Origin: Sphaerisporangium corydalis | Lineage (GTDB): Bacteria > Actinomycetota > Actinomycetes > Streptosporangiales > Streptosporangiaceae | Reading direction: 5' to 3' | NCBI RefSeq assembly: GCF_025506355.1 | Contig: NZ_JANZYP010000027.1 | Location: 1 to 64,000, forward strand | DNA: 64,000 nt | In this document: positions 1 to 64,000 of the stretch, one piece after another | Layout: the number at the start of each line of letters is the position of its first letter | Numbering within the stretch: the first letter of the stretch is position 1 | Translations under genes and position numbers: made by a program | The notes under the pieces: generated by a model | The model's database searches: none | Told to the model about the DNA's origin: nothing | What the model saw: the letters and a program-made list of their open reading frames with translations, nothing else

Positions 1-128
1 GCGGCTTGGCCACCCGCTACGACAAAACTCCCGAAAGCTACGAGGCCGGACTCCACCTCCGGGGCTCGATCATGTGGCTGAAACTCCTCACCTCAACCAC
101 ATGATCCGAACCATAAACAGCTCCTAGT
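1..128 (+). mobile_element. Right end of an IS5-like insertion sequence
   Basis: The first 128 bases are the 3' end of an insertion sequence running in from the left. The last codons of a transposase on the plus strand stop at 104, and about 24 bases later the sequence becomes the interior of an unrelated minus-strand gene. The segment ending ACAGCTCCTAG at about 117-127 is the likely terminal inverted repeat. The other IS end and the target duplication lie outside the window, so the exact boundary is inferred from where homology to the interrupted gene stops (about 128). Confidence 0.7.
3..104 (+). CDS. IS5-family transposase, C-terminal fragment (cut by window edge)
   Basis: Reading from base 3 gives GLATRYDKTPESYEAGLHLR followed by a short tail and a TGA stop at 102-104. 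This is the characteristic C-terminus of IS5-like DDE transposases found in actinomycetes (an Arg-Tyr-Asp-Lys-x-x-x-Ser-Tyr segment followed by the LHLRGSIMW tail). Only 33 residues are visible; catalytic residues lie upstream, outside the window, so activity cannot be judged. Confidence 0.75.
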   Translation, partial: GLATRYDKTPESYEAGLHLRGSIMWLKLLTSTT

Positions 129-1024
129 TCGGCCTCCTGGCCGGCGTTCCCCGCCTCGGCGAACCCTGAGCTCACCACGACCAGCCCGCCGACGCCGCGG
201 GCGGCGCACTCGCGGGCCACGCCGGTCACCGCGCCGGCCGGGGTGGCCACGACGACCAGATCCACCGGGCCCGGGACGGCCGCGATGGCGGGGTGGGCCG
301 GCAGGCCGCACACCTCGGTGGCCTTGGGGTTGACCGGGAAGAGGGGGCCGGGGAAGCCGCCGTCGACCAGGTTGCGCAGCACCCGGTGCCCGACACCGCC
401 GGCGTCACGGCCCGCGCCGACGACCGCCACCGAGGACGGGGCGAACAGCCTCGCCAGCGAGTTGCGCTCCGCCTCGTGCTCCCGCGCGTCGATCATGGTC
501 AGCAGCTCGGCGCTGGTCGCGGTGGAGATCTCGAACCGCACCCACCCGTCCGCGTAGGTGCGCCGGAACGCCAGGCCGGCGTCCTTCAGCAGGCCGATCA
601 CCGGCGTGTTCCCGGCCAGCACCTCGGCCACCAGCTCCTTGACCCCGTGCTCGGCCGCGTCCAGCGCCAGGTGCTCCAGCAGCACGGTTCCGAGGCCGTG
701 GCCGTGGACCCGGTCGTCGATCAGGATGCCCAGCTCGGCGCGCGCGGTGGAGTCGTCCCCGATGTACTCCGCGATCCCGGCCAGGCGGCCGCGGATCAGC
801 GCCACCAGCGCCCGGCCCTGGTAACGGGGTCCGGTGACGCGGTCCATGTAGGCGTGCGCCGTGGCGGTGCCGCCGGTCGCGAACCGCAGGTAGGTGGAGC
901 GCTCGGAGGAGGCGTCGACCAGGCCGTGCAACGCGGCCCGGTCGGAGTCGCGCAGCGGCCGGACGTGCGCGATGCCGCCGTCACGCAGCAGTACGTCGCA
1001 TTCCTCGGGCGAGGTAGGTGTCAT
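129..1024 (-). pseudogene. GNAT acetyltransferase fused to CoA-binding (acyl-CoA synthetase-type) domain, disrupted by IS
   Basis: Minus-strand reading from ATG at 1022-1024 gives a GNAT domain (about residues 10-170, acetyl-CoA loop region RVHGHGLGTVLLEHL) followed by a Rossmann CoA-binding domain (VAVVGAGRDAGGVGHRVLRNL; then the NPKA and VVVATPAGAV segments) typical of ADP-forming acyl-CoA synthetases and Pat-like acetyltransferases. Homologues of this architecture are usually 800-900 residues. Here homology stops after about 298 residues at the IS end, and the frame runs on into IS sequence until a stop near base 38. The gene is therefore truncated in the window; its 3' remainder may lie beyond the IS. 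An in-frame ATG at 1120 exists, but the GNAT domain fits the 1024 start. Confidence 0.8.
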
Positions 1025-1088
1025 ATCTCCAAGGTCCCGCGCCGACCCGTGCCGCCCATAGGGCCGAAGTCCCCTGCGACCCGGGACC

Positions 1089-1191
1089 CTCGTCCCTGCG
1101 TGCCCCGGCGAGCCGAGCACCGGCGGAGTTTCGTCCCTGCGTGTCCCGCGAGCGGCGCGGGCCCCTCGTTCCGCGTGTCCCGCGAGCGGAG
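1089..1191. repeat. Three imperfect GC-rich direct repeats between the disrupted GNAT gene and the kinase gene
   Basis: Three similar copies of about 27-29 bases occur at about 1089-1115, 1130-1158 and 1164-1191, each carrying a TCGT(C/T)CC..GCGTG(T/C)CCC...GCGAGC core. They lie in the 240-base spacer between the divergently transcribed genes. No function is evident. Confidence 0.55.
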
Positions 1192-1265
1192 CCGGGACGC
1201 CGGGATCCCGGCCCGGCGGTGAGGCGGCCTGTCGCGCCGTCCGGGGGAGATGTCAGAATCGCCGC

Positions 1266-2951
1266 ATGAGCTCCGACGATCCGCATCCGCTGATCCCGAA
1301 CATGCGGCTGGACGAGTTGCTGGCGGAGCTCCACTCGCGGCTCGAGGCCGTCCTGTCCACCCGCGACCGGGTGCACTCCCTGCTGGAGGCCGTCGTGGCC
1401 ATCGGCAGCGACCTCCAGCTGGAGACCGCGCTGCGGCGCATCGTGGAGACGGCCACCCACCTGGTGGACGCCAGCTACGGCGCGCTCGGCGTGATCGGCG
1501 AGGAGAACACCCTGCTGGAGTTCATCCCCGTGGGGCTGAGCCAGGAGGAGATCGCCCGCATCGAGCACTGGCCGCATGGTCTCGGCCTGCTCGGCCTGCT
1601 GATCAAGGAACCCCGGTCGCTGCGGCTGGCCCGCATCTCCGACCACCCCGCGTCCCACGGCTTCCCACCCGGCCACCCGCCCATGGGGTCCTTCCTCGGT
1701 GTGCCGATCCGCGTGCGCGACGTGGTCTTCGGCAACCTCTACCTCACCGAGAAGCGCGGCGGCGCGGAGTTCGACGAGGACGACCAGGCCATCGTCACCG
1801 CGCTGGCCACCGCCGCCGGGGTCGCCATCGAGAACGCCCGCCTGTACGAGGAGACCCGGCGCAGGGAGATCTGGCTGCAGGCGTCCTCCGAGGTCACCAC
1901 CAGCCTGCTGTCGGGCGCCGGCGTCGACGCCGTCCTCACCCAGGTGGCCAAGAGGGTCAGGGAGATGACCGGGGCGGACGTCGCCCTCATCCGGTTCCCC
2001 ACCGAGGACGGCGAGGCCCTGCGCGTGGTGATCGCCGACGGCGCCCCCGAGCTGGTGGGCACCGAGGTGGCGGTGATCGGGTCGCTGTCGGGGGCCGCGT
2101 ACCTGAGCGGCGAACCCCGCATGGTCAGCCACCTGGACGCCGGCGACGCGGAGATCGGCGGCGACGTCGAGATCGGGCCGGCGGCGGCCGTCCCGCTCGG
2201 CGCGGCCGGTTCGGTGCGCGGGATCCTGGCCCTGGGCAAGCACCCCGGGCGGATGCCCTTCACCCAGTCGATCCTGCACATGCTGCACGCCTTCGCCGGT
2301 CAGGCCGCCGTCGCGCTGGAGCTCGCCGAGACCCGGAAGGACGCCGAGCGGCTCGGCCTGCTGGAGGACCGCGACCGGATCGCCAAGGACCTGCACGACG
2401 TCGTCATCCAGCGGCTGTTCGCGGTAGCGATGACCTTGATGAGCGCGGTGCGGCTGGTCGACCGCCCGGAGGCCTCCGGGCGGCTCCAGCACGCGATCGA
2501 CGAGCTGGACGAGACGATCCGCCAGATCCGCTCCACCATCTTCGCCCTCCAGGTGCCGCGCGGGGCCGACGAGCCGAGCCTGCGCGCCCGCATCGTGGAG
2601 CTGCTGGAAGGCGCTCGCGGCCACCTCGGCTTCATGCCGGGCCTGCGCATGGAGGGCCAGCTCGAGAACGCGGTGCCCGCCCCCGTGGCCGAGCACCTTC
2701 TCGCCGTCCTGCGCGAGGCCCTGTCCAACGTCGTCCGGCACGCCAAGGCCTCCAAGGCCGAGGTCTCCGCTGAGGTGTCGGACGGCAGGGTCATCTTGGT
2801 CGTGCGGGACAACGGCGTCGGCCTGCCCGAGGACGGCCGCAGGAGCGGCCTGCGCAACCTCGAGGAACGCGCCGCCCAGCTCGGCGGGTCGTTCCAGGCC
2901 GGACGCCCGGCGGACGGCGGCACGAGGATCACCTGGAGCGTGCCGCTCTGA
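1266..2951 (+). CDS. GAF-GAF sensor histidine kinase, DevS/DosT-like
   Basis: The 561-residue protein has no membrane segment. In order it has an N-terminal helical lead, GAF-A (about 45-200), GAF-B (about 215-360), a HisKA_3 dimerisation/phosphoacceptor segment with DRIAKDLHDVV (His377) and a HATPase_c domain with DNGVGLPEDGRRSGLRNL near the C-terminus. GAF-A carries HGFPPGHPPMGSFLGVPIRV, matching the region of mycobacterial DevS/DosT that holds the proximal haem histidine (here His137). Haem-based redox or gas sensing is therefore plausible but inferred. DevS genes normally sit beside a DevR response regulator; none is present here, so the partner must be elsewhere. Length is close to DevS (about 578 residues). 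Confidence 0.9.
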   Translation: MSSDDPHPLIPNMRLDELLAELHSRLEAVLSTRDRVHSLLEAVVAIGSDLQLETALRRIVETATHLVDASYGALGVIGEENTLLEFIPVGLSQEEIARIEHWPHGLGLLGLLIKEPRSLRLARISDHPASHGFPPGHPPMGSFLGVPIRVRDVVFGNLYLTEKRGGAEFDEDDQAIVTALATAAGVAIENARLYEETRRREIWLQASSEVTTSLLSGAGVDAVLTQVAKRVREMTGADVALIRFPTEDGEALRVVIADGAPELVGTEVAVIGSLSGAAYLSGEPRMVSHLDAGDAEIGGDVEIGPAAAVPLGAAGSVRGILALGKHPGRMPFTQSILHMLHAFAGQAAVALELAETRKDAERLGLLEDRDRIAKDLHDVVIQRLFAVAMTLMSAVRLVDRPEASGRLQHAIDELDETIRQIRSTIFALQVPRGADEPSLRARIVELLEGARGHLGFMPGLRMEGQLENAVPAPVAEHLLAVLREALSNVVRHAKASKAEVSAEVSDGRVILVVRDNGVGLPEDGRRSGLRNLEERAAQLGGSFQAGRPADGGTRITWSVPL

Positions 2952-2973
2952 CGATCCCGCCCTGACAGGGGCC

Positions 2974-3085
2974 GGGTGAGGCCGGCCGCCGCGCAGAGGC
3001 AGGGTAAGGCCGGCCGCCGCACACGGGCGGGGTGAGGCGGGCCGCCGCACACGGGCAGGGTGAGGCCGGCCGCCGCCGAGAGGCG
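2974..3085. repeat. Four tandem 28-bp repeats between convergent genes
   Basis: Four head-to-tail copies, each 28 bases, start at 2974, 3002, 3030 and 3058. Consensus begins GGGTGAGGCCGGCCGCCGC and ends CACGGGCA or GAGAGGCG. They fill the gap between the kinase stop (2951) and the LacI-type gene stop (3097). Each unit holds the short palindrome GGCCGGCC (in copy 3 GGCGGGCC). A termination or variable-number role is possible; nothing here proves it. Confidence 0.85.
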
Positions 3086-3096
3086 GGGCCGCCGGT

Positions 3097-4125
3097 TCAG
3101 GTGCCGCGCCGGGTGGACTCGCGGACGACCAGGCGTGCGGGAACCGTCCGCACGCCGTGCTCGACCGGTCGCCCGGCGATGCCGTCGAGCAGGTGGCGGG
3201 CCGCGAGCCGGCCGACCTCGCCGAGGTTCATGTCGACGGTGGTCAGCGCCGGCCGGCTGCCGAGCGCCATCGGCTCCCAGTTGTCGAACCCGACCAGCGC
3301 GACGTCGTCGGGGACGCGCCGCCCCCGGTCGCGCAGGGTCTCGGCGACGCCACGGGCGATCTGGTCGCTGCCGCAGAAGATCGCGTCCACGTCGGGGGCG
3401 GCGCGCAGCAGGACGTCCGCGCCCTGGCGCCCCCATTCCTCGCTCCACTCACCGTGCAGGACCGGCCCGGCCGGGCGCAGGCCCGCCTCGCCGAGCGCGG
3501 CGGCCATCCCGGCAGCCCTGGCGCGGGCGGCCTGGAAGCCCTCGGGCCCGGTGACGTGGCCGACGCGCGTGCGGCCGGTCGTGAGCAGGTGCCGGGTGGC
3601 GAGGGCCCCGCCGCCCTCGTCGTCGGGGACGAGCGACAGGTCGGACTCGTCGAGGGACTGCGTCATCGCGTACACGACGGGGACGGGCAGGTCGCGGCCG
3701 ATGCCGGGGCGCGGCTCGGTGCGCCTGCCGGTGACGATGATGCCCTCGACCCGCCGGGCCAGCAGCCGTTCGACGTGGTGCCGTTCCCTGATCGGGTCGT
3801 CGCGGGTGTCGCACATGAACACCGAGATCTGCCCGTCGCCCAGCGCGTCCTCCGCGCCCAGCATCACCGGGATGCTGAAACGGCCGAAGCTGTCGCAGGT
3901 GATCAGGCCGACCGTGTAGGTGCGGCCGCCGAGCAGGGCCTGGGCCAGCGTGTTGGGGCGGAACCCCAGCCGCTCGGCCGCCGCCGCCACCCGGGCCCTG
4001 GTCTCCTCCCGCATCCTGCCGACGCCGTTCAGCGCCTTGGAGGCGGTGCCGATGGACACTCCGGCGGCGGCGGCGACGTCGTGGATCGTCACCGTGCGGC
4101 CGGCGTTCTGGGCAGGGTTGGGCAA
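3097..4125 (-). CDS. LacI-family transcriptional repressor of the GH127/ABC arabinoside locus
   Basis: The protein is 342 residues from a TTG start at 4123-4125, chosen because AGGAGG (minus strand, 4133-4138) sits 7 bases upstream and because upstream in-frame residues look non-coding. It has an N-terminal LacI HTH (TVTIHDVAAAAGVSIGTASK) followed by a periplasmic-binding-protein-like sensor domain (VGLITCDSFGRFSIPVMLG onward; GFDNWEPMALGSRPALTTVD near the end). It is divergent from the GH127 operon, whose promoter contains a palindromic operator. The likely inducer is an arabinofuranose-derived sugar, inferred from context. Confidence 0.92.
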   Translation of the reverse strand: MPNPAQNAGRTVTIHDVAAAAGVSIGTASKALNGVGRMREETRARVAAAAERLGFRPNTLAQALLGGRTYTVGLITCDSFGRFSIPVMLGAEDALGDGQISVFMCDTRDDPIRERHHVERLLARRVEGIIVTGRRTEPRPGIGRDLPVPVVYAMTQSLDESDLSLVPDDEGGGALATRHLLTTGRTRVGHVTGPEGFQAARARAAGMAAALGEAGLRPAGPVLHGEWSEEWGRQGADVLLRAAPDVDAIFCGSDQIARGVAETLRDRGRRVPDDVALVGFDNWEPMALGSRPALTTVDMNLGEVGRLAARHLLDGIAGRPVEHGVRTVPARLVVRESTRRGT

Positions 4126-4195
4126 CCGTTTTCCTCCTCGCTCACCGCACACTACCGCCACCGCGTCGCGACCCGCACGCGGAAGAACAGGGCTC

Positions 4196-4224
4196 TTGAC
4201 GGGTGATGTATCACATCCTACTGT
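4196..4224 (+). promoter_or_regulatory. Promoter of the GH127-ABC operon with overlapping LacI-type operator
   Basis: TTGACG (4196-4201) and TACTGT (4219-4224) are separated by 17 bases, a good fit for a principal-sigma promoter. The spacer contains the palindrome GTGATGTATCAC (4203-4214; arms GTGAT/ATCAC), and an overlapping palindrome GATGT-ATC-ACATC (4205-4217). An operator between -35 and -10 is a classic repression geometry, and the adjacent gene encodes a LacI protein. An ATG inside this element (4203) opens the long reading frame but cannot be the true translation start. Confidence 0.75.
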
Positions 4225-4262
4225 CCGCAAGGAAAACCTATTCTCAAATTCCTGGGAGTGCG

Positions 4263-6149
4263 ATGCCTGACTTCCGTGACCAGATCCGCGGCCCGGCCGT
4301 CCCCTCGGCGGGCACGAGACGGCCGCTCGGCGTCGGCGACGTCGAGATCGGTGGCGGGCCCTTCGGGCGATGGCAGCGGATCAACCGCGCGGCCGGCCTC
4401 CCGCTCGGCCTCGACCGGATGGAACGGTCGAGCGTGCTGGCCAACCTGAGGTGGGCCGCGGGGGAGGGGACCGGGCCCTACCGGGGATACCGCTTCCAGG
4501 ACTCGGACCTGTACAAGCTGATCGAGGCGATCGCCTGGGAGCACGGGCGGGAACCCGGCGCGTCCTACCCCGCGTTCGTCGCCGGGTCGGCCGCCCTGCT
4601 GGCCAGGGCGCAGCGCGCGGACGGCTACCTGAACTCGCACTACCAGACGGTCAAGCCGGACAAGGTCTTCGCCGAGCTGGAGTACAGCCACGAGATGTAC
4701 TGCGCGGGGCACCTGTTCCAGGCCGCCGTGGCCGCCGCGCGGACCGGCTGCGGCGCGGAACTGCTCGCCGTGGCGCGACGGTTCGCCGACCACCTCGTGG
4801 CGGTGTTCCTGACCGGCGGCGACGACGGCATCGACGGGCACGCGGAGGTCGAGACGGCGCTGGTCGAGCTGTACCGCCTCACCGGCGAGCGGTCCTACCT
4901 GGAGCTCGCCGCCAAGCTGGTCGGCAACCGGGGCAAGGGCATGATCGCCGACAGCGGCATGGGCCCGCTGTACGCCCAGGACCACCTGCCCGTGCGCGAG
5001 GCGGACACCCCCGTCGGGCACGCCGTGCGGCAGCTCTACCTGGAGGCCGGGATCGTCGACGTCTACCTGGAGACCGGCGACGAGTCCCTGCTGGAGTGCT
5101 CGGTGCGCCGGTGGGAGGACATGGTCGCCACCAAGACCTCCATCACCGGCGGCAACGGCTCGCGCCACGACGGCGAGGCGTTCGGCGAACGGTACGAGCT
5201 GCCGCCCGACCGGGCGTACAACGAGAGCTGCGCGGCCATCGCCGCCGTCCACTGGAACTGGCGGCTGCTGCTGGCCACCGGGCAGTCCCGGTACGCCGAC
5301 CTGATCGAGCGCGTCCTGTACAACGCCTTCGCCGCTTCCACCTCGGCGGGCGGCGACCGGTTCTTCTACGTCAACCCGTTGCAGCGCAGGGCCGACCTCA
5401 GCGAGGACGCCTACCTGGGCAGGCGCCGCGAGTGGTTCGCCTGCGCCTGCTGCCCGCCGAACATCATGCGCCTGGTCTCCTCGCTCGGCCACTACGTCGC
5501 CACGACCGGCGACCAGGACGTCTCCGTCCACCAGTACGTGCCCGGCCTGATCCGGGCCGGCGCGGTCACCCTGGCCGTCGAGACCGGCTACCCGTGGGAC
5601 GGCCGGGTCGTGTTCACCGTCCAGGAGACGCCGGGCACCGAATGGACGCTGAGGCTGCGGATCCCCGAATGGAGCCGGGCGTCCGGCCCGGCACCCGGCC
5701 CGGACGGCTACGCGGCCGTCCGGCGGGCGTGGCGGCCGGGCGACACCTTCACCCTCGACCTCGACATGTCCCCCCGGCTGGTCCACCCGCACCGCAGGAT
5801 CGACGCGCTGCGCGGGTGTGTGGCCGTCGAACGGGGCCCGCTGGTCTACTGCTTCGAGCAGGCCGACCAGCGGGGCGCCGACGTCGAGGACCTGGCCCTC
5901 GGCCCCGGCACCGAGCTGCGCGTCCTCGGCGGCCGCGACCTGCCCGGCGTCGGCGAGACCGTGCTGATCGAGGCGGACGCCCTGCGCCTCCCCGCCCCGC
6001 CGCCGTCCGGGCTGCCGTACTCCACCTCCACCGTCCCCCCGACCGGCACGAAAGTGACCGCCACGGCGATCCCCTATTTCCAGTGGGACAACCGGGACGG
6101 TGGCGTCATGCGGGTCTGGATCCCTCTCGCGCAAGGAACGAGCACATGA
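4263..6149 (+). CDS. GH127 beta-L-arabinofuranosidase-like glycoside hydrolase
   Basis: The 628-residue protein starts at ATG 4263 behind a GGGAG ribosome-binding site. It is a GH127 (former DUF1680) (alpha/alpha)6-barrel enzyme. Residues equivalent to the zinc-binding set of Bifidobacterium HypBA1 (Glu338, Cys340, Cys417, Cys418) are visible as NESC (Glu321, Cys323) and ACCPPN (Cys396, Cys397). There is no signal peptide, so it acts in the cytosol on imported oligosaccharide. The stop overlaps the next start as ATGA. Expected activity is release of beta-L-arabinofuranose; other arabinosides or uronides are possible within the family. Confidence 0.88.
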   Translation: MPDFRDQIRGPAVPSAGTRRPLGVGDVEIGGGPFGRWQRINRAAGLPLGLDRMERSSVLANLRWAAGEGTGPYRGYRFQDSDLYKLIEAIAWEHGREPGASYPAFVAGSAALLARAQRADGYLNSHYQTVKPDKVFAELEYSHEMYCAGHLFQAAVAAARTGCGAELLAVARRFADHLVAVFLTGGDDGIDGHAEVETALVELYRLTGERSYLELAAKLVGNRGKGMIADSGMGPLYAQDHLPVREADTPVGHAVRQLYLEAGIVDVYLETGDESLLECSVRRWEDMVATKTSITGGNGSRHDGEAFGERYELPPDRAYNESCAAIAAVHWNWRLLLATGQSRYADLIERVLYNAFAASTSAGGDRFFYVNPLQRRADLSEDAYLGRRREWFACACCPPNIMRLVSSLGHYVATTGDQDVSVHQYVPGLIRAGAVTLAVETGYPWDGRVVFTVQETPGTEWTLRLRIPEWSRASGPAPGPDGYAAVRRAWRPGDTFTLDLDMSPRLVHPHRRIDALRGCVAVERGPLVYCFEQADQRGADVEDLALGPGTELRVLGGRDLPGVGETVLIEADALRLPAPPPSGLPYSTSTVPPTGTKVTATAIPYFQWDNRDGGVMRVWIPLAQGTST

Positions 6150-7507
6150 AACGACGGGATCTGCTGAAGATGGGCGGCCTCGCCGCCCTTGGTGCCACCG
6201 CCGCCTGTGGCGGCGGGGCGGACACGGCGGGAAAGGTGCCGCTGCAGTTCATGTACTGGGGCTCGACGTTCGAGCAGAAGGCCATCGCCAAGATGCTCCA
6301 GGCCTTCGAGCGGAAGCGGGCCGGCGTGCGGGTCACCCCGCTGTTCACGCCCGACGAGTACGACGTGAAGCTGAACACGCTGGTGGCGGGGAACCGGATG
6401 CCCGACGTCGGCTACGTGCCGATGGCGATGTCGTTCCGCCTCGCCGAGCAGGGGAAGCTGCTCAACCTCTTCCCCTACCTGAAGAAGTACCCGCAGCTCG
6501 CCGGCTACCTCCCGGACGCCTACCTGTGGTCAGGGCAGGACAGGTTGCACGGTGTGGCGACCGCCAACGAGATCGAACTGCTCTGGTACAGCAGGCCGGC
6601 GGTCGCGGAGGCGGGGATCGCGCCGCCGCCCGCCGACGCGGCGAGCGCCTGGACCTGGGACCAGCTCGTCCAGAACGCCTACAAGCTGACGGTGGACCAG
6701 AGCGGCAGGCACCCCGACCAGCCCGGATTCGACCCGAAGCGGATCAGGCGGTTCGGCGTCTCCTGCAGCCTGACCTACGCCCCCGCCTGGTACGGGTTCC
6801 TGCGCGGCAACGGCGGGGACTTCGCCGACGAGGCGGGCAGGAGGTGCCTGCTCGACACCCCGGAGGCGATCGAGGTCTTCCAGAACCTCCAGGACCTGGT
6901 GTACGAGCACCGGGTCGCCCCCGGGCCCGGGCAGCTCGCGGCCACCGGCGACGAGGTGCCCGGCACGAGCATCCTGCTGAAGACCAGGCGCGTGGCGATG
7001 GTGGTCGACGGGCACTGGAGCCTGCTCGACATGAACGAGAGCAAGGCCGACTACGGCATCGGGGTGCTGCCCAAGTACGCGGAGCCGTACACCACCACGC
7101 AGGTCGCCGGGGCCTCCGCCGTGTTCGCCGGCACCAAGCACGTGGAGGAGGCGGTCGAACTGTTCGCCTTCCACATCGACCCCCGATACGTCGACCTGTA
7201 CGCGAAGGGGTTGTGGATGCCGCAGGAGCGCAAGTACTACGAGGACCAGGCGGCCATCGACTCCTGGACCAGGAACGACTCCCACCCGCCGGAGTTCCGC
7301 ACCGCGGTCGTCGACTACGCGCGCGAGCACGGCGTGCCGGCCTTCGGCAACCGCGTCAAGGACATGACCACGATCTCCAGCGACCTGCTCACCCCGGCGC
7401 TGCAGGAGATCGAGAGCGGCAAACGGCCCGCCGCGGAGGTCCTCAGGGAGGTCACCCCCAAGATCACCAGTAGGCTGCGGGGCTGGCAGCACACCCAGGG
7501 GCTGTGA
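6146..7507 (+). CDS. ABC-transporter sugar-binding lipoprotein
   Basis: The 453-residue protein starts by ATGA overlap with the GH127 gene. The N-terminus MKRRDLLKMGGLAALGATAA ends at Cys21, a twin-arginine plus lipoprotein-like signal. The mature part is a family 1 extracellular solute-binding protein (FMYWGSTFEQKAIAKMLQAF; PDVGYVPMAMSFRLAEQGKL; repeated Trp-containing sugar-contact segments). It should capture the oligosaccharide that the GH127 enzyme cleaves and deliver it to the two downstream permeases. The residue three before the lipobox Cys is Thr rather than the usual Leu. Confidence 0.9.
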   Translation: MKRRDLLKMGGLAALGATAACGGGADTAGKVPLQFMYWGSTFEQKAIAKMLQAFERKRAGVRVTPLFTPDEYDVKLNTLVAGNRMPDVGYVPMAMSFRLAEQGKLLNLFPYLKKYPQLAGYLPDAYLWSGQDRLHGVATANEIELLWYSRPAVAEAGIAPPPADAASAWTWDQLVQNAYKLTVDQSGRHPDQPGFDPKRIRRFGVSCSLTYAPAWYGFLRGNGGDFADEAGRRCLLDTPEAIEVFQNLQDLVYEHRVAPGPGQLAATGDEVPGTSILLKTRRVAMVVDGHWSLLDMNESKADYGIGVLPKYAEPYTTTQVAGASAVFAGTKHVEEAVELFAFHIDPRYVDLYAKGLWMPQERKYYEDQAAIDSWTRNDSHPPEFRTAVVDYAREHGVPAFGNRVKDMTTISSDLLTPALQEIESGKRPAAEVLREVTPKITSRLRGWQHTQGL

Positions 7508-7508
7508 C

Positions 7509-8408
7509 ATGCCCCCTCTTTCCGGTCAGCGGCGCATGGAACGGCGCTGGGGCCTGCTCATGGCGGTGCCCGCGATCATCGGGTTCGCCGTCTTCACCGC
7601 CGGGCCGATGATCGCGTCGTTCCTCTTCAGCCTCACCGACTGGCAGATCGGCGGCACTCCGTCCTTCGTGGGCCTGGACAACTACACCGCGCTGGCCGGC
7701 GACGGGCTGTTCTGGAAGTCGCTGACCGCCACGACGTACTACACCCTCGGCGCCGTCCCGCTCGGACTGATCATCGCCTTCGGCGTGGCGATGCTCCTGG
7801 ACCAGAAGGTGCGCGGGCTGCCCGTCTGGCGGACCATCTTCTACCTGCCGACCCTCGTTCCCGCGATCGCGAACGTGGTCCTGTGGATCTGGATCTTCAA
7901 CCCCGACTTCGGCCTGCTCAACTCCGTGCTGCGCCAGGCCGGGCTGCCCGCCGGGCAGTGGATCTACGACGAGTCGAGCGCCGTCCCCTCGCTCATCGTC
8001 ATGAGCACCTGGGGGTTCGGCAACACCATGGTGATCTTCCTGGCCGGCCTGCAGGGGGTGCCGCGGCACCTGTACGAGGCGGTCTCGATCGACGGCGGGG
8101 GGCCCCTGCGGCGCTTCTGGCACGTGACCCTGCCCATGATGACGCCGACCATCTTCTACAACCTCGTCGTCGGGGTGGTCGGCACCTTCCAGGTCTTCAA
8201 CCAGGCGTACGTGATGACCGAGGGCGGGCCCAACCAGGCCACCCTGTTCTACGTCTACTACCTGTTCCGCAAGGCGTTCATCGAGAGCGAGATGGGGTAC
8301 GCGAGCGCTCTGGCCTGGGTGCTCTTCATGATCATCATGGTGCTCACGTTCATGATGTTCCGCAACGCCCGTCGCTGGGTGTACTACGAGATGGCGGGCG
8401 CCCGATGA
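7509..8408 (+). CDS. Sugar ABC transporter permease, MalF/UgpA type
   Basis: The 299-residue membrane protein has six predicted spans. It carries the ATPase-contacting EAA loop EAVSIDGGGPLRRFWHVTLP (about residues 197-216), typical of carbohydrate-uptake (CUT1) permeases. It begins one base after the binding-protein stop and its TGA overlaps the next gene start (ATGA). It forms the inner-membrane channel together with the next permease. Confidence 0.92.
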   Translation: MPPLSGQRRMERRWGLLMAVPAIIGFAVFTAGPMIASFLFSLTDWQIGGTPSFVGLDNYTALAGDGLFWKSLTATTYYTLGAVPLGLIIAFGVAMLLDQKVRGLPVWRTIFYLPTLVPAIANVVLWIWIFNPDFGLLNSVLRQAGLPAGQWIYDESSAVPSLIVMSTWGFGNTMVIFLAGLQGVPRHLYEAVSIDGGGPLRRFWHVTLPMMTPTIFYNLVVGVVGTFQVFNQAYVMTEGGPNQATLFYVYYLFRKAFIESEMGYASALAWVLFMIIMVLTFMMFRNARRWVYYEMAGAR

Positions 8409-9307
8409 CCTCGGTGGCGGCACCGGAGAAGCCGCGCACGGGACGGGCGGCCCCTCCGGCCACCCGGCGCGGTCCCAGAAGGTACGGAAAGGCACTGGTC
8501 TACCTGGCGCTGGTGGCCGGCGCCGTGCCGACCCTGCTGCCGTTCGTGTGGCTGGTGCGCAGCGCGTTCATGCAGGACGCCCAGATGTTCGTCGCGCCGC
8601 CGCAGTGGATCCCCTCGCCGTTCCAGTGGTCCAACTTCACCGAGGCGCTGACCGCCCAGCCGTTCGGGCTCTACTTCCTCAACACGGTGATCATCGCCGT
8701 CATCAGCGTGCTCGGCACCGTGCTGACCTGCTCGGTCGCCGCGTTCAGCTTCTCCCGGCTGCGGTGGCGGGGACGCGACGCCGTCTTCGCGGTCCTGCTG
8801 AGCGGGGTGATGCTGCCCTACGCCGTGACGCTCATCCCGACCTTCGCCATGTGGCAGGAACTCGGCGCGCTCGACACCTACATCCCGCTCACCGTGCCGA
8901 GCTGGTTCGCCGGGGCCGGCGGCGGGGTGTTCAACGTGTTCCTGCTGCGGCAGTTCTTCCTGACGATCCCCTTCGAACTGGACGAGGCCGCCTACATCGA
9001 CGGCGCCTCGCCGTGGCGGGTCCTGTGGACCATCGTCATGCCGCTGTCCAAGCCGGCGATCGTCGTGGTGACCATCTTCACGTTCATCGGCACCTGGAAC
9101 GACTTCCTCGGGCCGCTCCTCTACCTCAACGACGAGCGCAAGTACACGCTGTCGCTCGGCCTGGCGTCCTTCCAGAGCATCTACATCACGCAGTGGGGCT
9201 ACCTGATGGCCGCCTCGGCCGCCGTGATCGCGCCGGTCATCGCGCTCTTCTTCTTCCTGCAGCGCTACTTCATCGAAGGGGTGACCCTCACCGGCATCAA
9301 GAACTGA
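8405..9307 (+). CDS. Sugar ABC transporter permease, MalG/UgpE type
   Basis: The 300-residue protein has a basic cytosolic N-terminus and six predicted spans. The EAA loop is DEAAYIDGASPWRVLWTIVM (about 196-215), and the C-terminus ends FIEGVTLTGIKN, typical of CUT1 MalG-type permeases. No ATP-binding subunit follows, as is common in actinomycete sugar importers that share a general MsiK-type ATPase encoded elsewhere. It is the last gene of the LacI-controlled operon. Confidence 0.92.
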   Translation: MTSVAAPEKPRTGRAAPPATRRGPRRYGKALVYLALVAGAVPTLLPFVWLVRSAFMQDAQMFVAPPQWIPSPFQWSNFTEALTAQPFGLYFLNTVIIAVISVLGTVLTCSVAAFSFSRLRWRGRDAVFAVLLSGVMLPYAVTLIPTFAMWQELGALDTYIPLTVPSWFAGAGGGVFNVFLLRQFFLTIPFELDEAAYIDGASPWRVLWTIVMPLSKPAIVVVTIFTFIGTWNDFLGPLLYLNDERKYTLSLGLASFQSIYITQWGYLMAASAAVIAPVIALFFFLQRYFIEGVTLTGIKN

Positions 9308-9404
9308 CCTCCCGCCGTGCCCTTCGGACCGGCCCGGAGGGCGCGGGCGCAGCCGCGTGGAAATCCAGGTGATCGGCGGGTGGCCGGGCGCGAGAATGCC
9401 TGCC

Positions 9405-9980
9405 ATGACTCAGGCGACACTGCGAACCGCCCGCATCCGGCTCGTGCCCCTGTCCGACGGGCACCTCGAGGACGAGGTCGAACTCGATTCCGACCCCGAG
9501 GTGATGCGGTACCTCGGCAACGGACGCCCCCGGACCCGGGAGGAGGTGGAGGTCTTCCACGGCCGGCGGCTCGCGGCCGCCGAGCGCGTCCCGGGGCTCG
9601 GCTTCTGGGCCGGACTCGTCGACGGGCGGTTCGTCGGCTGGTGGATCCTGGAGCCGCCGGAACGCCCCGACCAGGGCCCGGCCGAGGGGCAGGCGGAACT
9701 CGGGTACCGGCTCCTGCGCCGCCACTGGCGGCAGGGACTGGCCAGCGAGGGGGCCCGTGAGCTCGTCCGGCACGGGTTCGAGGATCTCGGGCTGACCCGC
9801 GTCTTCGCCGAGACGATGGCGGTCAACACCGCCTCCCGCGCGACGATGGTCGCGGTCGGCATGCAGCACATCCGTACGTTCCACATGGAATGGGACGAAC
9901 CACTGCCGGGCACGCATCTCGGCGAGGTCGAGTACGCGATCACCCGCGAACAGTGGCTGACCGCCCGGGCCACCCCCTGA
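9405..9980 (+). CDS. GNAT-family N-acetyltransferase (RimJ/RimL-like)
   Basis: The 191-residue protein starts at ATG 9405; an upstream in-frame ATG at 9357 is less likely because the fold begins TLRTARIRLVPLSDGHL. The GNAT core includes LGYRLLRRHWRQGLASEGAR (acetyl-CoA-binding region) and RVFAETMAVNTASRATM, typical of RimJ/RimL-type enzymes that acetylate protein N-termini or small amines. It sits 97 bases after the permease and is followed by strong hairpins. The substrate is unknown. Confidence 0.85.
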   Translation: MTQATLRTARIRLVPLSDGHLEDEVELDSDPEVMRYLGNGRPRTREEVEVFHGRRLAAAERVPGLGFWAGLVDGRFVGWWILEPPERPDQGPAEGQAELGYRLLRRHWRQGLASEGARELVRHGFEDLGLTRVFAETMAVNTASRATMVAVGMQHIRTFHMEWDEPLPGTHLGEVEYAITREQWLTARATP

Positions 9981-9995
9981 CCCTCGCCGTCTCAC

Positions 9996-10073
9996 GCGGC
10001 GGGTCAGGGGGCCGCGACCCTCTGACCCGCCGCGCGACCGGCAGGGATCCCGGCCGAGGCCGGGCTCCCTGCC
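9996..10073. terminator. Two consecutive hairpins between convergent GNAT and P450 genes
   Basis: Hairpin 1 (9996-10033) pairs GCGGCGGGTCAGGG with CCC-(TC)-TGACCCGCCGC, with a two-base bulge. Hairpin 2 (10040-10073) pairs GGCAGGGATCCCGGC with GCCGGGCTCCCTGCC, with one mismatch. They fill the gap between the convergent stops at 9980 and 10081 and probably terminate transcription from both sides. Confidence 0.75.
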
Positions 10074-10080
10074 GCCTACG

Positions 10081-11361
10081 TCACGGCCGGTCGATGCGGA
10101 GCGGGAGCGTGCGCGGGCCGCGGACCTGGCCGGTGGCCCACCGCACCGCCGCCGGGTCGGCGAGGCTGAAGTTCGGGAACCGCTCCAGCCAGACCTCCAG
10201 CGCGACCCGCAGCTCCATGCGGGCCAGGTGGGAGCCCACGCACCGGTGGATGCCCAGGCCGAACGCCGCGTGCCGGTTGACCTCACGGTCGATGACGACC
10301 TCGCCGGCCTGGTCGAACTGGGCCGGGTCGCGATTGGCCGCCGGGAACGACAGCAGGACCCAGTCGTCGGCCTTCATGTCGACGCCGTTCCACCGCATGT
10401 CCTCCTTGACCAGCCGCGCCATCGTGACCGGCGCGTACGCCCGGAGGAACTCCTCCATCGCGGCCGGCAGCAGGGAAGGGTCGGCGACCAGCCGCTCACG
10501 GTCCGCCGGTGTCCTGGCGAGATGCCACAGCGAGGCGCCGATGGCGCTCCAGGTGGTGTCGATGCCGGCGATGAGCAGCAGGGACATCGTGCCCGCCACG
10601 TGGCCGGGCTCCAGCTTGCTGCCGTAGAGCTCCGCGTTGATGAGGTAGGTCGTCAGGTCGTCACGCGGGTTGTCGACGTGGTCGCGGATCTGGGCCAGCA
10701 GGTAGCCGAACAGCTTCTCCATCCGGGGGATCCGCTCCTCGGGCGGCAGGTTGACCCCCTCCAGCGCGCTCTCGACGAACTCGCGGAAGTGCGGCCCGTC
10801 CTCGGGCGGGAAGCCGAGCATGCGGGCGATGACCCGCGTCGGGATGTGCTGGGCGTAGTCGTGGGCGGCGTCGACGACGTCCTGCCCGGCCAGGCCGTCG
10901 ATGAGGGAGTGGCAGAACTCCCGCGTCTCCGGCTCCAGATGGGCGACCGCGGACTTGGTGAACGCCGGCAGCAGCAGCTTGCGCGCGTCGTGGTGGAACG
11001 GCGGGTCGGAGGAGATCGGCGGCACGCCGCCCACCGGCGCCAGTTCGAGCGGCGGCCGGACGTTGCTCACGACGATCGCGCGCGAGGAGAAGCGGTCGGT
11101 GTCGTAGGCGATGGCCGCGATGTCCTCGTAGCGGGTCGGCAGCCAGGCGCCGCCGAACCGTTCGGTGTGCGCGATCGGGCAGCGCTGCCGCAGGTCGTCC
11201 TGGATCGGATAGGGATCGGCCGCCCACTCCGGCTCGGCGTGGGAGAAGTCGGTCGTCCAGTCCGAGACCGGGCCGGCGATCACCTCGTTCCGGACGCCGA
11301 CCGTCCGCGTCCGGAGCCTGTCGTTGAACTCCTGCTGGTCGAAACGGCTGTCGCTCGTCAT
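10081..11361 (-). CDS. Cytochrome P450
   Basis: The 426-residue bacterial class I P450 has the I-helix oxygen-binding motif AGIDTT, the K-helix ExxR within EEFLR, and the haem-binding loop FGLGIHRCVGSHLARME with axial Cys374. It is soluble (no N-terminal anchor). It lies 10 bases after the ferredoxin gene, in an operon with a TetR regulator. The ferredoxin is the likely electron donor; no ferredoxin reductase is encoded here. Substrate is unknown. Confidence 0.95.
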   Translation of the reverse strand: MTSDSRFDQQEFNDRLRTRTVGVRNEVIAGPVSDWTTDFSHAEPEWAADPYPIQDDLRQRCPIAHTERFGGAWLPTRYEDIAAIAYDTDRFSSRAIVVSNVRPPLELAPVGGVPPISSDPPFHHDARKLLLPAFTKSAVAHLEPETREFCHSLIDGLAGQDVVDAAHDYAQHIPTRVIARMLGFPPEDGPHFREFVESALEGVNLPPEERIPRMEKLFGYLLAQIRDHVDNPRDDLTTYLINAELYGSKLEPGHVAGTMSLLLIAGIDTTWSAIGASLWHLARTPADRERLVADPSLLPAAMEEFLRAYAPVTMARLVKEDMRWNGVDMKADDWVLLSFPAANRDPAQFDQAGEVVIDREVNRHAAFGLGIHRCVGSHLARMELRVALEVWLERFPNFSLADPAAVRWATGQVRGPRTLPLRIDRP

Positions 11362-11371
11362 GCCAGGCCTC

Positions 11372-11563
11372 CTAGAGGATGTCGATCGCCCGTTCGGGAC
11401 AGTTGGACACGGCCAGCCGGGCGGTGTGCTCCTCGCCCGGCGGCACGACGCCGTCGCCGGTCACCTGCCCGTAACCCTCCTCGTCGTCGTGGAACAGGCC
11501 GGGGGCGAGGTCGTAACATCGGCCGTGGCCCTGGCACCGCTCGGGGTCGATCTTCACTTTCAT
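11372..11563 (-). CDS. Ferredoxin, 3Fe-4S type, partner of the P450
   Basis: The 63-residue ferredoxin has Cys10, His13, Cys16 (CQGHGRC) and Cys55-Pro (NCPERAI). A His replaces the second Cys of a 4Fe-4S motif, the pattern of P450-associated ferredoxins, and only three Cys ligands remain, consistent with a 3Fe-4S cluster. Its ATG (11561-11563) overlaps the TetR stop as ATGA, so translation is probably coupled. Confidence 0.92.
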   Translation of the reverse strand: MKVKIDPERCQGHGRCYDLAPGLFHDDEEGYGQVTGDGVVPPGEEHTARLAVSNCPERAIDIL

Positions 11564-12177
11564 TCGGGCACTCCCCTCCGTGCTGTGGTGTCGTCGGGAG
11601 CCAGCGCGCTCACCACGCGGGTGAGCAGCGCGGTCCATTCCTCGTCGTCCACCTCGTGCGTCCCCGGCGGGAGCAGCGCGCTGCCCATCGTCAGCAGGAG
11701 GCAGAAGTGGGCGAGCGCGTCCGGCGACAGCCCGGGGTCGAGCTCGCCACCGGCCTGGGCGGCGCGGAAGAGGCCGGCGAGCCAGCCGCCGCGCTCACCG
11801 GAGTAGGCGCTCATCGCCCGGGCGACGTCCTGGTCGCGGCGTGCCGCCACCAGGGCCTCGACGATGAGGTGGCCGCCGAACGCGCGGTGGTGGGACAACC
11901 GGCGGCCGGCCATGACGAGCAGATCGGCGATCGGCCGGTCCGGGTCGGCGGCCAGCAGGTCGGCCAGCAGCCGTGGCCCGTGCGCGCGGAGCGCGGCCAC
12001 CAGCAGCTCGCCCTTCGACGCGAAGTGCGCGTAGAGCGCCCCGTTGCTCACCCCGGCGGCCGCCGCGATGTCGGCCACCCGCGTGCCGTCGTACCCGCGC
12101 TCGGCGAACACCCCCGCCGCCGCGTCCAGCAGCCGCTCACGGGTCTCGGCGGCGGTGACGCCCGCGATTCGCCCCAC
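11560..12177 (-). CDS. TetR-family regulator of the ferredoxin-P450 operon
   Basis: The 205-residue protein has an N-terminal TetR HTH (ERLLDAAAGVFAERGYDGTR; VADIAAAAGVSNGALYAHF) and a divergent C-terminal ligand-binding half. The GTG start (12175-12177) is followed at once by the coding HTH helix lead. It is the first gene of the operon TetR-ferredoxin-P450 and probably autoregulates it. No ribosome-binding site lies upstream: the -10 box ends seven bases before the GTG (see promoter entry). Confidence 0.92.
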   Translation of the reverse strand: MGRIAGVTAAETRERLLDAAAGVFAERGYDGTRVADIAAAAGVSNGALYAHFASKGELLVAALRAHGPRLLADLLAADPDRPIADLLVMAGRRLSHHRAFGGHLIVEALVAARRDQDVARAMSAYSGERGGWLAGLFRAAQAGGELDPGLSPDALAHFCLLLTMGSALLPPGTHEVDDEEWTALLTRVVSALAPDDTTARRGVPE

Positions 12178-12183
12178 TCAGGA

Positions 12184-12212
12184 ATCAAATAATCGTTCAT
12201 TTCATTTGTCAA
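12184..12212 (-). promoter_or_regulatory. Promoter of the TetR-ferredoxin-P450 operon, probably leaderless
   Basis: On the minus strand TTGACA (12207-12212) is 17 bases from TTTGAT (12184-12189). Transcription should start about seven bases further, at or next to the GTG at 12177, so the mRNA would be leaderless. The spacer is AT-rich and contains an imperfect palindrome, AATGAACGATT (12190-12200 region), a candidate TetR operator. Confidence 0.6.
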
Positions 12213-12298
12213 CACTTGTCCTGCGGCCTCCGGAGAGCCTTGGCCGCCGGGGCGATCTGGGACCATGGACGTGGTTCCGGGCGGGGTACGGGGGTGCG

Positions 12299-12781
12299 GT
12301 GAAGGTAGTGGTCCTGTCGGACACCCATGCTCCGCGACGGTGGAAGGCATGCCCGCCGAGGGTGGCGGATCACCTGCGCGGTGCCGACGTCATCCTGCAC
12401 GCCGGCGACGTCTGCACGGGGTGGGTGCTCGACGAGCTTGCCGCGTACGCGCCGGTCCACGCGGTCAAGGGCAACAACGACGGTCCCGACGTCGAGGCCC
12501 CGGAGACGCTCGAACTGGACCTCGCGGGACTACGCGTCGCGATGATCCACGACAGCGGCCCCGCCACCGCCCGATGGTCCCGCCTGCGCCACCGCTTCCC
12601 CTCCGCGGACCTGGTGATCTTCGGCCACTCCCACATCCCGCTCGACCACACCCAGGACGGCCTGCGCATCTTCAACCCCGGCTCCCCGACCGACCGCCGC
12701 CGCCAGCCCCACGGCACCCTGGGCCTCCTCCACATCCACCACGGCCACCTGCTGTCGGCCGAAATCGTTCCCGTCACCTGA
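12299..12781 (+). CDS. YfcE/MJ0936-type metallophosphoesterase
   Basis: The 160-residue protein starts at GTG 12299 (MKVVVLSDTHA). Metal-binding calcineurin-like motifs are in order: SDTH, HAGDVC, KGNNDG and FGHSHIPL. The family is small single-domain phosphodiesterases acting on model phosphodiester substrates; the physiological substrate is unknown. It is divergent from the TetR operon and followed by about 200 bases with no recognisable gene. Confidence 0.88.
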   Translation: MKVVVLSDTHAPRRWKACPPRVADHLRGADVILHAGDVCTGWVLDELAAYAPVHAVKGNNDGPDVEAPETLELDLAGLRVAMIHDSGPATARWSRLRHRFPSADLVIFGHSHIPLDHTQDGLRIFNPGSPTDRRRQPHGTLGLLHIHHGHLLSAEIVPVT

Positions 12782-12983
12782 CCGCCCTGGCGCTCGCGGA
12801 CGCCCTTCGAAACGTTGTGGCGCGCTCACATTGCGTGATCTTGTGATGCGGGTCGATGATGACCTTTATGCGCGGATGTGTGCTGATACCGGGCGAAGGT
12901 GGAGCGCGCCATGCGCGCCGGGCCGCGGCGTCCAGATCCAGCGGGGCATGTCAGGCCGGGCGCGACCAGGGCAGTGACGAGCG

Positions 12984-15362
12984 GTGAGCACCCCACCGGA
13001 GGACCCGGGCGCGGGGGACCGGCGGCCCGGCGGGTCCGTCCACATGGACGGCGCGGCCTTCGGGCAGAGCCGGGTGTACCAGGCGGGCCGTGACCAGATC
13101 GTCAACCAGTCGGTGCTGCCCGACCAGGCCTCGCGGCCGGTCGACCAGGTCACCGCGCGGCCGGGGTCGCGGAACGTGCCCTGGCACTCGCAGGTGTTCG
13201 TCGGCAGGGACGGTGAGCTGGCCGGCCTGGAACGGGCGCTGGAAGGCCCGCGGCCGGTGGTGGTGGCGGCCGTGCACGGGCTGGGCGGGATCGGCAAGTC
13301 CACTCTGGCCGCCCGCTACGCCGCCACCCGTGCCCGGATGTTCAACCCGGTGTGGTGGATCGCGGCCGACTCGGCGTCCTCCATCGAGGCGGGGCTGGCC
13401 GCCCTGGCGGCCGAGCTGCAGCCGGAGCTGGCGGCGGCGGTGCCGCTGGAGGCCCTGGCACAGCGGGCGCTGGCCTGGCTGGGCTGCCACGAGGGGTGGC
13501 TGCTGGTGCTCGACAACGTCACCGACCCCGCCGACGCGGCACCGGTGCTGGATCGGACCCTGGCCGGGCGGGTGCTGGTCACCAGCCGGCTCGGTGAAGG
13601 GTGGCACCGCGCGGGCGCCTCGGTGCTGCGCCTGGAGGTCCTGCCAGAAGGGCAGGCGATCGACCTGCTCACCGCGGTCGCCACCCACCACCGGCCCGAG
13701 GCCGACCTGGACGGGGCGGCCGAGCTGGTCGGGGAGCTGGGGTGCCTGCCGCTGGCGATCGAGCAGGCGGGCGCCTACCTGCACCAGAACCGGTTGTCCC
13801 CGCGCGCTTATCTCAGGCTGCTGGCCGAGCATCCGGCCGTCATGTACGACCAGGCCGCGCGCGGGTCGGCCGCCGAGCGGACCATCGCCCGGATCTGGCG
13901 GCTCACCCTCGACCGGCTCGCCGGCGACCCGCTGGCGGGGCACCTGCTGCGGGTCCTGGCCTGGTACGCCCCCGAGAAGATCCCTCGCTCGCTGCTGGAC
14001 CCGATCGCCGAGCCCCCGCGGTTGCTCCAGGCGCTGGGCGGCCTGGCCGCCTACAACATGATCACGCTGGACGGCCGCACGGTCACCGTGCACCGCCTGG
14101 TCCAGGCCGTCGCCCGTACCCCTGACCCCGGCGACCCCCATCGCGGGGAGGCCGATGTCCGCACCGCCCTCCACCAGGCCACCCGGCTGCTCAGTGACGG
14201 CCTCGCGGCAACCTCCTTCGAGGATCCGGCCGGCTGGCCCACCTGGAGGACGCTGCTGGCGCACATCACCGCCCTGGCCGACCATGCGCCCGCCGCGACC
14301 GACACCCCCGCGACCGCCGGCCTGCTCGATCGGACCGGGCTGTTCCTGTACGACCAGGGCGCCCCCGCCCGCGCGATCGGCTTCCACGACCGTGCCCACG
14401 ACGCGAACCGGCAGACCCTCGGCGGCGACCACCCCGCCACCCTGACCTCGCGCAACAACCTGGCCGGCGCCTATCAGGCGGCGGGCGACCTGGGCCGGGC
14501 CATCCCCCTGTACGAGCGCACTCTGACCGGCAGCGAGCGGGTGCTGGGCGGCGACCACCCCTCCACGTTGGCCGCGCGCAACAACCTGGCGAGCGCGTAC
14601 CGTGCGGCCGGGGACCTCGGCCGGGCCGTCCCGCTGCTGAAGCGCACCCTGGCCGACAGTGAACGGGTGCTGGGCGGCGAGCACCCCATCACCCTGAGCT
14701 CGCGCAACAACCTGGCCTACGCCCACCGTGCGGCCGGGAACCTCGCCCTGGCCATCCCGCTGCACGAGCGCACTCTGGCCGACAGTGAACGGGTGCTGGG
14801 CGGCGACCACCCCTCCACCCTGACCGCGCGCAACAACCTGGCCAGCGCCTACCGTGCGGCCGGGGACCTCGGCCGCGCCGTCCCGCTGTCGAAGCGCGCC
14901 CTGGCCGACAGTGAGCGCGTGCTGGGTGGCGACCATCCCATCACCCTCGGCTCCCGCAACAACCTGGCCGGCGCCTACGAGACGGCGGGCGACCTCGGCC
15001 GGGCGATCACTCTGTACGAGCGCACCCTGGCCGATCGGGAACGGGTGCTGGGCGGCGACCATCCCGACACCCTGACCTCACGGAACAACCTGGCCCACGC
15101 CTACCAGGCGGCGGGGGACCTGGGCCGGGCCGTCCCGCTGCTGCGGCGGACCCTGGCCGACAGCGAGCGGGTGCTGGGCGGGGACCACCCCGACACCCTG
15201 ACCGCGCGCAACAACCTCGCCAGCGCCTACCAGGCGGCCGGTGAACTGGGGCGGGCCGTCAGCCTGCTGCGGCGGACCCTGGCCGACAGTGAGCGGGTGC
15301 TGGGCGGGGACCACCCGATCACCAAGGTGATGCGGGCCAACCTGGAGGCGATCATCCGATAG
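12984..15362 (+). CDS. STAND ATPase with NB-ARC and seven identical-length TPR units
   Basis: The 792-residue protein starts at GTG 12984. An N-terminal Gly-rich lead ends in RVYQAGRDQIV, a motif recurrent at the front of actinomycete STAND proteins. The NB-ARC ATPase follows: Walker A GLGGIGKST (Lys105), Walker B LLVLDNV and GCLPLAIEQAGAYL. The C-terminus (residues 479-772) is seven tandem 42-residue TPR units built on LGGDHPxTLxxRNNLAxAY. STAND ATPases of this form act as ligand-triggered switches in signalling or defence. No effector domain is recognisable and no obvious partner is adjacent. Its stop is 14 bases from the convergent LAL gene. Confidence 0.88.
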   Translation: MSTPPEDPGAGDRRPGGSVHMDGAAFGQSRVYQAGRDQIVNQSVLPDQASRPVDQVTARPGSRNVPWHSQVFVGRDGELAGLERALEGPRPVVVAAVHGLGGIGKSTLAARYAATRARMFNPVWWIAADSASSIEAGLAALAAELQPELAAAVPLEALAQRALAWLGCHEGWLLVLDNVTDPADAAPVLDRTLAGRVLVTSRLGEGWHRAGASVLRLEVLPEGQAIDLLTAVATHHRPEADLDGAAELVGELGCLPLAIEQAGAYLHQNRLSPRAYLRLLAEHPAVMYDQAARGSAAERTIARIWRLTLDRLAGDPLAGHLLRVLAWYAPEKIPRSLLDPIAEPPRLLQALGGLAAYNMITLDGRTVTVHRLVQAVARTPDPGDPHRGEADVRTALHQATRLLSDGLAATSFEDPAGWPTWRTLLAHITALADHAPAATDTPATAGLLDRTGLFLYDQGAPARAIGFHDRAHDANRQTLGGDHPATLTSRNNLAGAYQAAGDLGRAIPLYERTLTGSERVLGGDHPSTLAARNNLASAYRAAGDLGRAVPLLKRTLADSERVLGGEHPITLSSRNNLAYAHRAAGNLALAIPLHERTLADSERVLGGDHPSTLTARNNLASAYRAAGDLGRAVPLSKRALADSERVLGGDHPITLGSRNNLAGAYETAGDLGRAITLYERTLADRERVLGGDHPDTLTSRNNLAHAYQAAGDLGRAVPLLRRTLADSERVLGGDHPDTLTARNNLASAYQAAGELGRAVSLLRRTLADSERVLGGDHPITKVMRANLEAIIR
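14418..15299 (+). repeat. Seven tandem 126-bp repeats encoding TPR units
   Basis: Seven in-frame copies of 126 bases begin at 14418, each coding for one 42-residue TPR. Long stretches are nearly identical between copies (for example CGCAACAACCTGGC and GTGCTGGGCGG), and an eighth partial unit begins at 15300. Such homogeneity suggests recent expansion or gene conversion, and the copy number may vary between strains. Confidence 0.9.
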
Positions 15363-15376
15363 GACGGGCCACGGGC

Positions 15377-18301
15377 TCAGGGGGTGAGGGTGGTTTCGGC
15401 CAGTTCGCTGAGGGCGGTGCGGTTGGGGAGGCCGGATTTGGTGAGGAGGGAGGCGACGTGTTTCTCGACGGTGCGGGGCGACAGGTGCAGGCGCATGGCG
15501 ATCTCCCGGTTTCCCAGGCGCCGGGCGAGCAGTTGCAGGACCTCGTACTCGCGCGCGGTGACGCCGGCGGCGCGCAGCGGGGAGGGGATGTTGTCGACCC
15601 CGGGGCGGCGCTGGGTGACGCGGACGCCGGCCCGGCGCATCAGCGCGCGGCAGGCGCCGGCGACGGCGGGCACGCCGCCGGAGTGGAAGTACTCCTCGGA
15701 GTGGCGCAGCCATTCGGCCGGGGTGCCCCAGCCGTCGGTGATCGCGGCCTCGGCGACCAGGCGCAGCCCGATGTTGCGGCCGGTGGCGAACAGCTTGCCG
15801 TGCTGGACCGCCTCCTCGACGGCGTTGGCGGCGTCGGGGCCGCGTCCCGCCCGGCCGTGCAGCACGGCGCCGGCGAACAGGGCGAACTGCCGGTCCCAGC
15901 GCAGGCGGGTGGCCGGCGCCGCGACGACCGTCTGGTATTCGGCCCAGTCCAGCTCCCCGGCCAGTGACCGCAGCAGCAGATCCAGGCCGTAGCGGCCGGT
16001 GAGCGGGTAGACCGTCGGGTTCTCGTCCTCGGCGGCCAGCGCGCGGGCCTGCTCGGCCATGGCCAGGGCCCGGTCCTCCTCCAGCAGCGCGCACCACGCG
16101 CGGGCCAGGCCGTGCGCGCGCGGGGTGAGCTGGGCGTGCTCGGGCACCTGGCGGCGGAGTTCGGTGAAGGCGGTCTCCATCTCCTGCCGCCGGCCCTGGT
16201 GGGCGGCGAGGATGGCCCGTTGCAGCAGCGCGTACCGGGCGGCCTCCAGCAGCCGCAGCCGGGAGGCCGACTCCAGGACCTGGTCGAGGAGCTCCCCGGC
16301 GGCGGCGAAGTCGGCGCGCAGGATCGCCTGGAAGGACAGGCAGGTCTCGGCCTGGAAGCGGGCCGTGATGGCGCCGACGCGGGACGCCTCCCGCCGGACG
16401 TGTTCGAGCCGGCCGATGGCGCCGTCGCGCAGCGCCTCGTCGTTGCCGAGGCGGATCAGGGTGTGGATCTCCTCGATCGGCAGGTCGTACCGCACGGCGA
16501 GACCGCGCGCGTGTTCCAGGCACGCGGTCGCCTCCTGCGGGTCGCGCGGGCGCTTCAGCGCTCCCAGTAACTGCCACGCCTGGCAGGCGACCATGGGCAG
16601 CCGCGCCTTCTCGGCGACCTCGGCCGCGCGCCGCGCGAGCTGTTCTGCCAGCCGCACCTGGTCCGGGCCCGGCAGGTCGAGGACGAGGTGCGCGGCGACG
16701 ACGTCGATCGGCGCGGTGTCCCGGTCGGCGGCGTCCGGGCCGAGGAGCCGGCGGGCGATCTCCACCTGGGCCAGGCCGTCGGCGGACCGGCCCCCCACCG
16801 CGGCGGCCCAGGCCAGGCGGGTGTGCAGCTCGGCGCGGGAGCTGCGGCTGAGCAGGCCGGCGAACTCGTCGAGCTGGCCGGCCGCGGTGACGGCCCGCTC
16901 CACCTGCCCGGCCTCGGCGAGCGCGAGGAGCAGCGCGGAGAGCGCGTCGGCCCGGGCCTGCACGTCGGTGCCGTGCCCGAGCAGGTCCATGGCCTTCTCC
17001 AGCAGGCTGACCGCCGTGTTCGCCGCGCCCTGGGCCAGCGCCCTGCGGCCGGCCTCCGCGAACAGCCGGCCGGCGGCGGCGGGTTCGCCCGCCTGCAGCC
17101 GCAGGGTGGCCGAGGTCTGGCACCACTCGTCGGGCAGGTCGGGGAACACGGTCAGCACCGCGTCGGCGGCGCGCCGGGCGAGCACCTCGCGTTCGTCGGG
17201 GGTCAGCAGGCTGAGCAGCGCCTCGACGACGAGCGGGTGCTGGAAGGCGTACCAGTCGGGGGTCTCCTCGTCGGGGGCGACGAACTCGGCGGTCAGCTCG
17301 GTGTGCAGCTGCCGCAGCAGCTCGCGGTACCCGAGGCCGGTGGCCGCCTGCAGGACCGACACCGGGAAGCGCGGGCCGAGGACGGCGGCCACCGTGAGCA
17401 GGTCACGTCCCTGCGGGCCGAGCTTGTCGAGCCGTGCCGCCATGGTGCGGGTGAGCGAGCCGGTCACCTTGGTGTGCGGCCTGCCGGTGACCCGCCAGCG
17501 CCCGCCGTCGCGTTCCCGTGCCACGAGCCCGCCGCGCAGCATTTCGCCGAGCATCTCCTCGACCATCAGCGGGATGCCGCCGCTGTCGGCCCATAACTGC
17601 TCGGCCAGCTCGTCGGGGACCTGCGGTGGGTCGCAGTCCAGGTAGCCCGCGGTCAGGCGGCGGACCTCGTCGCGGTCGAGCCTGCGCAGTTCGAGCAGCC
17701 CGGCGGAGCCGCGCTGGGCGGCCGAGCGGGCCAGTTCGAGGGCGGGGCACGGCTCGGTGGAGGCCGCGCCGAGCAGCACCGCGGGCTGCCCGGCGAGGTT
17801 CTCGACGAGGTAGTCGACCACGGCCAGGCTCTCGGCGTCGGAGTTCTGCAGGTCGTCAAGGATCATCAGGCAGCCGCGTTCCCGCCCGGCGAGCGCGGTC
17901 AGCCGCAGCACCGCCTCGGCGAGGATGACCAGGGAGCCGCCGTCGTGCGCGGGCGCCGGGGTGCCCCAGTCGGGCACCAGCCTGGCGAGGACCGGGCGGT
18001 AGGGGCCCAGTTGCGCGACGTCGATGGGGGTGCCGGACCGTTGCAGGGACATCAGCGCCTCGGTCAGCAACCGGAACGGCGCCATCGGCCCGATCGGGCT
18101 GGCCCTGCCGCGGAGCATGCGCATGTCGGCCGCGAGCCCGAGGTCGGCCGCCGCGGTGGACAGGCGTGACTTACCGATCCCGCCCTCGCCGATCACGAAC
18201 AGCGCGCCGCCCCGCCCGGACCGTGCGCCGGCCAGCGCGTGGTCGATCATGCGGAGCTCTTCGTCCCGGCACACCACGGCCGATACGGGGAACAGGGTCA
18301 T
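15377..18301 (-). CDS. LAL-type LuxR transcriptional regulator (large ATP-binding)
   Basis: The 974-residue protein starts at ATG 18299-18301. It has an AAA/NACHT-like ATPase at the N-terminus (Walker A GEGGIGKS, Lys44; Walker B MILDDLQN), a long helical TPR-like middle and a C-terminal LuxR HTH (about 905-970, with VTAREYEVLQLLARRLGNRE and SPRTVEKHVASLL). LAL regulators are typical pathway-specific activators. Its place beside the lanthipeptide precursor and LanM suggests that locus as target, but carbohydrate regulation is equally known for the family. Confidence 0.92.
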   Translation of the reverse strand: MTLFPVSAVVCRDEELRMIDHALAGARSGRGGALFVIGEGGIGKSRLSTAAADLGLAADMRMLRGRASPIGPMAPFRLLTEALMSLQRSGTPIDVAQLGPYRPVLARLVPDWGTPAPAHDGGSLVILAEAVLRLTALAGRERGCLMILDDLQNSDAESLAVVDYLVENLAGQPAVLLGAASTEPCPALELARSAAQRGSAGLLELRRLDRDEVRRLTAGYLDCDPPQVPDELAEQLWADSGGIPLMVEEMLGEMLRGGLVARERDGGRWRVTGRPHTKVTGSLTRTMAARLDKLGPQGRDLLTVAAVLGPRFPVSVLQAATGLGYRELLRQLHTELTAEFVAPDEETPDWYAFQHPLVVEALLSLLTPDEREVLARRAADAVLTVFPDLPDEWCQTSATLRLQAGEPAAAGRLFAEAGRRALAQGAANTAVSLLEKAMDLLGHGTDVQARADALSALLLALAEAGQVERAVTAAGQLDEFAGLLSRSSRAELHTRLAWAAAVGGRSADGLAQVEIARRLLGPDAADRDTAPIDVVAAHLVLDLPGPDQVRLAEQLARRAAEVAEKARLPMVACQAWQLLGALKRPRDPQEATACLEHARGLAVRYDLPIEEIHTLIRLGNDEALRDGAIGRLEHVRREASRVGAITARFQAETCLSFQAILRADFAAAGELLDQVLESASRLRLLEAARYALLQRAILAAHQGRRQEMETAFTELRRQVPEHAQLTPRAHGLARAWCALLEEDRALAMAEQARALAAEDENPTVYPLTGRYGLDLLLRSLAGELDWAEYQTVVAAPATRLRWDRQFALFAGAVLHGRAGRGPDAANAVEEAVQHGKLFATGRNIGLRLVAEAAITDGWGTPAEWLRHSEEYFHSGGVPAVAGACRALMRRAGVRVTQRRPGVDNIPSPLRAAGVTAREYEVLQLLARRLGNREIAMRLHLSPRTVEKHVASLLTKSGLPNRTALSELAETTLTP

Positions 18302-18318
18302 TTGACGTTAATAGCCAA

Positions 18319-18345
18319 ATTATATGGATTTACGCGGTCTGTCAG
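18319..18345 (-). promoter_or_regulatory. Candidate promoter of the LAL gene
   Basis: On the minus strand a perfect TATAAT (18319-18324) lies 17 bases upstream of the ATG. CTGACA (18340-18345) sits 15 bases further up, a short but tolerated spacer. The patch is strikingly AT-rich for this DNA. Confidence 0.5.
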
Positions 18346-18354
18346 GAATCAAAA

Positions 18355-18408
18355 CGGCACCCGGCGGTGACCCGTGCCCAAGGGGGTTCACGGAGAAACC
18401 GGGTGCCG
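18355..18408. terminator. Inverted repeat downstream of the lanthipeptide precursor gene
   Basis: A perfect 10-bp inverted repeat, CGGCACCCGG (18355-18364) with CCGGGTGCCG (18399-18408), lies between the precursor gene stop (18479) and the LAL promoter. It is placed to end transcription of the LanM-precursor unit. The 34-base loop is long, so an alternative is a regulator binding site. Confidence 0.45.
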
Positions 18409-18478
18409 CGCCGCGACGCTCATTCCGGCGGACCGAGGGCCGGCCAAAGTGCCAGCCCGTGCCGCTTCGCCGCTGGTG

Positions 18479-18733
18479 TCACACGATCCTGCTGATGGAC
18501 GTCTCGCCGCCGCAGCAGGTGGTGTCCGCCGGGCCGGCCAGGCTGTTGATCGCGCTGCCGAGCCCCGTCGTGGTTCCGCCCGTCGTGGCGATGACGCCGG
18601 CGAGCACGGCCACCCGAAGGCCGAACTGCACGCCCTGCCGGCTCGTCTTTCCGCTCGCCGAGGAGGCGGGACGCCGGGTCTCGTCGCGGTCGTCGGTGCG
18701 GTTGGTAAGCGTCCTTGCCAGTTCGAAGCCCAT
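18479..18733 (-). CDS. Candidate class II lanthipeptide precursor (LanA)
   Basis: The 84-residue peptide starts at ATG 18731-18733 with AAGGG upstream. The leader is charged, with NRTDDRDETRR at residues 11-21. A hydrophobic stretch VAVLAGVIATTGG (41-53) ends in a double glycine at 52-53, a plausible LanT-type cleavage site, leaving a 31-residue core rich in Ser/Thr. Only two cysteines exist, adjacent at 73-74 (DTTCCGGETSISRIV at the C-terminus), so at most two (methyl)lanthionine rings form. It sits 100 bases downstream of lanM on the same strand, and no other precursor-like frame was found. Not recognised as a known lantibiotic. A longer in-frame extension to 18973 overlaps lanM and is unlikely. 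Confidence 0.7.
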   Translation of the reverse strand: MGFELARTLTNRTDDRDETRRPASSASGKTSRQGVQFGLRVAVLAGVIATTGGTTTGLGSAINSLAGPADTTCCGGETSISRIV

Positions 18734-18833
18734 TTTCTTCGCCCTTCTGTCGTATTCGCCGTTACGCAGGTCGGTGGTGGTCTCCTGGCCGGTGCCGGTC
18801 CTCAGGGTGAGGGCGCCGCACCGGCCGGGCCGG

Positions 18834-21833
18834 TCAAGGTGTGGGTTCAAGAAGCAGGACCGAAGGGACCTTCTTCGGGAACCCGAGTCGAAGCAGCCCG
18901 TATCCGATGCCCGCGAGCCCGTGCAGCAATCCGGGTGTGGCGATCCCGCCGGGCGTGGCGCACGTCGGTCCATGCCGGTGCACCGCGTCGAGGACCAGGT
19001 CCGCGCGGCGGTGCAGGGTCGGCGCGGCGCCCTGGCCCGGCTCGATGGCCGCGAGGACGAGGAGCGCGTCGGCGATGCCGAGCTCGCCGTGGCACAGGCT
19101 CAGATCGCCGAGCATCGGGCGCTCGGCCAGCGAGAGCAGCGCCGCGCCGGTGTCGCCCGCGGTGTCGTTCGCCAGGCAGGCGCGCGCCATGAGCAGGCCC
19201 GCGGTCCCGCGGCACCAGCCGTGTCCCTGGGGCCCGCCCGGGACGATCTGCTCGCCCGCCCGCCGCAGCGCGCGCCGGCCCGCGAGGGAGTGGCGCGAGT
19301 CGGGCGCGTGCATGGCGAACCGGGTGAGCGCCCAGCCGATCCCGGCGGCCCCGGCGGCGAAGCCCGCCGGGATCTCCTCCTCGTCGGGGACGGAGTGCCC
19401 GGTGGTCCGCTCGACCAGGTCGGCGAGCCGGTCGGCGCACGTGACGGCCAGCCTCGCGGCCGTCCCGGAACCGATCTCACGGTGCACCGCGCCCATCGCG
19501 GCCAGGCACCCGGCGGTGCCGTCCGCCCATCCGGGCGGCTCGGGCGGCCCGTCCAGGCCGGTCGTGCGGTTCGCCAGCTCCACGCTCGTCTCGGCCCAGT
19601 CACGCAGTTCGCCGTCGTCGAGCAGGGTGGCCAGCCGGGCCAGGGCGTAGCTCATGCCGCCGAGCCCGGCGCTGCTGCCGCAGGCGACCGCGCTGAGCAG
19701 GTCGGGCCGGTCGGCGAGCGTGGCGAGCAACTGGGGGATCGGGGTCACGGCGCGGCGCGCCGCCTGGCCGTAGCGCGCGATGCCGGTCAGCCGGGTGAGC
19801 TGGGCCAGGAACAGTGCCACGCCGAGGTAGCCGTCCGCCAGGCTGGCGCCCATCGGGAGCACCATCCAGCGCTGGTCGTCGACCAGTTGCAGCCCGAGCC
19901 AGTTGATCCGGCCCCGGTCGTCCTCGCCCCGCATGACCTTGCTGCGCGCGAGGATCTCGTCGGCCAGCCCGGCGGCGGCGGCGAGCAGCCGGCCGGGCTC
20001 GGCGCCGGCGGGGGTGCGCGCCACGGCCGGGCGGGTGCTGTGGTGACCGCCGGCCGGCCGGCGGGCGGCCAGGCTCGCGCGGATCACCCATTCCTGCTCG
20101 CCCCGGTCGATCTCGCCCATCGCCGCGATCTTCTCCAGGGCGCACTCCAGGCCCGAGCGCTCCAGCGCGTCCGGCAGGTGCGCGCCCCCGCAGGTCCACA
20201 GGTCCCTGGACGCCGGCCGGCCGGTGATCAGCGGGATGTCGCCGGCCCACATCTCGGCGCGCTCGTAGGGGGCCAGCCGCCGCCACAGGGGGTGGCCGGC
20301 CGAGGCCTCGTCCAGCACGTCCAGGGCCGCGTCCCGGTCGAGCGCGTCCCGCTGCAGGTCAGGGTGGGTGGACTCGGCCAGCAGGTTCGCGTACCCGCAG
20401 CTCGGCCGGACCACGACGCGGGTCTCCACCTCGGAGAAGGACTCCACCAGGCGGGCGAACTCGGCCCGGCGCCGCACGACCGCGTCGTACCCGAGCCGGA
20501 AACCCTCCAGCACGTCGGCCTGGTGGTCGGCCGGTTCGAGTACCCGCCCGTCGAAGCGGGGGCGGTTGGCGGCGCCGGCGTAGGGGACCGGCCGCCGGAC
20601 CAGGCGCGCCGCGGCACTGGCCGGCGGCTCCCAGTCCAGGGCGCCTTCCGGGCAGGTCGCGCCCGGGTCGCCGCCCAGGCCCGACTGGTCGAGCAGGCCG
20701 TTCTCGCCGACGGTGACGTACGGCAGCAGCCCGGTGCGCTGCACCGACGTGGCCAGCGCGTGGGCGGCGGGGTCGGCGATCGTGATGGTGTCCGGCAGGG
20801 GCAGGTCGGGGTGGAAGACGGTCTCCACGTCGATCAGGACCGGCTGGTCGGCGCACGCGATGACGTTCTCGCAGTGCATGTCGGTCGCGTGCACCGCGTG
20901 CAGGGCGGCGAGCAGCACGCCCGCGCGCCGGTAGAACCGCCGCGCGTCCTCGGGCCGGTCAAGTGGCCCGGCCTGGACGAACTCCATCCACCCGTACCCC
21001 TGCCGGGTGACCACCCGGGCGGTGCGCAGGTCGCAGCCGGGGAGCCGCCGGTTGAGCCAGGCGACGACCTCGTTGAAGCGCGCGTGCGCGGCGAGGGGGC
21101 GCGGCTTGTAGACGATGGTGCGCCCGTCGGCGAAGCGGACCAGGCCGACCGAGCGGCCCCGCTCGTGCGGGTCGCCGAGACCGGGCTCGATCGCCATGAC
21201 CGGTCCGGGGTCGGCGCCGCCGAGCAGGGACGCCACCAGCTCGGCGCGGTCGGCGCCGAGGCGGGCCAGCAGCTCGGCGCCCGCGTCGGCGGCCGACATG
21301 GCGGCCATGCCCAGTTGCCTGGCCAGCACCGGGTACCGCGTGAAGAGCGCGGCGAGCCCGCCGGGCGTGCACTGGCGGCGCAGGAAGTCGGCGAAGCGCT
21401 CCCGGTCGTCGGCGCCGGCCAGCAGGCCGCCGGCGCGCGCCGTGCCCAGCTCGGCCATCAGGGTGTACAGGGCGATGCGCGCCAGCCGCCCGGCCAGGAC
21501 GCCGGTGAACGTCTCGGCGACGGCGCGGGCGCTGTCGGCGTCGGCGGACAGATGTCGCCGTGCGGCCTCGGCCAGCCGGTCGCGCACCAGGGCCAGCAGG
21601 GGGCGGAAGGGGACCGCGAACGCCTCGTGCCAGGCGTCGGTGCCGGTCGGCCCGGCGGGCGGCATGGTCATGGTGACGGCCCGCTCCACGAAGTCGCACC
21701 AGGCCGGGCGGGCGGCGGTGTCGCCGTGCGCGGCGGTCTCCGGTCGCTCCTCCCGCGCCAGGGCCCGGGTCCACCAGTCGGTGCCCGGCAGCCCGGCGGC
21801 GGTGCTCTCGCCTCGTGCGGCTGGTTGCGTCAT
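18834..21833 (-). CDS. lanM: Class II lanthipeptide synthetase LanM
   Basis: The 999-residue bifunctional enzyme has an N-terminal DUF4135 dehydratase with kinase-like residues Lys243 (VYKPRPL), Asp318/His320/Asn323 (DMHCEN) and Asp335 (IDVETVF). These phosphorylate and eliminate Ser/Thr. The C-terminal LanC cyclase has the zinc ligands Cys874 (GWCRG), Cys914 and His915 (LCHGELG). All key residues are present, so dehydration and thioether formation are expected to work. The ATG at 21831-21833 has only a weak AGG before it. The precursor gene lies downstream; no dedicated LanT/C39 peptidase-transporter is encoded nearby. Confidence 0.95.
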   Translation of the reverse strand: MTQPAARGESTAAGLPGTDWWTRALAREERPETAAHGDTAARPAWCDFVERAVTMTMPPAGPTGTDAWHEAFAVPFRPLLALVRDRLAEAARRHLSADADSARAVAETFTGVLAGRLARIALYTLMAELGTARAGGLLAGADDRERFADFLRRQCTPGGLAALFTRYPVLARQLGMAAMSAADAGAELLARLGADRAELVASLLGGADPGPVMAIEPGLGDPHERGRSVGLVRFADGRTIVYKPRPLAAHARFNEVVAWLNRRLPGCDLRTARVVTRQGYGWMEFVQAGPLDRPEDARRFYRRAGVLLAALHAVHATDMHCENVIACADQPVLIDVETVFHPDLPLPDTITIADPAAHALATSVQRTGLLPYVTVGENGLLDQSGLGGDPGATCPEGALDWEPPASAAARLVRRPVPYAGAANRPRFDGRVLEPADHQADVLEGFRLGYDAVVRRRAEFARLVESFSEVETRVVVRPSCGYANLLAESTHPDLQRDALDRDAALDVLDEASAGHPLWRRLAPYERAEMWAGDIPLITGRPASRDLWTCGGAHLPDALERSGLECALEKIAAMGEIDRGEQEWVIRASLAARRPAGGHHSTRPAVARTPAGAEPGRLLAAAAGLADEILARSKVMRGEDDRGRINWLGLQLVDDQRWMVLPMGASLADGYLGVALFLAQLTRLTGIARYGQAARRAVTPIPQLLATLADRPDLLSAVACGSSAGLGGMSYALARLATLLDDGELRDWAETSVELANRTTGLDGPPEPPGWADGTAGCLAAMGAVHREIGSGTAARLAVTCADRLADLVERTTGHSVPDEEEIPAGFAAGAAGIGWALTRFAMHAPDSRHSLAGRRALRRAGEQIVPGGPQGHGWCRGTAGLLMARACLANDTAGDTGAALLSLAERPMLGDLSLCHGELGIADALLVLAAIEPGQGAAPTLHRRADLVLDAVHRHGPTCATPGGIATPGLLHGLAGIGYGLLRLGFPKKVPSVLLLEPTP

Positions 21834-22107
21834 ACCTGGAACGCTGTCACAGCGCCGTCTCCCGGAGATGGGTAGAAGGCACCCATGTTTGTGTCCCGGC
21901 TACCCGCTCCGGGGGCGCCGGGTACGTAGGCGGCCGGTGGCCGGGCCGTATATGGGTGCGGCGAGGCGACGCGCGCCGGGCAGGGAGGGTGACGCGGCAG
22001 GCAGGGGGGTGCGCGGCGAATCTGGGGGACGGCACCCCATGCGACCGGGGCCGGTCCTGGCGGATGTTAGGGGTGGAAGAAGCCTCATGTCCCACCGAGG
22101 AGGTCCG
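21834..22107. promoter_or_regulatory. Divergent control region between lanM and the LuxR pair
   Basis: This 274-base region separates the minus-strand lanM unit from the plus-strand regulator pair. A perfect palindrome CGCTGT-C-ACAGCG (21842-21854) lies 9-21 bases upstream of the lanM start, where it would overlap the transcript leader or promoter. AGGAGG (22098-22103) serves the downstream LuxR gene. No clear -35/-10 pair could be assigned. Confidence 0.5.
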
Positions 22108-22722
22108 ATGGGCGACCCGGTCCGGGTCAACGTCGTCGCGTTAGACCCGATGTTGGAAGCGGGCGCCACGAGCGCGTTGCTCGGCTGTCCCGACGTCGCC
22201 GTGGTGCCGCCGCCCGAGGCGGCGGACGTCACCGTGGTTGTCGTCGACCGAATCGAGGACCAGGTGTTCGACCTGGTGCGCGCCCGGCGCGAACTGCCCG
22301 GCCGGCCGGGGGTGGTGCTCGTCGCCGGCGACTTCGACCCCTCACAGGCGTTGCACGCGATCGCGGCGGGCGCACGCGGCCTGGTGCGCCGGTGCGAGGC
22401 CGACGCGGGCCACCTGGCGCGCGCGGTGCTCGCCGCGGCCTGCGGCGACTGCACCGTCCCACCCGACATGCTCGCCTGCCTGGTGGACGACGAGGCCGGC
22501 GCGGGCTCCCCGCGCGGGTCGTGGCCGGGCGCGGGCCTGGACGAGCGGGAACTGGCCGTGCTGACGCTGATCGCCGACGGCCGCGAGACCGAGGAGATCG
22601 CGCGGGAACTGTCCTACTCCTCCCGCACCGTCGTCGGCGTGGTGCACGACATCACCCACCGCTTCCGGCTGCGCAACCGCGCGCACGCGGTGGCGTACGC
22701 GCTCCGGACGGGGCTGCTGTGA
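22108..22722 (+). CDS. LuxR-type regulator with degenerate receiver-like domain (first of pair)
   Basis: The 204-residue protein starts at ATG 22108 with GAGGAGG upstream. The N-terminal half resembles a response-regulator receiver: VNVVALDPMLEAGATSALL, Asp47 at the end of VTVVVVD and the GARGLVRR segment. The usual Lys after strand 5 is not visible (VVLVAGDF), so it is atypical. The C-terminal LuxR HTH is LDERELAVLTLIADGRETEE to RLRNRAHAVAYALRTGLL. Its stop overlaps the next start (GTGA). Probably controls the lanthipeptide or NRPS genes. Confidence 0.82.
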   Translation: MGDPVRVNVVALDPMLEAGATSALLGCPDVAVVPPPEAADVTVVVVDRIEDQVFDLVRARRELPGRPGVVLVAGDFDPSQALHAIAAGARGLVRRCEADAGHLARAVLAAACGDCTVPPDMLACLVDDEAGAGSPRGSWPGAGLDERELAVLTLIADGRETEEIARELSYSSRTVVGVVHDITHRFRLRNRAHAVAYALRTGLL

Positions 22723-22847
22723 CCGCCGGCCCGGAGCGTCCGGACGGGGCCGTCGTGACCGGCCCGGAGCCTGCGGACGTGGTCGTCGTGACCGGCCGGG
22801 AGCCTGCGGACGGGGCTGTCGTGACCGGCGGGCCGGAGCGTCCCCGC
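22719..22847 (+). repeat. Four 33-36 bp repeats at the start of the second LuxR gene
   Basis: Units starting GTGACCG at 22719, 22755, 22788 and 22821 share the body GGAGC(C/G)TGCGGACG or a close variant. Copy-number change would alter the protein N-terminus in frame and supply alternative GTG starts. Confidence 0.7.
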
Positions 22848-23426
22848 GTGCACGTCAGCGCGTGCGGCGCGGTGCGGAGCAGGGTGCTGACGCTGCTCGG
22901 GCCCTGCGGGTTCCCCCGGGCGGAGAGGCCCGACGGGTCCCCTGACACGGTCGTGATCGGCGCGGCGGCCACGGTGGACGAGGCGCTGGAGGCGTGCTCG
23001 GAGGCCGCCGGGCCCGGGCACGCGCTGCTGCTGTTCGCCGACACCTTCTCTCCTCCCGGCGTGCTGCGGGCCGTGCGGGCCGGGGTGCGCACCATGCTGC
23101 TGTCCGCCGACGCGACCCCGGCACGGCTGGGCGCGGCGGTGCGCTCGGCGCACCGAGGCGACGGCCGCCTGCCGCACGAGGTTCTGGTCCGGCTGCTCGG
23201 CGGCCCTGCCCCGACGCCGCCGCCGCGAACGGCCCCGTCGCTGACGGTCCGGCAGAAGGCGGTGCTCGCCCTGATGGCGGACGGGCTCGGGAACGCGGCC
23301 ATCGCCCAGGTGCTGTGCTGCTCGGAGCACACCGTCAAGAACGTCATCTACGACCTCACGGCCCGGTTGCAGGTGCGCAACCGGGCGCATGCGGTGGCGT
23401 GCGCGGTGCGGAGGGGACTGGTCTAA
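22719..23426 (+). CDS. LuxR-type regulator with degenerate receiver-like domain (second of pair)
   Basis: The protein is up to 235 residues from GTG 22719, which overlaps the previous stop. The first 35-40 residues are a low-complexity repeat of (V)VTGxEPADG units, and each unit begins with an in-frame GTG (22719, 22755, 22788, 22821), so the true start is uncertain. The receiver-like part lacks the phospho-acceptor Asp (DTVVIGAA at that strand). The C-terminal LuxR HTH (LTVRQKAVLALMADGLGNAA; CSEHTVKNVIYDL) is closely similar to the upstream gene, so the two are paralogues. Its TAA stop overlaps the convergent sbnB-like stop by three bases. Confidence 0.75.
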   Translation: MTAGPERPDGAVVTGPEPADVVVVTGREPADGAVVTGGPERPRVHVSACGAVRSRVLTLLGPCGFPRAERPDGSPDTVVIGAAATVDEALEACSEAAGPGHALLLFADTFSPPGVLRAVRAGVRTMLLSADATPARLGAAVRSAHRGDGRLPHEVLVRLLGGPAPTPPPRTAPSLTVRQKAVLALMADGLGNAAIAQVLCCSEHTVKNVIYDLTARLQVRNRAHAVACAVRRGLV

Positions 23427-24436
23427 CCGGTGTGCCCGGCCGGCGCGCGTACGGGCAGGAAGTCCGGCAGGTCGACGCCGAGCCCGTCCCGGCGGGCGGC
23501 GCGCAGCACCATGTCCGCGACCGCGAGGTCCAGCACGCCGAGCCCGAACGGGGAGAACAGCGTCACCCGCCGGGGATCGCGGCCGTGGTCGCCGCCGTCG
23601 AGCAGCAGTTCGCCGATGGTGGCCTGGATGAACCCGCGGTGACCGACGTGCTGCTCGGCCAGGTGCGCGGAGGTCGCGGCGCGCAGGACGTGGTCGCGGT
23701 CGTCCACGATGTTCACCGCGTCCAGCACCCCGCCGATCGTCACGTCCCGCAACGAGACGTGCAGGACGAGCGTCCCGGGGCGGCAGGCGCGAAGGTCGGC
23801 GTGCGGGACCGTGGCCGTGGTCGCGAGGCTGACCAGCGGGTGCGCGGCGAGCGCGTCGTCGGGGTGGCCGGCGACCGACGCCGTCACCCCCAGCTCGGCC
23901 GAGCAGCGCCGCGCGAACGCCTCGGCCCGGCCAGGATCGAGGTCGAACACGGTGACCTGGCGAAGCTCCGGGTGCACCACCGTGAGGAACCGCAGGATCT
24001 CGGCGTTGATGACGCCGCACCCGATCAGCGACACCCCGTCGGCGGGCTCGGCGCCCTGCAGGGTCGCCGACGCGAGGGCCGCGCTCGCGGCGGTGCGCCG
24101 CGCGGAGATCACCGAGCCCTCCATCACGCACAGCGGGTGGCCGGTGTCCGTCGAGTTCAGGATGATCGCCGCCGACGCGCGGTCCATCCCCGCCGCCAGG
24201 TTCCCCGGGAACGACGCGATCCACTTCACTCCGGCGACCGGCTCCCCGCCGCCCAGGTACGCGGGCAGGGCGATGATGCGGTCGCGGGCGCTGTGGGGGA
24301 AGCGCAGGAACACCGACTCGGGTACGGCCGTCTCGCCGCGGGCGTGCTCCAGGTACGCGTGCCGGACCGCGTTGAGCACCTCGAAGTCCTTGCCGTCCAG
24401 TACGTGCCGGACGTCCGCGTTGCCGAGGATCAGCAT
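23423..24436 (-). CDS. sbnB: SbnB-like N-(2-amino-2-carboxyethyl)-glutamate dehydrogenase (diaminopropionate synthesis)
   Basis: The 337-residue protein belongs to the ornithine cyclodeaminase/mu-crystallin fold. It has the substrate region GVKWIASFPGNLAAGMDRAS, the ARRTAASAALA helix and the NAD-binding loop SLIGCGVINAEI. In staphyloferrin B biosynthesis SbnB oxidatively cleaves the SbnA product to L-2,3-diaminopropionate and 2-oxoglutarate. The SbnA homologue is present at 27495-28484, which strongly supports this reading over an ordinary ornithine cyclodeaminase. The start overlaps the MbtH stop by 7 bases. Confidence 0.9.
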   Translation of the reverse strand: MLILGNADVRHVLDGKDFEVLNAVRHAYLEHARGETAVPESVFLRFPHSARDRIIALPAYLGGGEPVAGVKWIASFPGNLAAGMDRASAAIILNSTDTGHPLCVMEGSVISARRTAASAALASATLQGAEPADGVSLIGCGVINAEILRFLTVVHPELRQVTVFDLDPGRAEAFARRCSAELGVTASVAGHPDDALAAHPLVSLATTATVPHADLRACRPGTLVLHVSLRDVTIGGVLDAVNIVDDRDHVLRAATSAHLAEQHVGHRGFIQATIGELLLDGGDHGRDPRRVTLFSPFGLGVLDLAVADMVLRAARRDGLGVDLPDFLPVRAPAGHTG

Positions 24437-24654
24437 CGTTCGTCGCAGATGGTGCGGTCCATGTATCGGCGCATGCTGGCCGGCCGCATGTCATTCCAGA
24501 TCACCCCGATGTAGTCGAGGCACTCGGGCTGGGATCCCTGGGTGCCCTCGGCCTGCCAGCCGGGCGGGAGTTCCCGCTCGGCCGGCCAGACCGAGTACTG
24601 CTCCTCGTCGTTGCGCACGACGCGGTAGGCGCCCTCATCCACGTAGTCGTCCAT
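24430..24654 (-). CDS. mbtH: MbtH-like NRPS accessory protein
   Basis: The 74-residue protein starts at ATG 24652-24654 with AAGGGA upstream. The family signature is complete: NDEEQYSVWP, LPPGW, CLDYIGVIWNDMRPASMR. MbtH proteins bind adenylation domains and support their folding and activity. It is first in a two-gene minus-strand unit with the sbnB-like gene, and serves the NRPS proteins encoded at 32-48 kb. Confidence 0.95.
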   Translation of the reverse strand: MDDYVDEGAYRVVRNDEEQYSVWPAERELPPGWQAEGTQGSQPECLDYIGVIWNDMRPASMRRYMDRTICDERC

Positions 24655-24847
24655 CGGCTGTTCCCTTCTGTGTCGGCCGCCCGGTGTGCGGCGGTCAGCC
24701 AACTGTGCGCGCCGCACGGGGTGCGGCGGCAGAGAAGAACGCGCGACAGGAGCGGCGGCCGTGCGGTGCCGGTCCTTCCCTGGCGGGCGCCCGTCCCGGC
24801 GGGCGATGGTCGGATCGCGACACCCCGACTATCTGAGGAGACATCCC

Positions 24848-26185
24848 ATGGACGATGGCGACGGCAGGAAGATCGGCCTGGCCGGTAGACGCTCGTTGCG
24901 CGGCCTCATCGGTGTGCTGGGCGCGGACTTCGCCGCCCTTTCGGCGAACCGCCTGCTGTCCATCGCGGTCCCGTGGCTGGTGCTCACCACCACCGGGAGC
25001 CCCGCCATGACCGGTCTGGTGGCCTTCTGCCAGATCACCCCCTTCGTGATAGCGCAGGCGCTGGCCGGCCCGCTCATCGACCGCATCGGGCCCCGGCGCG
25101 TCGCCATCACCGGCGACCTGGTGTCGATGGCCGCGATGGTGGTCGCGCCCCTGCTGTTCGTGGCCGGCGGGTTGCACCTGTGGGCGCTGATGGTGCTCAT
25201 GGCCGTGGTGGGCGCCGCGGACGGCCCCGCCATCGCCGCCAAATCCGTCTTCGTCCCCTCGGTCACCCGGGCGGCCCGCGCGCCCATCGAACGCGGCACC
25301 GGGCTCATCGCCGCGGTGGAACGCACCGCCACGGTGGCCGGGCCCGGGATCGCCGGCGTGCTGGTGGCCGCGTTCGGCGGCGCCCAGGCACTCTGGCTGG
25401 CGGCGGCCCTGTTCGGCCTGGCGGCCGTCGTCACCACCGCCACACTCGCCGACCCCGCGCCCGACCCCGCCGCGGCCACCACGACGGAGACGGGCGGCTA
25501 CGTCGCCCAGCTCCGGCAGGGCGCCGCGTTCCTCCGCCAGGACGGCCTGCTGCGCGCCATCGTCGGCATGCTGGTCGCCACCAACCTGCTCGACCAGGCC
25601 TTCATGGCGGTCCTGCTGCCGGTGTGGGCGCTGGAGTCCGGGCACGGGGCCGAGACGGTCGGCCTGGTGGTCAGCGTCTTCGCGGGCACCTCCATCCTGG
25701 CCGCGCTCCTGGCCGCCACGCTCGCCGACCGGCTGCCCCGCCACATCGTGTACATGGTCGGCTTCGTGGTCGGCGGGATCCCGCGCTTCATCGTCATGGC
25801 CCTGGGCTTCCCGCTGTGGGTCGTGCTCGCGGTCTTCGCCGTCGGCGGCCTCGGCTCCGGATTCGTCAACCCGATCATCGGCGCCGTGAGCTACGAGCGG
25901 ATCCCCGCGCGGCTGCTCGGGCGGGTCAGGACGCTCACCAGCGCGCTGGCCTGGGCCGGCATCCCCTTCGGCGGCCCGTTCGCGGCGCTCGTCCTCGCGC
26001 TGGCGGGGCTGAACGGCGCCCTGCTGGTCGTCGGCGGCCTCTACCTGGTCGCCATCGTCGTGCCCGGGCTGCGGCCCGAGTGGTCCCAGATGGGCCGGGT
26101 GGCGCCGACGATCGATATCTCCACCGAAAGTGCTCTTACGACCGCAGAGCAAGAGAAAGGCACCAAGAATGGTCGCGCTGCCTGA
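24848..26185 (+). CDS. MFS transporter, probable exporter of the NRPS product
   Basis: The 445-residue protein starts at ATG 24848 behind GAGGAG. It has about 12 hydrophobic segments and an MFS motif-A-like loop (GPLIDRIGPRRVAITGD between TM2 and TM3), plus the repeat-half equivalent ADRLPRHIVY. It belongs to the efflux-type branch (MFS_3/Bcr-like). It is divergent from the MbtH gene and overlaps the regulator downstream by 17 bases. Export of, or self-resistance to, the cluster product is inferred from location. Confidence 0.85.
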   Translation: MDDGDGRKIGLAGRRSLRGLIGVLGADFAALSANRLLSIAVPWLVLTTTGSPAMTGLVAFCQITPFVIAQALAGPLIDRIGPRRVAITGDLVSMAAMVVAPLLFVAGGLHLWALMVLMAVVGAADGPAIAAKSVFVPSVTRAARAPIERGTGLIAAVERTATVAGPGIAGVLVAAFGGAQALWLAAALFGLAAVVTTATLADPAPDPAAATTTETGGYVAQLRQGAAFLRQDGLLRAIVGMLVATNLLDQAFMAVLLPVWALESGHGAETVGLVVSVFAGTSILAALLAATLADRLPRHIVYMVGFVVGGIPRFIVMALGFPLWVVLAVFAVGGLGSGFVNPIIGAVSYERIPARLLGRVRTLTSALAWAGIPFGGPFAALVLALAGLNGALLVVGGLYLVAIVVPGLRPEWSQMGRVAPTIDISTESALTTAEQEKGTKNGRAA

Positions 26186-27287
26186 AATGTCGGTACGTCG
26201 CACGAGACACGAGCCGTTCACCACGAGGACCGAGCCCTTCACCCCCGAGCAGTTCGGCGCGATGCCCGAGCCGTACACCACGCGGTCGCACGACTGGCGG
26301 CACGGCCTCGAACTCGACACGACCGCCGAGACGGCCTACCAGACCATCGTGGAGAACCCCGGCACGAGCACCGAGAAGCTCGCCGAGCTCATGGCGATCA
26401 GCGAGGTGACCGTCCGGTTCGCCCTGGAGCACCTCGCCCGCCTGGAACTGATCACGCGCGAGGACGGGTGCGAGGGGTGGACGGCGATCGAGCCGGAGGT
26501 CGGCCTGGCCGCCCTGCTGGCGCGGCAGCAGGCCGAGCTGGCCCGGCACCAGCAGCAGGTGGAGGACAGCCGGCTGACCGTCGCCCGCCTGCTGACCTCC
26601 TGCGGCCAGCGCAACGCCCAGGACGGCGCCGGTGTGGAATGGGTCATCGGCGGCCACGCGGTGCGGGACCGCACGGCCCGGCTGGCCGCCGACTGCCGGG
26701 AGGAGTACCTGTCGCTCCGCCTCGCCGGCCAGCCGCTGACCAGGACCCTCGACAGCGCCCGCACGATCGACGAGGACATCCTGGAGCGCGGCGTCCCGTC
26801 GCGGTCGATCGTCCTGGACAGCGCGCGCAACGACAAGCCGACCCTGGCCTACCTGCGGTGGGAGATCGGGGCGGGCGCCGACGTGCGCACCCTGCCGACG
26901 CTGCCCGCCCGGGTGCGGATCTTCGACCGGCGCCACGCGGTGGTCTCGGTCGGCAACCTCACCGGGATCGCCGGTGCGCTCACCGTGAGCTGTGACGCCG
27001 TCGTCGACTCGTTCGTCACGCTGTTCTCCAAGCTGTGGGCCGAGGCCGAGCCGCTGGGCGACTGCCGGCCGCGCCGCGGCGACGCGCTGTCGTCGCAGGA
27101 GGTGCACATCCTGAAGCTGTGGGCCCAGGGGCACACCGACGCCTCGGCCGCCCGCCGGATGGAGGTGTCCCTGCGCACCGTGCGGCGGCTGTCGGACCGG
27201 CTGGCCGAACGCCTCGGGACGCGCAGCCGCTTTCAGCTCGGCGTCGTGGCCATCGCCAAGAGGCTCATCGACCCGGCCGAGCTCTGA
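26169..27287 (+). CDS. Transcriptional regulator with N-terminal TrmB-like and C-terminal LuxR HTH
   Basis: The 372-residue protein starts at ATG 26169, set by AAAGG 8 bases upstream and lying inside the MFS gene. Around residues 62-105 is a TrmB-like winged helix (STEKLAELMAISEVTVRFAL). A coiled, Gln-rich stretch (RQQAELARHQQQVEDSR) and a sensor-like middle domain with VEWVIGGHAVRDR and SRSIVLDS follow. The C-terminal LuxR HTH is LSSQEVHILKLWAQGHTDAS to SLRTVRRLSDRL. This architecture is common near actinomycete peptide-product clusters. Likely a cluster-situated regulator; the target is inferred. Confidence 0.8.
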   Translation: MVALPEMSVRRTRHEPFTTRTEPFTPEQFGAMPEPYTTRSHDWRHGLELDTTAETAYQTIVENPGTSTEKLAELMAISEVTVRFALEHLARLELITREDGCEGWTAIEPEVGLAALLARQQAELARHQQQVEDSRLTVARLLTSCGQRNAQDGAGVEWVIGGHAVRDRTARLAADCREEYLSLRLAGQPLTRTLDSARTIDEDILERGVPSRSIVLDSARNDKPTLAYLRWEIGAGADVRTLPTLPARVRIFDRRHAVVSVGNLTGIAGALTVSCDAVVDSFVTLFSKLWAEAEPLGDCRPRRGDALSSQEVHILKLWAQGHTDASAARRMEVSLRTVRRLSDRLAERLGTRSRFQLGVVAIAKRLIDPAEL

Positions 27288-27296
27288 CACCCGGCC

Positions 27297-27383
27297 GAGC
27301 CCTGAGCCCTGGCGGAGCCCTGAGCCCTGGCGGAGCCCTGAGCCCTGGCGGAGCTCTGAGACCGGCGGAGCCCTGAGCCGGCG
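27297..27383. repeat. Tandem 18-bp repeats after the regulator gene
   Basis: Three exact copies of GAGCCCTGAGCCCTGGCG run from 27297 to 27350. Degenerate 17- and 16-base copies follow (27351-27367, 27368-27383). They lie just after the stop at 27287, in the gap between convergent genes. No coding role: the regulator already ended. Confidence 0.85.
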
Positions 27384-27418
27384 TCATCCCGGAGCCGTGC
27401 GTCCCCGTCCGGCGCGGA

Positions 27419-27453
27419 CCCGGGAACGATCACCAATGGTGACCGTTCCCGGG
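27419..27453. terminator. Strong hairpin between the regulator gene and the NRPS operon end
   Basis: The arms CCCGGGAACGATCACC (27419-27434) and GGTGACCGTTCCCGGG (27438-27453) pair over 16 positions with one mismatch and a 3-base loop. It sits between the convergent stops at 27287 and 27495 and can terminate both, including the long NRPS operon. Confidence 0.8.
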
Positions 27454-27494
27454 CGTCGCGCCGGGCAGGGGCGCACGGCTCCGCGCCGTGCGCC

Positions 27495-28484
27495 TCACCC
27501 GCCCGCCGGGGCGCCCACCAGTCCGATCTCCTCGGCGGTGGCCACGCCGCCGAACCGGGCGGTCACCCAGTCGTCGTCGTACACGGTCTTCAGGTAGCGG
27601 TCGCCGAGGTCGGGCGCGATGGCCGCGACGCGCGGCCGGTCGCGGAAGTCCTCCTCTCGTGCCGCGATGGCCGCGAGCACCGACCCGGTCGAGCCGCCGA
27701 CCAGCAGCCCGGTGTTGCGGGCCACGCGGCGGCACTCGCGGATCGCGTCCTCCTCCGCCACGTGGACGATCTCGTGCGCCAGCTCCGGCCGGCACAGCTC
27801 GGGGCGGCGGCTGGCACCGAGCCCGGGGATCCAGCGCCGGCCCGGCTCGGCGCCGAACGTCACCGATCCCTGCGAGTCCACCGCGATGACGCGGGTGTGC
27901 GGCGAGTGCTCGCGCAGGTAGCGCGCGCAGCCGACGAAGGTCCCCGTCGAGCCGGTGCCCACGAACAGGTAGTCGATGTGGCGCAGCCCGGCGAGCAGGC
28001 TCCTGGCCGTGCGCTCGTAGTGCGCCCGGGGGTTGGCGGGGTTGGCGTACTGGTTGAGCCACACCATCTCGGGCTGCGCCCGGATCCGCTCACGGACGTA
28101 GGCGATGCGCGAGCTCAGGTAGCCGCCGTTGGCGTCGGTCTCCCGCACGGTCACCACCTCGGCGCCCAGCGCCCGCATGTGCGCGACGGCCGAGCCGGAG
28201 GTGTTCGGGTCGACCACGCAGGTGAACGGGTACCCCTTGGCCGCGCAGATGGAGCTCAGCGCGATGCCGAGGTTCCCCGACGACGACTCGATCACCGGGA
28301 CGCCCACCGACACGCTTCCGCCGCGTTCGGCGTCCTCGATCAGCCCGATGGCGGTCTTCAGCTTGATCGAGCCGGCCGGGTTGAACCCCTCGATCTTCAG
28401 GTAGACGTCGGCGCGCCGTGACAGGTAGGGCAGGGTCACGAACACGTCGTCCATGACGGCGTCATATGCGTTGGCGTAGATCAC
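27495..28484 (-). CDS. sbnA: SbnA-like N-(2-amino-2-carboxyethyl)-glutamate synthase (diaminopropionate synthesis)
   Basis: The 329-residue PLP enzyme of the cysteine-synthase fold starts at GTG 28482-28484 (GTGA overlap with the previous gene). The PLP lysine is in NPAGSIKLK (Lys41), the substrate loop is ESSSGNLGIAL and the phosphate loop is GTGSTGT. SbnA joins O-phospho-L-serine and L-glutamate; SbnB then releases L-2,3-diaminopropionate. Pairing with the sbnB-like gene in the same locus makes diaminopropionate the expected building block. It is the last gene of the NRPS operon, before the hairpin. Confidence 0.9.
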   Translation of the reverse strand: MIYANAYDAVMDDVFVTLPYLSRRADVYLKIEGFNPAGSIKLKTAIGLIEDAERGGSVSVGVPVIESSSGNLGIALSSICAAKGYPFTCVVDPNTSGSAVAHMRALGAEVVTVRETDANGGYLSSRIAYVRERIRAQPEMVWLNQYANPANPRAHYERTARSLLAGLRHIDYLFVGTGSTGTFVGCARYLREHSPHTRVIAVDSQGSVTFGAEPGRRWIPGLGASRRPELCRPELAHEIVHVAEEDAIRECRRVARNTGLLVGGSTGSVLAAIAAREEDFRDRPRVAAIAPDLGDRYLKTVYDDDWVTARFGGVATAEEIGLVGAPAGG

Positions 28485-29773
28485 GCGAAGACCTCTCGCT
28501 TGTCATGGCGGATCGGCGGCTCGCCGGTGACCCCGTCACGGGCCACCGCGCCGGGGGACTCCCGAGGGCTCCACAGATCCTCAGGGCCCGGTTCGCCGGC
28601 GGCGTACTTGCCGAGGGCGCTGATCAGCAGCCGCATCTCCAGGGCGAGGGACTCCACGAACCGGACCAGCCCGTTCTCGGGGTCCTCGTCGACGGCGACC
28701 AGCGCCGCCCGGCCGAAGCCGACGGCCCGGGCGCCCAGTGCCAGCACCTTGACCGCGCGCGCGCCGTCGTACACGCGCCCGCTGGCGAGCAGCGTGCCCT
28801 CGGGCACACCGATCCGCCGCAGGCACTCACCGAGCGGCAACCCCACGTGGTCCAGGAAGACGCCCGGCGCCCACCCCGTGCCCCCTTCGGCGCCGTCGAC
28901 GGTGACCGCGTCGGCGCCCGCCCGCCACGCCACGGCCGCGGCCGCGGCCACGTCGCGCGCCGGCGGCAGCTTGACCCAGCAGCGGGCCCGGGGATAGTTG
29001 TTGCGCATCAGGTGGACCTGCTGGCGCAGGATCTCGTCGGTGAACGTCCCGGGGCTGCCGCAGCGCAGCACCTGCCCGCCGGCCTGGAGGCGTTCCATGG
29101 CGTACTGGCCGCCGAGCCGCCGCGAGGTCTCCTCGTCGACCATGGTCAGGCCGCCGAGACCCGGCTTGGCGCCCTGGCCGACCTTCAGCTCGAAGGCCAG
29201 CCGCCCCGAGTCCATCAGCCCGCGCACCGAGGGGTCGGTGTAGACGTGGTTCCAGACCTCGGCGTTGGCGTCCTCGGTGCTCTGCTGGACGACGACCCCT
29301 CCGGTGGCCCCCTGCGCCGCCTCGGTGTAGGCGCCGATCCGCTCCAGCAGGGCCAGGTGCTTCCCGCTGGACCGGAACCCGCCCACCGGGGCCACGTTCT
29401 CGCCGATCACCATCGGCAGGCCGATCCGGCCGGCCTGCCGGGCCAGGGCGCACCCGGCGGCGGCCACCCGCGTCGACCCCAGCGCGCTGAGATAGAGCGG
29501 GAACGGCGCGTCGAACCCGCCGAACGACGACTCCAGCGACACGTCCGAGTACAGCGGCTCCCGTGCCAGCTCGATCAGCTTCTCCAGCCGCCGGGGCATG
29601 GACACCGGCGGCACCAGGCGGCAGGCGTCGATCTCGTCCCGGGGAGCCGTGGCGTCCGCGCCGAAGACCGACTCGCCGTACTGTCCGGCGGCCGGGAACA
29701 CCGCGGCGCCGCCCTCACGGGCCCGCCGCCGTACGTCCTGCTCGGGGAACCCCGGAGCCCGCAGCGCGCTCAC
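28481..29773 (-). CDS. FMN-binding glutamate-synthase-like protein lacking the iron-sulfur cysteines
   Basis: The 430-residue protein starts at GTG 29771-29773, overlapping the upstream stop (GTGA). It matches the FMN (beta/alpha)8 domain of glutamate synthase: FELKVGQGAKPGLGG, WVKLPPARDV, ADAVTVDGAEGGTGWAPGVF, VPEGTLLASGRVYDGARAVK and ALGARAVGFGRAAL. In ferredoxin/NADPH-GltS the segment after the last motif holds three Cys for a 3Fe-4S cluster. Here it reads VAVDEDPENGLVRFVESLAL with no Cys, so electron entry must differ. No amidotransferase domain is present. It sits between the AsnA-like and sbnA-like genes. A role in ammonia or imine handling, or glutamate supply, is conjecture. Confidence 0.82.
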   Translation of the reverse strand: MSALRAPGFPEQDVRRRAREGGAAVFPAAGQYGESVFGADATAPRDEIDACRLVPPVSMPRRLEKLIELAREPLYSDVSLESSFGGFDAPFPLYLSALGSTRVAAAGCALARQAGRIGLPMVIGENVAPVGGFRSSGKHLALLERIGAYTEAAQGATGGVVVQQSTEDANAEVWNHVYTDPSVRGLMDSGRLAFELKVGQGAKPGLGGLTMVDEETSRRLGGQYAMERLQAGGQVLRCGSPGTFTDEILRQQVHLMRNNYPRARCWVKLPPARDVAAAAAVAWRAGADAVTVDGAEGGTGWAPGVFLDHVGLPLGECLRRIGVPEGTLLASGRVYDGARAVKVLALGARAVGFGRAALVAVDEDPENGLVRFVESLALEMRLLISALGKYAAGEPGPEDLWSPRESPGAVARDGVTGEPPIRHDKREVFA

Positions 29774-30789
29774 GGCGACACCACCCCGGGCACCTTCGGG
29801 TAGGCGCTGGCCTGCCAGACCGAGTCCAGCCCGGCCACCCAGCGGGTCAGCCGCTCCAGGCCGATGCCGAAGCCGGCGCTGCCCGGGATGCCCTCCCGCA
29901 CGACGTCCAGGTACCAGCCGTACTTCGCGGGGTTCTCGCCGGTCTCCCGCATCCGGGTGACGATCTTGACGTAGTCCGACTCGCGCTCGCCGCCGCTGCA
30001 GATCTCCCCGCAGGACTCCGGCGCGATCAGGTCGAAGCTCATCAGCGTGGACGGGCGCTCGGGGTCCTCCTTGTCGTAGAACCCGCGCGAGCCCTTCGGG
30101 TAGTCGACGATGAAGAACGGCGCCTCGGCGCGGCCGGAGATGAACTCCTCGGCCTGCCAGCCGATCTCGGTGCCCGGGTCGTGCGGGTGGCCGAGCCGGT
30201 CGAGCACCTCGGCGTGGGTCAGCACCTCGAAGGGCTGCTCGACGAACGCCGACAGCTTGGCGGTGTCGCGGCCGATCAGGCGCAGCGCGTCCTCCTGGGT
30301 GGCCAGCGCCTTGCGCACCGCCTGGCGGACCACCCGCTCGGCCAGGGCGATCGCGTCGTCGCGCGACGCGCAGGCGAACTCGACGTCGATCTGGTGGAAC
30401 TCGGCCAGGTGCCGGTGGGTGGAGCTGGTCTCCAGGGGCTCCAGGCGCACGTTCGGCGCGATGAAGAACACCTTGTCGAACGCCACCAGTGAGGTCTGCT
30501 TGTACAGGATGGCGCTGGCCATCAGCTTGTACTGGTGGCCGTAGTAGTCGACGTCCACCTGCTTGGCGCCGCGTGCCCCCGGGTCGGTGACCGGGCCGAT
30601 GAGCGGCTGGAACAGCTCGACGGCGCCCTCCGCCGCCATCAGCTCGCGCGCCCCTGCCACCAGCGCCTGCTGGATCTTGAGCACCGCCTGGGTCCTCGGC
30701 GACGTCAGATGTTCCCGGGGACCGGGCACGTCGGCCACCGCGCGCTCCGCCGGAGTGGGCATGGCGCGGAAGTCCTGCTGTGTGGTCAT
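29770..30789 (-). CDS. Archaeal-type asparagine synthetase A-like protein (class II aaRS paralogue)
   Basis: The 339-residue protein has the catalytic core of aspartyl/asparaginyl-tRNA synthetases: motif 2-like region VRLEPLETSSTHRHLAEFHQ and motif 3 GFGIGLERLTRW. The N-terminal anticodon-binding OB domain is missing. This is the form of archaeal asparagine synthetase A, which amidates aspartate with ATP and ammonia. In this operon, directly after the glutamate mutase genes and in a cluster with two Asn-type adenylation domains, amidation of 3-methylaspartate to 3-methylasparagine is the attractive inference. GGGAGG lies 6 bases before the ATG at 30787-30789. Confidence 0.85.
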   Translation of the reverse strand: MTTQQDFRAMPTPAERAVADVPGPREHLTSPRTQAVLKIQQALVAGARELMAAEGAVELFQPLIGPVTDPGARGAKQVDVDYYGHQYKLMASAILYKQTSLVAFDKVFFIAPNVRLEPLETSSTHRHLAEFHQIDVEFACASRDDAIALAERVVRQAVRKALATQEDALRLIGRDTAKLSAFVEQPFEVLTHAEVLDRLGHPHDPGTEIGWQAEEFISGRAEAPFFIVDYPKGSRGFYDKEDPERPSTLMSFDLIAPESCGEICSGGERESDYVKIVTRMRETGENPAKYGWYLDVVREGIPGSAGFGIGLERLTRWVAGLDSVWQASAYPKVPGVVSP

Positions 30790-30801
30790 GGTGAACCTCC
30801 C

Positions 30802-32070
30802 TTACTGGTGGGCGAAAGCACCGGTGTCGTAGCGATCTCTGACGTAGGACAGGGCGTGCAGCAGTTCGGCGGAGGTGAGCCCGCCCGCCTTCGGCCGGCC
30901 GCCCGTGCCGGTGATCGGCAGCGCGCCGGTCGCCGCCCACTGCAGGCGGCCGTCGTCGGCGATGTAGCTGCGGGTACGTCCGGCGTTGTCCGGGTGCAGG
31001 CAGTACGGGACGTCCAGGTAGCCCAGGGCGAAGGCGGACGTGAGCGCCCTGCCGAGGTCGGCGTGCAGGTCGAGCACCCGCCCGATGATCGAACGCGCCT
31101 CCGCCTCGATGCCGGTCGACGGGGGCGCGCCGAGGCTCGGCCCGCTCGCCCGGCCGGCCCGCGCGGCGACCCGCAGGGCCGTCACGTTCTCGGCGATGGA
31201 CGGGATCTGGCTGGCCTCGGAGGCGGTCTTCACGATCAGGCGGGCCGCGCCGCTGCGCCTGGCCAGCCGTGCGGAGGCCGAGAGCAGGCTCAGCGCCCCG
31301 GTTCGCGTGGCCGGGTACCGGCCCATGTAGGCGTAGATGACCACGTGCCAGGACACCGACGGCAGCAGGTCGGCCGCGATGTCGTGCAGCGCCCGCACGG
31401 CCTCCTCGTCCTGGCCGGCGTGCGTCTGCTGGGCGTAGCTCAGCGAGACGCTCGTGATGCCCTGCTGGGCGAAGAACATGCCCTCCAGGACGCTGATCGC
31501 GATCAGCAGCGAGGGCGGGCACAACTGGCCGAGCATGCACCCGCCGAAGCTCTCCAGGTGCGGCACGGTGCCGGTCTCCGCCAGGGAGGCGAACCGCTGG
31601 GCGACCTCCCGCCAGGCGTGGACCGAGCGGTTGACGGGCGTCCTGCTGTAGGGCAGGCAGTAGGAGATCGGACCGCCCTCGGTGGCGTCCAGCCCGGCGG
31701 CCATGAGGGCCGCGAAGATCGGGCCGGGCGAGGCGGAGCCGTGACGCACCTGCACGGGGAAATCGGCGTCGCGGACGCCGTCGAGCATGTCGCGGGTGAC
31801 CTGGGGGCCCAGTGTCACGATCGGGTAGCCGTTGAGCTCGTCCCCGGCGCGCAGCGCGCGCCCGGCGGAGGCGAAGTCGCCGACGCGGGTGAAGCTGTCG
31901 AGCGTCACCGTCCCCACGGTGCCGGGGCCGGCGTCCTTGGTGGCGATCAGCCCGGCGCGCATTTGCGCGGCGGTGCCGAACCCCATGCGCGGCTGGACCA
32001 CCAGCGTCCCCGTCCGCCGGGCGCGCTCCATGAACGCGTGGAACGTCCCTTCGGGCGCCGCCGGTGTCAT
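30802..32070 (-). CDS. glmE: Glutamate (methylaspartate) mutase E subunit
   Basis: The 422-residue substrate-binding subunit of adenosylcobalamin-dependent glutamate mutase contains VVQPRMGFGTAAQMRAGLIA, GYPIVTLGP, VRHGSASPGPIFAALMAAGL, the ATEGGPISYCLPYSR substrate loop and KTASEASQIPS. With GlmS it rearranges L-glutamate to (2S,3S)-3-methylaspartate, here as a secondary-metabolite precursor. It is about 60 residues shorter than clostridial GlmE. The ATG overlaps the glmS stop (ATGA). The accessory protein GlmL/MutL is not encoded nearby. Confidence 0.92.
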   Translation of the reverse strand: MTPAAPEGTFHAFMERARRTGTLVVQPRMGFGTAAQMRAGLIATKDAGPGTVGTVTLDSFTRVGDFASAGRALRAGDELNGYPIVTLGPQVTRDMLDGVRDADFPVQVRHGSASPGPIFAALMAAGLDATEGGPISYCLPYSRTPVNRSVHAWREVAQRFASLAETGTVPHLESFGGCMLGQLCPPSLLIAISVLEGMFFAQQGITSVSLSYAQQTHAGQDEEAVRALHDIAADLLPSVSWHVVIYAYMGRYPATRTGALSLLSASARLARRSGAARLIVKTASEASQIPSIAENVTALRVAARAGRASGPSLGAPPSTGIEAEARSIIGRVLDLHADLGRALTSAFALGYLDVPYCLHPDNAGRTRSYIADDGRLQWAATGALPITGTGGRPKAGGLTSAELLHALSYVRDRYDTGAFAHQ

Positions 32071-32543
32071 GCCCGCCGCCCCGCGTGCCGTCCCGGCATG
32101 GCCGCGGCCCTGGTCAGCAGGGAACGGAACACCGGGACGGCGGTGTCGCCGACCAGCACCGCGTCGAAGCCGGCGGCGACCAGCTCGTCCACGACGGCGC
32201 GTTCCCGGTCCTCGCTGACGCAGAGCTTGCCGCCGAGGGCGACCGGCACCCGGGCCAGCGACGGCTGGGCGCGCAGCGCCGCGATCACCTGCCGGGCCTC
32301 CTGTGCGCCGTGCCCGTTCACCGTGCTGAGCACGATCATGTCGGGGACGCGGCGCAGCGACTCGTCCATGAGCATCGCGACGGGCACGCAGGCGCCGAGA
32401 TTGGTGACCGACCAGCCGTTCTCCTCCATCAGCATTTGAACGAACAAAAGATTCCAGGTATGCGAATCCGACGGGGTGCTGCTGAGCACCGCATACGGCT
32501 TCGGCCGTTTCTCGGCGATACAGTGCGGGGACATTCCGGTCAC
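32067..32543 (-). CDS. glmS: Glutamate (methylaspartate) mutase S subunit, B12-binding
   Basis: The 158-residue (or 155, from ATG 32534) Rossmann B12-binding subunit begins at GTG 32541-32543. The cobalamin motif is SSTPSDSHTWNLLFV: Asp26 and axial His28 are kept, but the Gly of DxHxxG is Asn31. The later loop VALGGKLCV and GFDAVLVGDTAVP match GlmS. It forms the mutase with the downstream GlmE. The start is ambiguous because AAAGG is only 3 bases from the GTG and 12 from the ATG. Confidence 0.9.
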   Translation of the reverse strand: MTGMSPHCIAEKRPKPYAVLSSTPSDSHTWNLLFVQMLMEENGWSVTNLGACVPVAMLMDESLRRVPDMIVLSTVNGHGAQEARQVIAALRAQPSLARVPVALGGKLCVSEDRERAVVDELVAAGFDAVLVGDTAVPVFRSLLTRAAAMPGRHAGRRA

Positions 32544-32570
32544 TGACCTTTCTGGAGACTTATCAGTGCT

Positions 32571-32615
32571 GTCCGGATCGGACTTCTGATGTTTTGATTA
32601 TGTCGCGATCCGGAC
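32571..32615. promoter_or_regulatory. Inverted repeat in the NRPS-glmS gap
   Basis: A perfect 10-bp inverted repeat, GTCCGGATCG (32571-32580) with CGATCCGGAC (32606-32615), brackets an AT-rich 25-base loop. It lies in the only sizeable gap (90 bases) of the NRPS operon. It may tune read-through or mRNA stability between NRPS and precursor-supply genes, or bind a regulator. It is too small to be a cobalamin riboswitch. Confidence 0.55.
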
Positions 32616-32633
32616 CCGGCCATTACTGGTTAG

Positions 32634-36628
<3,995 letters not shown>

Positions 36629-36632
<4 letters not shown>

Positions 36633-39600
36633 GCGCTGAACCTCTTCATGATCGCGGCCATCTCGTCCTCGTTGAGTTCCGCCAGCGGGAGATACGCGGG
36701 CGCGGCGCCGATTCCCTCGCTCTGGTCGGCGGCGACGCCGAGCAACGCGCGGAGGTTGCGGGCGATGTCCCCGGCGAGGCGCTCGACGGTGGTGACGTCG
36801 TGGATCGCCGTGGAGTAGGAGATCTCGACGCTCAGCCGGCCGTGTTCCACGGCCGCCAGGATGTCCAGGAGGTGACGGCGCGTCCCGGCCGCGCCGATGG
36901 AACCGCCCCTGGGCTCATGCGGTCCCGCGTGCCGGCCGAGGCCGGTGACGCCGGCGGCGAACTGCCCCAGATAGTTGAAGTTGATCTCTGGGGCGCGGTG
37001 TGCCAGGGACCGCCGCGCGTTCGCGTCGCCCAGGTACCGCAGGATGCCGTAGCCGACGCCCCGGCGGGGGATCTCCCCGAGCTGCTCGCTGACGTTCTTG
37101 AGCAGGATGACCGGGTCGGTCTCCGACATGCCGTGCAGGTTGATGGGGAACACGCTGGTGAACCAGCCCACCGTTCGCGAGGTGTCCACGTCGGGGAACA
37201 GGTCCTCCCGCCCGTGGCCCTCCAGGCTGATCCCAGCGGTGTCGTCCCCGGTCCAGGCGTGCACCGCGGCGCCCACCGCGCTCAGCAGCGCGTCGTTGAT
37301 CTGGGTGTGGAACGCCCGGGGCACGTCCTGCAGCAGGGAGGACGTCTCGCTCTCGCTCAGCGCGACCGTGACGGCGGCCGAGGAACGCGTGGTGTTCTCG
37401 CCGTCGTGGTCGCGCGGCAGCGCCCGCTGCTCGCCCTGCGAGGCCCAGTAGCCGAGCTCGCCGAGCGCGCCGGCCGACCTCGCGTGGGCCGCGAGCTTCT
37501 CCGCCCAGGTCCGCACGGACGTCGTCTTGGCCGGCAGCAGCGGGTCGCGTCCCTCGGCCGCCTGGCGGTAGGCGGTGCCGAGATCCTCCAGCAGGATCCG
37601 CCAGGAGACGCCGTCGACCGCCAGGTGGTGGATCGCGATGAGCAGCCGCTGGCCGCGACCGGGGCCGAGCTCCATCAGGGCGGCGCGGATCACCGGCCCG
37701 CCGTCCAGGTCCATCCCGCGCTGCGCCTCGTCGGCGATGCCCGCCATCCTCGGCCACAGTTCGTCGTCGTCCAGCGGCGACAGGTCGTGGCAGGCCAGGA
37801 CGCCGGGGCCGGGGTCGCCGTCGAGGTACTGGCGCCACGCCCCGCCGTCCCGCCTGATCCGCAGGCGCAGCGCGTCGTGGTGCTCGATGAGGGTCAGCAG
37901 CGCGCGCCGCAGGACCGCGCCGTCCAGGCCGTCGGTCTCCAGCAGCTCGGCCTGGTTGAAGTGGGAGGGGTCGGGCAGCTCCAGCTCGAAGAACCAGTGC
38001 TGGATCGGCGTGAGCGGCACCTCTCCCACGAGCTTGGCCTGGTCGGCCAGGATGGGACTGGTGGACCGGGCGTTCGCGGCGATGGCCGCGACCGTCTGGT
38101 GCTGGAAGAACATCCTCGGCGTGAGCTGGATGCCGAACTTCTTCGCCCGCGCGATCACCTGCAGGCTGATGATCGAGTCGCCGCCGAGCGCGAAGAAGTT
38201 GTCGGTCACGCCGACGTCGGTGACGCCCAGGACCTCCCGCCAGATGCCGGCGATGACCTTCTCCGCCGCGCTGTGCGGCGCCGACGCGGACGCCGGTCGG
38301 GCCTCGGGCGCCGGCAGGGCGCCCCGGTCGGGGTCGCCCGCCGCCGTGCGCGGCAGCCGGGGCAGCGTGACGTAGGCCGACGGCAGCATGGAGGCGGGCA
38401 GCCGCCCGCTCAGGAACGCCCGCAGTTCCGGCTCCTCGGGCGCCGCCGGTCCGGCGGGCACCACGTAGGCGACCAGTTCGCCGTCGTGGACGGCGGTCGC
38501 GGCCTCCGCGACGGCGTCGTGGGCGGTCAGCGCCGTGTCGACGTCGCCCAGCGCGACGCGGTCCCCGCGCACGACCACCTGGTCCTCGCCGCGCCCCGCG
38601 AACCGCAGCTCGCCGGACGGTGACCAGCTCACCAGGTCGCCGGTGCGGTACGGGTTCTCGCCGCCGACCAGCAGCTCCCCGGGTACGCCGACCGGCACCG
38701 GCAGGTCGCGGTGGTCGACCACACGGACCTGGGCGGCCCCGGACGGGACGCCGCGGACCTCGGCGGGGATGGTGGCCGTGGCCCCCCACGCCGCGATGGC
38801 GCGCTGCTCGGCGTCACTGAGCATGCTGACCTGGGACAGGGGGGTCTTGGGCTGGTCGGCGAGGTGGGACAGCAGGGTCGTGTAGTGGCCGGCCATGCGT
38901 TCGACGGTGGCCCGGTCGAACAGGTCGGTGGGGTAGTCGATGTTCCCGGTGAGGCCGTCACCGGTCTCGTGGAGGGTCAGGTTGAGGTCGAATTTGGCGA
39001 GGCCGCCGGTGATGGGGGCGGGGGTGATGGTGAGGCCGGGGAGGGTCCAGGTGGGGGTTTCGGTGGTGGTCTGCAGGACGAGCATGGCTTGGTAGAGGGG
39101 GTTGCGGGTGAGGTCGCGTTGGGGGGCGAGTTCTTCGACGATGCGTTCGTAGGGGAGGTCCTGGTGGTCGTAGGCGGTGAGGGCGGTGTCTTTGACGCGG
39201 TGCAGGAGGTCGGTGAAGGTGGGGTCGCCGGTGAGGTCGGTGCGCAGGACGAGGCTGTTGACGAACAGGCCGATGAGGTTCTCTGTTTCGGTGTGGGTGC
39301 GTCCGGCGGTGGGGGTGCCGACGGCGATGTCGTCTTGTCCGGTGTAGCGGGACAGCATGACCTGGAAACCGGCGAGCAGGGTCATGAACAGGCTGGCGTT
39401 GGCGCCGGTGGCGAGGTCGCGCAGGGCGGTGACGGTGGCGGACGGGACGGCGAAGGCGACGGCGTCCCCGTGGCCGGCGCGGGCGGGGCGGCGGGGCCGG
39501 TCGGTGGGCAGGTGCAGGGGTCGCAGCCCGTCGAGCTGGGTGCGCCAGTAGGCGAGCTGGGTCTGGAGGTGGTCGGTGGCGAGCTGCCGGTCCTGCCAGG

Positions 39601-42600
39601 TGGCGTGGTCGGCGTATTGGACGGGGAGGGCGGGGAGGGGTGCCTGGTCGTGGCCGGTGGCGGTGGTGTAGAGGTGGCCGAGTTCGCGGGTGAGGATGGC
39701 TTCCGACCAGCCGTCGAAGACGATGTGGTGCAGGCAGATGACCAGGACGGCCTGGTCGGGTGCGGTGTGCAGGACGGTGGCGCGGAGTAGCGGGCCGGTG
39801 GCCAGGTCGAAGGGGGTGGCGGCGAGGCTGTTGACGTGGGCGGTGATGGTGGCCTGGTCGTGGCCGGTGAGGTCGGTGACCGTCACGGTGACGAGGGTGG
39901 GGGGGTCGATGATCTGGTGGGGCCGGCCGGTGTCGTCGGCGACGAACCGGGTGCGCAGCACCTCGTGCCGTGCCACCAGGTGTGACAGTGCCTCCTCCAG
40001 TGCGGCCAGGTCCAGGGTGCCGTCCAGGCGCAGGGCGATCGGGACCACGTAGTCGTCGCGGCCGGGCTGCAACTGGTCCAGGAACCACAGTCCCCGCTGG
40101 GCCGAGGACAACGGCACCGGCCTCGAATGGTCACGCGGCACCGGCCGCGACTCCTCCTGGGCGGCGGCGCCCATGCCGGGCAGCAGAGCGGCCAGCGCGG
40201 CGATGGTGGGGGCCTGGAACAACGCCCGCAGGGGCACCTCCACGGCCAGCTCGCGGCGGAGGCGGGAGACGACCTTGAAGGCGAGCAGCGAGTGTCCGCC
40301 GAGGTCGAAGAAGTTGTCGTGCGCCCCGGGATCGGTGACCCCGAGGACGTCCTGCCAGATGCCGGCGAGAAGGCGCTCGGCGGGCGTACGCGGCGGGGTG
40401 CGCGCGGTGTCGTGCGCCGTGCCCGTGGCCGGCAGGGCCTTGTGGTCGGTCTTCCCGTTGGGGGTCAGCGGCAGGGCGGACAGGGGCACGAACGCGGCAG
40501 GGATCATGTACGAGGGCAGGGTGCGGGCGGCGTGGGCCTTGAGCTCCGCCGCGCCGGGCGGCGCGGCGCCGGGAACGGGCACCAGGTAGGCGACCAGCCG
40601 CTGCACGCCCGGGGTGTCCTCGCGGACGGTGACCGCGGCGGCGCCGACGGCGGGGTGGCCGGCCAGGGTGGCCTCGATCTCGCCGAGCTCGATCCGGTAC
40701 CCGCGCAGCTTGACCTGGGTGTCGATGCGCCCGATGAACTCCAGCTCCCCGCTGGGCAGCCAGTGGCACAGGTCGCCGGTCCGGTACAGGCGCCGCCGGT
40801 GCCCGCCGAGCTCCAGCTCGACGAACCTCTCCGTGGTCAGCTCGGGACGGTTGAGGTAGCCCCGCGCCACGCAGATGCCGCCCAGCAGGCACTCCCCGGC
40901 CACGCCGACGGGGACCGGCAGGCCGTGGGCGTCCACCACGTAGGCCGTGGTGTTGGTGATGGGCGTGCCGACCGTGATCGCGCCGGTGACGTCGTCGCCG
41001 ACCTGGACGGTGGCCGACATGACGTTGGCGACGGAGCATTCGGTGGCGCCGTACTCGTTGTAGATGACGGCGCCGGGCTCGCACACCGCCAGCAGCCGCC
41101 GGGCCAGGTCGGCGGTGAGCTCCTCGCCGCCCAGCACCAGCGTGCGGACGGAGAGCTTCACCCCGTCCGCCTGGGCCGAGGAGACCAGCAGCTCGGCGTG
41201 CGAGGGGGTCATCTTCAGGAAGCTGACCGACGCCCCCGACAGCAGCCGCTCCACCGCGGCGGCGAACGCCGACTCTCCCGGCCGGGGCACCGGCACCGCG
41301 ATCGGCAGCCCCTGCATCAGGGGCAGGAACAACGCGGTGACGGTGAGGTCGAAGGCGACCGGCGAGTACAGCAGCGTGCCCAGCTCACCGGCGGGCGGAT
41401 AGGCCTGGTCGCACCAGTGCAGGTAGTTCACCACCCCCTCGTGCTCGATCATGACGCCCTTGGGCCTGCCGGTGGACCCGGAGGTGTAGATGACGTAGGC
41501 GAGGTTGCGCGGGGTGGCCAGCGGCGGGGGGTCGGTCGCCGGGCAGGTGGCCACCTCGGGCCACTGGGTGTCGACGAGCAGGCGGGCGACATGGCCGGGG
41601 AGCCGCCCGGCGAGGCTTTCCTGGGTGACGACCAGGGGCACGGCGGCGTCGTCCAGCATGAAGGTCAGCCGCTCGGCCGGGTACTCGGGGTCCAGGGGGA
41701 GGTAGGCGCCGCCGGCCTTCAGGATCGCCAGCAGCGTGACGACCAGGTCGGGGCCGCGCTCCAGGAACACCCCCACCAGGACCTCCGGGCCGACCCCGCG
41801 GGACCGCAGGTGGTGCGCCAGCCGGTTGGCCCGGGCGTTGAGCCGCCCGTGGGTGAGCACCTGGTCCCCGAAGACGACGGCGGGCTCGTCCGGGTGGGCC
41901 TCGGCCCGCGCCGCCACCAGCCCGTGGATGGTCTGGCCGGCGGGGAACGGCCCCTCGGTGTCGTTCCACTCCACCAGGATCCGGTCCCGCTCGGCGTCGC
42001 CGAGCATACTGACCTGGGACAGGGGGGTCGTGGGCCGGTCGGCGAGGTGGGACAGCAGGGTCGTGTAGTGGCCGGCCATGCGTTCGACGGTGGCCCGGTC
42101 GAACAGGTCGGTCGGGTAGTCGAAGTGCCCGGCCAGTTCGCCGTCCACCTCGCGCAGCGACAGGTTGAGGTCGAACTTGGCGAGGCCGCCGGTGACGGGG
42201 GCGGGGGTGATGGTGAGGCCGGGAAGCGTCCAGCCCGGGGTTTCCGTGGCGGCCTGCAGCACGAGCATGGCCTGGAACAGGGGGTTGCGCGTCAGGTCGC
42301 GCTGCGGGGCGAGTTCTTCGACGATGCGTTCGTAGGGGAGGTCCTGGTGGTCGTAGGCGGTCAGGGCGGTGTCTTTGACGCGATGGAGCAGGTCGGTGAA
42401 GGTGGGGTCGCCGGTGAGGTCGGTGCGCAGGACGAGGCTGTTGACGAACAGGCCGATGAGGTTCTCTGTTTCGGTGTGGGTGCGTCCGGCGGTGGGGGTG
42501 CCGACGGCGATGTCGTCCTGTCCGGTGTAGCGGGACAGCATGACCTGGAAGCCGGCGAGCAGGGTCATGAACAGGCTCGCCCCCGCCCCCGCCGTGATGT

Positions 42601-43390
42601 CGCGCAGGGCCGTCACGGTGTCGGCGGGGACGGTGAAGCGGACCGCGTCACCGCGACCGCCGCGGGTGGCCCGCCGGGGCCGGTCGGTGGGCAGCTCCAG
42701 AGGCTGCAGGCCGTCGAGCCGGGTGCGCCAGTAGGCGAGCTGGGCCTGGAGGCGGTCGGTGGCGAGCTGCCCGTTCTGCCAGGTGGCGTGGTCGGCGTAC
42801 TGCACCGGCAGGGCGGGGAGAGGTGCCTGGTCGTGGCCGATGGCAGCGGTGTAGAGGTGGCCGAGTTCGCGGGTGAGGATGGCTTCCGACCAGCCGTCGA
42901 AGACGATGTGGTGCAGGCAGATGACCAGGACGGCCTGGTCGGGTGCGGTGTGCAGGACGGTGGCGCGGAGTAGCGGGCCGGTGGCGAGGTCGAAGGGGGT
43001 GGCGGCGAGGCCGTTGACGTGGGCGGTGACGGTGGCCTGGTCGTGGCCGGTCAGGTCGGTGACCGCCAGGGCGACCGGTGCCGGGGGGTCGATGATCTGG
43101 TGCGGCTGACCGGTGTCGTCGGCGACGAACCGGGTGCGCAGCACCTCATGGCGTGCCACCAGCCGCGACAGTGCCTCTTCCAGTGCCGCCACGTCCAGCG
43201 TCCCGGCGAGACGCAGGGCGATCGGGACCACGTAGTCGTCGCGGCCGGGCTGCAGTTGGTCCAGGAACCACAGTCCCCGCTGGGCCGAGGACAACGGCAC
43301 CGGCTTCGAATGATCCCGCACGGGCAGGTGACGGGCCTGCTGGTGCCGGATACGGGAGAGCAGACGCGCCTGCGTCGAGCCGTTTTCCAT
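36629..43390 (-). CDS. NRPS C-A-T-C-(truncated A)-T-E
   Basis: The 2253-residue protein has module 1: C (HHIVFDG), A (about 475-985, specificity code D-L-T-K-V-G-E-V, Asn-type) and T (DLGGHSLL). Module 2: C almost identical to the first, then only about 170 residues of A (about 1527-1700), then T (ALGGDSII) and E (HHLAVDGVSW; EGHGRE; NYLGQF), with a COM-like tail (NEDEMAAIMKRF). The remnant keeps A6-A9-like pieces (GELLVGG, YRTGD, GRGEDQVVVRGD) but lacks A1-A5, and its A10 lysine position reads AGDPDR. It cannot activate an amino acid, so this T must be loaded in trans. The E domain predicts a D-residue there. Confidence 0.93.
38790..43330 (-). repeat. Duplicated condensation domains inside one NRPS gene
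   Basis: The C-domain coding segments at about 38810-40120 and 41990-43320 are near-identical over long runs; for example 39110-39360 and 42290-42540 differ at only scattered bases. This indicates recent duplication or gene conversion within the gene and may be tied to loss of the second A domain. Confidence 0.85.
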
Positions 43391-43392
43391 GA

Positions 43393-46300
43393 CTATTCCT
43401 CACCTTGGGCGTCGATCAGTTCGAGCAACTGGGCCTTGATGCCGGCGATCGACGGCGACAGGAACAGGCCCCTGAGGCTGATGCGGATGCCGGTCAGCCG
43501 GTCCACCTGGTTGACCAGCTGGACCGCGCGGAGCGAGTGGCCGCCGACCTCGAAGAAGTTGTCGTGCACGCCGACGCGGTCCACGCCGAGCAGATCGGCC
43601 CACACCTCGGCGAGCGCCCCCTCGATCTCGTCGCGCGGCGCCACGTGCGCCGCGCTGGGCGCGAGGTCCGCGGCATCGGGCGCGGGCAGCCTGTTGCGGT
43701 CCACCTTGCTGTTGGCGGACAGGGGGAGCGCCGCGAGCGTCATGAACACGGCCGGGACCATCGCCGGCGGCAGCGACTCCCGGCACAGGGCGCGCAGCCC
43801 GGCGACCTCCAGGTCACCGGTCGCCGGCACGCAGTACGCCACCAGGTGCTTGTCACCGGCGCCGTCCTGCCACGCCACGACGGCGCAGGCCGCCACGCCG
43901 GGGTGCGACAGCAGGACCGCCTCGATCTCACCCGGCTCGACGCGCACGCCGCGCAGCTTGAGCTGGCCGTCGATGCGGCCCAGCAGGTCGAGTTCACCGC
44001 CGGCGGTGAACCGGCCGAGGTCGCCCGTCTTGTACATGCGGGCGCCGCGGTCACCCGTGAACGGGTCGGCGGGGAAGCGTTCCGCGGTCAGCCGGGGCCG
44101 GCGCAGGTAGCCCCGGCCGACGGACCGCCCCCCGAGGTAGACCTCGCCCACCGCGCCGACGGGCACCGGCCGCAGCGAACGGTCCAGCACGTACACCGTC
44201 TGGTTCATCATCGGGCGACCGGCCAGGACGGGGGAGTCCGGCGAGGCGTGCCAGTACGTCGTGTCCACCGACACCTCGGTGGCGCCGTAGAGGTTGATCA
44301 GGCCGTCGCCGAACCGGTCGGCGAACCGCCGCACCAGCACTTCCGGCAGGCCCTCGCCGCTGCAGAACGCGTACCGCAGGGTGGTGCAGTCCGCCGGGTC
44401 GGCCTGGGCGACGAACATGTCCATCAGGCTGGGGACGAAATGCAGCCCGACGACGCGGTGACGGCGCATGAGCGACCCCACGTGCGCCATGTCCAGGCGG
44501 GACGCCCCCGGCACCAGGACGACCGTGCCCCCCTGCCAGAGCGGCCACAGGATCTCGTACGCGGAGACGTCGAAGGTCACCGGCGTGGCCTGCAGGAAAC
44601 TCTCGCCCGCGTGGATCGGGAACGCCGCCTGCATCCCCGCCATGTAGCTGACGACGCCCTGGTGCTCGATCATGACGCCCTTGGGCCTGCCGGTGGACCC
44701 GGAGGTGTAGATGACGTAGGCGAGGTCGCGCGGTGTCGCCAGCGGCGGGGGTTCGGTGGTGGGGAAGGCCGCCACCTCGGGCCACTGGGTGTCGACGAGA
44801 ACGCGGGCGACGTGCTCAGGGAGCCGCCCGGCGAGGCTTTCCTGGGTGATGACCAGGGGTGCGGCGGTGTCGTCGAGCATGTAGGTGAGGCGGTCGGCGG
44901 GGTAGTCGGGGTCGAGCGGAACGTAGGCGGCGCCGGCTTTGAGGATGGCCAGGAGGGTGACGATGAGGTCGGGGGTGCGGTCGAGCAGGACGGCGACGAG
45001 GGTTTCCGGTCCGATGCCGTGGGTGCGCAGGTGGTGGGCGAGCTGGTTGGCACGCTGGTCGAGCGCGCGGTGGGTGAGGGTCCGGCCGTCGTGGACGACG
45101 GCGGGTTCGTCGGGCCGGATGGCGGCCTGGGCGGCGATCAGTTGGTGGATGGTCTGGTCGGCGGGGAAGGGTCCCTGGGTGTCGTTCCAGTCGACCAGCA
45201 TCCGCCGCCGCTCGGCCTCGCTCAGCATGCCGGCCCGCGACAACCGGGCCGCCGGGTCGTCGGCGAGGGACCGGAGCAGGGTGAGGTAGTGGCCGGCCAT
45301 GCGCTCGGCGGTGGCCCGGTCGAACAGGTCGGTGGGGTAGTAGAGGAAACCCTTGGCGCTGTGGTCCTCCTGCAGGGTGAGGTCGAAGGTGAGGTCCACC
45401 TGCGAGCCGGTCGCCCGCAGCGGGACCTGGTGGACGTCCAGGCCGGGCAGCGTCCAGATCTGGCGCGCGGAGGTGGTCTGCAGGACGATCATGGCCTGGA
45501 ACAGCGGGTTGCGCGTCAGGTCGCGCTGCGGGGCGAGCTCCTCGACGATCCGCTCGAAGGGGAGGTCCTGGTGCTCGTAGGCCGCCAGGGCGGTGTTCCT
45601 GACGCGGTGCAGGAGGTCGGTGAAGGTGGGGTCGCCGGACAGGTCGGTGCGCAGGACGAGGCTGTTGACGAACAGGCCGATGAGGTTCTCGGTCTCGGTG
45701 TGGGTGCGTCCGGCGGTGGGGGTGCCGACGGCGACGTCCTCCTGGCCGGTGTAACGCGACAGCATCACCTGGAAACCGGCCAGCAACGCCATGAACAGGC
45801 TCGCCCGTGCCTTGGCGGCGATGCGGCGCAGGGCGGTGAGCGTGTCGGCGGGAATGGTGAACGCGACCGCGTCGCCCTCGCGGTCCCGGGCGGGGCGGCG
45901 GGGCCGGTCGGTGGGCAGCTCAAGAGGCCGCAGGCCGTCGAGCTGGGCGCGCCAGTAGGCCAGCTGTGCCCGCGGGCGGTCACCGGTGAGCCGCTGGTGC
46001 TGCCAGGCGGCGTAGTCGGCGTACTGGACGGGCGGGTCGGGCAGGGCGGCGGGGGCGCCGGTGGTGGCCGCGGTGTAGAGGCGGGCCAGCTCGCGGGCGA
46101 AGATGGCCTCCGACCAGCCGTCGAACACGATGTGGTGCAGGCAGACGACCAGGACGGCCTCGCGGGGTCCGGTGCGCAGGACCGCGGTGCGCAGCAGCGG
46201 GCCGGTGGCCAGGTCGAAGGGGGCCGAGGCGGCGGCGTTCACCTGTGCGGTGACCGTGGCCTGGTCCTGACCGGTCAGGTCGGTGACCGTCACCGCGACC

Positions 46301-46764
46301 GGCGCCGGCGGGTCGACGATCTGGTACGGCCGGCCGTCCTCGTCGGCCGCGAACCGGGTGCGCAGCACCTCGTGCCGTGCCACCAGGTGCGACAGCGCCC
46401 CTCGCAGCGCGGCCACGTCCAGGTCCCCGGTCAGGCGCAGGGCCACCCGGATCAGATACTCGTCACCGCCGGGCTCCAGCTGGTCCAGGAACCACAGACG
46501 CTGCTGCGCCGACGACAACGGCACCCGCCCGCCCCTCGCCCCCGGCCGGGGCCCCTGCGAGACCCCGCCCCGCCTGACCCGCCGCACCGGTTCCCGGATA
46601 CCACCGGCCGCCGGAGGCGGCGTCGCCTTCGTGATCCGCCCGGCGGTGTCGTCCGCGCCGCCGAGTGTGCCGAATTCGCTGTCGCCCTCGATTCGATCCG
46701 TGGCGAAGACGTCTCGCCAGATGCGAAGAATTCGCGCTTCATCCGCTGACCTGACATTCGTCAT
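43393..46764 (-). CDS. NRPS (vestigial T)-C-A-T with Ser/diaminopropionate-type adenylation domain
   Basis: The 1123-residue protein begins with a carrier-protein-like stretch (ILRIWRDVFATDRIEGDSEF) whose GGxS motif has become GGADD. The phosphopantetheine serine is lost, so this T is dead. Then come C (HHIVFDG), A (about 527-1020; YTSGSTGRPKG, GRIDGQLKLRGVR, A10 NSKVDR) and T (EVGGHSLR, Ser about 1077). The specificity positions read D-V-Y-H-F-S-L-V, close to the serine code D-V-W-H-L-S-L-I. With sbnA/sbnB in the cluster, diaminopropionate, which fits a serine-sized pocket, is the likelier substrate. It is the first gene of the minus-strand operon; the next NRPS starts 2 bases after its stop. 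Confidence 0.92.
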   Translation of the reverse strand: MTNVRSADEARILRIWRDVFATDRIEGDSEFGTLGGADDTAGRITKATPPPAAGGIREPVRRVRRGGVSQGPRPGARGGRVPLSSAQQRLWFLDQLEPGGDEYLIRVALRLTGDLDVAALRGALSHLVARHEVLRTRFAADEDGRPYQIVDPPAPVAVTVTDLTGQDQATVTAQVNAAASAPFDLATGPLLRTAVLRTGPREAVLVVCLHHIVFDGWSEAIFARELARLYTAATTGAPAALPDPPVQYADYAAWQHQRLTGDRPRAQLAYWRAQLDGLRPLELPTDRPRRPARDREGDAVAFTIPADTLTALRRIAAKARASLFMALLAGFQVMLSRYTGQEDVAVGTPTAGRTHTETENLIGLFVNSLVLRTDLSGDPTFTDLLHRVRNTALAAYEHQDLPFERIVEELAPQRDLTRNPLFQAMIVLQTTSARQIWTLPGLDVHQVPLRATGSQVDLTFDLTLQEDHSAKGFLYYPTDLFDRATAERMAGHYLTLLRSLADDPAARLSRAGMLSEAERRRMLVDWNDTQGPFPADQTIHQLIAAQAAIRPDEPAVVHDGRTLTHRALDQRANQLAHHLRTHGIGPETLVAVLLDRTPDLIVTLLAILKAGAAYVPLDPDYPADRLTYMLDDTAAPLVITQESLAGRLPEHVARVLVDTQWPEVAAFPTTEPPPLATPRDLAYVIYTSGSTGRPKGVMIEHQGVVSYMAGMQAAFPIHAGESFLQATPVTFDVSAYEILWPLWQGGTVVLVPGASRLDMAHVGSLMRRHRVVGLHFVPSLMDMFVAQADPADCTTLRYAFCSGEGLPEVLVRRFADRFGDGLINLYGATEVSVDTTYWHASPDSPVLAGRPMMNQTVYVLDRSLRPVPVGAVGEVYLGGRSVGRGYLRRPRLTAERFPADPFTGDRGARMYKTGDLGRFTAGGELDLLGRIDGQLKLRGVRVEPGEIEAVLLSHPGVAACAVVAWQDGAGDKHLVAYCVPATGDLEVAGLRALCRESLPPAMVPAVFMTLAALPLSANSKVDRNRLPAPDAADLAPSAAHVAPRDEIEGALAEVWADLLGVDRVGVHDNFFEVGGHSLRAVQLVNQVDRLTGIRISLRGLFLSPSIAGIKAQLLELIDAQGEE

Positions 46765-47005
46765 CGGGCCCTACCCATCATCTCCACAGGTGCGGTTTCT
46801 CTCATATCGAGCATTCACCAGCCTGTCAGCCCGCACCTGTCCTGCCAGCTGGGTGGTTCCGTCCACGGGCCCCTGGGCACTTCTGCCCAGCGAATTCCCG
46901 CACCGCCGATGGCCTGGATGAACACGCCTTATCGGAATGCGAAAGCCGCCATTTCCCGGGCCGGATGATTGCGTTAATCGCCATTGCCGCCTTACGTTCG
47001 GCGGC
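46765..47005. promoter_or_regulatory. Divergent promoter region of the two NRPS operons
   Basis: This 241-base region separates the NRPS operon (minus) from the A-T-LanB-like operon (plus). It contains the perfect hairpin CTGGGCA-CTTC-TGCCCAG (46873-46890). On the plus strand TTGCGT and TTACGT, 17 bases apart just before the ATG at 47006, form a weak promoter candidate. No other gene is seen. It is the obvious place for pathway-specific control. Confidence 0.5.
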
Positions 47006-48556
47006 ATGAAAAGGCTCCTTTCGGCGGACCAGGCCACTCAGGGGACCATCGTCGATGACATCCGCGGCCACGCCGTCCGCGCACCCCACGCACCCGCGAT
47101 CGTGACGCAGCGGGCCGTCATCTCCTACCGGGAGCTCACCGACCGGATCGAGCGCCTGGCCCGGACGCTGGCCGCCGCAGGAGTCGGCGCCGAGAGCCGC
47201 TGCGCCGTCGCCGTCGAGGACGACGTCCACGCCGTGATCGCGATGGCCGCCGTCATGCGCGCCGGCGGGGCGTTCCTCACCCTCGACCCCGGGCAGCCGG
47301 TCCAGCGCCTGCACGCGATGGCCGCCGGCGTGGACACCCGGTTCCAGATCACCACCGCCGCGCTCGCCGGACGGCTCGCCCTGCCCATAGGCGGCCCCGC
47401 CATCCTGATCGACGACCTGGGCGGCACGGCCGGGGCCACGCTCCCGGCGCACGTCCCGCCGCGTTCGCTCGCCTACATCAGCCACACCTCGGGGTCGACC
47501 GGCACCCCCAACCCCGTCATGATCGAGCACGGCGGGCTGGGCGCGTACCTGCGGTTCATCGTCGCCGACGGCGGGCTCGGCCCGCACACCGCCGCGCTGC
47601 AGCTCGCGCCGTTCGGCTACGACGCCTCGATCCGTGGCGTCTTCGCGCCGCTGGCCGCGGGAGGCCGCCTGATCCTGCTGCCCCGCTCCACCCTGCTGCG
47701 TCCCGCCGCCCTGGCCGCCGCCGTGGAGGACCACGGCGTCAACGCCATCCTGAGCAGCACCCCGACGTTGCTGACCGCTCTGGCCCAGGACGAGGACGTC
47801 GCCGCACGGCTCGGCGGCGTCGGCCTGATCCTGTGCGCCGGGGAGTCGCTGCGCCCCTTCCTCTCGGCCGGGGGCAGGCGGCTGACCGCCGGCCGGCTGG
47901 TCAACCACTACGGGCCGACCGAATGCACGATCACCTCGACCCGCCACGACGTCCCCCCTCGGCCGGACACCGAGGCCGACCTGATCGGCACCCCCATCGA
48001 CGGGGTGACGGTCCGTCTGCTCGACCCGGGCATGCGCGCGGTCCCCGACGGCGCGACCGGCGAGATCTACATCGGCGGCGCGGGCGTGGCACGCGGCTAC
48101 GGCGGCCGGCCCGCCCTGACCGCCCAGCGGTTCGTCCCCGACCCCTGCGGCCCGCCGGGCGCCCGCCTGTACCGGACCGGTGACCTGGCCCGGCGCGGCC
48201 CCGGCGGCGTCCTTGAGTTCCTCGGCCGCGACGACAGGCAGGTCAAGATCCGGGGCTACCGCGTGGAGCCGGCCGAGGTCGAAGGCGCCCTGCTCGGCCA
48301 TCCGGCCGTGACCGGGGCGGTGGTCACCTCCGCCGCCGACGAACGCGGCCGCGTCCACCTCGTCGCCCACGTCATGGGCGCGCTCGCCGGCGTCACCGAC
48401 GCGGCGCTGCGCGCGCACCTCGCGCTCACCCTGCCGCCCCACCTGATGCCCCGGCGGTTCCACCGCCTCGAGACCATGCCCACCACCCACAGCGGCAAGA
48501 CCGACCGGACCGCCCTCCTTGCGCACGCTCCGGCCCACGCCGGCCCGGGCGCCTGA
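47006..48556 (+). CDS. Free-standing NRPS adenylation protein
   Basis: The 516-residue protein starts at ATG 47006, which fits the domain start (an in-frame ATG at 46937 adds 23 unlike residues). It has one AMP-binding domain. Core A3 is altered (TSGSTGTPNPV, with the usual Lys-Gly replaced by Asn-Pro). A5 (NHYGPTE), A7 (YRTGD), A8 (GRDDRQVKIRGYR) and A10 (SGKTDR) are intact, so it is probably active. The specificity positions read D-A-R-S-L-A-H-I, with an unusual Arg at position 239 that could pair with an acidic side chain. Substrate not recognised. It probably loads the carrier protein encoded next, and perhaps the A-less module in trans. Confidence 0.88.
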   Translation: MKRLLSADQATQGTIVDDIRGHAVRAPHAPAIVTQRAVISYRELTDRIERLARTLAAAGVGAESRCAVAVEDDVHAVIAMAAVMRAGGAFLTLDPGQPVQRLHAMAAGVDTRFQITTAALAGRLALPIGGPAILIDDLGGTAGATLPAHVPPRSLAYISHTSGSTGTPNPVMIEHGGLGAYLRFIVADGGLGPHTAALQLAPFGYDASIRGVFAPLAAGGRLILLPRSTLLRPAALAAAVEDHGVNAILSSTPTLLTALAQDEDVAARLGGVGLILCAGESLRPFLSAGGRRLTAGRLVNHYGPTECTITSTRHDVPPRPDTEADLIGTPIDGVTVRLLDPGMRAVPDGATGEIYIGGAGVARGYGGRPALTAQRFVPDPCGPPGARLYRTGDLARRGPGGVLEFLGRDDRQVKIRGYRVEPAEVEGALLGHPAVTGAVVTSAADERGRVHLVAHVMGALAGVTDAALRAHLALTLPPHLMPRRFHRLETMPTTHSGKTDRTALLAHAPAHAGPGA

Positions 48557-48629
48557 CCCGCGGCCGTCACCCCGAACAGGACGTCCACCACCACCAGCTC
48601 ACCTCCCCGGCCTTGGAAGGGCGGAACCC

Positions 48630-48953
48630 ATGACGACGACGAACGACGACCTCGCCTACACCGACGACATGACCCACACCGGCGACATGACCTCCATCGA
48701 GGACCTGACCGAGCTGATCGTGGGCGTGTACCAGGAGACGCTTCGCCACGACGGGCTCGGACCCGACAGCGACTTCTACGAGGAGGGCGGGGACTCCATG
48801 ACCGCCTTCCAGATCATCGCCCGGCTGCGCGCCGCACTCGACACCGACATCCCCGTCGCGCTGGTGTTCGCCTGCCCCACGCCCATCGACCTCGCCACCG
48901 CCGTCGCCGGCCTCGCCGGCGGACTGCCGGGCGACGGCACCAGCCTCAACTGA
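48630..48953 (+). CDS. Free-standing peptidyl carrier protein
   Basis: The 107-residue protein starts at ATG 48630 with GGAAGG 10 bases upstream. An acidic, repetitive lead (DDMTHTGDMTS) precedes a PCP fold with the phosphopantetheine serine in EEGGDSMTAF (Ser56). It lies between the stand-alone adenylation gene and the LanB-like gene in one operon. It is the presumed carrier on which the first amino acid is activated and possibly modified by the LanB-like enzyme. Confidence 0.9.
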   Translation: MTTTNDDLAYTDDMTHTGDMTSIEDLTELIVGVYQETLRHDGLGPDSDFYEEGGDSMTAFQIIARLRAALDTDIPVALVFACPTPIDLATAVAGLAGGLPGDGTSLN

Positions 48954-48968
48954 ACGGAGAGACCGGAC

Positions 48969-51356
48969 ATGAACGACGCATCGGCGCCGTACGTCGGCCA
49001 ATGGCGGCTGTGGACCCAGATCTCGGTACGGGGACCCGGCTTTCCCGCCTCGGGGGTGCTGCGCCTGGCACCCGAAGGCCTCGCCGCCGCGGCCGGCGGG
49101 TTCGGCACGGGGGAGCTTTCCGGGCCCAGGTGGGACGAGTTCGAGAAGCGGTTCGGGGACGCGGCGCTGTCGGTGTCGGGGGTGCTGCAGGAGATCGCCG
49201 GCCTGCCGTTGTTCCAGACGGCGGTGGCCTGGCAGAACCGCACGGTCCTGAAGTCCGGGATCGGCCCGTTCCTGCGGTGGACGCCCGAGGGGGGCAAGCG
49301 GCCGAGCATGGCGCGGCAGCGCGAGGAACTGGTGGCGCACTACTGGCAGCGGTTCTGCGTGAAGAACGACACCATCGGGTTCTTCGGCCCGGTGGGCTGG
49401 GGGGAGTGGGACCGGTCGATACGCGGCGTGCAGGTCGAGCCGGGGACCGGGCTGATCGCCAGATCCGGCGTGTACTTCGCGAGCTGGGCGGTCGACGCGC
49501 TGGCACGCAGCGTCAGCGAGGACCCGGCGGTGCGGGAGTGGCTCGCACCGCACCGGATGCCGTTCGTACGGACCGACGGCGCCGAGGTGAGCCTTCCGGG
49601 CCTGCCCCCCGTACGGGTCGGCCCTGTCGAGCAGGAGGTGCTCGGGCTCTGCGACGGCACCCGGACGGCGCACGCCATCCAGCGGGAACTCGGCGACGAC
49701 GTCGACGTGCGCGGCGTGCTCGAGACGCTGGTCAGGCGCCGCTACATCGTGTGGCGGCTCGACGTGCCCGCCGACACCTACCCCGAACGCCGGCTGGCCG
49801 GGCTCCTCGCCCAGATCGGCGACCCCGTCGTCCGCGAGCGGGCCCTGGCCAAGCTGGCGGTCCTCGAACGCGGCCGGGACCGGGTCCGCGACGCGGCGGG
49901 CGACCCCGAGGCGCTCGTGGCCGCCATGGAGACGCTCGAAGGCGAGTTCACCGAGCTGACCCAGGTCGCCGCGCAACGCCAGAAGGGCGGGGGCAACGCT
50001 CCCTGCCGGGCGCTGATCTACTCCGACAGCACGCGCGCCGCCCGGGTCCGGGTCGGCACCGAGCTGCTCGACGCCCTCGGCCCGCTGGACCTGCTGCTGT
50101 CCGGAGGGGCCTGGCTGACGGCCGGCCTGGCGCGGCGGGTCATGGCCCGCGCCCGCCAGGTGTACGCCGAGGAGACCCGGAACCTCGGCGACACCCCCCT
50201 GGACCTGGCCACCTTCTGGTTCGCGTGCATCCCCATGCTGCACAGCGGCGTCGTCGCCGACGCCGAGGACCTCAAGCGGGAGTTCGCGAAGTGCTGGGAG
50301 GACATCCTGCGCCTGACGCCCGGCGAGCGGCACGTGCGCCTGACCCGGGCGGACATCGCCGGCCGGGTACGCGAGGCCTTCGGCGAGCCCGCCGACGAGG
50401 GGTGGGCCACGGCCCGGTACGCCTGCCCGGACGTGCTGGTCGTCGCCGACGACGCCGAGGCGGTGAACCGGGGGGAGTTCGAGCTCGCCCTCGGGGAGCT
50501 GCACCTGGCCATCAACACGCTCGGCGCGTCGCTCTTCGTCAACCAGCACCCCGACCGCGACGAGCTGATCGGGCTCACTGACCTCGACCACCCCGGGCCG
50601 CGCCTGATGCCGTTGCAGCCCAAGGAGCACCGCGCGCGGCTGTCGGCCCGCACCCGGTACTCGCTCGTCCGCGACCAGGACTACTGCGTCGCGCTGGCGG
50701 ACTCCAGCGCCGACCCGCACCGCCCGCGCACGATCCCGAGCGCCGACGTCGTCGTGCGGGACGACGACGGCCGCCTCGTCGCCGTGCTGCCCGACGGGAA
50801 CGTGTTCGACCTTGTGAACATCTTCTCGCAGGGCCTGACCATGCTGGTGCTCGACATGTTCCGCATCGTGCCTGAGGACGTCGACCACTTCCCCCGGGTG
50901 ACGATCGACCGGATGATGGTGGCGCGGGAGACCTGGCGGTTCGACCCTTCGACGATGGACTTCGCCGACGAGAAGAACGAGGCGAAGCGGTTCGTCCGGG
51001 CCGGGCGGTGGCGCGAGGCGCAGGACCTGCCGCGCTACGTGTTCGTGGTGTCGCCCACCGAGCCTCGGCCGTTCTACGTGGACTTCCACAGCCCGGTGTA
51101 CGTGAACATCTTCGCCAAGGCCGTGCGCCGGCTCCAGCGCGACGACCCCGGCGGGCGGCTCACCATCAGCGAGATGCAGCCCACGCCCGAGCAGACCTGG
51201 CTGACCGACGACAAGGGCGACCGCTACACCTCGGAGCTGCGCTTCGTGGCCGTCGACGACGCCCCGGTCCAGGCCGCCGGCCCGCCCGCCCCCCTCGCCA
51301 AGCAGCTTCCCCGGCCGGTGCCCGCCGGCGTGGACGGGCTGGTGCCGGCCACCTAG
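48969..51356 (+). CDS. LanB-like protein, glutamylation (tRNA-dependent) domain only
   Basis: The 795-residue protein starts at ATG 48969 with GGAGAG upstream. It matches the lant_dehydr_N domain of class I LanB dehydratases throughout (CVKNDTIGFFGPVGWGEWD; CRALIYSDSTRAARVRVGTE; NIFSQGLTMLVLDM; EMQPTPEQTWLTD then YTSELRFVAVDD). It ends where that domain ends, so the SpaB_C elimination domain is absent. In RiPP pathways such single-domain proteins use aminoacyl-tRNA, either to glutamylate Ser/Thr (with a separate eliminase) or, as PEARLs, to add residues to a peptide C-terminus. No separate eliminase and no adjacent precursor were found. Co-transcription with an A and a T protein suggests action on a carrier-bound substrate. 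Confidence 0.85.
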   Translation: MNDASAPYVGQWRLWTQISVRGPGFPASGVLRLAPEGLAAAAGGFGTGELSGPRWDEFEKRFGDAALSVSGVLQEIAGLPLFQTAVAWQNRTVLKSGIGPFLRWTPEGGKRPSMARQREELVAHYWQRFCVKNDTIGFFGPVGWGEWDRSIRGVQVEPGTGLIARSGVYFASWAVDALARSVSEDPAVREWLAPHRMPFVRTDGAEVSLPGLPPVRVGPVEQEVLGLCDGTRTAHAIQRELGDDVDVRGVLETLVRRRYIVWRLDVPADTYPERRLAGLLAQIGDPVVRERALAKLAVLERGRDRVRDAAGDPEALVAAMETLEGEFTELTQVAAQRQKGGGNAPCRALIYSDSTRAARVRVGTELLDALGPLDLLLSGGAWLTAGLARRVMARARQVYAEETRNLGDTPLDLATFWFACIPMLHSGVVADAEDLKREFAKCWEDILRLTPGERHVRLTRADIAGRVREAFGEPADEGWATARYACPDVLVVADDAEAVNRGEFELALGELHLAINTLGASLFVNQHPDRDELIGLTDLDHPGPRLMPLQPKEHRARLSARTRYSLVRDQDYCVALADSSADPHRPRTIPSADVVVRDDDGRLVAVLPDGNVFDLVNIFSQGLTMLVLDMFRIVPEDVDHFPRVTIDRMMVARETWRFDPSTMDFADEKNEAKRFVRAGRWREAQDLPRYVFVVSPTEPRPFYVDFHSPVYVNIFAKAVRRLQRDDPGGRLTISEMQPTPEQTWLTDDKGDRYTSELRFVAVDDAPVQAAGPPAPLAKQLPRPVPAGVDGLVPAT

Positions 51357-51363
51357 ACCGCAG

Positions 51364-51395
51364 GGCCCGCCACCGGGATCCACCGGTGGCGGGCC
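51364..51395. terminator. Terminator hairpin after the LanB-like gene
   Basis: A perfect 13-bp stem, GGCCCGCCACCGG (51364-51376) with CCGGTGGCGGGCC (51383-51395) and loop GATCCA, lies 8 bases after the LanB-like stop and just before the convergent ogt stop (51403). It marks the end of the NRPS locus on this side. Confidence 0.85.
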
Positions 51396-51402
51396 TTCGC
51401 GT

Positions 51403-52020
51403 TCACGGCGTCGCCTCCAGGGCCAGCAGGGTGTGCTTGGCGTCGGCCCCGCCCGCGTACCCCCCGGCGGAGCCGTCGGAGCGCACGACCCGGTGACACG
51501 GCACTACCAGCGGCAGCGGGTTGGTGGCGCAGGCCGTGCCCACCGCGCGGACCGCACGCGGGCTGCCGGCGGCGGACGCCACCTGGGCGTAGCTCTCGGT
51601 GCGGCCGTAGCCGATGTCGCACAGGTGCCGGAGCACCTCGCGCCGGAACCCCGTGGACAGCCGCCAGTCCAGCGGCAGCTCGAACCGGGTGCGCCGCCCG
51701 GCGAAATACTCATCGATCTGCCGGCTGGTGTCGTCCAGGCGGGCCGGGGCGGAAAGGATGCGGGGGCTCACGCTGCCGGCGAGTTGCCGCAGGACGGCGT
51801 CGTGGTCCTGGACGGCGTAGGCGACCTTCACCAGGCCCTGGGCGGTGGCGGCCAGCAACAGGGTGCCGACGGGGGTGTCCAGCGTGCGGTAGGCGACGTC
51901 GAGGACGCCCTCCTGCCGTGCCCGCTCCACGAGACGCTCGTGCAGCCGGGCCATCGCGGGGTCGTCCTGGACGGGCAGCGCCGTGAATAGGCGCCCGGTC
52001 CTGGGGTCGGATGCGGTCAT
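51403..52020 (-). CDS. ogt: Methylated-DNA--protein-cysteine methyltransferase (Ogt) paralogue 1
   Basis: The 205-residue protein has the Ogt N-terminal domain (TPVGTLLLAATAQGLVKVAY) and the catalytic domain. The alkyl-acceptor cysteine is in VVPCHRVV, the Arg-finger and helix segment in ESYAQVASAAGSPRAVRAVG, and the end in GGYAGGADAKHTLLALE. It directly reverses O6-alkylguanine damage by self-alkylation. The ATG (52018-52020) overlaps the ECF sigma stop (ATGA). Confidence 0.93.
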   Translation of the reverse strand: MTASDPRTGRLFTALPVQDDPAMARLHERLVERARQEGVLDVAYRTLDTPVGTLLLAATAQGLVKVAYAVQDHDAVLRQLAGSVSPRILSAPARLDDTSRQIDEYFAGRRTRFELPLDWRLSTGFRREVLRHLCDIGYGRTESYAQVASAAGSPRAVRAVGTACATNPLPLVVPCHRVVRSDGSAGGYAGGADAKHTLLALEATP

Positions 52021-52517
52021 GATCGGGTCACTCCCCTCTGGTCGGTCGGGCTCGGGTAGGTGGTGCGCAGGGTCCTGACGCCGTCGGCCGCCGCTCTGCG
52101 CGCGGCGTCGGCGCTCCCGCCGCACAGGGCGGCGATCTCCTTGTACGGCAGCCCGGCCAGGTAGTGGTAGGCCACCGCCCGGCGCTGCCGGTCGGGCAGC
52201 GCCTTGAGCACCCGCCACAGGTCGCCGTCCCAGTCCTCCGGCCGGCCGGCGCGTGCCGGGCGTTCCGGCAGCGCGTCCACCGGAGTGGGCCTGCGGGCGG
52301 CCGCGCGGACGACGTCGATGGCCTTGCGGTGGGCGATCGTCACCAGCCACGCCTCGACGTTCGCGTCGGCGGGCAGGTCCGGGTACGCCTTGAGCGCGGA
52401 CAGGAAGGTCTCCGACCAGGCGTCCTCGGCGTCCTGCGGCCCGACGACGGCCCGGCACACGCGCAGCACCATCGGACCGTGCTCGGTCACGATCTGTTCG
52501 AAGGGTCGCATGGTCAC
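52017..52517 (-). CDS. ECF-family RNA polymerase sigma factor
   Basis: The 166-residue protein has sigma region 2 (HGPMVLRVCRAVVGPQDAED; ETFLSALKAYPDL; VEAWLVTIAHRKAIDVVRAA) and region 4 (ALPDRQRRAVAYHYLAGLPY then KEIAALCGGSADAARRA). No anti-sigma gene is adjacent. Its position between two ogt-type genes on one strand suggests it controls, or is controlled with, alkylation repair. Confidence 0.9.
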   Translation of the reverse strand: MTMRPFEQIVTEHGPMVLRVCRAVVGPQDAEDAWSETFLSALKAYPDLPADANVEAWLVTIAHRKAIDVVRAAARRPTPVDALPERPARAGRPEDWDGDLWRVLKALPDRQRRAVAYHYLAGLPYKEIAALCGGSADAARRAAADGVRTLRTTYPSPTDQRGVTRS

Positions 52518-52526
52518 ATCCTGTGG

Positions 52527-53027
52527 TCAGAACAGCCGGGCCGCCTTGCGTTCGGCGGGCTCCTCCAGGTCGAGCAGGAACCGCTTGCGCTGAAGGCCTC
52601 CGGCGTACCCGGTCAGGCCGCCGTCCGCGCCCACCACGCGGTGGCACGGCACGATCACCGACAGCGGGTTGCGGGCGTTCGCGGCGCCGACCGCCTGCGC
52701 GAGCGACACGTTCCCGAGCCGCCGTGCCAGGTCCCCGTACGAGCGGGTCTCGCCGAAGGGGATCTCCATCAGCAGCTTCCACACCCGCTGCTGGAACTCG
52801 TCCCCGGCGGGGGCCAGCGGCAGGTCGAACCGGGTACGCTCGCCGGCGAAGTACTCGCCGAGCTGGCGGCGGACCTCCTCGAAGCCCGTCTCCTGGTAGG
52901 TGCCCCGGTCCTCGGGCTTCGGGCCGCGAAGGTGCCGTTCGAAGTACAGCCCGCTCAGCACGCCGTCCTCGGCGACGGCGAGCAGGTCGCCCAGCGGCGA
53001 CGCGATGATGGTGTGGGTCCTGGTCAT
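52527..53027 (-). CDS. ogt: Methylated-DNA--protein-cysteine methyltransferase (Ogt) paralogue 2
   Basis: The 166-residue protein starts at ATG 53025-53027 with GGGAAGGA upstream. It has the acceptor-cysteine motif IVPCHRVV, the RSYGDLARRL segment and a Gly-Tyr-Ala-Gly-Gly end (LTGYAGGLQRKRFLLDLE). It is first in the unit ogt-sigma-ogt. It is clearly diverged from the other copy, so the pair is probably an old duplication or the two have different alkyl preferences. Confidence 0.93.
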   Translation of the reverse strand: MTRTHTIIASPLGDLLAVAEDGVLSGLYFERHLRGPKPEDRGTYQETGFEEVRRQLGEYFAGERTRFDLPLAPAGDEFQQRVWKLLMEIPFGETRSYGDLARRLGNVSLAQAVGAANARNPLSVIVPCHRVVGADGGLTGYAGGLQRKRFLLDLEEPAERKAARLF

Positions 53028-53137
53028 GCCGGCTCGTCCTTCCCAGCCCGGGGGCCGCCGGTGCGGCCCTCTTCTACCAGGAAGACGTCCGCCGGACGGG
53101 AAACGTGAGATCCGCCCGGCACTTTTTCTCCGCGCGG

Positions 53138-53533
53138 TCACCTGGTGGCGACGCAGTCCACTTCGATGTCGAAGGGTCCTGGCCACGCGGGAACGCACAC
53201 GAAGATCCGGGCCGGCGGGTCCTCGGGAAAGTATCGCGCGTAGATCGCGTTGACCGCCGCGAACTTCTCGACCGACGTGCAGTACACGTTGCACTTCAGG
53301 ACGTTCCCCAGGGACGAGCCCGCCGTCTCCAGGCAGAGTTTGAGCTGGTCCAGCACGAGTTCGGCCTGACGTTCCACCGGCGCGGACTCCGCCACCTCGC
53401 CGGTCTCGGGGTCGAACGGCGGCAGGCCGGAGACGTAGATCGTGTCGCCGCTCCGGGTGACGGCCGAGGTCGGCGCCTTCCACCTTTCGAGGTACGTCGA
53501 CAGGGGTTCGACCCTGATGATCTCCCTGCTCAT
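53138..53533 (-). CDS. RidA (YjgF/YER057c/UK114) family protein
   Basis: The 131-residue protein carries the RidA features VSGLPPFDPETGEV, AELVLDQLKLCLETAGSSLG, NVLKCNVYCTSVEKFAAVNA and an ending PFDIEVDCVA. In true RidA the active-site Arg lies near a PARxxV motif, here PARIFV. The family hydrolyses reactive enamine/imine intermediates of PLP enzymes. The gene stands alone, 57 bases downstream of the protoglobin gene on the same strand. Confidence 0.88.
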   Translation of the reverse strand: MSREIIRVEPLSTYLERWKAPTSAVTRSGDTIYVSGLPPFDPETGEVAESAPVERQAELVLDQLKLCLETAGSSLGNVLKCNVYCTSVEKFAAVNAIYARYFPEDPPARIFVCVPAWPGPFDIEVDCVATR

Positions 53534-53589
53534 CGTTTCCCTCCGATCGTCCGGGGCGCGCGGCCCGGCCGGGCCGGTCCGCCGGTGGG

Positions 53590-54216
53590 TCACCAGTTGG
53601 CGGCGTCGACGTAGGGGCGGGTCCACACGGTGACGTGCAGCATGACGGACTTGGTGAAGGCCGAATGCATGCGGTCGACCTGCTCGGCCGGTGCGCCCTT
53701 GGCGGCGAGGTACTCGCGGGCCGTGGCGATGACGACGGCGGTGAAGGCGAGCAGGTAGCGCATGGGGATGTGGTCGATCGAGTCGGCGTGGTCGGTGGCG
53801 TTCTTCTTGGCGCGGGTGTGCCGCAGCCCGATCTCGTGCTGGTAGTCCAGCCAGTCCTGGTCCAGCGGGCGCGTGCAGGCGTCGATGATGAAACGGTCGA
53901 AACGCGGCTTGCTCGCGGCGCCGTACTCGGGGTTGGGGGTGCCGTCGGGATGCCCGGAGTAGGGCCGCATCCACGGCAGTCCGCCCAGGCGCGTCCGGTA
54001 GGCGGTCACCATGTCGTCGGCCTGGTCGGCGAGGATCTCGGCGGCCTCGCGCAGGGCCCGCTCGTCGTCGGCGGTGAGCCACACCGCCTCCTTCAGCCGC
54101 GCCAGGTCCTCCAGGGTCAGCGGGGAGGAGGTGGCCTCGTCGGTGCCGTAGGTGTAACCGGGGATCCGCTCGGGATGATCGGTCACCACGCGCGGTGTCG
54201 GCTGGTGCTCGCTCAT
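53590..54216 (-). CDS. Protoglobin-family haem protein
   Basis: The 208-residue protein starts at ATG 54214-54216 with AGGAGCG upstream. It matches protoglobins: IPGYTYGTDEATSSPLTLED, LPWMRPYSGHPDGTPNPEYG, QDWLDYQHEIGLRHTRAKKN and DHIPMRYLLAFTAVVIATAR. The last contains the conserved segment around the proximal haem histidine region (EIGLRHT). Protoglobins bind O2, CO and NO and act as gas-binding or sensor proteins. No fused output domain exists, so the role is open. Confidence 0.88.
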   Translation of the reverse strand: MSEHQPTPRVVTDHPERIPGYTYGTDEATSSPLTLEDLARLKEAVWLTADDERALREAAEILADQADDMVTAYRTRLGGLPWMRPYSGHPDGTPNPEYGAASKPRFDRFIIDACTRPLDQDWLDYQHEIGLRHTRAKKNATDHADSIDHIPMRYLLAFTAVVIATAREYLAAKGAPAEQVDRMHSAFTKSVMLHVTVWTRPYVDAANW

Positions 54217-54498
54217 GGGCAGCGCTCCTTGGTCGGTGCGGCGACGCCGGCGGCGACGGTCCGGGCGGGAACGATGGAGAAAGGCCTCTCCAAAGATCAC
54301 GCCATGACCGTCCCGGCGCGTGACGCCGCACCTTCGATCTGCGGAAACTTGGACGTTCATCGACACAACCAAGATCCATCCGCCGGGGACGACGACCTGG
54401 TTGTGATCCGGGCCCCCTGGGGAGGCCCCGTGATTCGACGCTACGCCCGGAACGTTTCGACACCGAACGAAACGATCGCGCCGCCGCGATCGAAGAAG
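54217..54498. other. Gene-free region upstream of the protoglobin gene
   Basis: No coding frame is credible here. Two perfect inverted repeats stand out: CACAACCA/TGGTTGTG (54364-54371 and 54398-54405), and CGTTTCG/CGAAACG (54453-54459 and 54468-54474). They may be regulator sites for the protoglobin gene. No clear promoter boxes were identified. Confidence 0.5.
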
Positions 54499-54532
54499 GA
54501 CCGCCGCGCGCCGGCAGGGGCGCGCGGCGGTC
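54499..54532. terminator. Terminator hairpin after the small secreted-protein gene
   Basis: A perfect 14-bp stem, GACCGCCGCGCGCC (54499-54512) with GGCGCGCGGCGGTC (54519-54532) and loop GGCAGG, sits 28 bases downstream (minus strand) of the stop at 54561. Confidence 0.8.
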
Positions 54533-54560
54533 GCCACGCGGTGCTGTCACGCCGGGACGG

Positions 54561-55037
54561 TCAGCAGGAGGAGAACCACCTGACGGAGAAGATGCCGCCC
54601 GGGATCCCCGAGGTCACCCGCACGAAGCGGTCCCACACGTAGATGTCGCTGGCGCCTGAGGAACGGCCGTCGGAGGGCACCATCCGGGGCGAGTCGAAGG
54701 CCGAGCTCGTCACCGACAGCACCGTCCGCTGGTTGGCGTCGTTGAAGACGAACCGGCTGTGCCAGATGTCGGCGCCTTTGGTGAAATCGGTGTCGCTCGT
54801 GGCGTGCAGGTGCACGACGTTGCCCTCGATGGCGACCCAGCTGTCGGGTTCGAGGTGGCAGTCGCCGACCTTCCATGGGCTGCCGAAGGCTCCGAAGGAG
54901 AAGAACTGGCTCGACCCCATGGTGAGAAGCTTCGAGTCGGACACCGAGTCCGCGGACGCGGTGCCCTGGATGCCGAGCAGTGCGACGATCGCGAGACCCG
55001 CCGTGATGGCGAGGGTTCGCAGTTTCCGGGTGTGCAT
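54561..55037 (-). CDS. Small secreted protein of unknown function
   Basis: The 158-residue protein starts at ATG 55035-55037 with AGGAGG 6 bases upstream. A Sec signal peptide (basic MHTRKLRT, hydrophobic core LAITAGLAIVALLG, probable cleavage after ASA at about 30) leads to a mature part of about 125 residues with SFGAFGSPWKVGDCHLEPDS and a C-terminal VRWFSSC. Two Cys could form a disulfide. It resembles small secreted DUF proteins of actinomycetes (a DUF6294-like pattern is possible, not certain). It is transcribed alone and has its own terminator. Confidence 0.72.
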   Translation of the reverse strand: MHTRKLRTLAITAGLAIVALLGIQGTASADSVSDSKLLTMGSSQFFSFGAFGSPWKVGDCHLEPDSWVAIEGNVVHLHATSDTDFTKGADIWHSRFVFNDANQRTVLSVTSSAFDSPRMVPSDGRSSGASDIYVWDRFVRVTSGIPGGIFSVRWFSSC

Positions 55038-55177
55038 GGATCCTCCTGACGAGGTTGACGTCCTACCTCTCAGGCGTGCCATGCCGGGCCAACACGTTCC
55101 AGGGCGTCCTGGTGGGGACGCCCTGGCGGGCCGCGCGTGATCGTCGGGTCTCGTGCCGCCAGGACGGCTCGGGGGCG

Positions 55178-57295
55178 CTAGGAGCCGAGGGTGACGTGGA
55201 GGAGTTTCTCGTCGCTGTTGTTCGGTGTGCTGTCCTTGTCACCGAGGTTGGTGGTGGTCAGCCACAGGCCGCCGTCGGGGGCGGGCTCCACGGTGCGCAG
55301 CCGGCCGTAGGTGCCGTTGAAGTACGCCTGCACGTTGGTCAGGTCGCTGCCGCTGATCACCTCGCGGTACATCCGGGTGCCGCGCTCGCAGGCCACGTAG
55401 AGGACGTCGCGCACGATGGCGATGCCGGAGCAGGAGCCGTCCGCGGTGGGGTAGGTGTGCTTGGGCGCGATGAACCCGGCGGTGCCGCAGCTGCCGGTCG
55501 TGCCCTCGCAGGCCGGCCACCCGTAGTTGCCGCCCCGGGTGATGAGGTTCGTCTCGTCCATGACGGAGTTGCCGAACTCCTGCTCCCACAGCCGTCCCTG
55601 CGAGTCGAACGCCAGCCCCTGCGGGTTGCGGTGGCCGTAGCTCCACACGTAGTTGCCGAACGGGTTGTCGGAGGGGACGGTGCCGTCGGGGTTGAGCCGC
55701 AGGATCTTGCCGTTGAGGCTGGAGGTGTTCTGAGCGTTGTCGCCGTTCTGCGCGTCACCGGTGCTGGCGTACAGCTTGCCGTCCGGGCCGAACCGCAGGC
55801 GCCCGCCGTCGTGGAACTTGTTGCGCAGGATCCCGCTGACCAGGACCTGCTCGGTGCCGGTGTTCAGCCGGTCGTTCTCCAGCTTGATCCGGACGATCCG
55901 GTTGTCGGCCGGCGTCGTGTGCATGATGTACAGCCAGTGGTCGCTCGCGAAACCGGACGAGACGGCCAGGCCGAGGAGCCCGCCCTCGCCGTCGGTGTTG
56001 GCCACGTTCGGGACGGTGCCCACGGTGGTCTTCGCCCCGCTCGCCGGGTTGAGGTGGACGATGTCGTGGGCGTCGCGGCGAGTGTAGAGGATCGTGCCGT
56101 CCGGCAGCGTCGCGAGGCCCCACGGGATGTCGGTGTCGGTCGCGATCTGCGTCACCGCGCACACGGGGTTGGCGCACGCCGCGCCGGTGGTCACCGTCAC
56201 GGTGCCGCTGCGCGCCGACACGTTCGCCTGCGCGTCGCGGGCCACCACGTAGTACTGGTAGCCGGTGTTCGCGGCCAGCCCGCTGTCGATGAACGTGGTG
56301 GCCGGGGCCGTCGTGGCGGTGCCGGTGACCGTGCCGGCCTTGGCGCCGCCCCGGTAGATGTCGTACGCCCTGACCCCGATGTCGTCGGTCGAGGCCGTCC
56401 AGTTCAGCGTCACCGTGGTACCGGACGCCGAGCCCCTGAGCTGGCCGGGCGCGGACGGCGGCTGGGTGTCGGCCTGGCACTGCGGCGGCGTGATCGGCAC
56501 GGTGGTGCTCGCCTGCGAGACGTTGCCCGCGGCGTCGCGGGCGTTGACGTACAGGCCCCACGTCACCCCGCCGACCACGGTGAGGCCGGTGGACAGCGTG
56601 GTGCCGCTCACCGACTTCATGAGCTGGCCGTCGTGGTAGACGTCGTAGAACGCCACGCCGACGTTGTCCGTCGAGGCGTTCCACGCGAACGTCACCGCGT
56701 CGCACACCAGGCCGCTCACCCTGGGGTTGCCGGGGACGCTCGGCGGCTGGGTGTCGGCGCTTCCCGCCGACGTCGTCCACTTCTGGTTGGCCTGGCCGTT
56801 GCAGGTCCACAGCCCCACCAGGGTGCTGTTGGCGGTGCCCGCGCCGCTCACGTCCAGGCACAGGCCGGACTGCACGCCGGCGATGGTGCCGTCGGAGTTG
56901 ATCCGCCACTTCTGGTTGGCCCCGCCGTTGCAGGTGTAGATCTGCAACGCGGCCGGGGCCGTGGTGTCCTGGCCCACCACGTCCAGGCACATCGTGGCGT
57001 CGTACACCCGGAACTCGCCGGACGAGGTGAACGTCCAGCCCTGGTTGGCCTGCCCGTTGCAGTCGTAGATGTTGACGCCGGTGCCGGAGGTCTTGACGTT
57101 GCCGACCACGTCCAGGCAGCGGCCGGAGGCCACGCCGACCACGGCGGAACCGGCAGCCGCGGCGGGCACCGCGCCTGCCACCAGCATCGCGATCACGGCG
57201 GCCACCACGGCCAGGAGCACGCGGGGGCGGGGACGCGGGCGGCCGGTTCGCCTGGGTTCTGAGGGGGCGGGAACGGGGGTGCGGTGCGAGCGCAT
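55178..57295 (-). CDS. Secreted ricin-B lectin / FN3 / sugar dehydrogenase (GSDH-type, PQQ)
   Basis: The 705-residue protein starts at ATG 57293-57295 with GGAAGG 6 bases upstream (another ATG lies at 57319). A basic N-terminus and signal peptide (about 25-48) lead to a ricin-type CBM13 domain (about 50-178; three QANQxW/GANQKW repeats), two FN3 domains (each begins DTQPPS), then a glucose/sorbosone dehydrogenase beta-propeller (about 378-705: IPWGLATLPDGTILYT, GLLGLAVSSGF, FHDGGRLRFGPDGKLYASTG). It should bind polysaccharide outside the cell and oxidise sugars using PQQ. Three LacI-type operators lie just upstream. Confidence 0.88.
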   Translation of the reverse strand: MRSHRTPVPAPSEPRRTGRPRPRPRVLLAVVAAVIAMLVAGAVPAAAAGSAVVGVASGRCLDVVGNVKTSGTGVNIYDCNGQANQGWTFTSSGEFRVYDATMCLDVVGQDTTAPAALQIYTCNGGANQKWRINSDGTIAGVQSGLCLDVSGAGTANSTLVGLWTCNGQANQKWTTSAGSADTQPPSVPGNPRVSGLVCDAVTFAWNASTDNVGVAFYDVYHDGQLMKSVSGTTLSTGLTVVGGVTWGLYVNARDAAGNVSQASTTVPITPPQCQADTQPPSAPGQLRGSASGTTVTLNWTASTDDIGVRAYDIYRGGAKAGTVTGTATTAPATTFIDSGLAANTGYQYYVVARDAQANVSARSGTVTVTTGAACANPVCAVTQIATDTDIPWGLATLPDGTILYTRRDAHDIVHLNPASGAKTTVGTVPNVANTDGEGGLLGLAVSSGFASDHWLYIMHTTPADNRIVRIKLENDRLNTGTEQVLVSGILRNKFHDGGRLRFGPDGKLYASTGDAQNGDNAQNTSSLNGKILRLNPDGTVPSDNPFGNYVWSYGHRNPQGLAFDSQGRLWEQEFGNSVMDETNLITRGGNYGWPACEGTTGSCGTAGFIAPKHTYPTADGSCSGIAIVRDVLYVACERGTRMYREVISGSDLTNVQAYFNGTYGRLRTVEPAPDGGLWLTTTNLGDKDSTPNNSDEKLLHVTLGS

Positions 57296-57312
57296 GGGTA
57301 CCTTCCGCGGAT

Positions 57313-57375
57313 CTGACAACGCGTGTCAGGCAGGGATGTGGCAACGTTGTCGCGGGCCGACGTGACAACGTTGTC
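57313..57375. promoter_or_regulatory. Three LacI-type operators upstream of the sugar dehydrogenase gene
   Basis: Site 1 is CTGACA-ACGCG-TGTCAG (57313-57329, perfect arms). Site 2 is GGCAACGTTGTC (57340-57351). Site 3 is the perfect palindrome GACAACGTTGTC (57364-57375). All share the (T)GACAACG..GTGTC/TTGTC pattern with a central CG typical of LacI-family sites in actinomycetes. They lie between the dehydrogenase start (57295) and its candidate promoter. The partial LacI gene at 63388 is the nearest candidate repressor; this link is inferred. Confidence 0.8.
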
Positions 57376-57406
57376 GATCCAAGATCTCACAGGGTGGGCT
57401 CTCCGA

Positions 57407-57435
57407 AGTTAGTCAATCGTCACGGATCGAGTCAA
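57407..57435 (-). promoter_or_regulatory. Candidate promoter of the sugar dehydrogenase gene
   Basis: On the minus strand TTGACT (57430-57435) is 17 bases from CTAACT (57407-57412). The predicted transcript would begin near 57400, placing all three LacI-type palindromes in the leader, a road-block arrangement. The -10 match is moderate. Confidence 0.4.
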
Positions 57436-57702
57436 TGGCCGGAACGCGCCCCCCGGCCACCACCCGGTAGGCCTTCGCACCCCGCACCTGCTCAGACCCG
57501 CCTGCCCCCGGATCAGGGGCGCCGGATCAGATGCGGCGCGCCTCGTTCCGGCCTGTCCGAAACCTGGCGCCGAAGGAGGTCCGCCACCGAGGGCGCGCCG
57601 GGGGAGGGCATTGACAAGCGGCGATCCCTCATCTTTGCTGTGCCGAGGTTCCACGCCACGCCGATCCGGCGATGGTCACCCCCCACTCATGGAGCCGCCA
57701 CG

Positions 57703-59157
57703 ATGGAACGATGGGCTCTTCCGCTGGCGTTGTGCCTGGTGCTCGCCGGTCCCGCCGCCCCGGCCGCCGCGTCCTCCGCCCCCGCCGCGTCCTCCCCCCA
57801 GGCCGCCGCGGTGATCTGCAACCGCTACTGCGACGGGCGCGACCCGGCGCTGTCCCCGGCCGACCGGCAGCCGGTCGCCGCGACCCTGTACGGGCGGCGC
57901 TTCGCCGTGCACGTCGACGACACCGACGCGATGGCGTGGGCGTCGGCGGAGACCGGGAACCCCGGTGACCAGGTGTGGCTCGACCGCTCGTTCGACGGCG
58001 GGCGCACCTGGCCCGACAGCCGCCTGGGTCTCACCGCCACCCCGGCCGGGGCCCGGGGCACCCGCACGGCCATGTTCAACGTCGACGACTGGGCCGGCCT
58101 GGGCGTCGGCGCGCTGCGGGCCTGCGGCAAGGCCGGCGACCGCCCCGAGATCGCCTGCACGGCGTGGACGCGCACCACCTGGAACGCCTGGGACCGGCGG
58201 ACCGCCGCCGCGACCGCGCTCATGATGCGCTACGACCGCGCCACCGGCCTGTTCGACACCAACGCCTGGTGGACGAGCGCGAACGCGCTCACCGCGATCA
58301 TCGACAACATCCGGCGCAGCGGCATGAGCAGCTACCGCTACGCGATCGCCACCACCTACGACAAGAACGCCGGCTCGCGGCTGGGCCGGTTCCGCAACGA
58401 GTTCCTCGACGACACCGGCTGGTGGGGCCTGGCCTGGGTGGCCGCCTACGACCTGACCGGCGAGAGCCGGTACCTCGACACCGCCCGCGCCGACGCCGAC
58501 CACATGTACGCCTACTGGGACACCCGCTGCGGCGGCGGCGTGTGGTGGAAGACCGACCGGGCGAGCAAGAACGCCATCGAGAACAGCCTCTACATCCAGC
58601 TCAACGCCGCGCTGTCGCAGCGCGTCCCCGGTGACACCGTCTACCGGGGCCGGGCCCAGGCCGCCTGGACCTGGTTCCAGGGCACCGGCATGCTCAACGG
58701 CTCGAACCTCGTCAACGACGGCATCGACCTGACCACCTGCCGCAACAACGGCGCCCCCACCTGGACCTACAACCAGGGGGTGCTGATCAACGCCCTGGTG
58801 CAGCTCAACCGGCTCACCGGCGACGCCGGCGCGCTCGCCACCGCACGGCGCGTCGGCGACGCGCTCACCACCAGCACCTACCTCAGCCCCAACGGGATCC
58901 TGCGCGAACCCAACGAGAGCAACACCTGCGGCGGAGACGGGGTCTCGTTCAAGGGCGCGGCGATCCGCGGCCTCGGCGCGCTGAACGCGGCGACCGGCGG
59001 CGCGTACGACACCTACCTGCGGCGCAACGCCGACACCGCCTACGCCGCCGATCGCGACACGCTCGACGCCTACGGCAGCCACTGGGCCGGGCCCTACGTG
59101 CCCACCAACCACAGCTGCCAGCACAGCGCGCTCGATCTGCTCAACGCCGCACCCTGA
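57703..59157 (+). CDS. Secreted GH76 family alpha-1,6-mannanase-like hydrolase
   Basis: The 484-residue protein starts at ATG 57703, which gives a clean signal peptide (MERWALPLALCLVLAGPAAP then Ala/Ser-rich). The mature enzyme matches GH76: the catalytic Asp pair is in LDDTGWWGLAWVAAYD (Asp236-Asp237), with TRCGGGVWWK, SLYIQLNAAL and TWTYNQGVLINALVQLNRL. GH76 enzymes cut alpha-1,6-mannan backbones such as yeast or actinobacterial mannan. It shares an operon with the GH2 gene (18-base gap) and is divergent from the sugar dehydrogenase. A start at 57394 would add unlike sequence. Confidence 0.88.
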   Translation: MERWALPLALCLVLAGPAAPAAASSAPAASSPQAAAVICNRYCDGRDPALSPADRQPVAATLYGRRFAVHVDDTDAMAWASAETGNPGDQVWLDRSFDGGRTWPDSRLGLTATPAGARGTRTAMFNVDDWAGLGVGALRACGKAGDRPEIACTAWTRTTWNAWDRRTAAATALMMRYDRATGLFDTNAWWTSANALTAIIDNIRRSGMSSYRYAIATTYDKNAGSRLGRFRNEFLDDTGWWGLAWVAAYDLTGESRYLDTARADADHMYAYWDTRCGGGVWWKTDRASKNAIENSLYIQLNAALSQRVPGDTVYRGRAQAAWTWFQGTGMLNGSNLVNDGIDLTTCRNNGAPTWTYNQGVLINALVQLNRLTGDAGALATARRVGDALTTSTYLSPNGILREPNESNTCGGDGVSFKGAAIRGLGALNAATGGAYDTYLRRNADTAYAADRDTLDAYGSHWAGPYVPTNHSCQHSALDLLNAAP

Positions 59158-59175
59158 CCCGCGCGAGGAGTTCCC

Positions 59176-61977
59176 ATGGAGATCAAGCGACGCGACTTCC
59201 TGGCGATGGGCGCCGCCGGCGCGACCGCGGCCGGGCTGTCCGCCCTCGGCGTCGCGCTGGCCGCCCCCGCCGGCGCCGCCCCGACCGAGGTCCTCTACCT
59301 GACCGGCACGGACGCCGACCACACCGTCGACTGGGACTTCCTGTGCTCAAGCGGGCGCCGCGCCGGCGCGTGGAGCACGATCCCCACCCCGTCCAACTGG
59401 GAGTGCCAGGGCTTCGGCACCTACAACTACGGCGGGACCCTCGTGCCGAACGAGAACGGCCGCTACCGCCGCACGTTCACACCGCCGGCCGCGTGGGCCG
59501 GCCGGCGGATCTTCGTGGTCTTCGAGGGGTCGATGACCGACACCGAGGTGTGGGTCAACGGGACCTCGGCCGGGCCGAAGCACCAGGGCGGCTTCTACCG
59601 CTTCCGGTACGACGTGACCTCACGGGTGAACCTGGGGCAGTCCAACCTGCTGGAGGTGACGGTCGGCAAGGAGTCCTCCGACGCGTCGGTCAACGACGCC
59701 GAACGCCGGGGCGACTACTGGAACTTCGGCGGCATCTACCGCCCGGTGACGCTGCAGGCGTTCCCCGCCGCGCGCGTCGACCGCGTGGCCGTCGACGCCA
59801 AGGCGAACGGCGCGTTCGCGGCCGACGTCCAGCTCGCCGGGGTCACCGCCGCCGGGCGGGTGTCCGCGCAGCTCCGGCGGCTGGACGGCACGGCCGTGGG
59901 CGGGGCCTTCTCCGTGCCGGTCGCCGCGGGGGCGGCCACCGCGCGGCTCACCACCACCGTCGCGGCGCCGCAGCTCTGGACGGCGGAGACGCCGGCCCTG
60001 TACCAGGCGGAGATCACGCTGTACGACGCCGCAGGCACCCCGCTGCACGGCGTCACCGAGCGGTTCGGGTTCAGGACCGTCGAGGTGCGCACTGGGGACG
60101 GCGTCTACGTGAACGGCAAGAAGATCATCCTGAAGGGGGCCAACCGGCACACCTTCTGGCCCACGCTCGGCCGCGCGTCGAGCCCGCGCATCGCCCGGCA
60201 GGACATCCTTCTGATGAAGGACATGAACATGAACGCGGTCCGCATGTCGCACTACCCGCCGGACGCCTACTTCCTCGACCTGTGCGACGAGCTGGGCCTC
60301 TACGTCCTCGACGAGCTCGGCGGCTGGCAGAAACGCTACGACGAGGGCGTCGGCGCGCCCCTGGTGGCCGCGATGGTGACCCGCGACGTCAACCACCCCA
60401 GCATCCTGTTCTGGGACAACGGGAACGAGGGCGGCTGGAACACCGCGCTGGACGACGACTTCGCGCTGTACGACCCGCAGAAGCGCAAGGTCCTGCACCC
60501 GTGGACCACGTTCAGCGGCATCGACACCAGCCACTACCAGACGTACGCCTCCACGGTCGCCAAGCTGGCCGGGAGCACGATCTTCATGCCGACCGAGTTC
60601 CTGCACGGGCTCTACGACGGCGGCGCCGGCGCCGGGCTGAACGACTACTGGAAGGTCATGGGCGCCGGGCCGAGGGCCGCCGGCGGGTTCATCTGGGCGC
60701 TGCTGGACGAGGGCGTCGCGCGCGGCGACCAAGGCGGCGCCATCGACACCACGGGCAACCGCGCACCCGACGGCATCGTCGGCCCGTACCGGGAGAAGGA
60801 AGCCAGTTTCTCCACGATCAGGGACATCTGGTCACCGGTCCAGCTCGCCAGCCCCGCGTACTACGCGTCGGCGTTCCCCTCCGGCTTCGACAAGACCGTG
60901 AAACTCGTCAACCGCTACGACTTCACCGGCACCAGGACGTGCACGTTCACCTGGCGGCTGGTGACCTTCGCCGCCCCCGGCTCGACGGGTCACACCACGG
61001 TCGCCCAGGGCACGGCGGCGAGCCCCGACATCGCGCCGGGCGCCACCGGAGCCGTCACGCTCGGCCTGCCCGCGACCTGGGCGGACGCCGACGCGCTCGG
61101 GCTGACGGTGACCGATCCGACCGGCCGTGTCCTCAGCGACTGGATGTGGCGGATCAAGAAGGCCGCCGACCACGCCGGCCGGCTGGTGGTACCGGTGGCG
61201 GGCGCGCCCGCCGTCACCGCCGTACAGGACGCGGCCGGCGTGACGATGATCGCCGGCACCACCAGGGTCACCATCAGCAAATCCACCGGGCGGCTGACCG
61301 GCGTCACCCGGAACGGGGTCGCGGTGTCGCTGGCCAACGGCCCGGCGCTCGCCGCCGGCGCGGCCACGTTCACCGGCCTCACCCACGGCGCCGACGGCAC
61401 GGGCTGGGTCGCGCAGGCCGCGTACACCGGCGACCTGACGTCCGTGCGCTGGCGCCTGGACCCCGCCGGCTGGCTGCGGATGGAGTACGCCTACCACCGC
61501 ACCGGGAACCACGACTACCTGGGCGTGACCATGGACTACCCCGAGTCGAAGGTGCGCGGCCTGACCTGGCTCGGCGACGGGCCCTACCGGGTCTACAAGA
61601 ACCGGACGCGCGGCGTGCGGCCCGACGTGTGGACCAAGGCCTACAACGACACCGCCACCGGCGCGACCGGGTGGGCCTACCCCGAGTTCAAGGGCTACCA
61701 CGCCGGCACCTGCTGGGCGAGCCTGGCCACGACCGAGGGCACCATCACGATGGTCGCGGCGGAGGAGAACCTGTTCCTGCGGCTGTTCACCCCGGCGACC
61801 GGCGCGAACCCGCAGTCGGCCACCGTCCCCTACCCGGCGGGCGGCATCTCGTTCCTCGACGGCATCCCCGCCATCGGCGACAAGTTCCTGCCCGCCGCCG
61901 AACACGGCCCGGAAAGCCAGCCGAATGTCGCCACGGGCGACTACCACCGCACCGTGTTCTTCCGCTTCGGACCCTGA
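59176..61977 (+). CDS. Tat-secreted GH2 family glycoside hydrolase (beta-galactosidase-like)
   Basis: The 933-residue protein starts at ATG 59176 with GAGGAG upstream. A Tat signal (IKRRDFLAMGAAGATAAGLS) is followed by a GH2 sugar-binding domain (WECQGFGTYNYGG, NFGGIYRPVTL), an immunoglobulin-like domain and a TIM barrel (LKGANRHTFWPTLGRA; NAVRMSHYPPD). The acid/base is Glu418 (WDNGNEGG) and the nucleophile Glu474 (MPTEFLHG). A C-terminal beta-sandwich follows. Exact specificity (galactoside, glucuronide or mannoside) cannot be read. With GH76 it suggests degradation of a complex extracellular glycan. Confidence 0.9.
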   Translation: MEIKRRDFLAMGAAGATAAGLSALGVALAAPAGAAPTEVLYLTGTDADHTVDWDFLCSSGRRAGAWSTIPTPSNWECQGFGTYNYGGTLVPNENGRYRRTFTPPAAWAGRRIFVVFEGSMTDTEVWVNGTSAGPKHQGGFYRFRYDVTSRVNLGQSNLLEVTVGKESSDASVNDAERRGDYWNFGGIYRPVTLQAFPAARVDRVAVDAKANGAFAADVQLAGVTAAGRVSAQLRRLDGTAVGGAFSVPVAAGAATARLTTTVAAPQLWTAETPALYQAEITLYDAAGTPLHGVTERFGFRTVEVRTGDGVYVNGKKIILKGANRHTFWPTLGRASSPRIARQDILLMKDMNMNAVRMSHYPPDAYFLDLCDELGLYVLDELGGWQKRYDEGVGAPLVAAMVTRDVNHPSILFWDNGNEGGWNTALDDDFALYDPQKRKVLHPWTTFSGIDTSHYQTYASTVAKLAGSTIFMPTEFLHGLYDGGAGAGLNDYWKVMGAGPRAAGGFIWALLDEGVARGDQGGAIDTTGNRAPDGIVGPYREKEASFSTIRDIWSPVQLASPAYYASAFPSGFDKTVKLVNRYDFTGTRTCTFTWRLVTFAAPGSTGHTTVAQGTAASPDIAPGATGAVTLGLPATWADADALGLTVTDPTGRVLSDWMWRIKKAADHAGRLVVPVAGAPAVTAVQDAAGVTMIAGTTRVTISKSTGRLTGVTRNGVAVSLANGPALAAGAATFTGLTHGADGTGWVAQAAYTGDLTSVRWRLDPAGWLRMEYAYHRTGNHDYLGVTMDYPESKVRGLTWLGDGPYRVYKNRTRGVRPDVWTKAYNDTATGATGWAYPEFKGYHAGTCWASLATTEGTITMVAAEENLFLRLFTPATGANPQSATVPYPAGGISFLDGIPAIGDKFLPAAEHGPESQPNVATGDYHRTVFFRFGP

Positions 61978-61999
61978 CCGCGCCACCCGCGGCCGGGGC

Positions 62000-62461
62000 T
62001 CACAGGTAGGAGCGGGCGGCGGCGGCCAGTTCCGGCAGGCCCTGGCGGGTGGCCGCGGGGACGGCCGTGTCGGGGGTGCGCACGCGCACGTCCTCGCTGG
62101 TGATGGCCAGCACCGCGGGCGGGCTGCCCAGGTCGCCGTACCGGCCGCTGACCGCCGAGGTGATGGCCGCCCGGGCGTCGGCCAGGATCGTCCTGGGCGG
62201 GCGGGGCTCACGGGTGGACAGATGGCCCAGGATCGCCGCGAAGCGGAGGTGGTCGGCCAGGGTCACCCCGCCCGGGGGGCGCGCGGGACCGGGCTGGTCC
62301 AGCCAGAACGCGGCCCCCGACAGGTATCCGGGGTAGGGGACCCCGCGATCACCGGGCAAGGCGGCCGCCGCGTCGGCGACCAGCCGGCCGAACTCGGCCA
62401 GGTCGGTGCCGGGCGGCAGATCGGTGGTGACGAGCACCGGGATGATCAGCGTGTCGACCAT
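62000..62461 (-). CDS. Conserved hypothetical protein, 153 residues
   Basis: It starts at ATG 62459-62461 with AAAGGAG upstream, a convincing translation start. The sequence (MVDTLIIPVLVTTDLPPGTD; AFWLDQPGPARPPGG; AITSEDVRVRTPDTAVPAAT) has no recognisable domain, signal peptide or membrane segment. Not recognised. It is 22 bases from the convergent GH2 stop and is read from the same strand as the LURP-one-like gene. Confidence 0.65.
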   Translation of the reverse strand: MVDTLIIPVLVTTDLPPGTDLAEFGRLVADAAAALPGDRGVPYPGYLSGAAFWLDQPGPARPPGGVTLADHLRFAAILGHLSTREPRPPRTILADARAAITSAVSGRYGDLGSPPAVLAITSEDVRVRTPDTAVPAATRQGLPELAAAARSYL

Positions 62462-62537
62462 GCGCGACTCCTTTACGCAGATCGCCGATGATAACCACCG
62501 CCACCGACATTACGGCCGCAGCGCGCGGACGGGGGTC

Positions 62538-63047
62538 TCAGTCGTCGTCGTTGTCCTTGTCGTCCTTGTGGCGCGACTCGTCGGCGAGTTCCTCCACGGC
62601 GACGGCGACGGCCAGGACCAGGGGGACGTCCGGGTGGGTGACCTCGATGCCGTAGGTCTCCCTGATGCGGAACCACTTGCGTGAGGTCTCGGCGATGACG
62701 CCCTGGTCGCCCTCGATGGTGTAGTTCTTCTCGATGATGTCGCCGGTCGCCGTCCACTCCTGCCCGTCGGCGAGCTCGACCACCATCTTGTGGCGCAGCG
62801 GGCTGAACAGCTTCTTGTGGACCTTCGCCACCGTGTCGCCGTCGCGCTCGACGATCATCGTGTCCCTGATGCTGATCATCTTCTTCTTGATGACGGCGAG
62901 GACCTCGCCCTCCGGCCCCTTGAGCTCGAACGTCTGGCGGATCCGCAACGCCTTGCCGTCCACCAGGAAGGCGCGGTGCCCCGACTCGTCCTCGATCCAG
63001 TAGTCGTCGCCGATACTGAACATGCGTTCGCGCATCTGGAACTTCAC
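62538..63047 (-). CDS. LURP-one-related (tubby-like beta-barrel) protein
   Basis: The 169-residue protein starts at GTG 63045-63047 with GGAGG upstream. It matches the LOR/DUF567 fold: RERMFSIGDDYWIEDESGHR, FLVDGKALRIRQTFELKGPE, IKKKMISIRDTMIVERDGDT and KWFRIRETYGIEV. The C-terminus is highly acidic (HKDDKDNDDD). The family is thought to bind lipids or act as a membrane-associated scaffold; a bacterial role is unknown. Confidence 0.88.
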   Translation of the reverse strand: MKFQMRERMFSIGDDYWIEDESGHRAFLVDGKALRIRQTFELKGPEGEVLAVIKKKMISIRDTMIVERDGDTVAKVHKKLFSPLRHKMVVELADGQEWTATGDIIEKNYTIEGDQGVIAETSRKWFRIRETYGIEVTHPDVPLVLAVAVAVEELADESRHKDDKDNDDD

Positions 63048-63387
63048 GTCGCCTCCACGAGCCGCTCATTCTGGCTGCGATCCGGGGCGGCGCCGCTCCG
63101 GCGGGCCCCGGTCCCTTGTCAGTCACCCTAATGCGGACGCCCGGGCGGCGGTGTCCCGTTCGGCGTTGTGACGGCGGGAGTTTCGATCCTTTCCAGCGAA
63201 GTTTCGAGCGACGGTCGCTCCGGGGATGCGATGATGAGGGCCGAGCGGGAGGGGGCGCGGTTGTGGTGGTGAGGGGTGCGGGGGAGCGGGGCGAGGTGCG
63301 TCCGGGCGGGCTCCGCGCGGGGGTGACGACGGCTCCCGCGACGGTGACCGTGACGACGAAGCGGGGTTCCGGCGGGGTGGGGGCCAG
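63048..63387. other. Gene-free divergent region before the second LacI gene
   Basis: 340 bases between the LURP-one-like start and the LacI start. Two AGTTTCGA direct repeats (63179-63186 and about 63209-63216) lie about 22 bases apart and could be regulator contacts. Small frames exist, but none has a credible start or composition. Confidence 0.5.
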
Positions 63388-64000
63388 GTGACCGACCCGA
63401 TCGAACGGCGGGTCACCGTCGCCGACATCGCCGCTGAGGCCGGGGTCTCGCGCGCGACCGTGTCCAAGGTGCTCAACGGCCGTTCCGACGTGGCGCCCAC
63501 CACCCGGTCCCAGATCGAGACCATGCTGGTCAGCCGAGGGTACATCCCCACCGCGCGCACCAAGAGGGCCGTGACCGCCGTCCGGCGCGGCGGCCTGATC
63601 GAGTTGCTGTTCGACGACGCGGGCACCCCCTGGGCCGGCGAGATGATCCGCGGCGCCGAGGAGGCGGCGCGGGCCGCCCGCATCGGCATCGTGGTGTCCG
63701 TGCTCGGCGGCGGCCCCGGGCGTGGCCGGGAGTGGCTGGAGGACGCCGCCGGGCGTGACCCGCGCGGGGTGGTCCTCGCGCTCTCCGGGCTGCCGGCGGC
63801 CGACCACAAGCGCGTCGCCAAGCTCGGCGTGCCGGCGATCCTGGTCGACCCCGTCGGCGACGGCGACTCCGACCTCCCCTCGATCGGCGCGGGCGACTGG
63901 GGCGGCGGCATGGCCGCCACCCGCCACCTCATCGGCCTCGGCCACCGCCGCATCGGCGTGATCACCGGGCCGATGCGGTTCCTGTGCGCCCAGGCGCGCC
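63388..64000 (+). CDS. LacI-family transcriptional regulator, 5' part (cut by window edge)
   Basis: From GTG 63388-63390 the frame stays open to the window end (204 codons). The N-terminal LacI HTH is VTVADIAAEAGVSRATVSKV then LNGRSDVAPTTRSQI, with a hinge helix region RGYIPTART. The ligand domain follows (LLFDDAGTPWAGEMIRGAEE; VPAILVDPVGDG; GMAATRHLIGLGHRRIGVIT). The C-terminal third is outside. It is the likeliest local regulator for the triple operators at 57313-57375 and the GH76/GH2/sugar-dehydrogenase set. Confidence 0.92.
   Translation, partial: MTDPIERRVTVADIAAEAGVSRATVSKVLNGRSDVAPTTRSQIETMLVSRGYIPTARTKRAVTAVRRGGLIELLFDDAGTPWAGEMIRGAEEAARAARIGIVVSVLGGGPGRGREWLEDAAGRDPRGVVLALSGLPAADHKRVAKLGVPAILVDPVGDGDSDLPSIGAGDWGGGMAATRHLIGLGHRRIGVITGPMRFLCAQAR

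Follow-up and report, generated by a model that had tools for sequence, protein, structure and literature searches.

Background

About 2000 NRPS/PKS clusters contain genes annotated as 'lantibiotic dehydratases' (Yu and van der Donk 2024, PMC11212132). According to the same authors, SnaE from the threopeptin cluster of Stackebrandtia nassauensis extends a nonribosomal product and does so, by analogy, as a PEARL. It is a stand-alone LanB-like protein in an NRPS cluster with no precursor peptide, and the reaction expected of it is the extension of an unactivated carboxylate by means of aminoacyl-tRNA. The free carboxylate is made by a ureido-forming C domain (motif EHHXXHDG) on an A-T-C-A-T NRPS (PMC11212132).

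The PEARLs of ribosomal pathways (TglB, BhaB7 and AmmB) belong to the same domain family and work at the C-terminus of ribosomal carrier peptides. TbtB and the split LanBs glutamylate serine and need an eliminase. In pacidamycin biosynthesis, PacB, a GNAT-fold/FemABX-like transferase, acts on a carrier-bound substrate. PacB joins aminoacyl-tRNA chemistry to a nonribosomal chain (PMC12945691), and in livipeptin biosynthesis an L/F-transferase-type tRNA-utilising enzyme (tRUE) works with an NRPS-like protein, a C-minus NRPS, with fusions being reported as well (PMC10548850). A link between tRNA-dependent and NRPS biosynthesis, which a first-pass annotation of the present locus had called possibly undescribed, is therefore already known from the 2024 work on SnaE and threopeptin, and from PacB and the L/F-transferase type as well. 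A search of the open-access literature (the supplements of PMC11212132 aside) returned no account of the arrangement described here, in which an A protein or acyltransferase (AT), a carrier and a PEARL stand together.

Gene content of the locus

The window, i.e. the whole stretch of 64,000 nucleotides of Sphaerisporangium corydalis DNA that was analysed, encodes a stand-alone A protein, a stand-alone carrier and a LanB-like protein, and open reading frames and Pfam matches confirm all three genes named in the first-pass annotation (Table 1). Since only 73 bp separate the A stop from the carrier ATG and 15 bp the carrier stop from the LanB ATG, which is preceded by GGAG, a single operon is likely, as had been proposed. 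The trio is also divergent from the three-gene NRPS on the opposite strand. In the LanB-like protein, PF04738 matches over three stretches (E 3.8e-47) and PF14028 is absent by Pfam. The six PF14028 matches of the genome lie on contigs C97, C24 and C117 and none on the window contig (C83), in agreement with the earlier statement that no separate eliminase is nearby.

Table 1. Features of the locus in window coordinates
Feature	Position	Strand	Evidence and remarks
Candidate LanM precursor	18479..18850	-	Ends in PADTTCCGGETSISRIV; true start probably further in
LanM	18834..21833	-	TIGR03897, 653 bits; same cluster, separable from PEARL
SbnB, diaminopropionate synthesis	23423..24436	-	TIGR03944, 393 bits (cut-off 327)
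MbtH-like protein	24451..24660	-	Profile match
SbnA, diaminopropionate synthesis	27495..28484	-	TIGR03945, 394 bits (cut-off 350)
Putative glutamate-synthase-like FMN protein	28481..29770 (start not fixed)	-	PF01645
AsnRS-derived asparagine synthetase A	29770..30789	-	NF005052, 406 bits (cut-off 368); possible 3-methylasparagine supply
GlmE-like methylaspartate mutase subunit	30802..32070	-	PF06368, E 3.3e-85; TIGR01503, 165 bits, below cut-off 390
GlmS-like B12-binding subunit	32067..32543	-	PF02310
NRPS3, C-A-T-TE	32634..36632	-	A code DLTMVGEVA (Asn-like)
NRPS2, C-A-T-C-(A core missing)-T-E	36629..43390	-	A code DLTMVGEVA (Asn-like)
NRPS1, C-A-T	43393..46764	-	Code DVYHFSLVD by eye, DVYFFSLVD by script; Ser/Dap-like
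Stand-alone A protein	47006..48556	+	PF00501, E 2.1e-65, plus PF13193; specificity letters DARSLAHIT(K)
Stand-alone peptidyl carrier protein	48630..48953	+	PF00550, E 5.6e-14; serine motif GGDSM intact
PEARL-like ligase (LanB N-domain only)	48969..51356	+	PF04738 alone

NRPS1 has no active loading module ahead of its first C domain. The C-domain motifs of the window read LHHIVFDG (three), IHHLAVDG and FHHILLDG, and the ureido motif EHHxxHDG was found neither here nor in the related loci L013/L079, L014/L081 and L015-L078, many of which hold partial NRPS genes only. It is present in four distant PEARL loci. A ureido route was rejected because the motif is missing from the window and from the available parts of its close kin.

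Between 46.7 and 52 kb, no clearly conserved small open reading frame was detected beside the trio in a test that is noisy in GC-rich DNA; the best syntenic match (E 4e-5, to L013) falls within the divergent promoter region. As far as this test goes, the locus shares with SnaE an NRPS-linked PEARL without a precursor, and the earlier claim that no precursor peptide lies beside the LanB gene applies to the trio. It does not extend to the cluster, where LanM and a candidate precursor are encoded about 27 kb away.

The LanB-like protein

Based on motifs, the predicted ATP site of the LanB-like protein consists of D488, E510, H512, E756 and R758, and Y125 and R128 are the predicted contacts to the CCA end, with R21 as a further residue of note. 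By motif, the ATP-grasp and CCA-end residues are those of the PEARLs of ribosomal pathways. The five ATP-site residues are invariant in 8/8 aligned relatives, and the DEHER signature occurs in 147 of the 149 full-length relatives from 96 loci. In TglB numbering, the published ATP-grasp residues are Asp542, Glu801 and Arg803, plus Glu564 and a conserved His. The D-to-E spacing of 22 is the same as for the 542/564 pair of TglB (PMC11117183), that of BhaB7 (558/575) is 17, and the E-x-R motif fits both proteins; the equivalence of the ATP sites is one of motif and spacing only. In split LanBs, Tyr and Leu are said to occupy the positions of the PEARL Asp and Arg (PMC11117183), whereas the window protein has D488 and R758 by motif.

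An AF2 model of the protein (pLDDT 87.2) matches MibB, TbtB and NisB in Foldseek, with a TM score of 0.64 and 17% identity to the glutamylation-domain fold of TbtB. Searches of solved structures by sequence gave zero matches, TbtB included, whether run with the protein itself (E up to 1) or with its profile (E up to 0.01). As a control, the true LanB of the same genome (L001; PF04738 plus PF14028) reads D,G,Q,D,R at the signature, with 2/5 letters agreeing in a poorly aligned stretch, and a profile comparison left the signature region unaligned (probability 0.1). The choice between LanB and PEARL therefore rests on the motifs described in the literature. With a PF04738-type fold, ATP-grasp residues by motif and no PF14028 elimination domain, fused or near, the protein is probably PEARL-like by its residues rather than a glutamylating LanB. 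The earlier label 'glutamylation-only LanB' thus fits the domain content and is probably wrong about the activity. A plain LanB dehydratase is disfavoured by the motif residues and the missing PF14028.

In a quick tree, which has long own-genome outgroup branches and does not include SnaE, the window protein falls among the NRPS-linked PEARLs at a support of 92 (not starred), and these separate from multi-PEARL clusters (95, starred). One of the own-genome outgroups, L004, is a wrong open reading frame without a Pfam match and was placed inside the NRPS-linked side.

Conservation of the cassette

Cassettes of this kind are found in many genera of actinobacteria. Of 66 related loci, 53 have a carrier gene at most 500 bp upstream of a LanB gene, 54 an A gene of the window type (counted with a profile free of LanB residues) and 49 both. 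The association with A and PCP, whose absence had been named beforehand as an argument against the proposal, is thus conserved. With 60 PF00550 matches in 9.48 Mb, the computed chance that a carrier falls in any particular 500-bp stretch of one strand is about 0.2% in this one genome, so the carrier adjacency is not due to chance. A complete five-gene cassette (LanB-A-PLP-carrier-LanB) is found in 46 loci, and the three-gene form without the PLP gene only in the window and L013. When 396 genomes from the phylum were scanned, at least two, own genome included, gave matches, with two candidates scored per genome among the matches listed.

The 13 loci without a carrier within 500 bp are L033, L041, L052, L072 (carrier 1.1 kb off), L057 and eight whose cassette is cut or bordered by a contig end (L048, L049, L056, L059, L067, L069, L075 and L078). 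In L057, neither A nor carrier follows the LanB gene. Homology to a full cassette stops with this gene, and the end of the gene resembles the second LanB too, which points to recombination or assembly collapse. Three Amycolatopsis loci show PEARL-PLP-PEARL with no adjacent carrier; in the one examined further, an A-carrier pair lies about 20 kb away behind an NRPS gene. L177 reads PCP-PEARL-PEARL with its loader absent from view. The PEARL of L176 is 47% identical to that of Actinophytocola oryzae; its signature reads RAPER and the accompanying A looks damaged.

The A domain and its replacement

The A codes given here were read off aligned A motifs. Asp235 and Arg239 are kept in 55/55 A domains of this type, that of the window included, and Arg239 in only 5/127 other A domains compared. 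One of these five is encoded in L010, likewise linked to a carrier and a PEARL, where methylaspartate mutase, PEARL, ACP and A form one gene run. To our knowledge, no published Asp or Glu code matches the specificity letters of the window A protein, in which D235 is kept; this mismatch counts against a starter role of the trio.

In A. oryzae, a PCP-PEARL-AT arrangement replaces the one with A. The AT is a PKS acyltransferase whose start overlaps the PEARL stop, and the other cluster genes found match those of the window. No orthologous A was seen among the 150/202 candidates scored in this genome (best 43%). In L178, a second stand-alone AT with a carrier is divergent from a PEARL gene whose product shares 39% identity with the A. 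oryzae PEARL. The substrate of the A protein, as judged from Arg239 and the AT swap, may be a dicarboxylic amino acid. In addition, three T-PEARL fusions were found. L119 encodes an A-T-PEARL fusion followed by a C-first NRPS gene, with the contig ending inside A, and L179 and L181 encode C-A-T-PEARL fusions. Since the A code of the latter two (DLLLLGGTF) is of a hydrophobic type, a dicarboxylate is not the rule for all T-linked PEARLs.

Proposed role and alternatives

We lean towards a role of the trio in starting the NRPS, as a tRNA-dependent starter unit. In favour of this are the PEARL signature, the carrier and A genes kept near the LanB gene, Asp235 and Arg239 of the A domains, the loader swap in A. 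oryzae and the AT of L178, the T-PEARL fusions, the gene run of L010 and the missing ureido motif in the window and the available parts of its close kin. The A protein would activate a dicarboxylic amino acid, perhaps of the aspartate or 3-methylaspartate type, and load it on the stand-alone carrier with one carboxylate left free; in the AT version, the acyltransferase would load a dicarboxylic acyl group instead. By analogy with PEARLs, the PEARL-like protein would use ATP in its ATP-grasp site to phosphorylate the free carboxylate and couple this to an aminoacyl-tRNA through the amino group of the latter, after which the tRNA would be hydrolysed off. The carrier-bound product could then be taken over by the first C domain of NRPS1. 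This would reach the same end as the threopeptin route, in which a PEARL extends a carboxylate that faces outward, but with a conserved dedicated A (or AT) and stand-alone carrier instead of a ureido-forming C domain. As was first suggested, the setting speaks for aminoacyl-tRNA chemistry with a group bound to a carrier, but the target is more likely the free carboxylate of a carrier-bound dicarboxylate. An ATP-using ligase acting on a carboxylate would differ from PacB, and the L/F-transferase type of livipeptin biosynthesis is another enzyme family with another chemistry.

Several observations are to be set against a starter role. The two PEARLs and the PLP enzyme of the 46 five-gene loci are absent from the window as a set, and L177, L057, the Amycolatopsis loci, the L179/L181 fusions, the poorly aligned LanB control, the A-less module of NRPS2 as a possible client of the stand-alone A and the presence of LanM with a candidate precursor in the cluster were also counted on this side.

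An unlikely but serious alternative is a late extension as for SnaE, with the PEARL working at a carboxylate of the NRPS product, either while this grows or after its release, and the A and carrier supplying the assembly line (the A-less module of NRPS2, for instance) rather than providing the substrate of the PEARL. SnaE itself (PMC11212132), the missing A core in module 2 of NRPS2, the ureido motif in the four distant loci and the C-A-T-PEARL fusions with a non-acidic A argue for it. However, with the ureido motif missing from the window NRPS and the available parts of close kin, the product would have no obvious free carboxylate, the PCP-PEARL adjacency and the A/AT swap are left unexplained, and in A. 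oryzae, which lacks the stand-alone A, the module has no A core either. The aminoacyl-tRNA might also serve as nitrogen donor only, with a later cleavage leaving the carboxylate as an amide, as happens in ammosamide pathways. Nitrogen donation from Gly-tRNA is known for PEARLs (PMC11117183) and a glutamate-synthase-like FMN protein is encoded in the cluster, but that gene belongs to the NRPS operon and is retained in the AT version, and no glycine-oxidase-like gene was seen among the Pfam-scanned window proteins (a subset of the open reading frames), which makes this quite improbable.

Glutamylation of carrier-bound Ser/Thr from Glu-tRNA, followed by elimination by another protein to a dehydroamino acid, would suit the PF04738-only content, the fold near the TbtB domain, the Ser/Thr-dehydratase-like PLP enzyme of 46/66 cassettes and the poorly aligned LanB control. 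The PEARL-specific Asp and Arg present by motif, the contig free of PF14028 and the lack of a PLP enzyme adjoining the trio in the window make it highly improbable. Equally little is expected from a reading that ties the PEARL to LanM and its candidate precursor. LanM was found in 9/10 genomes or records tested, about 17-21 kb from the PEARL in seven, and small peptides with TTCC near the end occur in the window, L014 and Salinispora. In 2/10, however, LanM matches lie on contigs other than those of the PEARL, the L010 plasmid has no LanM, and G407 and G446 carry LanM with a LuxR partner, no NRPS matches in 20 kb and no close PEARL found. Moreover, the peptide C-termini differ among clusters, the S. 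fungicidicus peptide has no TTCC and the PEARL-carrier adjacency is far tighter. LanM and the candidate precursor thus share the cluster with the PEARL, not obligately; a precursor-like peptide, foreseen as an objection to the original proposal, does accompany many of the clusters, but with LanM and separable from the PEARL.

Returning to the starter role, the cassette most likely carries out an unusual starter step, and the first example of this kind dates from 2024. More generally, it may be a carrier-protein form of PEARL catalysis, a view that we hold as evenly balanced: an interchangeable loader (A, or a PKS AT giving (methyl)malonyl) would charge a dedicated carrier with a dicarboxylate, and a LanB-fold, ATP-using ligase would join its free carboxylate to an aminoacyl-tRNA to give a chain-reversed NRPS starter, the carrier protein taking the place of the ribosomal carrier peptide. 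The 2024 work left open the roles of most of the NRPS/PKS-linked 'lantibiotic dehydratases'. The cassette offers a compact, purifiable test of three proteins (A, carrier and ligase), and the version with an acyltransferase in place of A is a natural control. If true, the proposal would mean that tRNA-dependent chemistry can start nonribosomal peptides from a dicarboxylate bound to a carrier, would make the products of such clusters more predictable and would give new access to amide links that are reversed or branched.

The trio and its surroundings

A stand-alone adenylation (A) domain, a stand-alone carrier and a LanB-like protein are encoded by three genes separated by 73 bp (A-carrier) and 15 bp (carrier-LanB-like). 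ORFs and Pfam matches place all three where the first-pass annotation had located them, and the divergence from the NRPS genes that it described was borne out, as these run in the opposite direction.

Coordinates of the features discussed
Feature	Locus	Position	Strand	Pfam
LanM, candidate precursor (...TTCCGGETSISRIV) and LuxR-AAA regulator	window	15377-21833	-	
Asparagine synthetase A and methylaspartate mutase subunits	window	28481-32543	-	
NRPS2	window	36629-43390	-	
NRPS1	window	43393-46764	-	
Stand-alone A	window	47006-48556	+	PF00501/PF13193
Stand-alone carrier	window	48630-48953	+	PF00550
LanB-like protein	window	48969-51356	+	PF04738 only
Single LanB	L057	8785-11084		
Stand-alone carrier and acyltransferase with divergent PEARL	L178	8192-17224		

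Matching clusters were found in Actinomadura sp. DC4 (L013 and L079) and Actinophytocola oryzae DSM 45499 (L014 and L081); in the latter, MbtH was not found and the LanM is just 46% identical to that of the window. The domain orders are C-A-T for NRPS1, C-A-T-C-(A core missing)-T-E for NRPS2 and C-A-T-TE for NRPS3. NRPS1 lacks an active loading module. By eye, its first 45 residues resemble a carrier remnant without the serine, a feature not seen in the proteins of L013 and L014; the stand-alone carrier may have taken the place of a formerly fused one. Module 2 of NRPS2 (residues ~1540-1700) has lost the A core, whereas T, E and the C-terminal subdomain of A remain, a pattern also found in L013/L079 and L014.

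The NRPS operon goes on to encode the methylaspartate mutase subunits (one GlmS-like, one GlmE-like), an asparagine synthetase A derived from AsnRS, an FMN protein resembling glutamate synthase, and SbnA; beyond it, the window encodes SbnB, MbtH, an MFS pump, LuxR-type regulators and LanM. The A code of NRPS1 is DVYHFSLVD by eye (the scripted reading has F for H), presumably Ser/Dap, and that of NRPS2 and NRPS3 is DLTMVGEVA, which we take to be Asn. The special units of the product are likely diaminopropionate and (3-methyl)asparagine. The asparagine synthetase A gene adjoins those of the mutase subunits, and together they could form a pathway to 3-methylasparagine.

The LanB-like protein

According to PMC11117183, the ATP-binding residues of PEARLs (ATP-using ligases adding an amino acid from aminoacyl-tRNA to a carboxylate) are Asp542, Glu801 and Arg803 in TglB, with Glu564 and a His, and split LanBs are reported to have Tyr and Leu in place of Asp542 and Arg803. 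The BhaB7 counterparts are D558, E813, R815 and E575, as given in PMC11962472. Located by motif, the signature of the window protein is D488, E510, H512, E756 and R758, all five invariant across an 8-row alignment. Its D-to-E spacing of 22 equals that of TglB, against 17 in BhaB7. The resulting DEHER signature is present in 147/149 full-length proteins from 96 loci, which are not 149 independent cases because the rows are related and many loci contribute two; the exceptions are one truncated protein and L176. At the motif positions of the predicted CCA-end contacts, R128 (BhaB7 R208) is found in 149/149 and Y125 (BhaB7 Y205) in 146/149. At E 0.001 or better, an AlphaFold2 model built from 44 sequences (mean pLDDT 87.2, pTM 0.86) has 11 matches among solved structures, every one from the LanB family: MibB, TbtB (TM 0.64), MadB, NisB and GodF.

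The true LanB of the same genome (L001, PF04738 and PF14028) reads D, G, Q, D and R at the signature in a poorly aligned stretch, and in a profile comparison this region was not aligned at all. The assignment is therefore based on the published motifs and spacing, the lack of PF14028 and the setting, which indicate that the window protein is probably a PEARL rather than a LanB. Of the proposed glutamylation-only LanB, the domain content stands (PF04738, no PF14028), but the motif is PEARL-like, so the activity is probably another one. Further LanB-type loci with PF14028 elimination domains lie on contigs C24, C97 and C117 of this genome, apart from the window.

Three or four tandem PEARL-like genes occur in L083 (Salinispora oceanensis contig 1, 219-236 kb) and in L127 from the window's genus, the former with a TldD/PmbA-type protein and a weak TPR match. 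These may be RiPP-type multi-PEARL clusters. Of seven proteins from the two, four have DEHER and three the variants DRHER, DDHER and DRH--.

Conservation of the A-carrier-PEARL association

A single scan of a species-genome collection returned 427 relatives; the 80 top-ranking ones were retained and represent 66 loci with exclusively actinobacterial record titles. The conserved A-PCP-LanB association that the first-pass annotation had suggested looking for is present: using clean profiles, a carrier ends ≤500 bp upstream of a LanB in 53/66 loci, a trio-type A occurs in 54/66, and both in 49/66. The full cassette LanB-A-PLP enzyme-carrier-LanB is ordered as such in 46/66 loci. Beside the window trio there is no counterpart to its PLP enzyme and second PEARL, and A-carrier-LanB without the PLP gene is otherwise found only in L013. 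In a quick tree, the window groups with L013 and L014, each having a single LanB (support 100 for the three), inside the cassette clade (support 100).

Exceptions to the pattern are L014 (acyltransferase replacing A), L033, L041 and L052 (PEARL-PLP-PEARL), L072, L057 and loci cut by contig ends. The L033 genome, the sole one of these three examined further, encodes a same-type A (DARVVSQMT) and a carrier; their two separate ORFs lie behind an NRPS gene at a distance of ~20 kb from the PEARLs. The single L057 LanB has an end that resembles each of the two LanBs in a related cassette; either recombination between tandem LanBs removed A-PLP-carrier, or the assembly collapsed. Distant relatives (24 further stretches) mostly lie next to NRPS/PKS-type domains, and most of them have no A-carrier pair of the stand-alone kind. 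Among 11 genomes of the window's genus including its own, six have a match at E 1e-40, with a close match only in its own.

Loading of the carrier

Asp235 and Arg239 are found in 55/55 measured trio-type A domains, and Arg239 in only 5/127 other A domains of the examined loci. Among these five is that of L010, a stand-alone A whose gene shares a single run with those of a methylaspartate mutase, a PEARL and an ACP. As read from the pocket sequence, Arg239 would suit a second carboxylate on the substrate; we take ACV synthetase as the parallel for a pocket Arg facing one.

In A. oryzae, no trio-type A was found (150/202 candidates scored; best among them 43%). The gene order here is carrier-PEARL-AT, with the acyltransferase (PF00698, E 1.2e-93) starting at 12313 and the PEARL stop at 12316. 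The AT motifs are GHSQG and YASH, the latter presumably a methylmalonyl mark. The remaining cluster genes that were found match those of the window and include GlmS/GlmE; since these are kept where AT replaces A, the methylaspartate route is not for the carrier alone. The stand-alone A might instead feed the A-less module of NRPS2, yet that module persists in A. oryzae although the trio-type A is absent there. Loading by A or by AT would both give an acyl-carrier able to retain the free carboxylate that a PEARL requires.

In L178, from the family of A. oryzae, a stand-alone carrier and an AT are divergent from the PEARL, which shares 39% identity with its A. oryzae counterpart. The AT looks intact (PF00698, E 2.2e-76; 34% identity to the A. 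oryzae AT); no clear NRPS was seen in the stretch. This minimal set lies near genes for an EF-G-like GTPase, an ABC ATPase and an APH-family kinase. Fusions also occur: A-T-PEARL in L119 (A cut by the contig end), followed by an NRPS gene starting with C, and C-A-T-PEARL in L179 and L181. The A code of the latter two is of hydrophobic type, which counts against a carrier-bound dicarboxylate. Fusion of some NRPS-linked PEARLs to thiolation domains was already reported (PMC11212132). L177 has the order carrier-PEARL-PEARL, and no loader was seen in the stretch examined, a further point against this; another is that the window trio has no PLP enzyme or second PEARL of the usual cassette beside it. 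The ureido motif (EHHXXHDG in a C domain) is present in 4/101 scanned loci (L118, L183, L184 and L188), all distant relatives. Because of these four, PEARLs in NRPS clusters seem, judging from sequence, to differ in their carboxylate source, with more than one route.

LanM and the candidate precursor

LanM matches were found in 9/10 genomes or records tested. In seven, the distance to the PEARL is ~17-21 kb, and in two the matches are on other contigs; none was found on the L010 plasmid. The small peptide adjoining LanM has TTCC near its end in the window, L014 and Salinispora, and ends in DTSVSAPS or DTSVSAPN in S. fungicidicus and CL7. The LanM/LuxR-AAA set accompanies many NRPS-PEARL clusters yet also occurs alone: in G407 and G446 the 20 kb examined gave no NRPS match, and a close PEARL was not found either. 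Rather than being the partner of the PEARL, the set resembles a portable cassette with a perhaps regulatory role, and together with the candidate precursor it may act in peptide signalling.

Relation to known systems

The first-pass annotation considered that a bridge between tRNA-dependent and NRPS chemistry may be undescribed. Such bridges have been published: LanB-like PEARLs are known from around 2000 NRPS clusters, and SnaE of the threopeptin pathway was characterised through heterologous expression and deletion (PMC11212132), while other enzyme families make the same connection according to PMC12945691 and PMC10548850. In the open-access literature, no description of an A- or AT-carrier-PEARL cassette was found.
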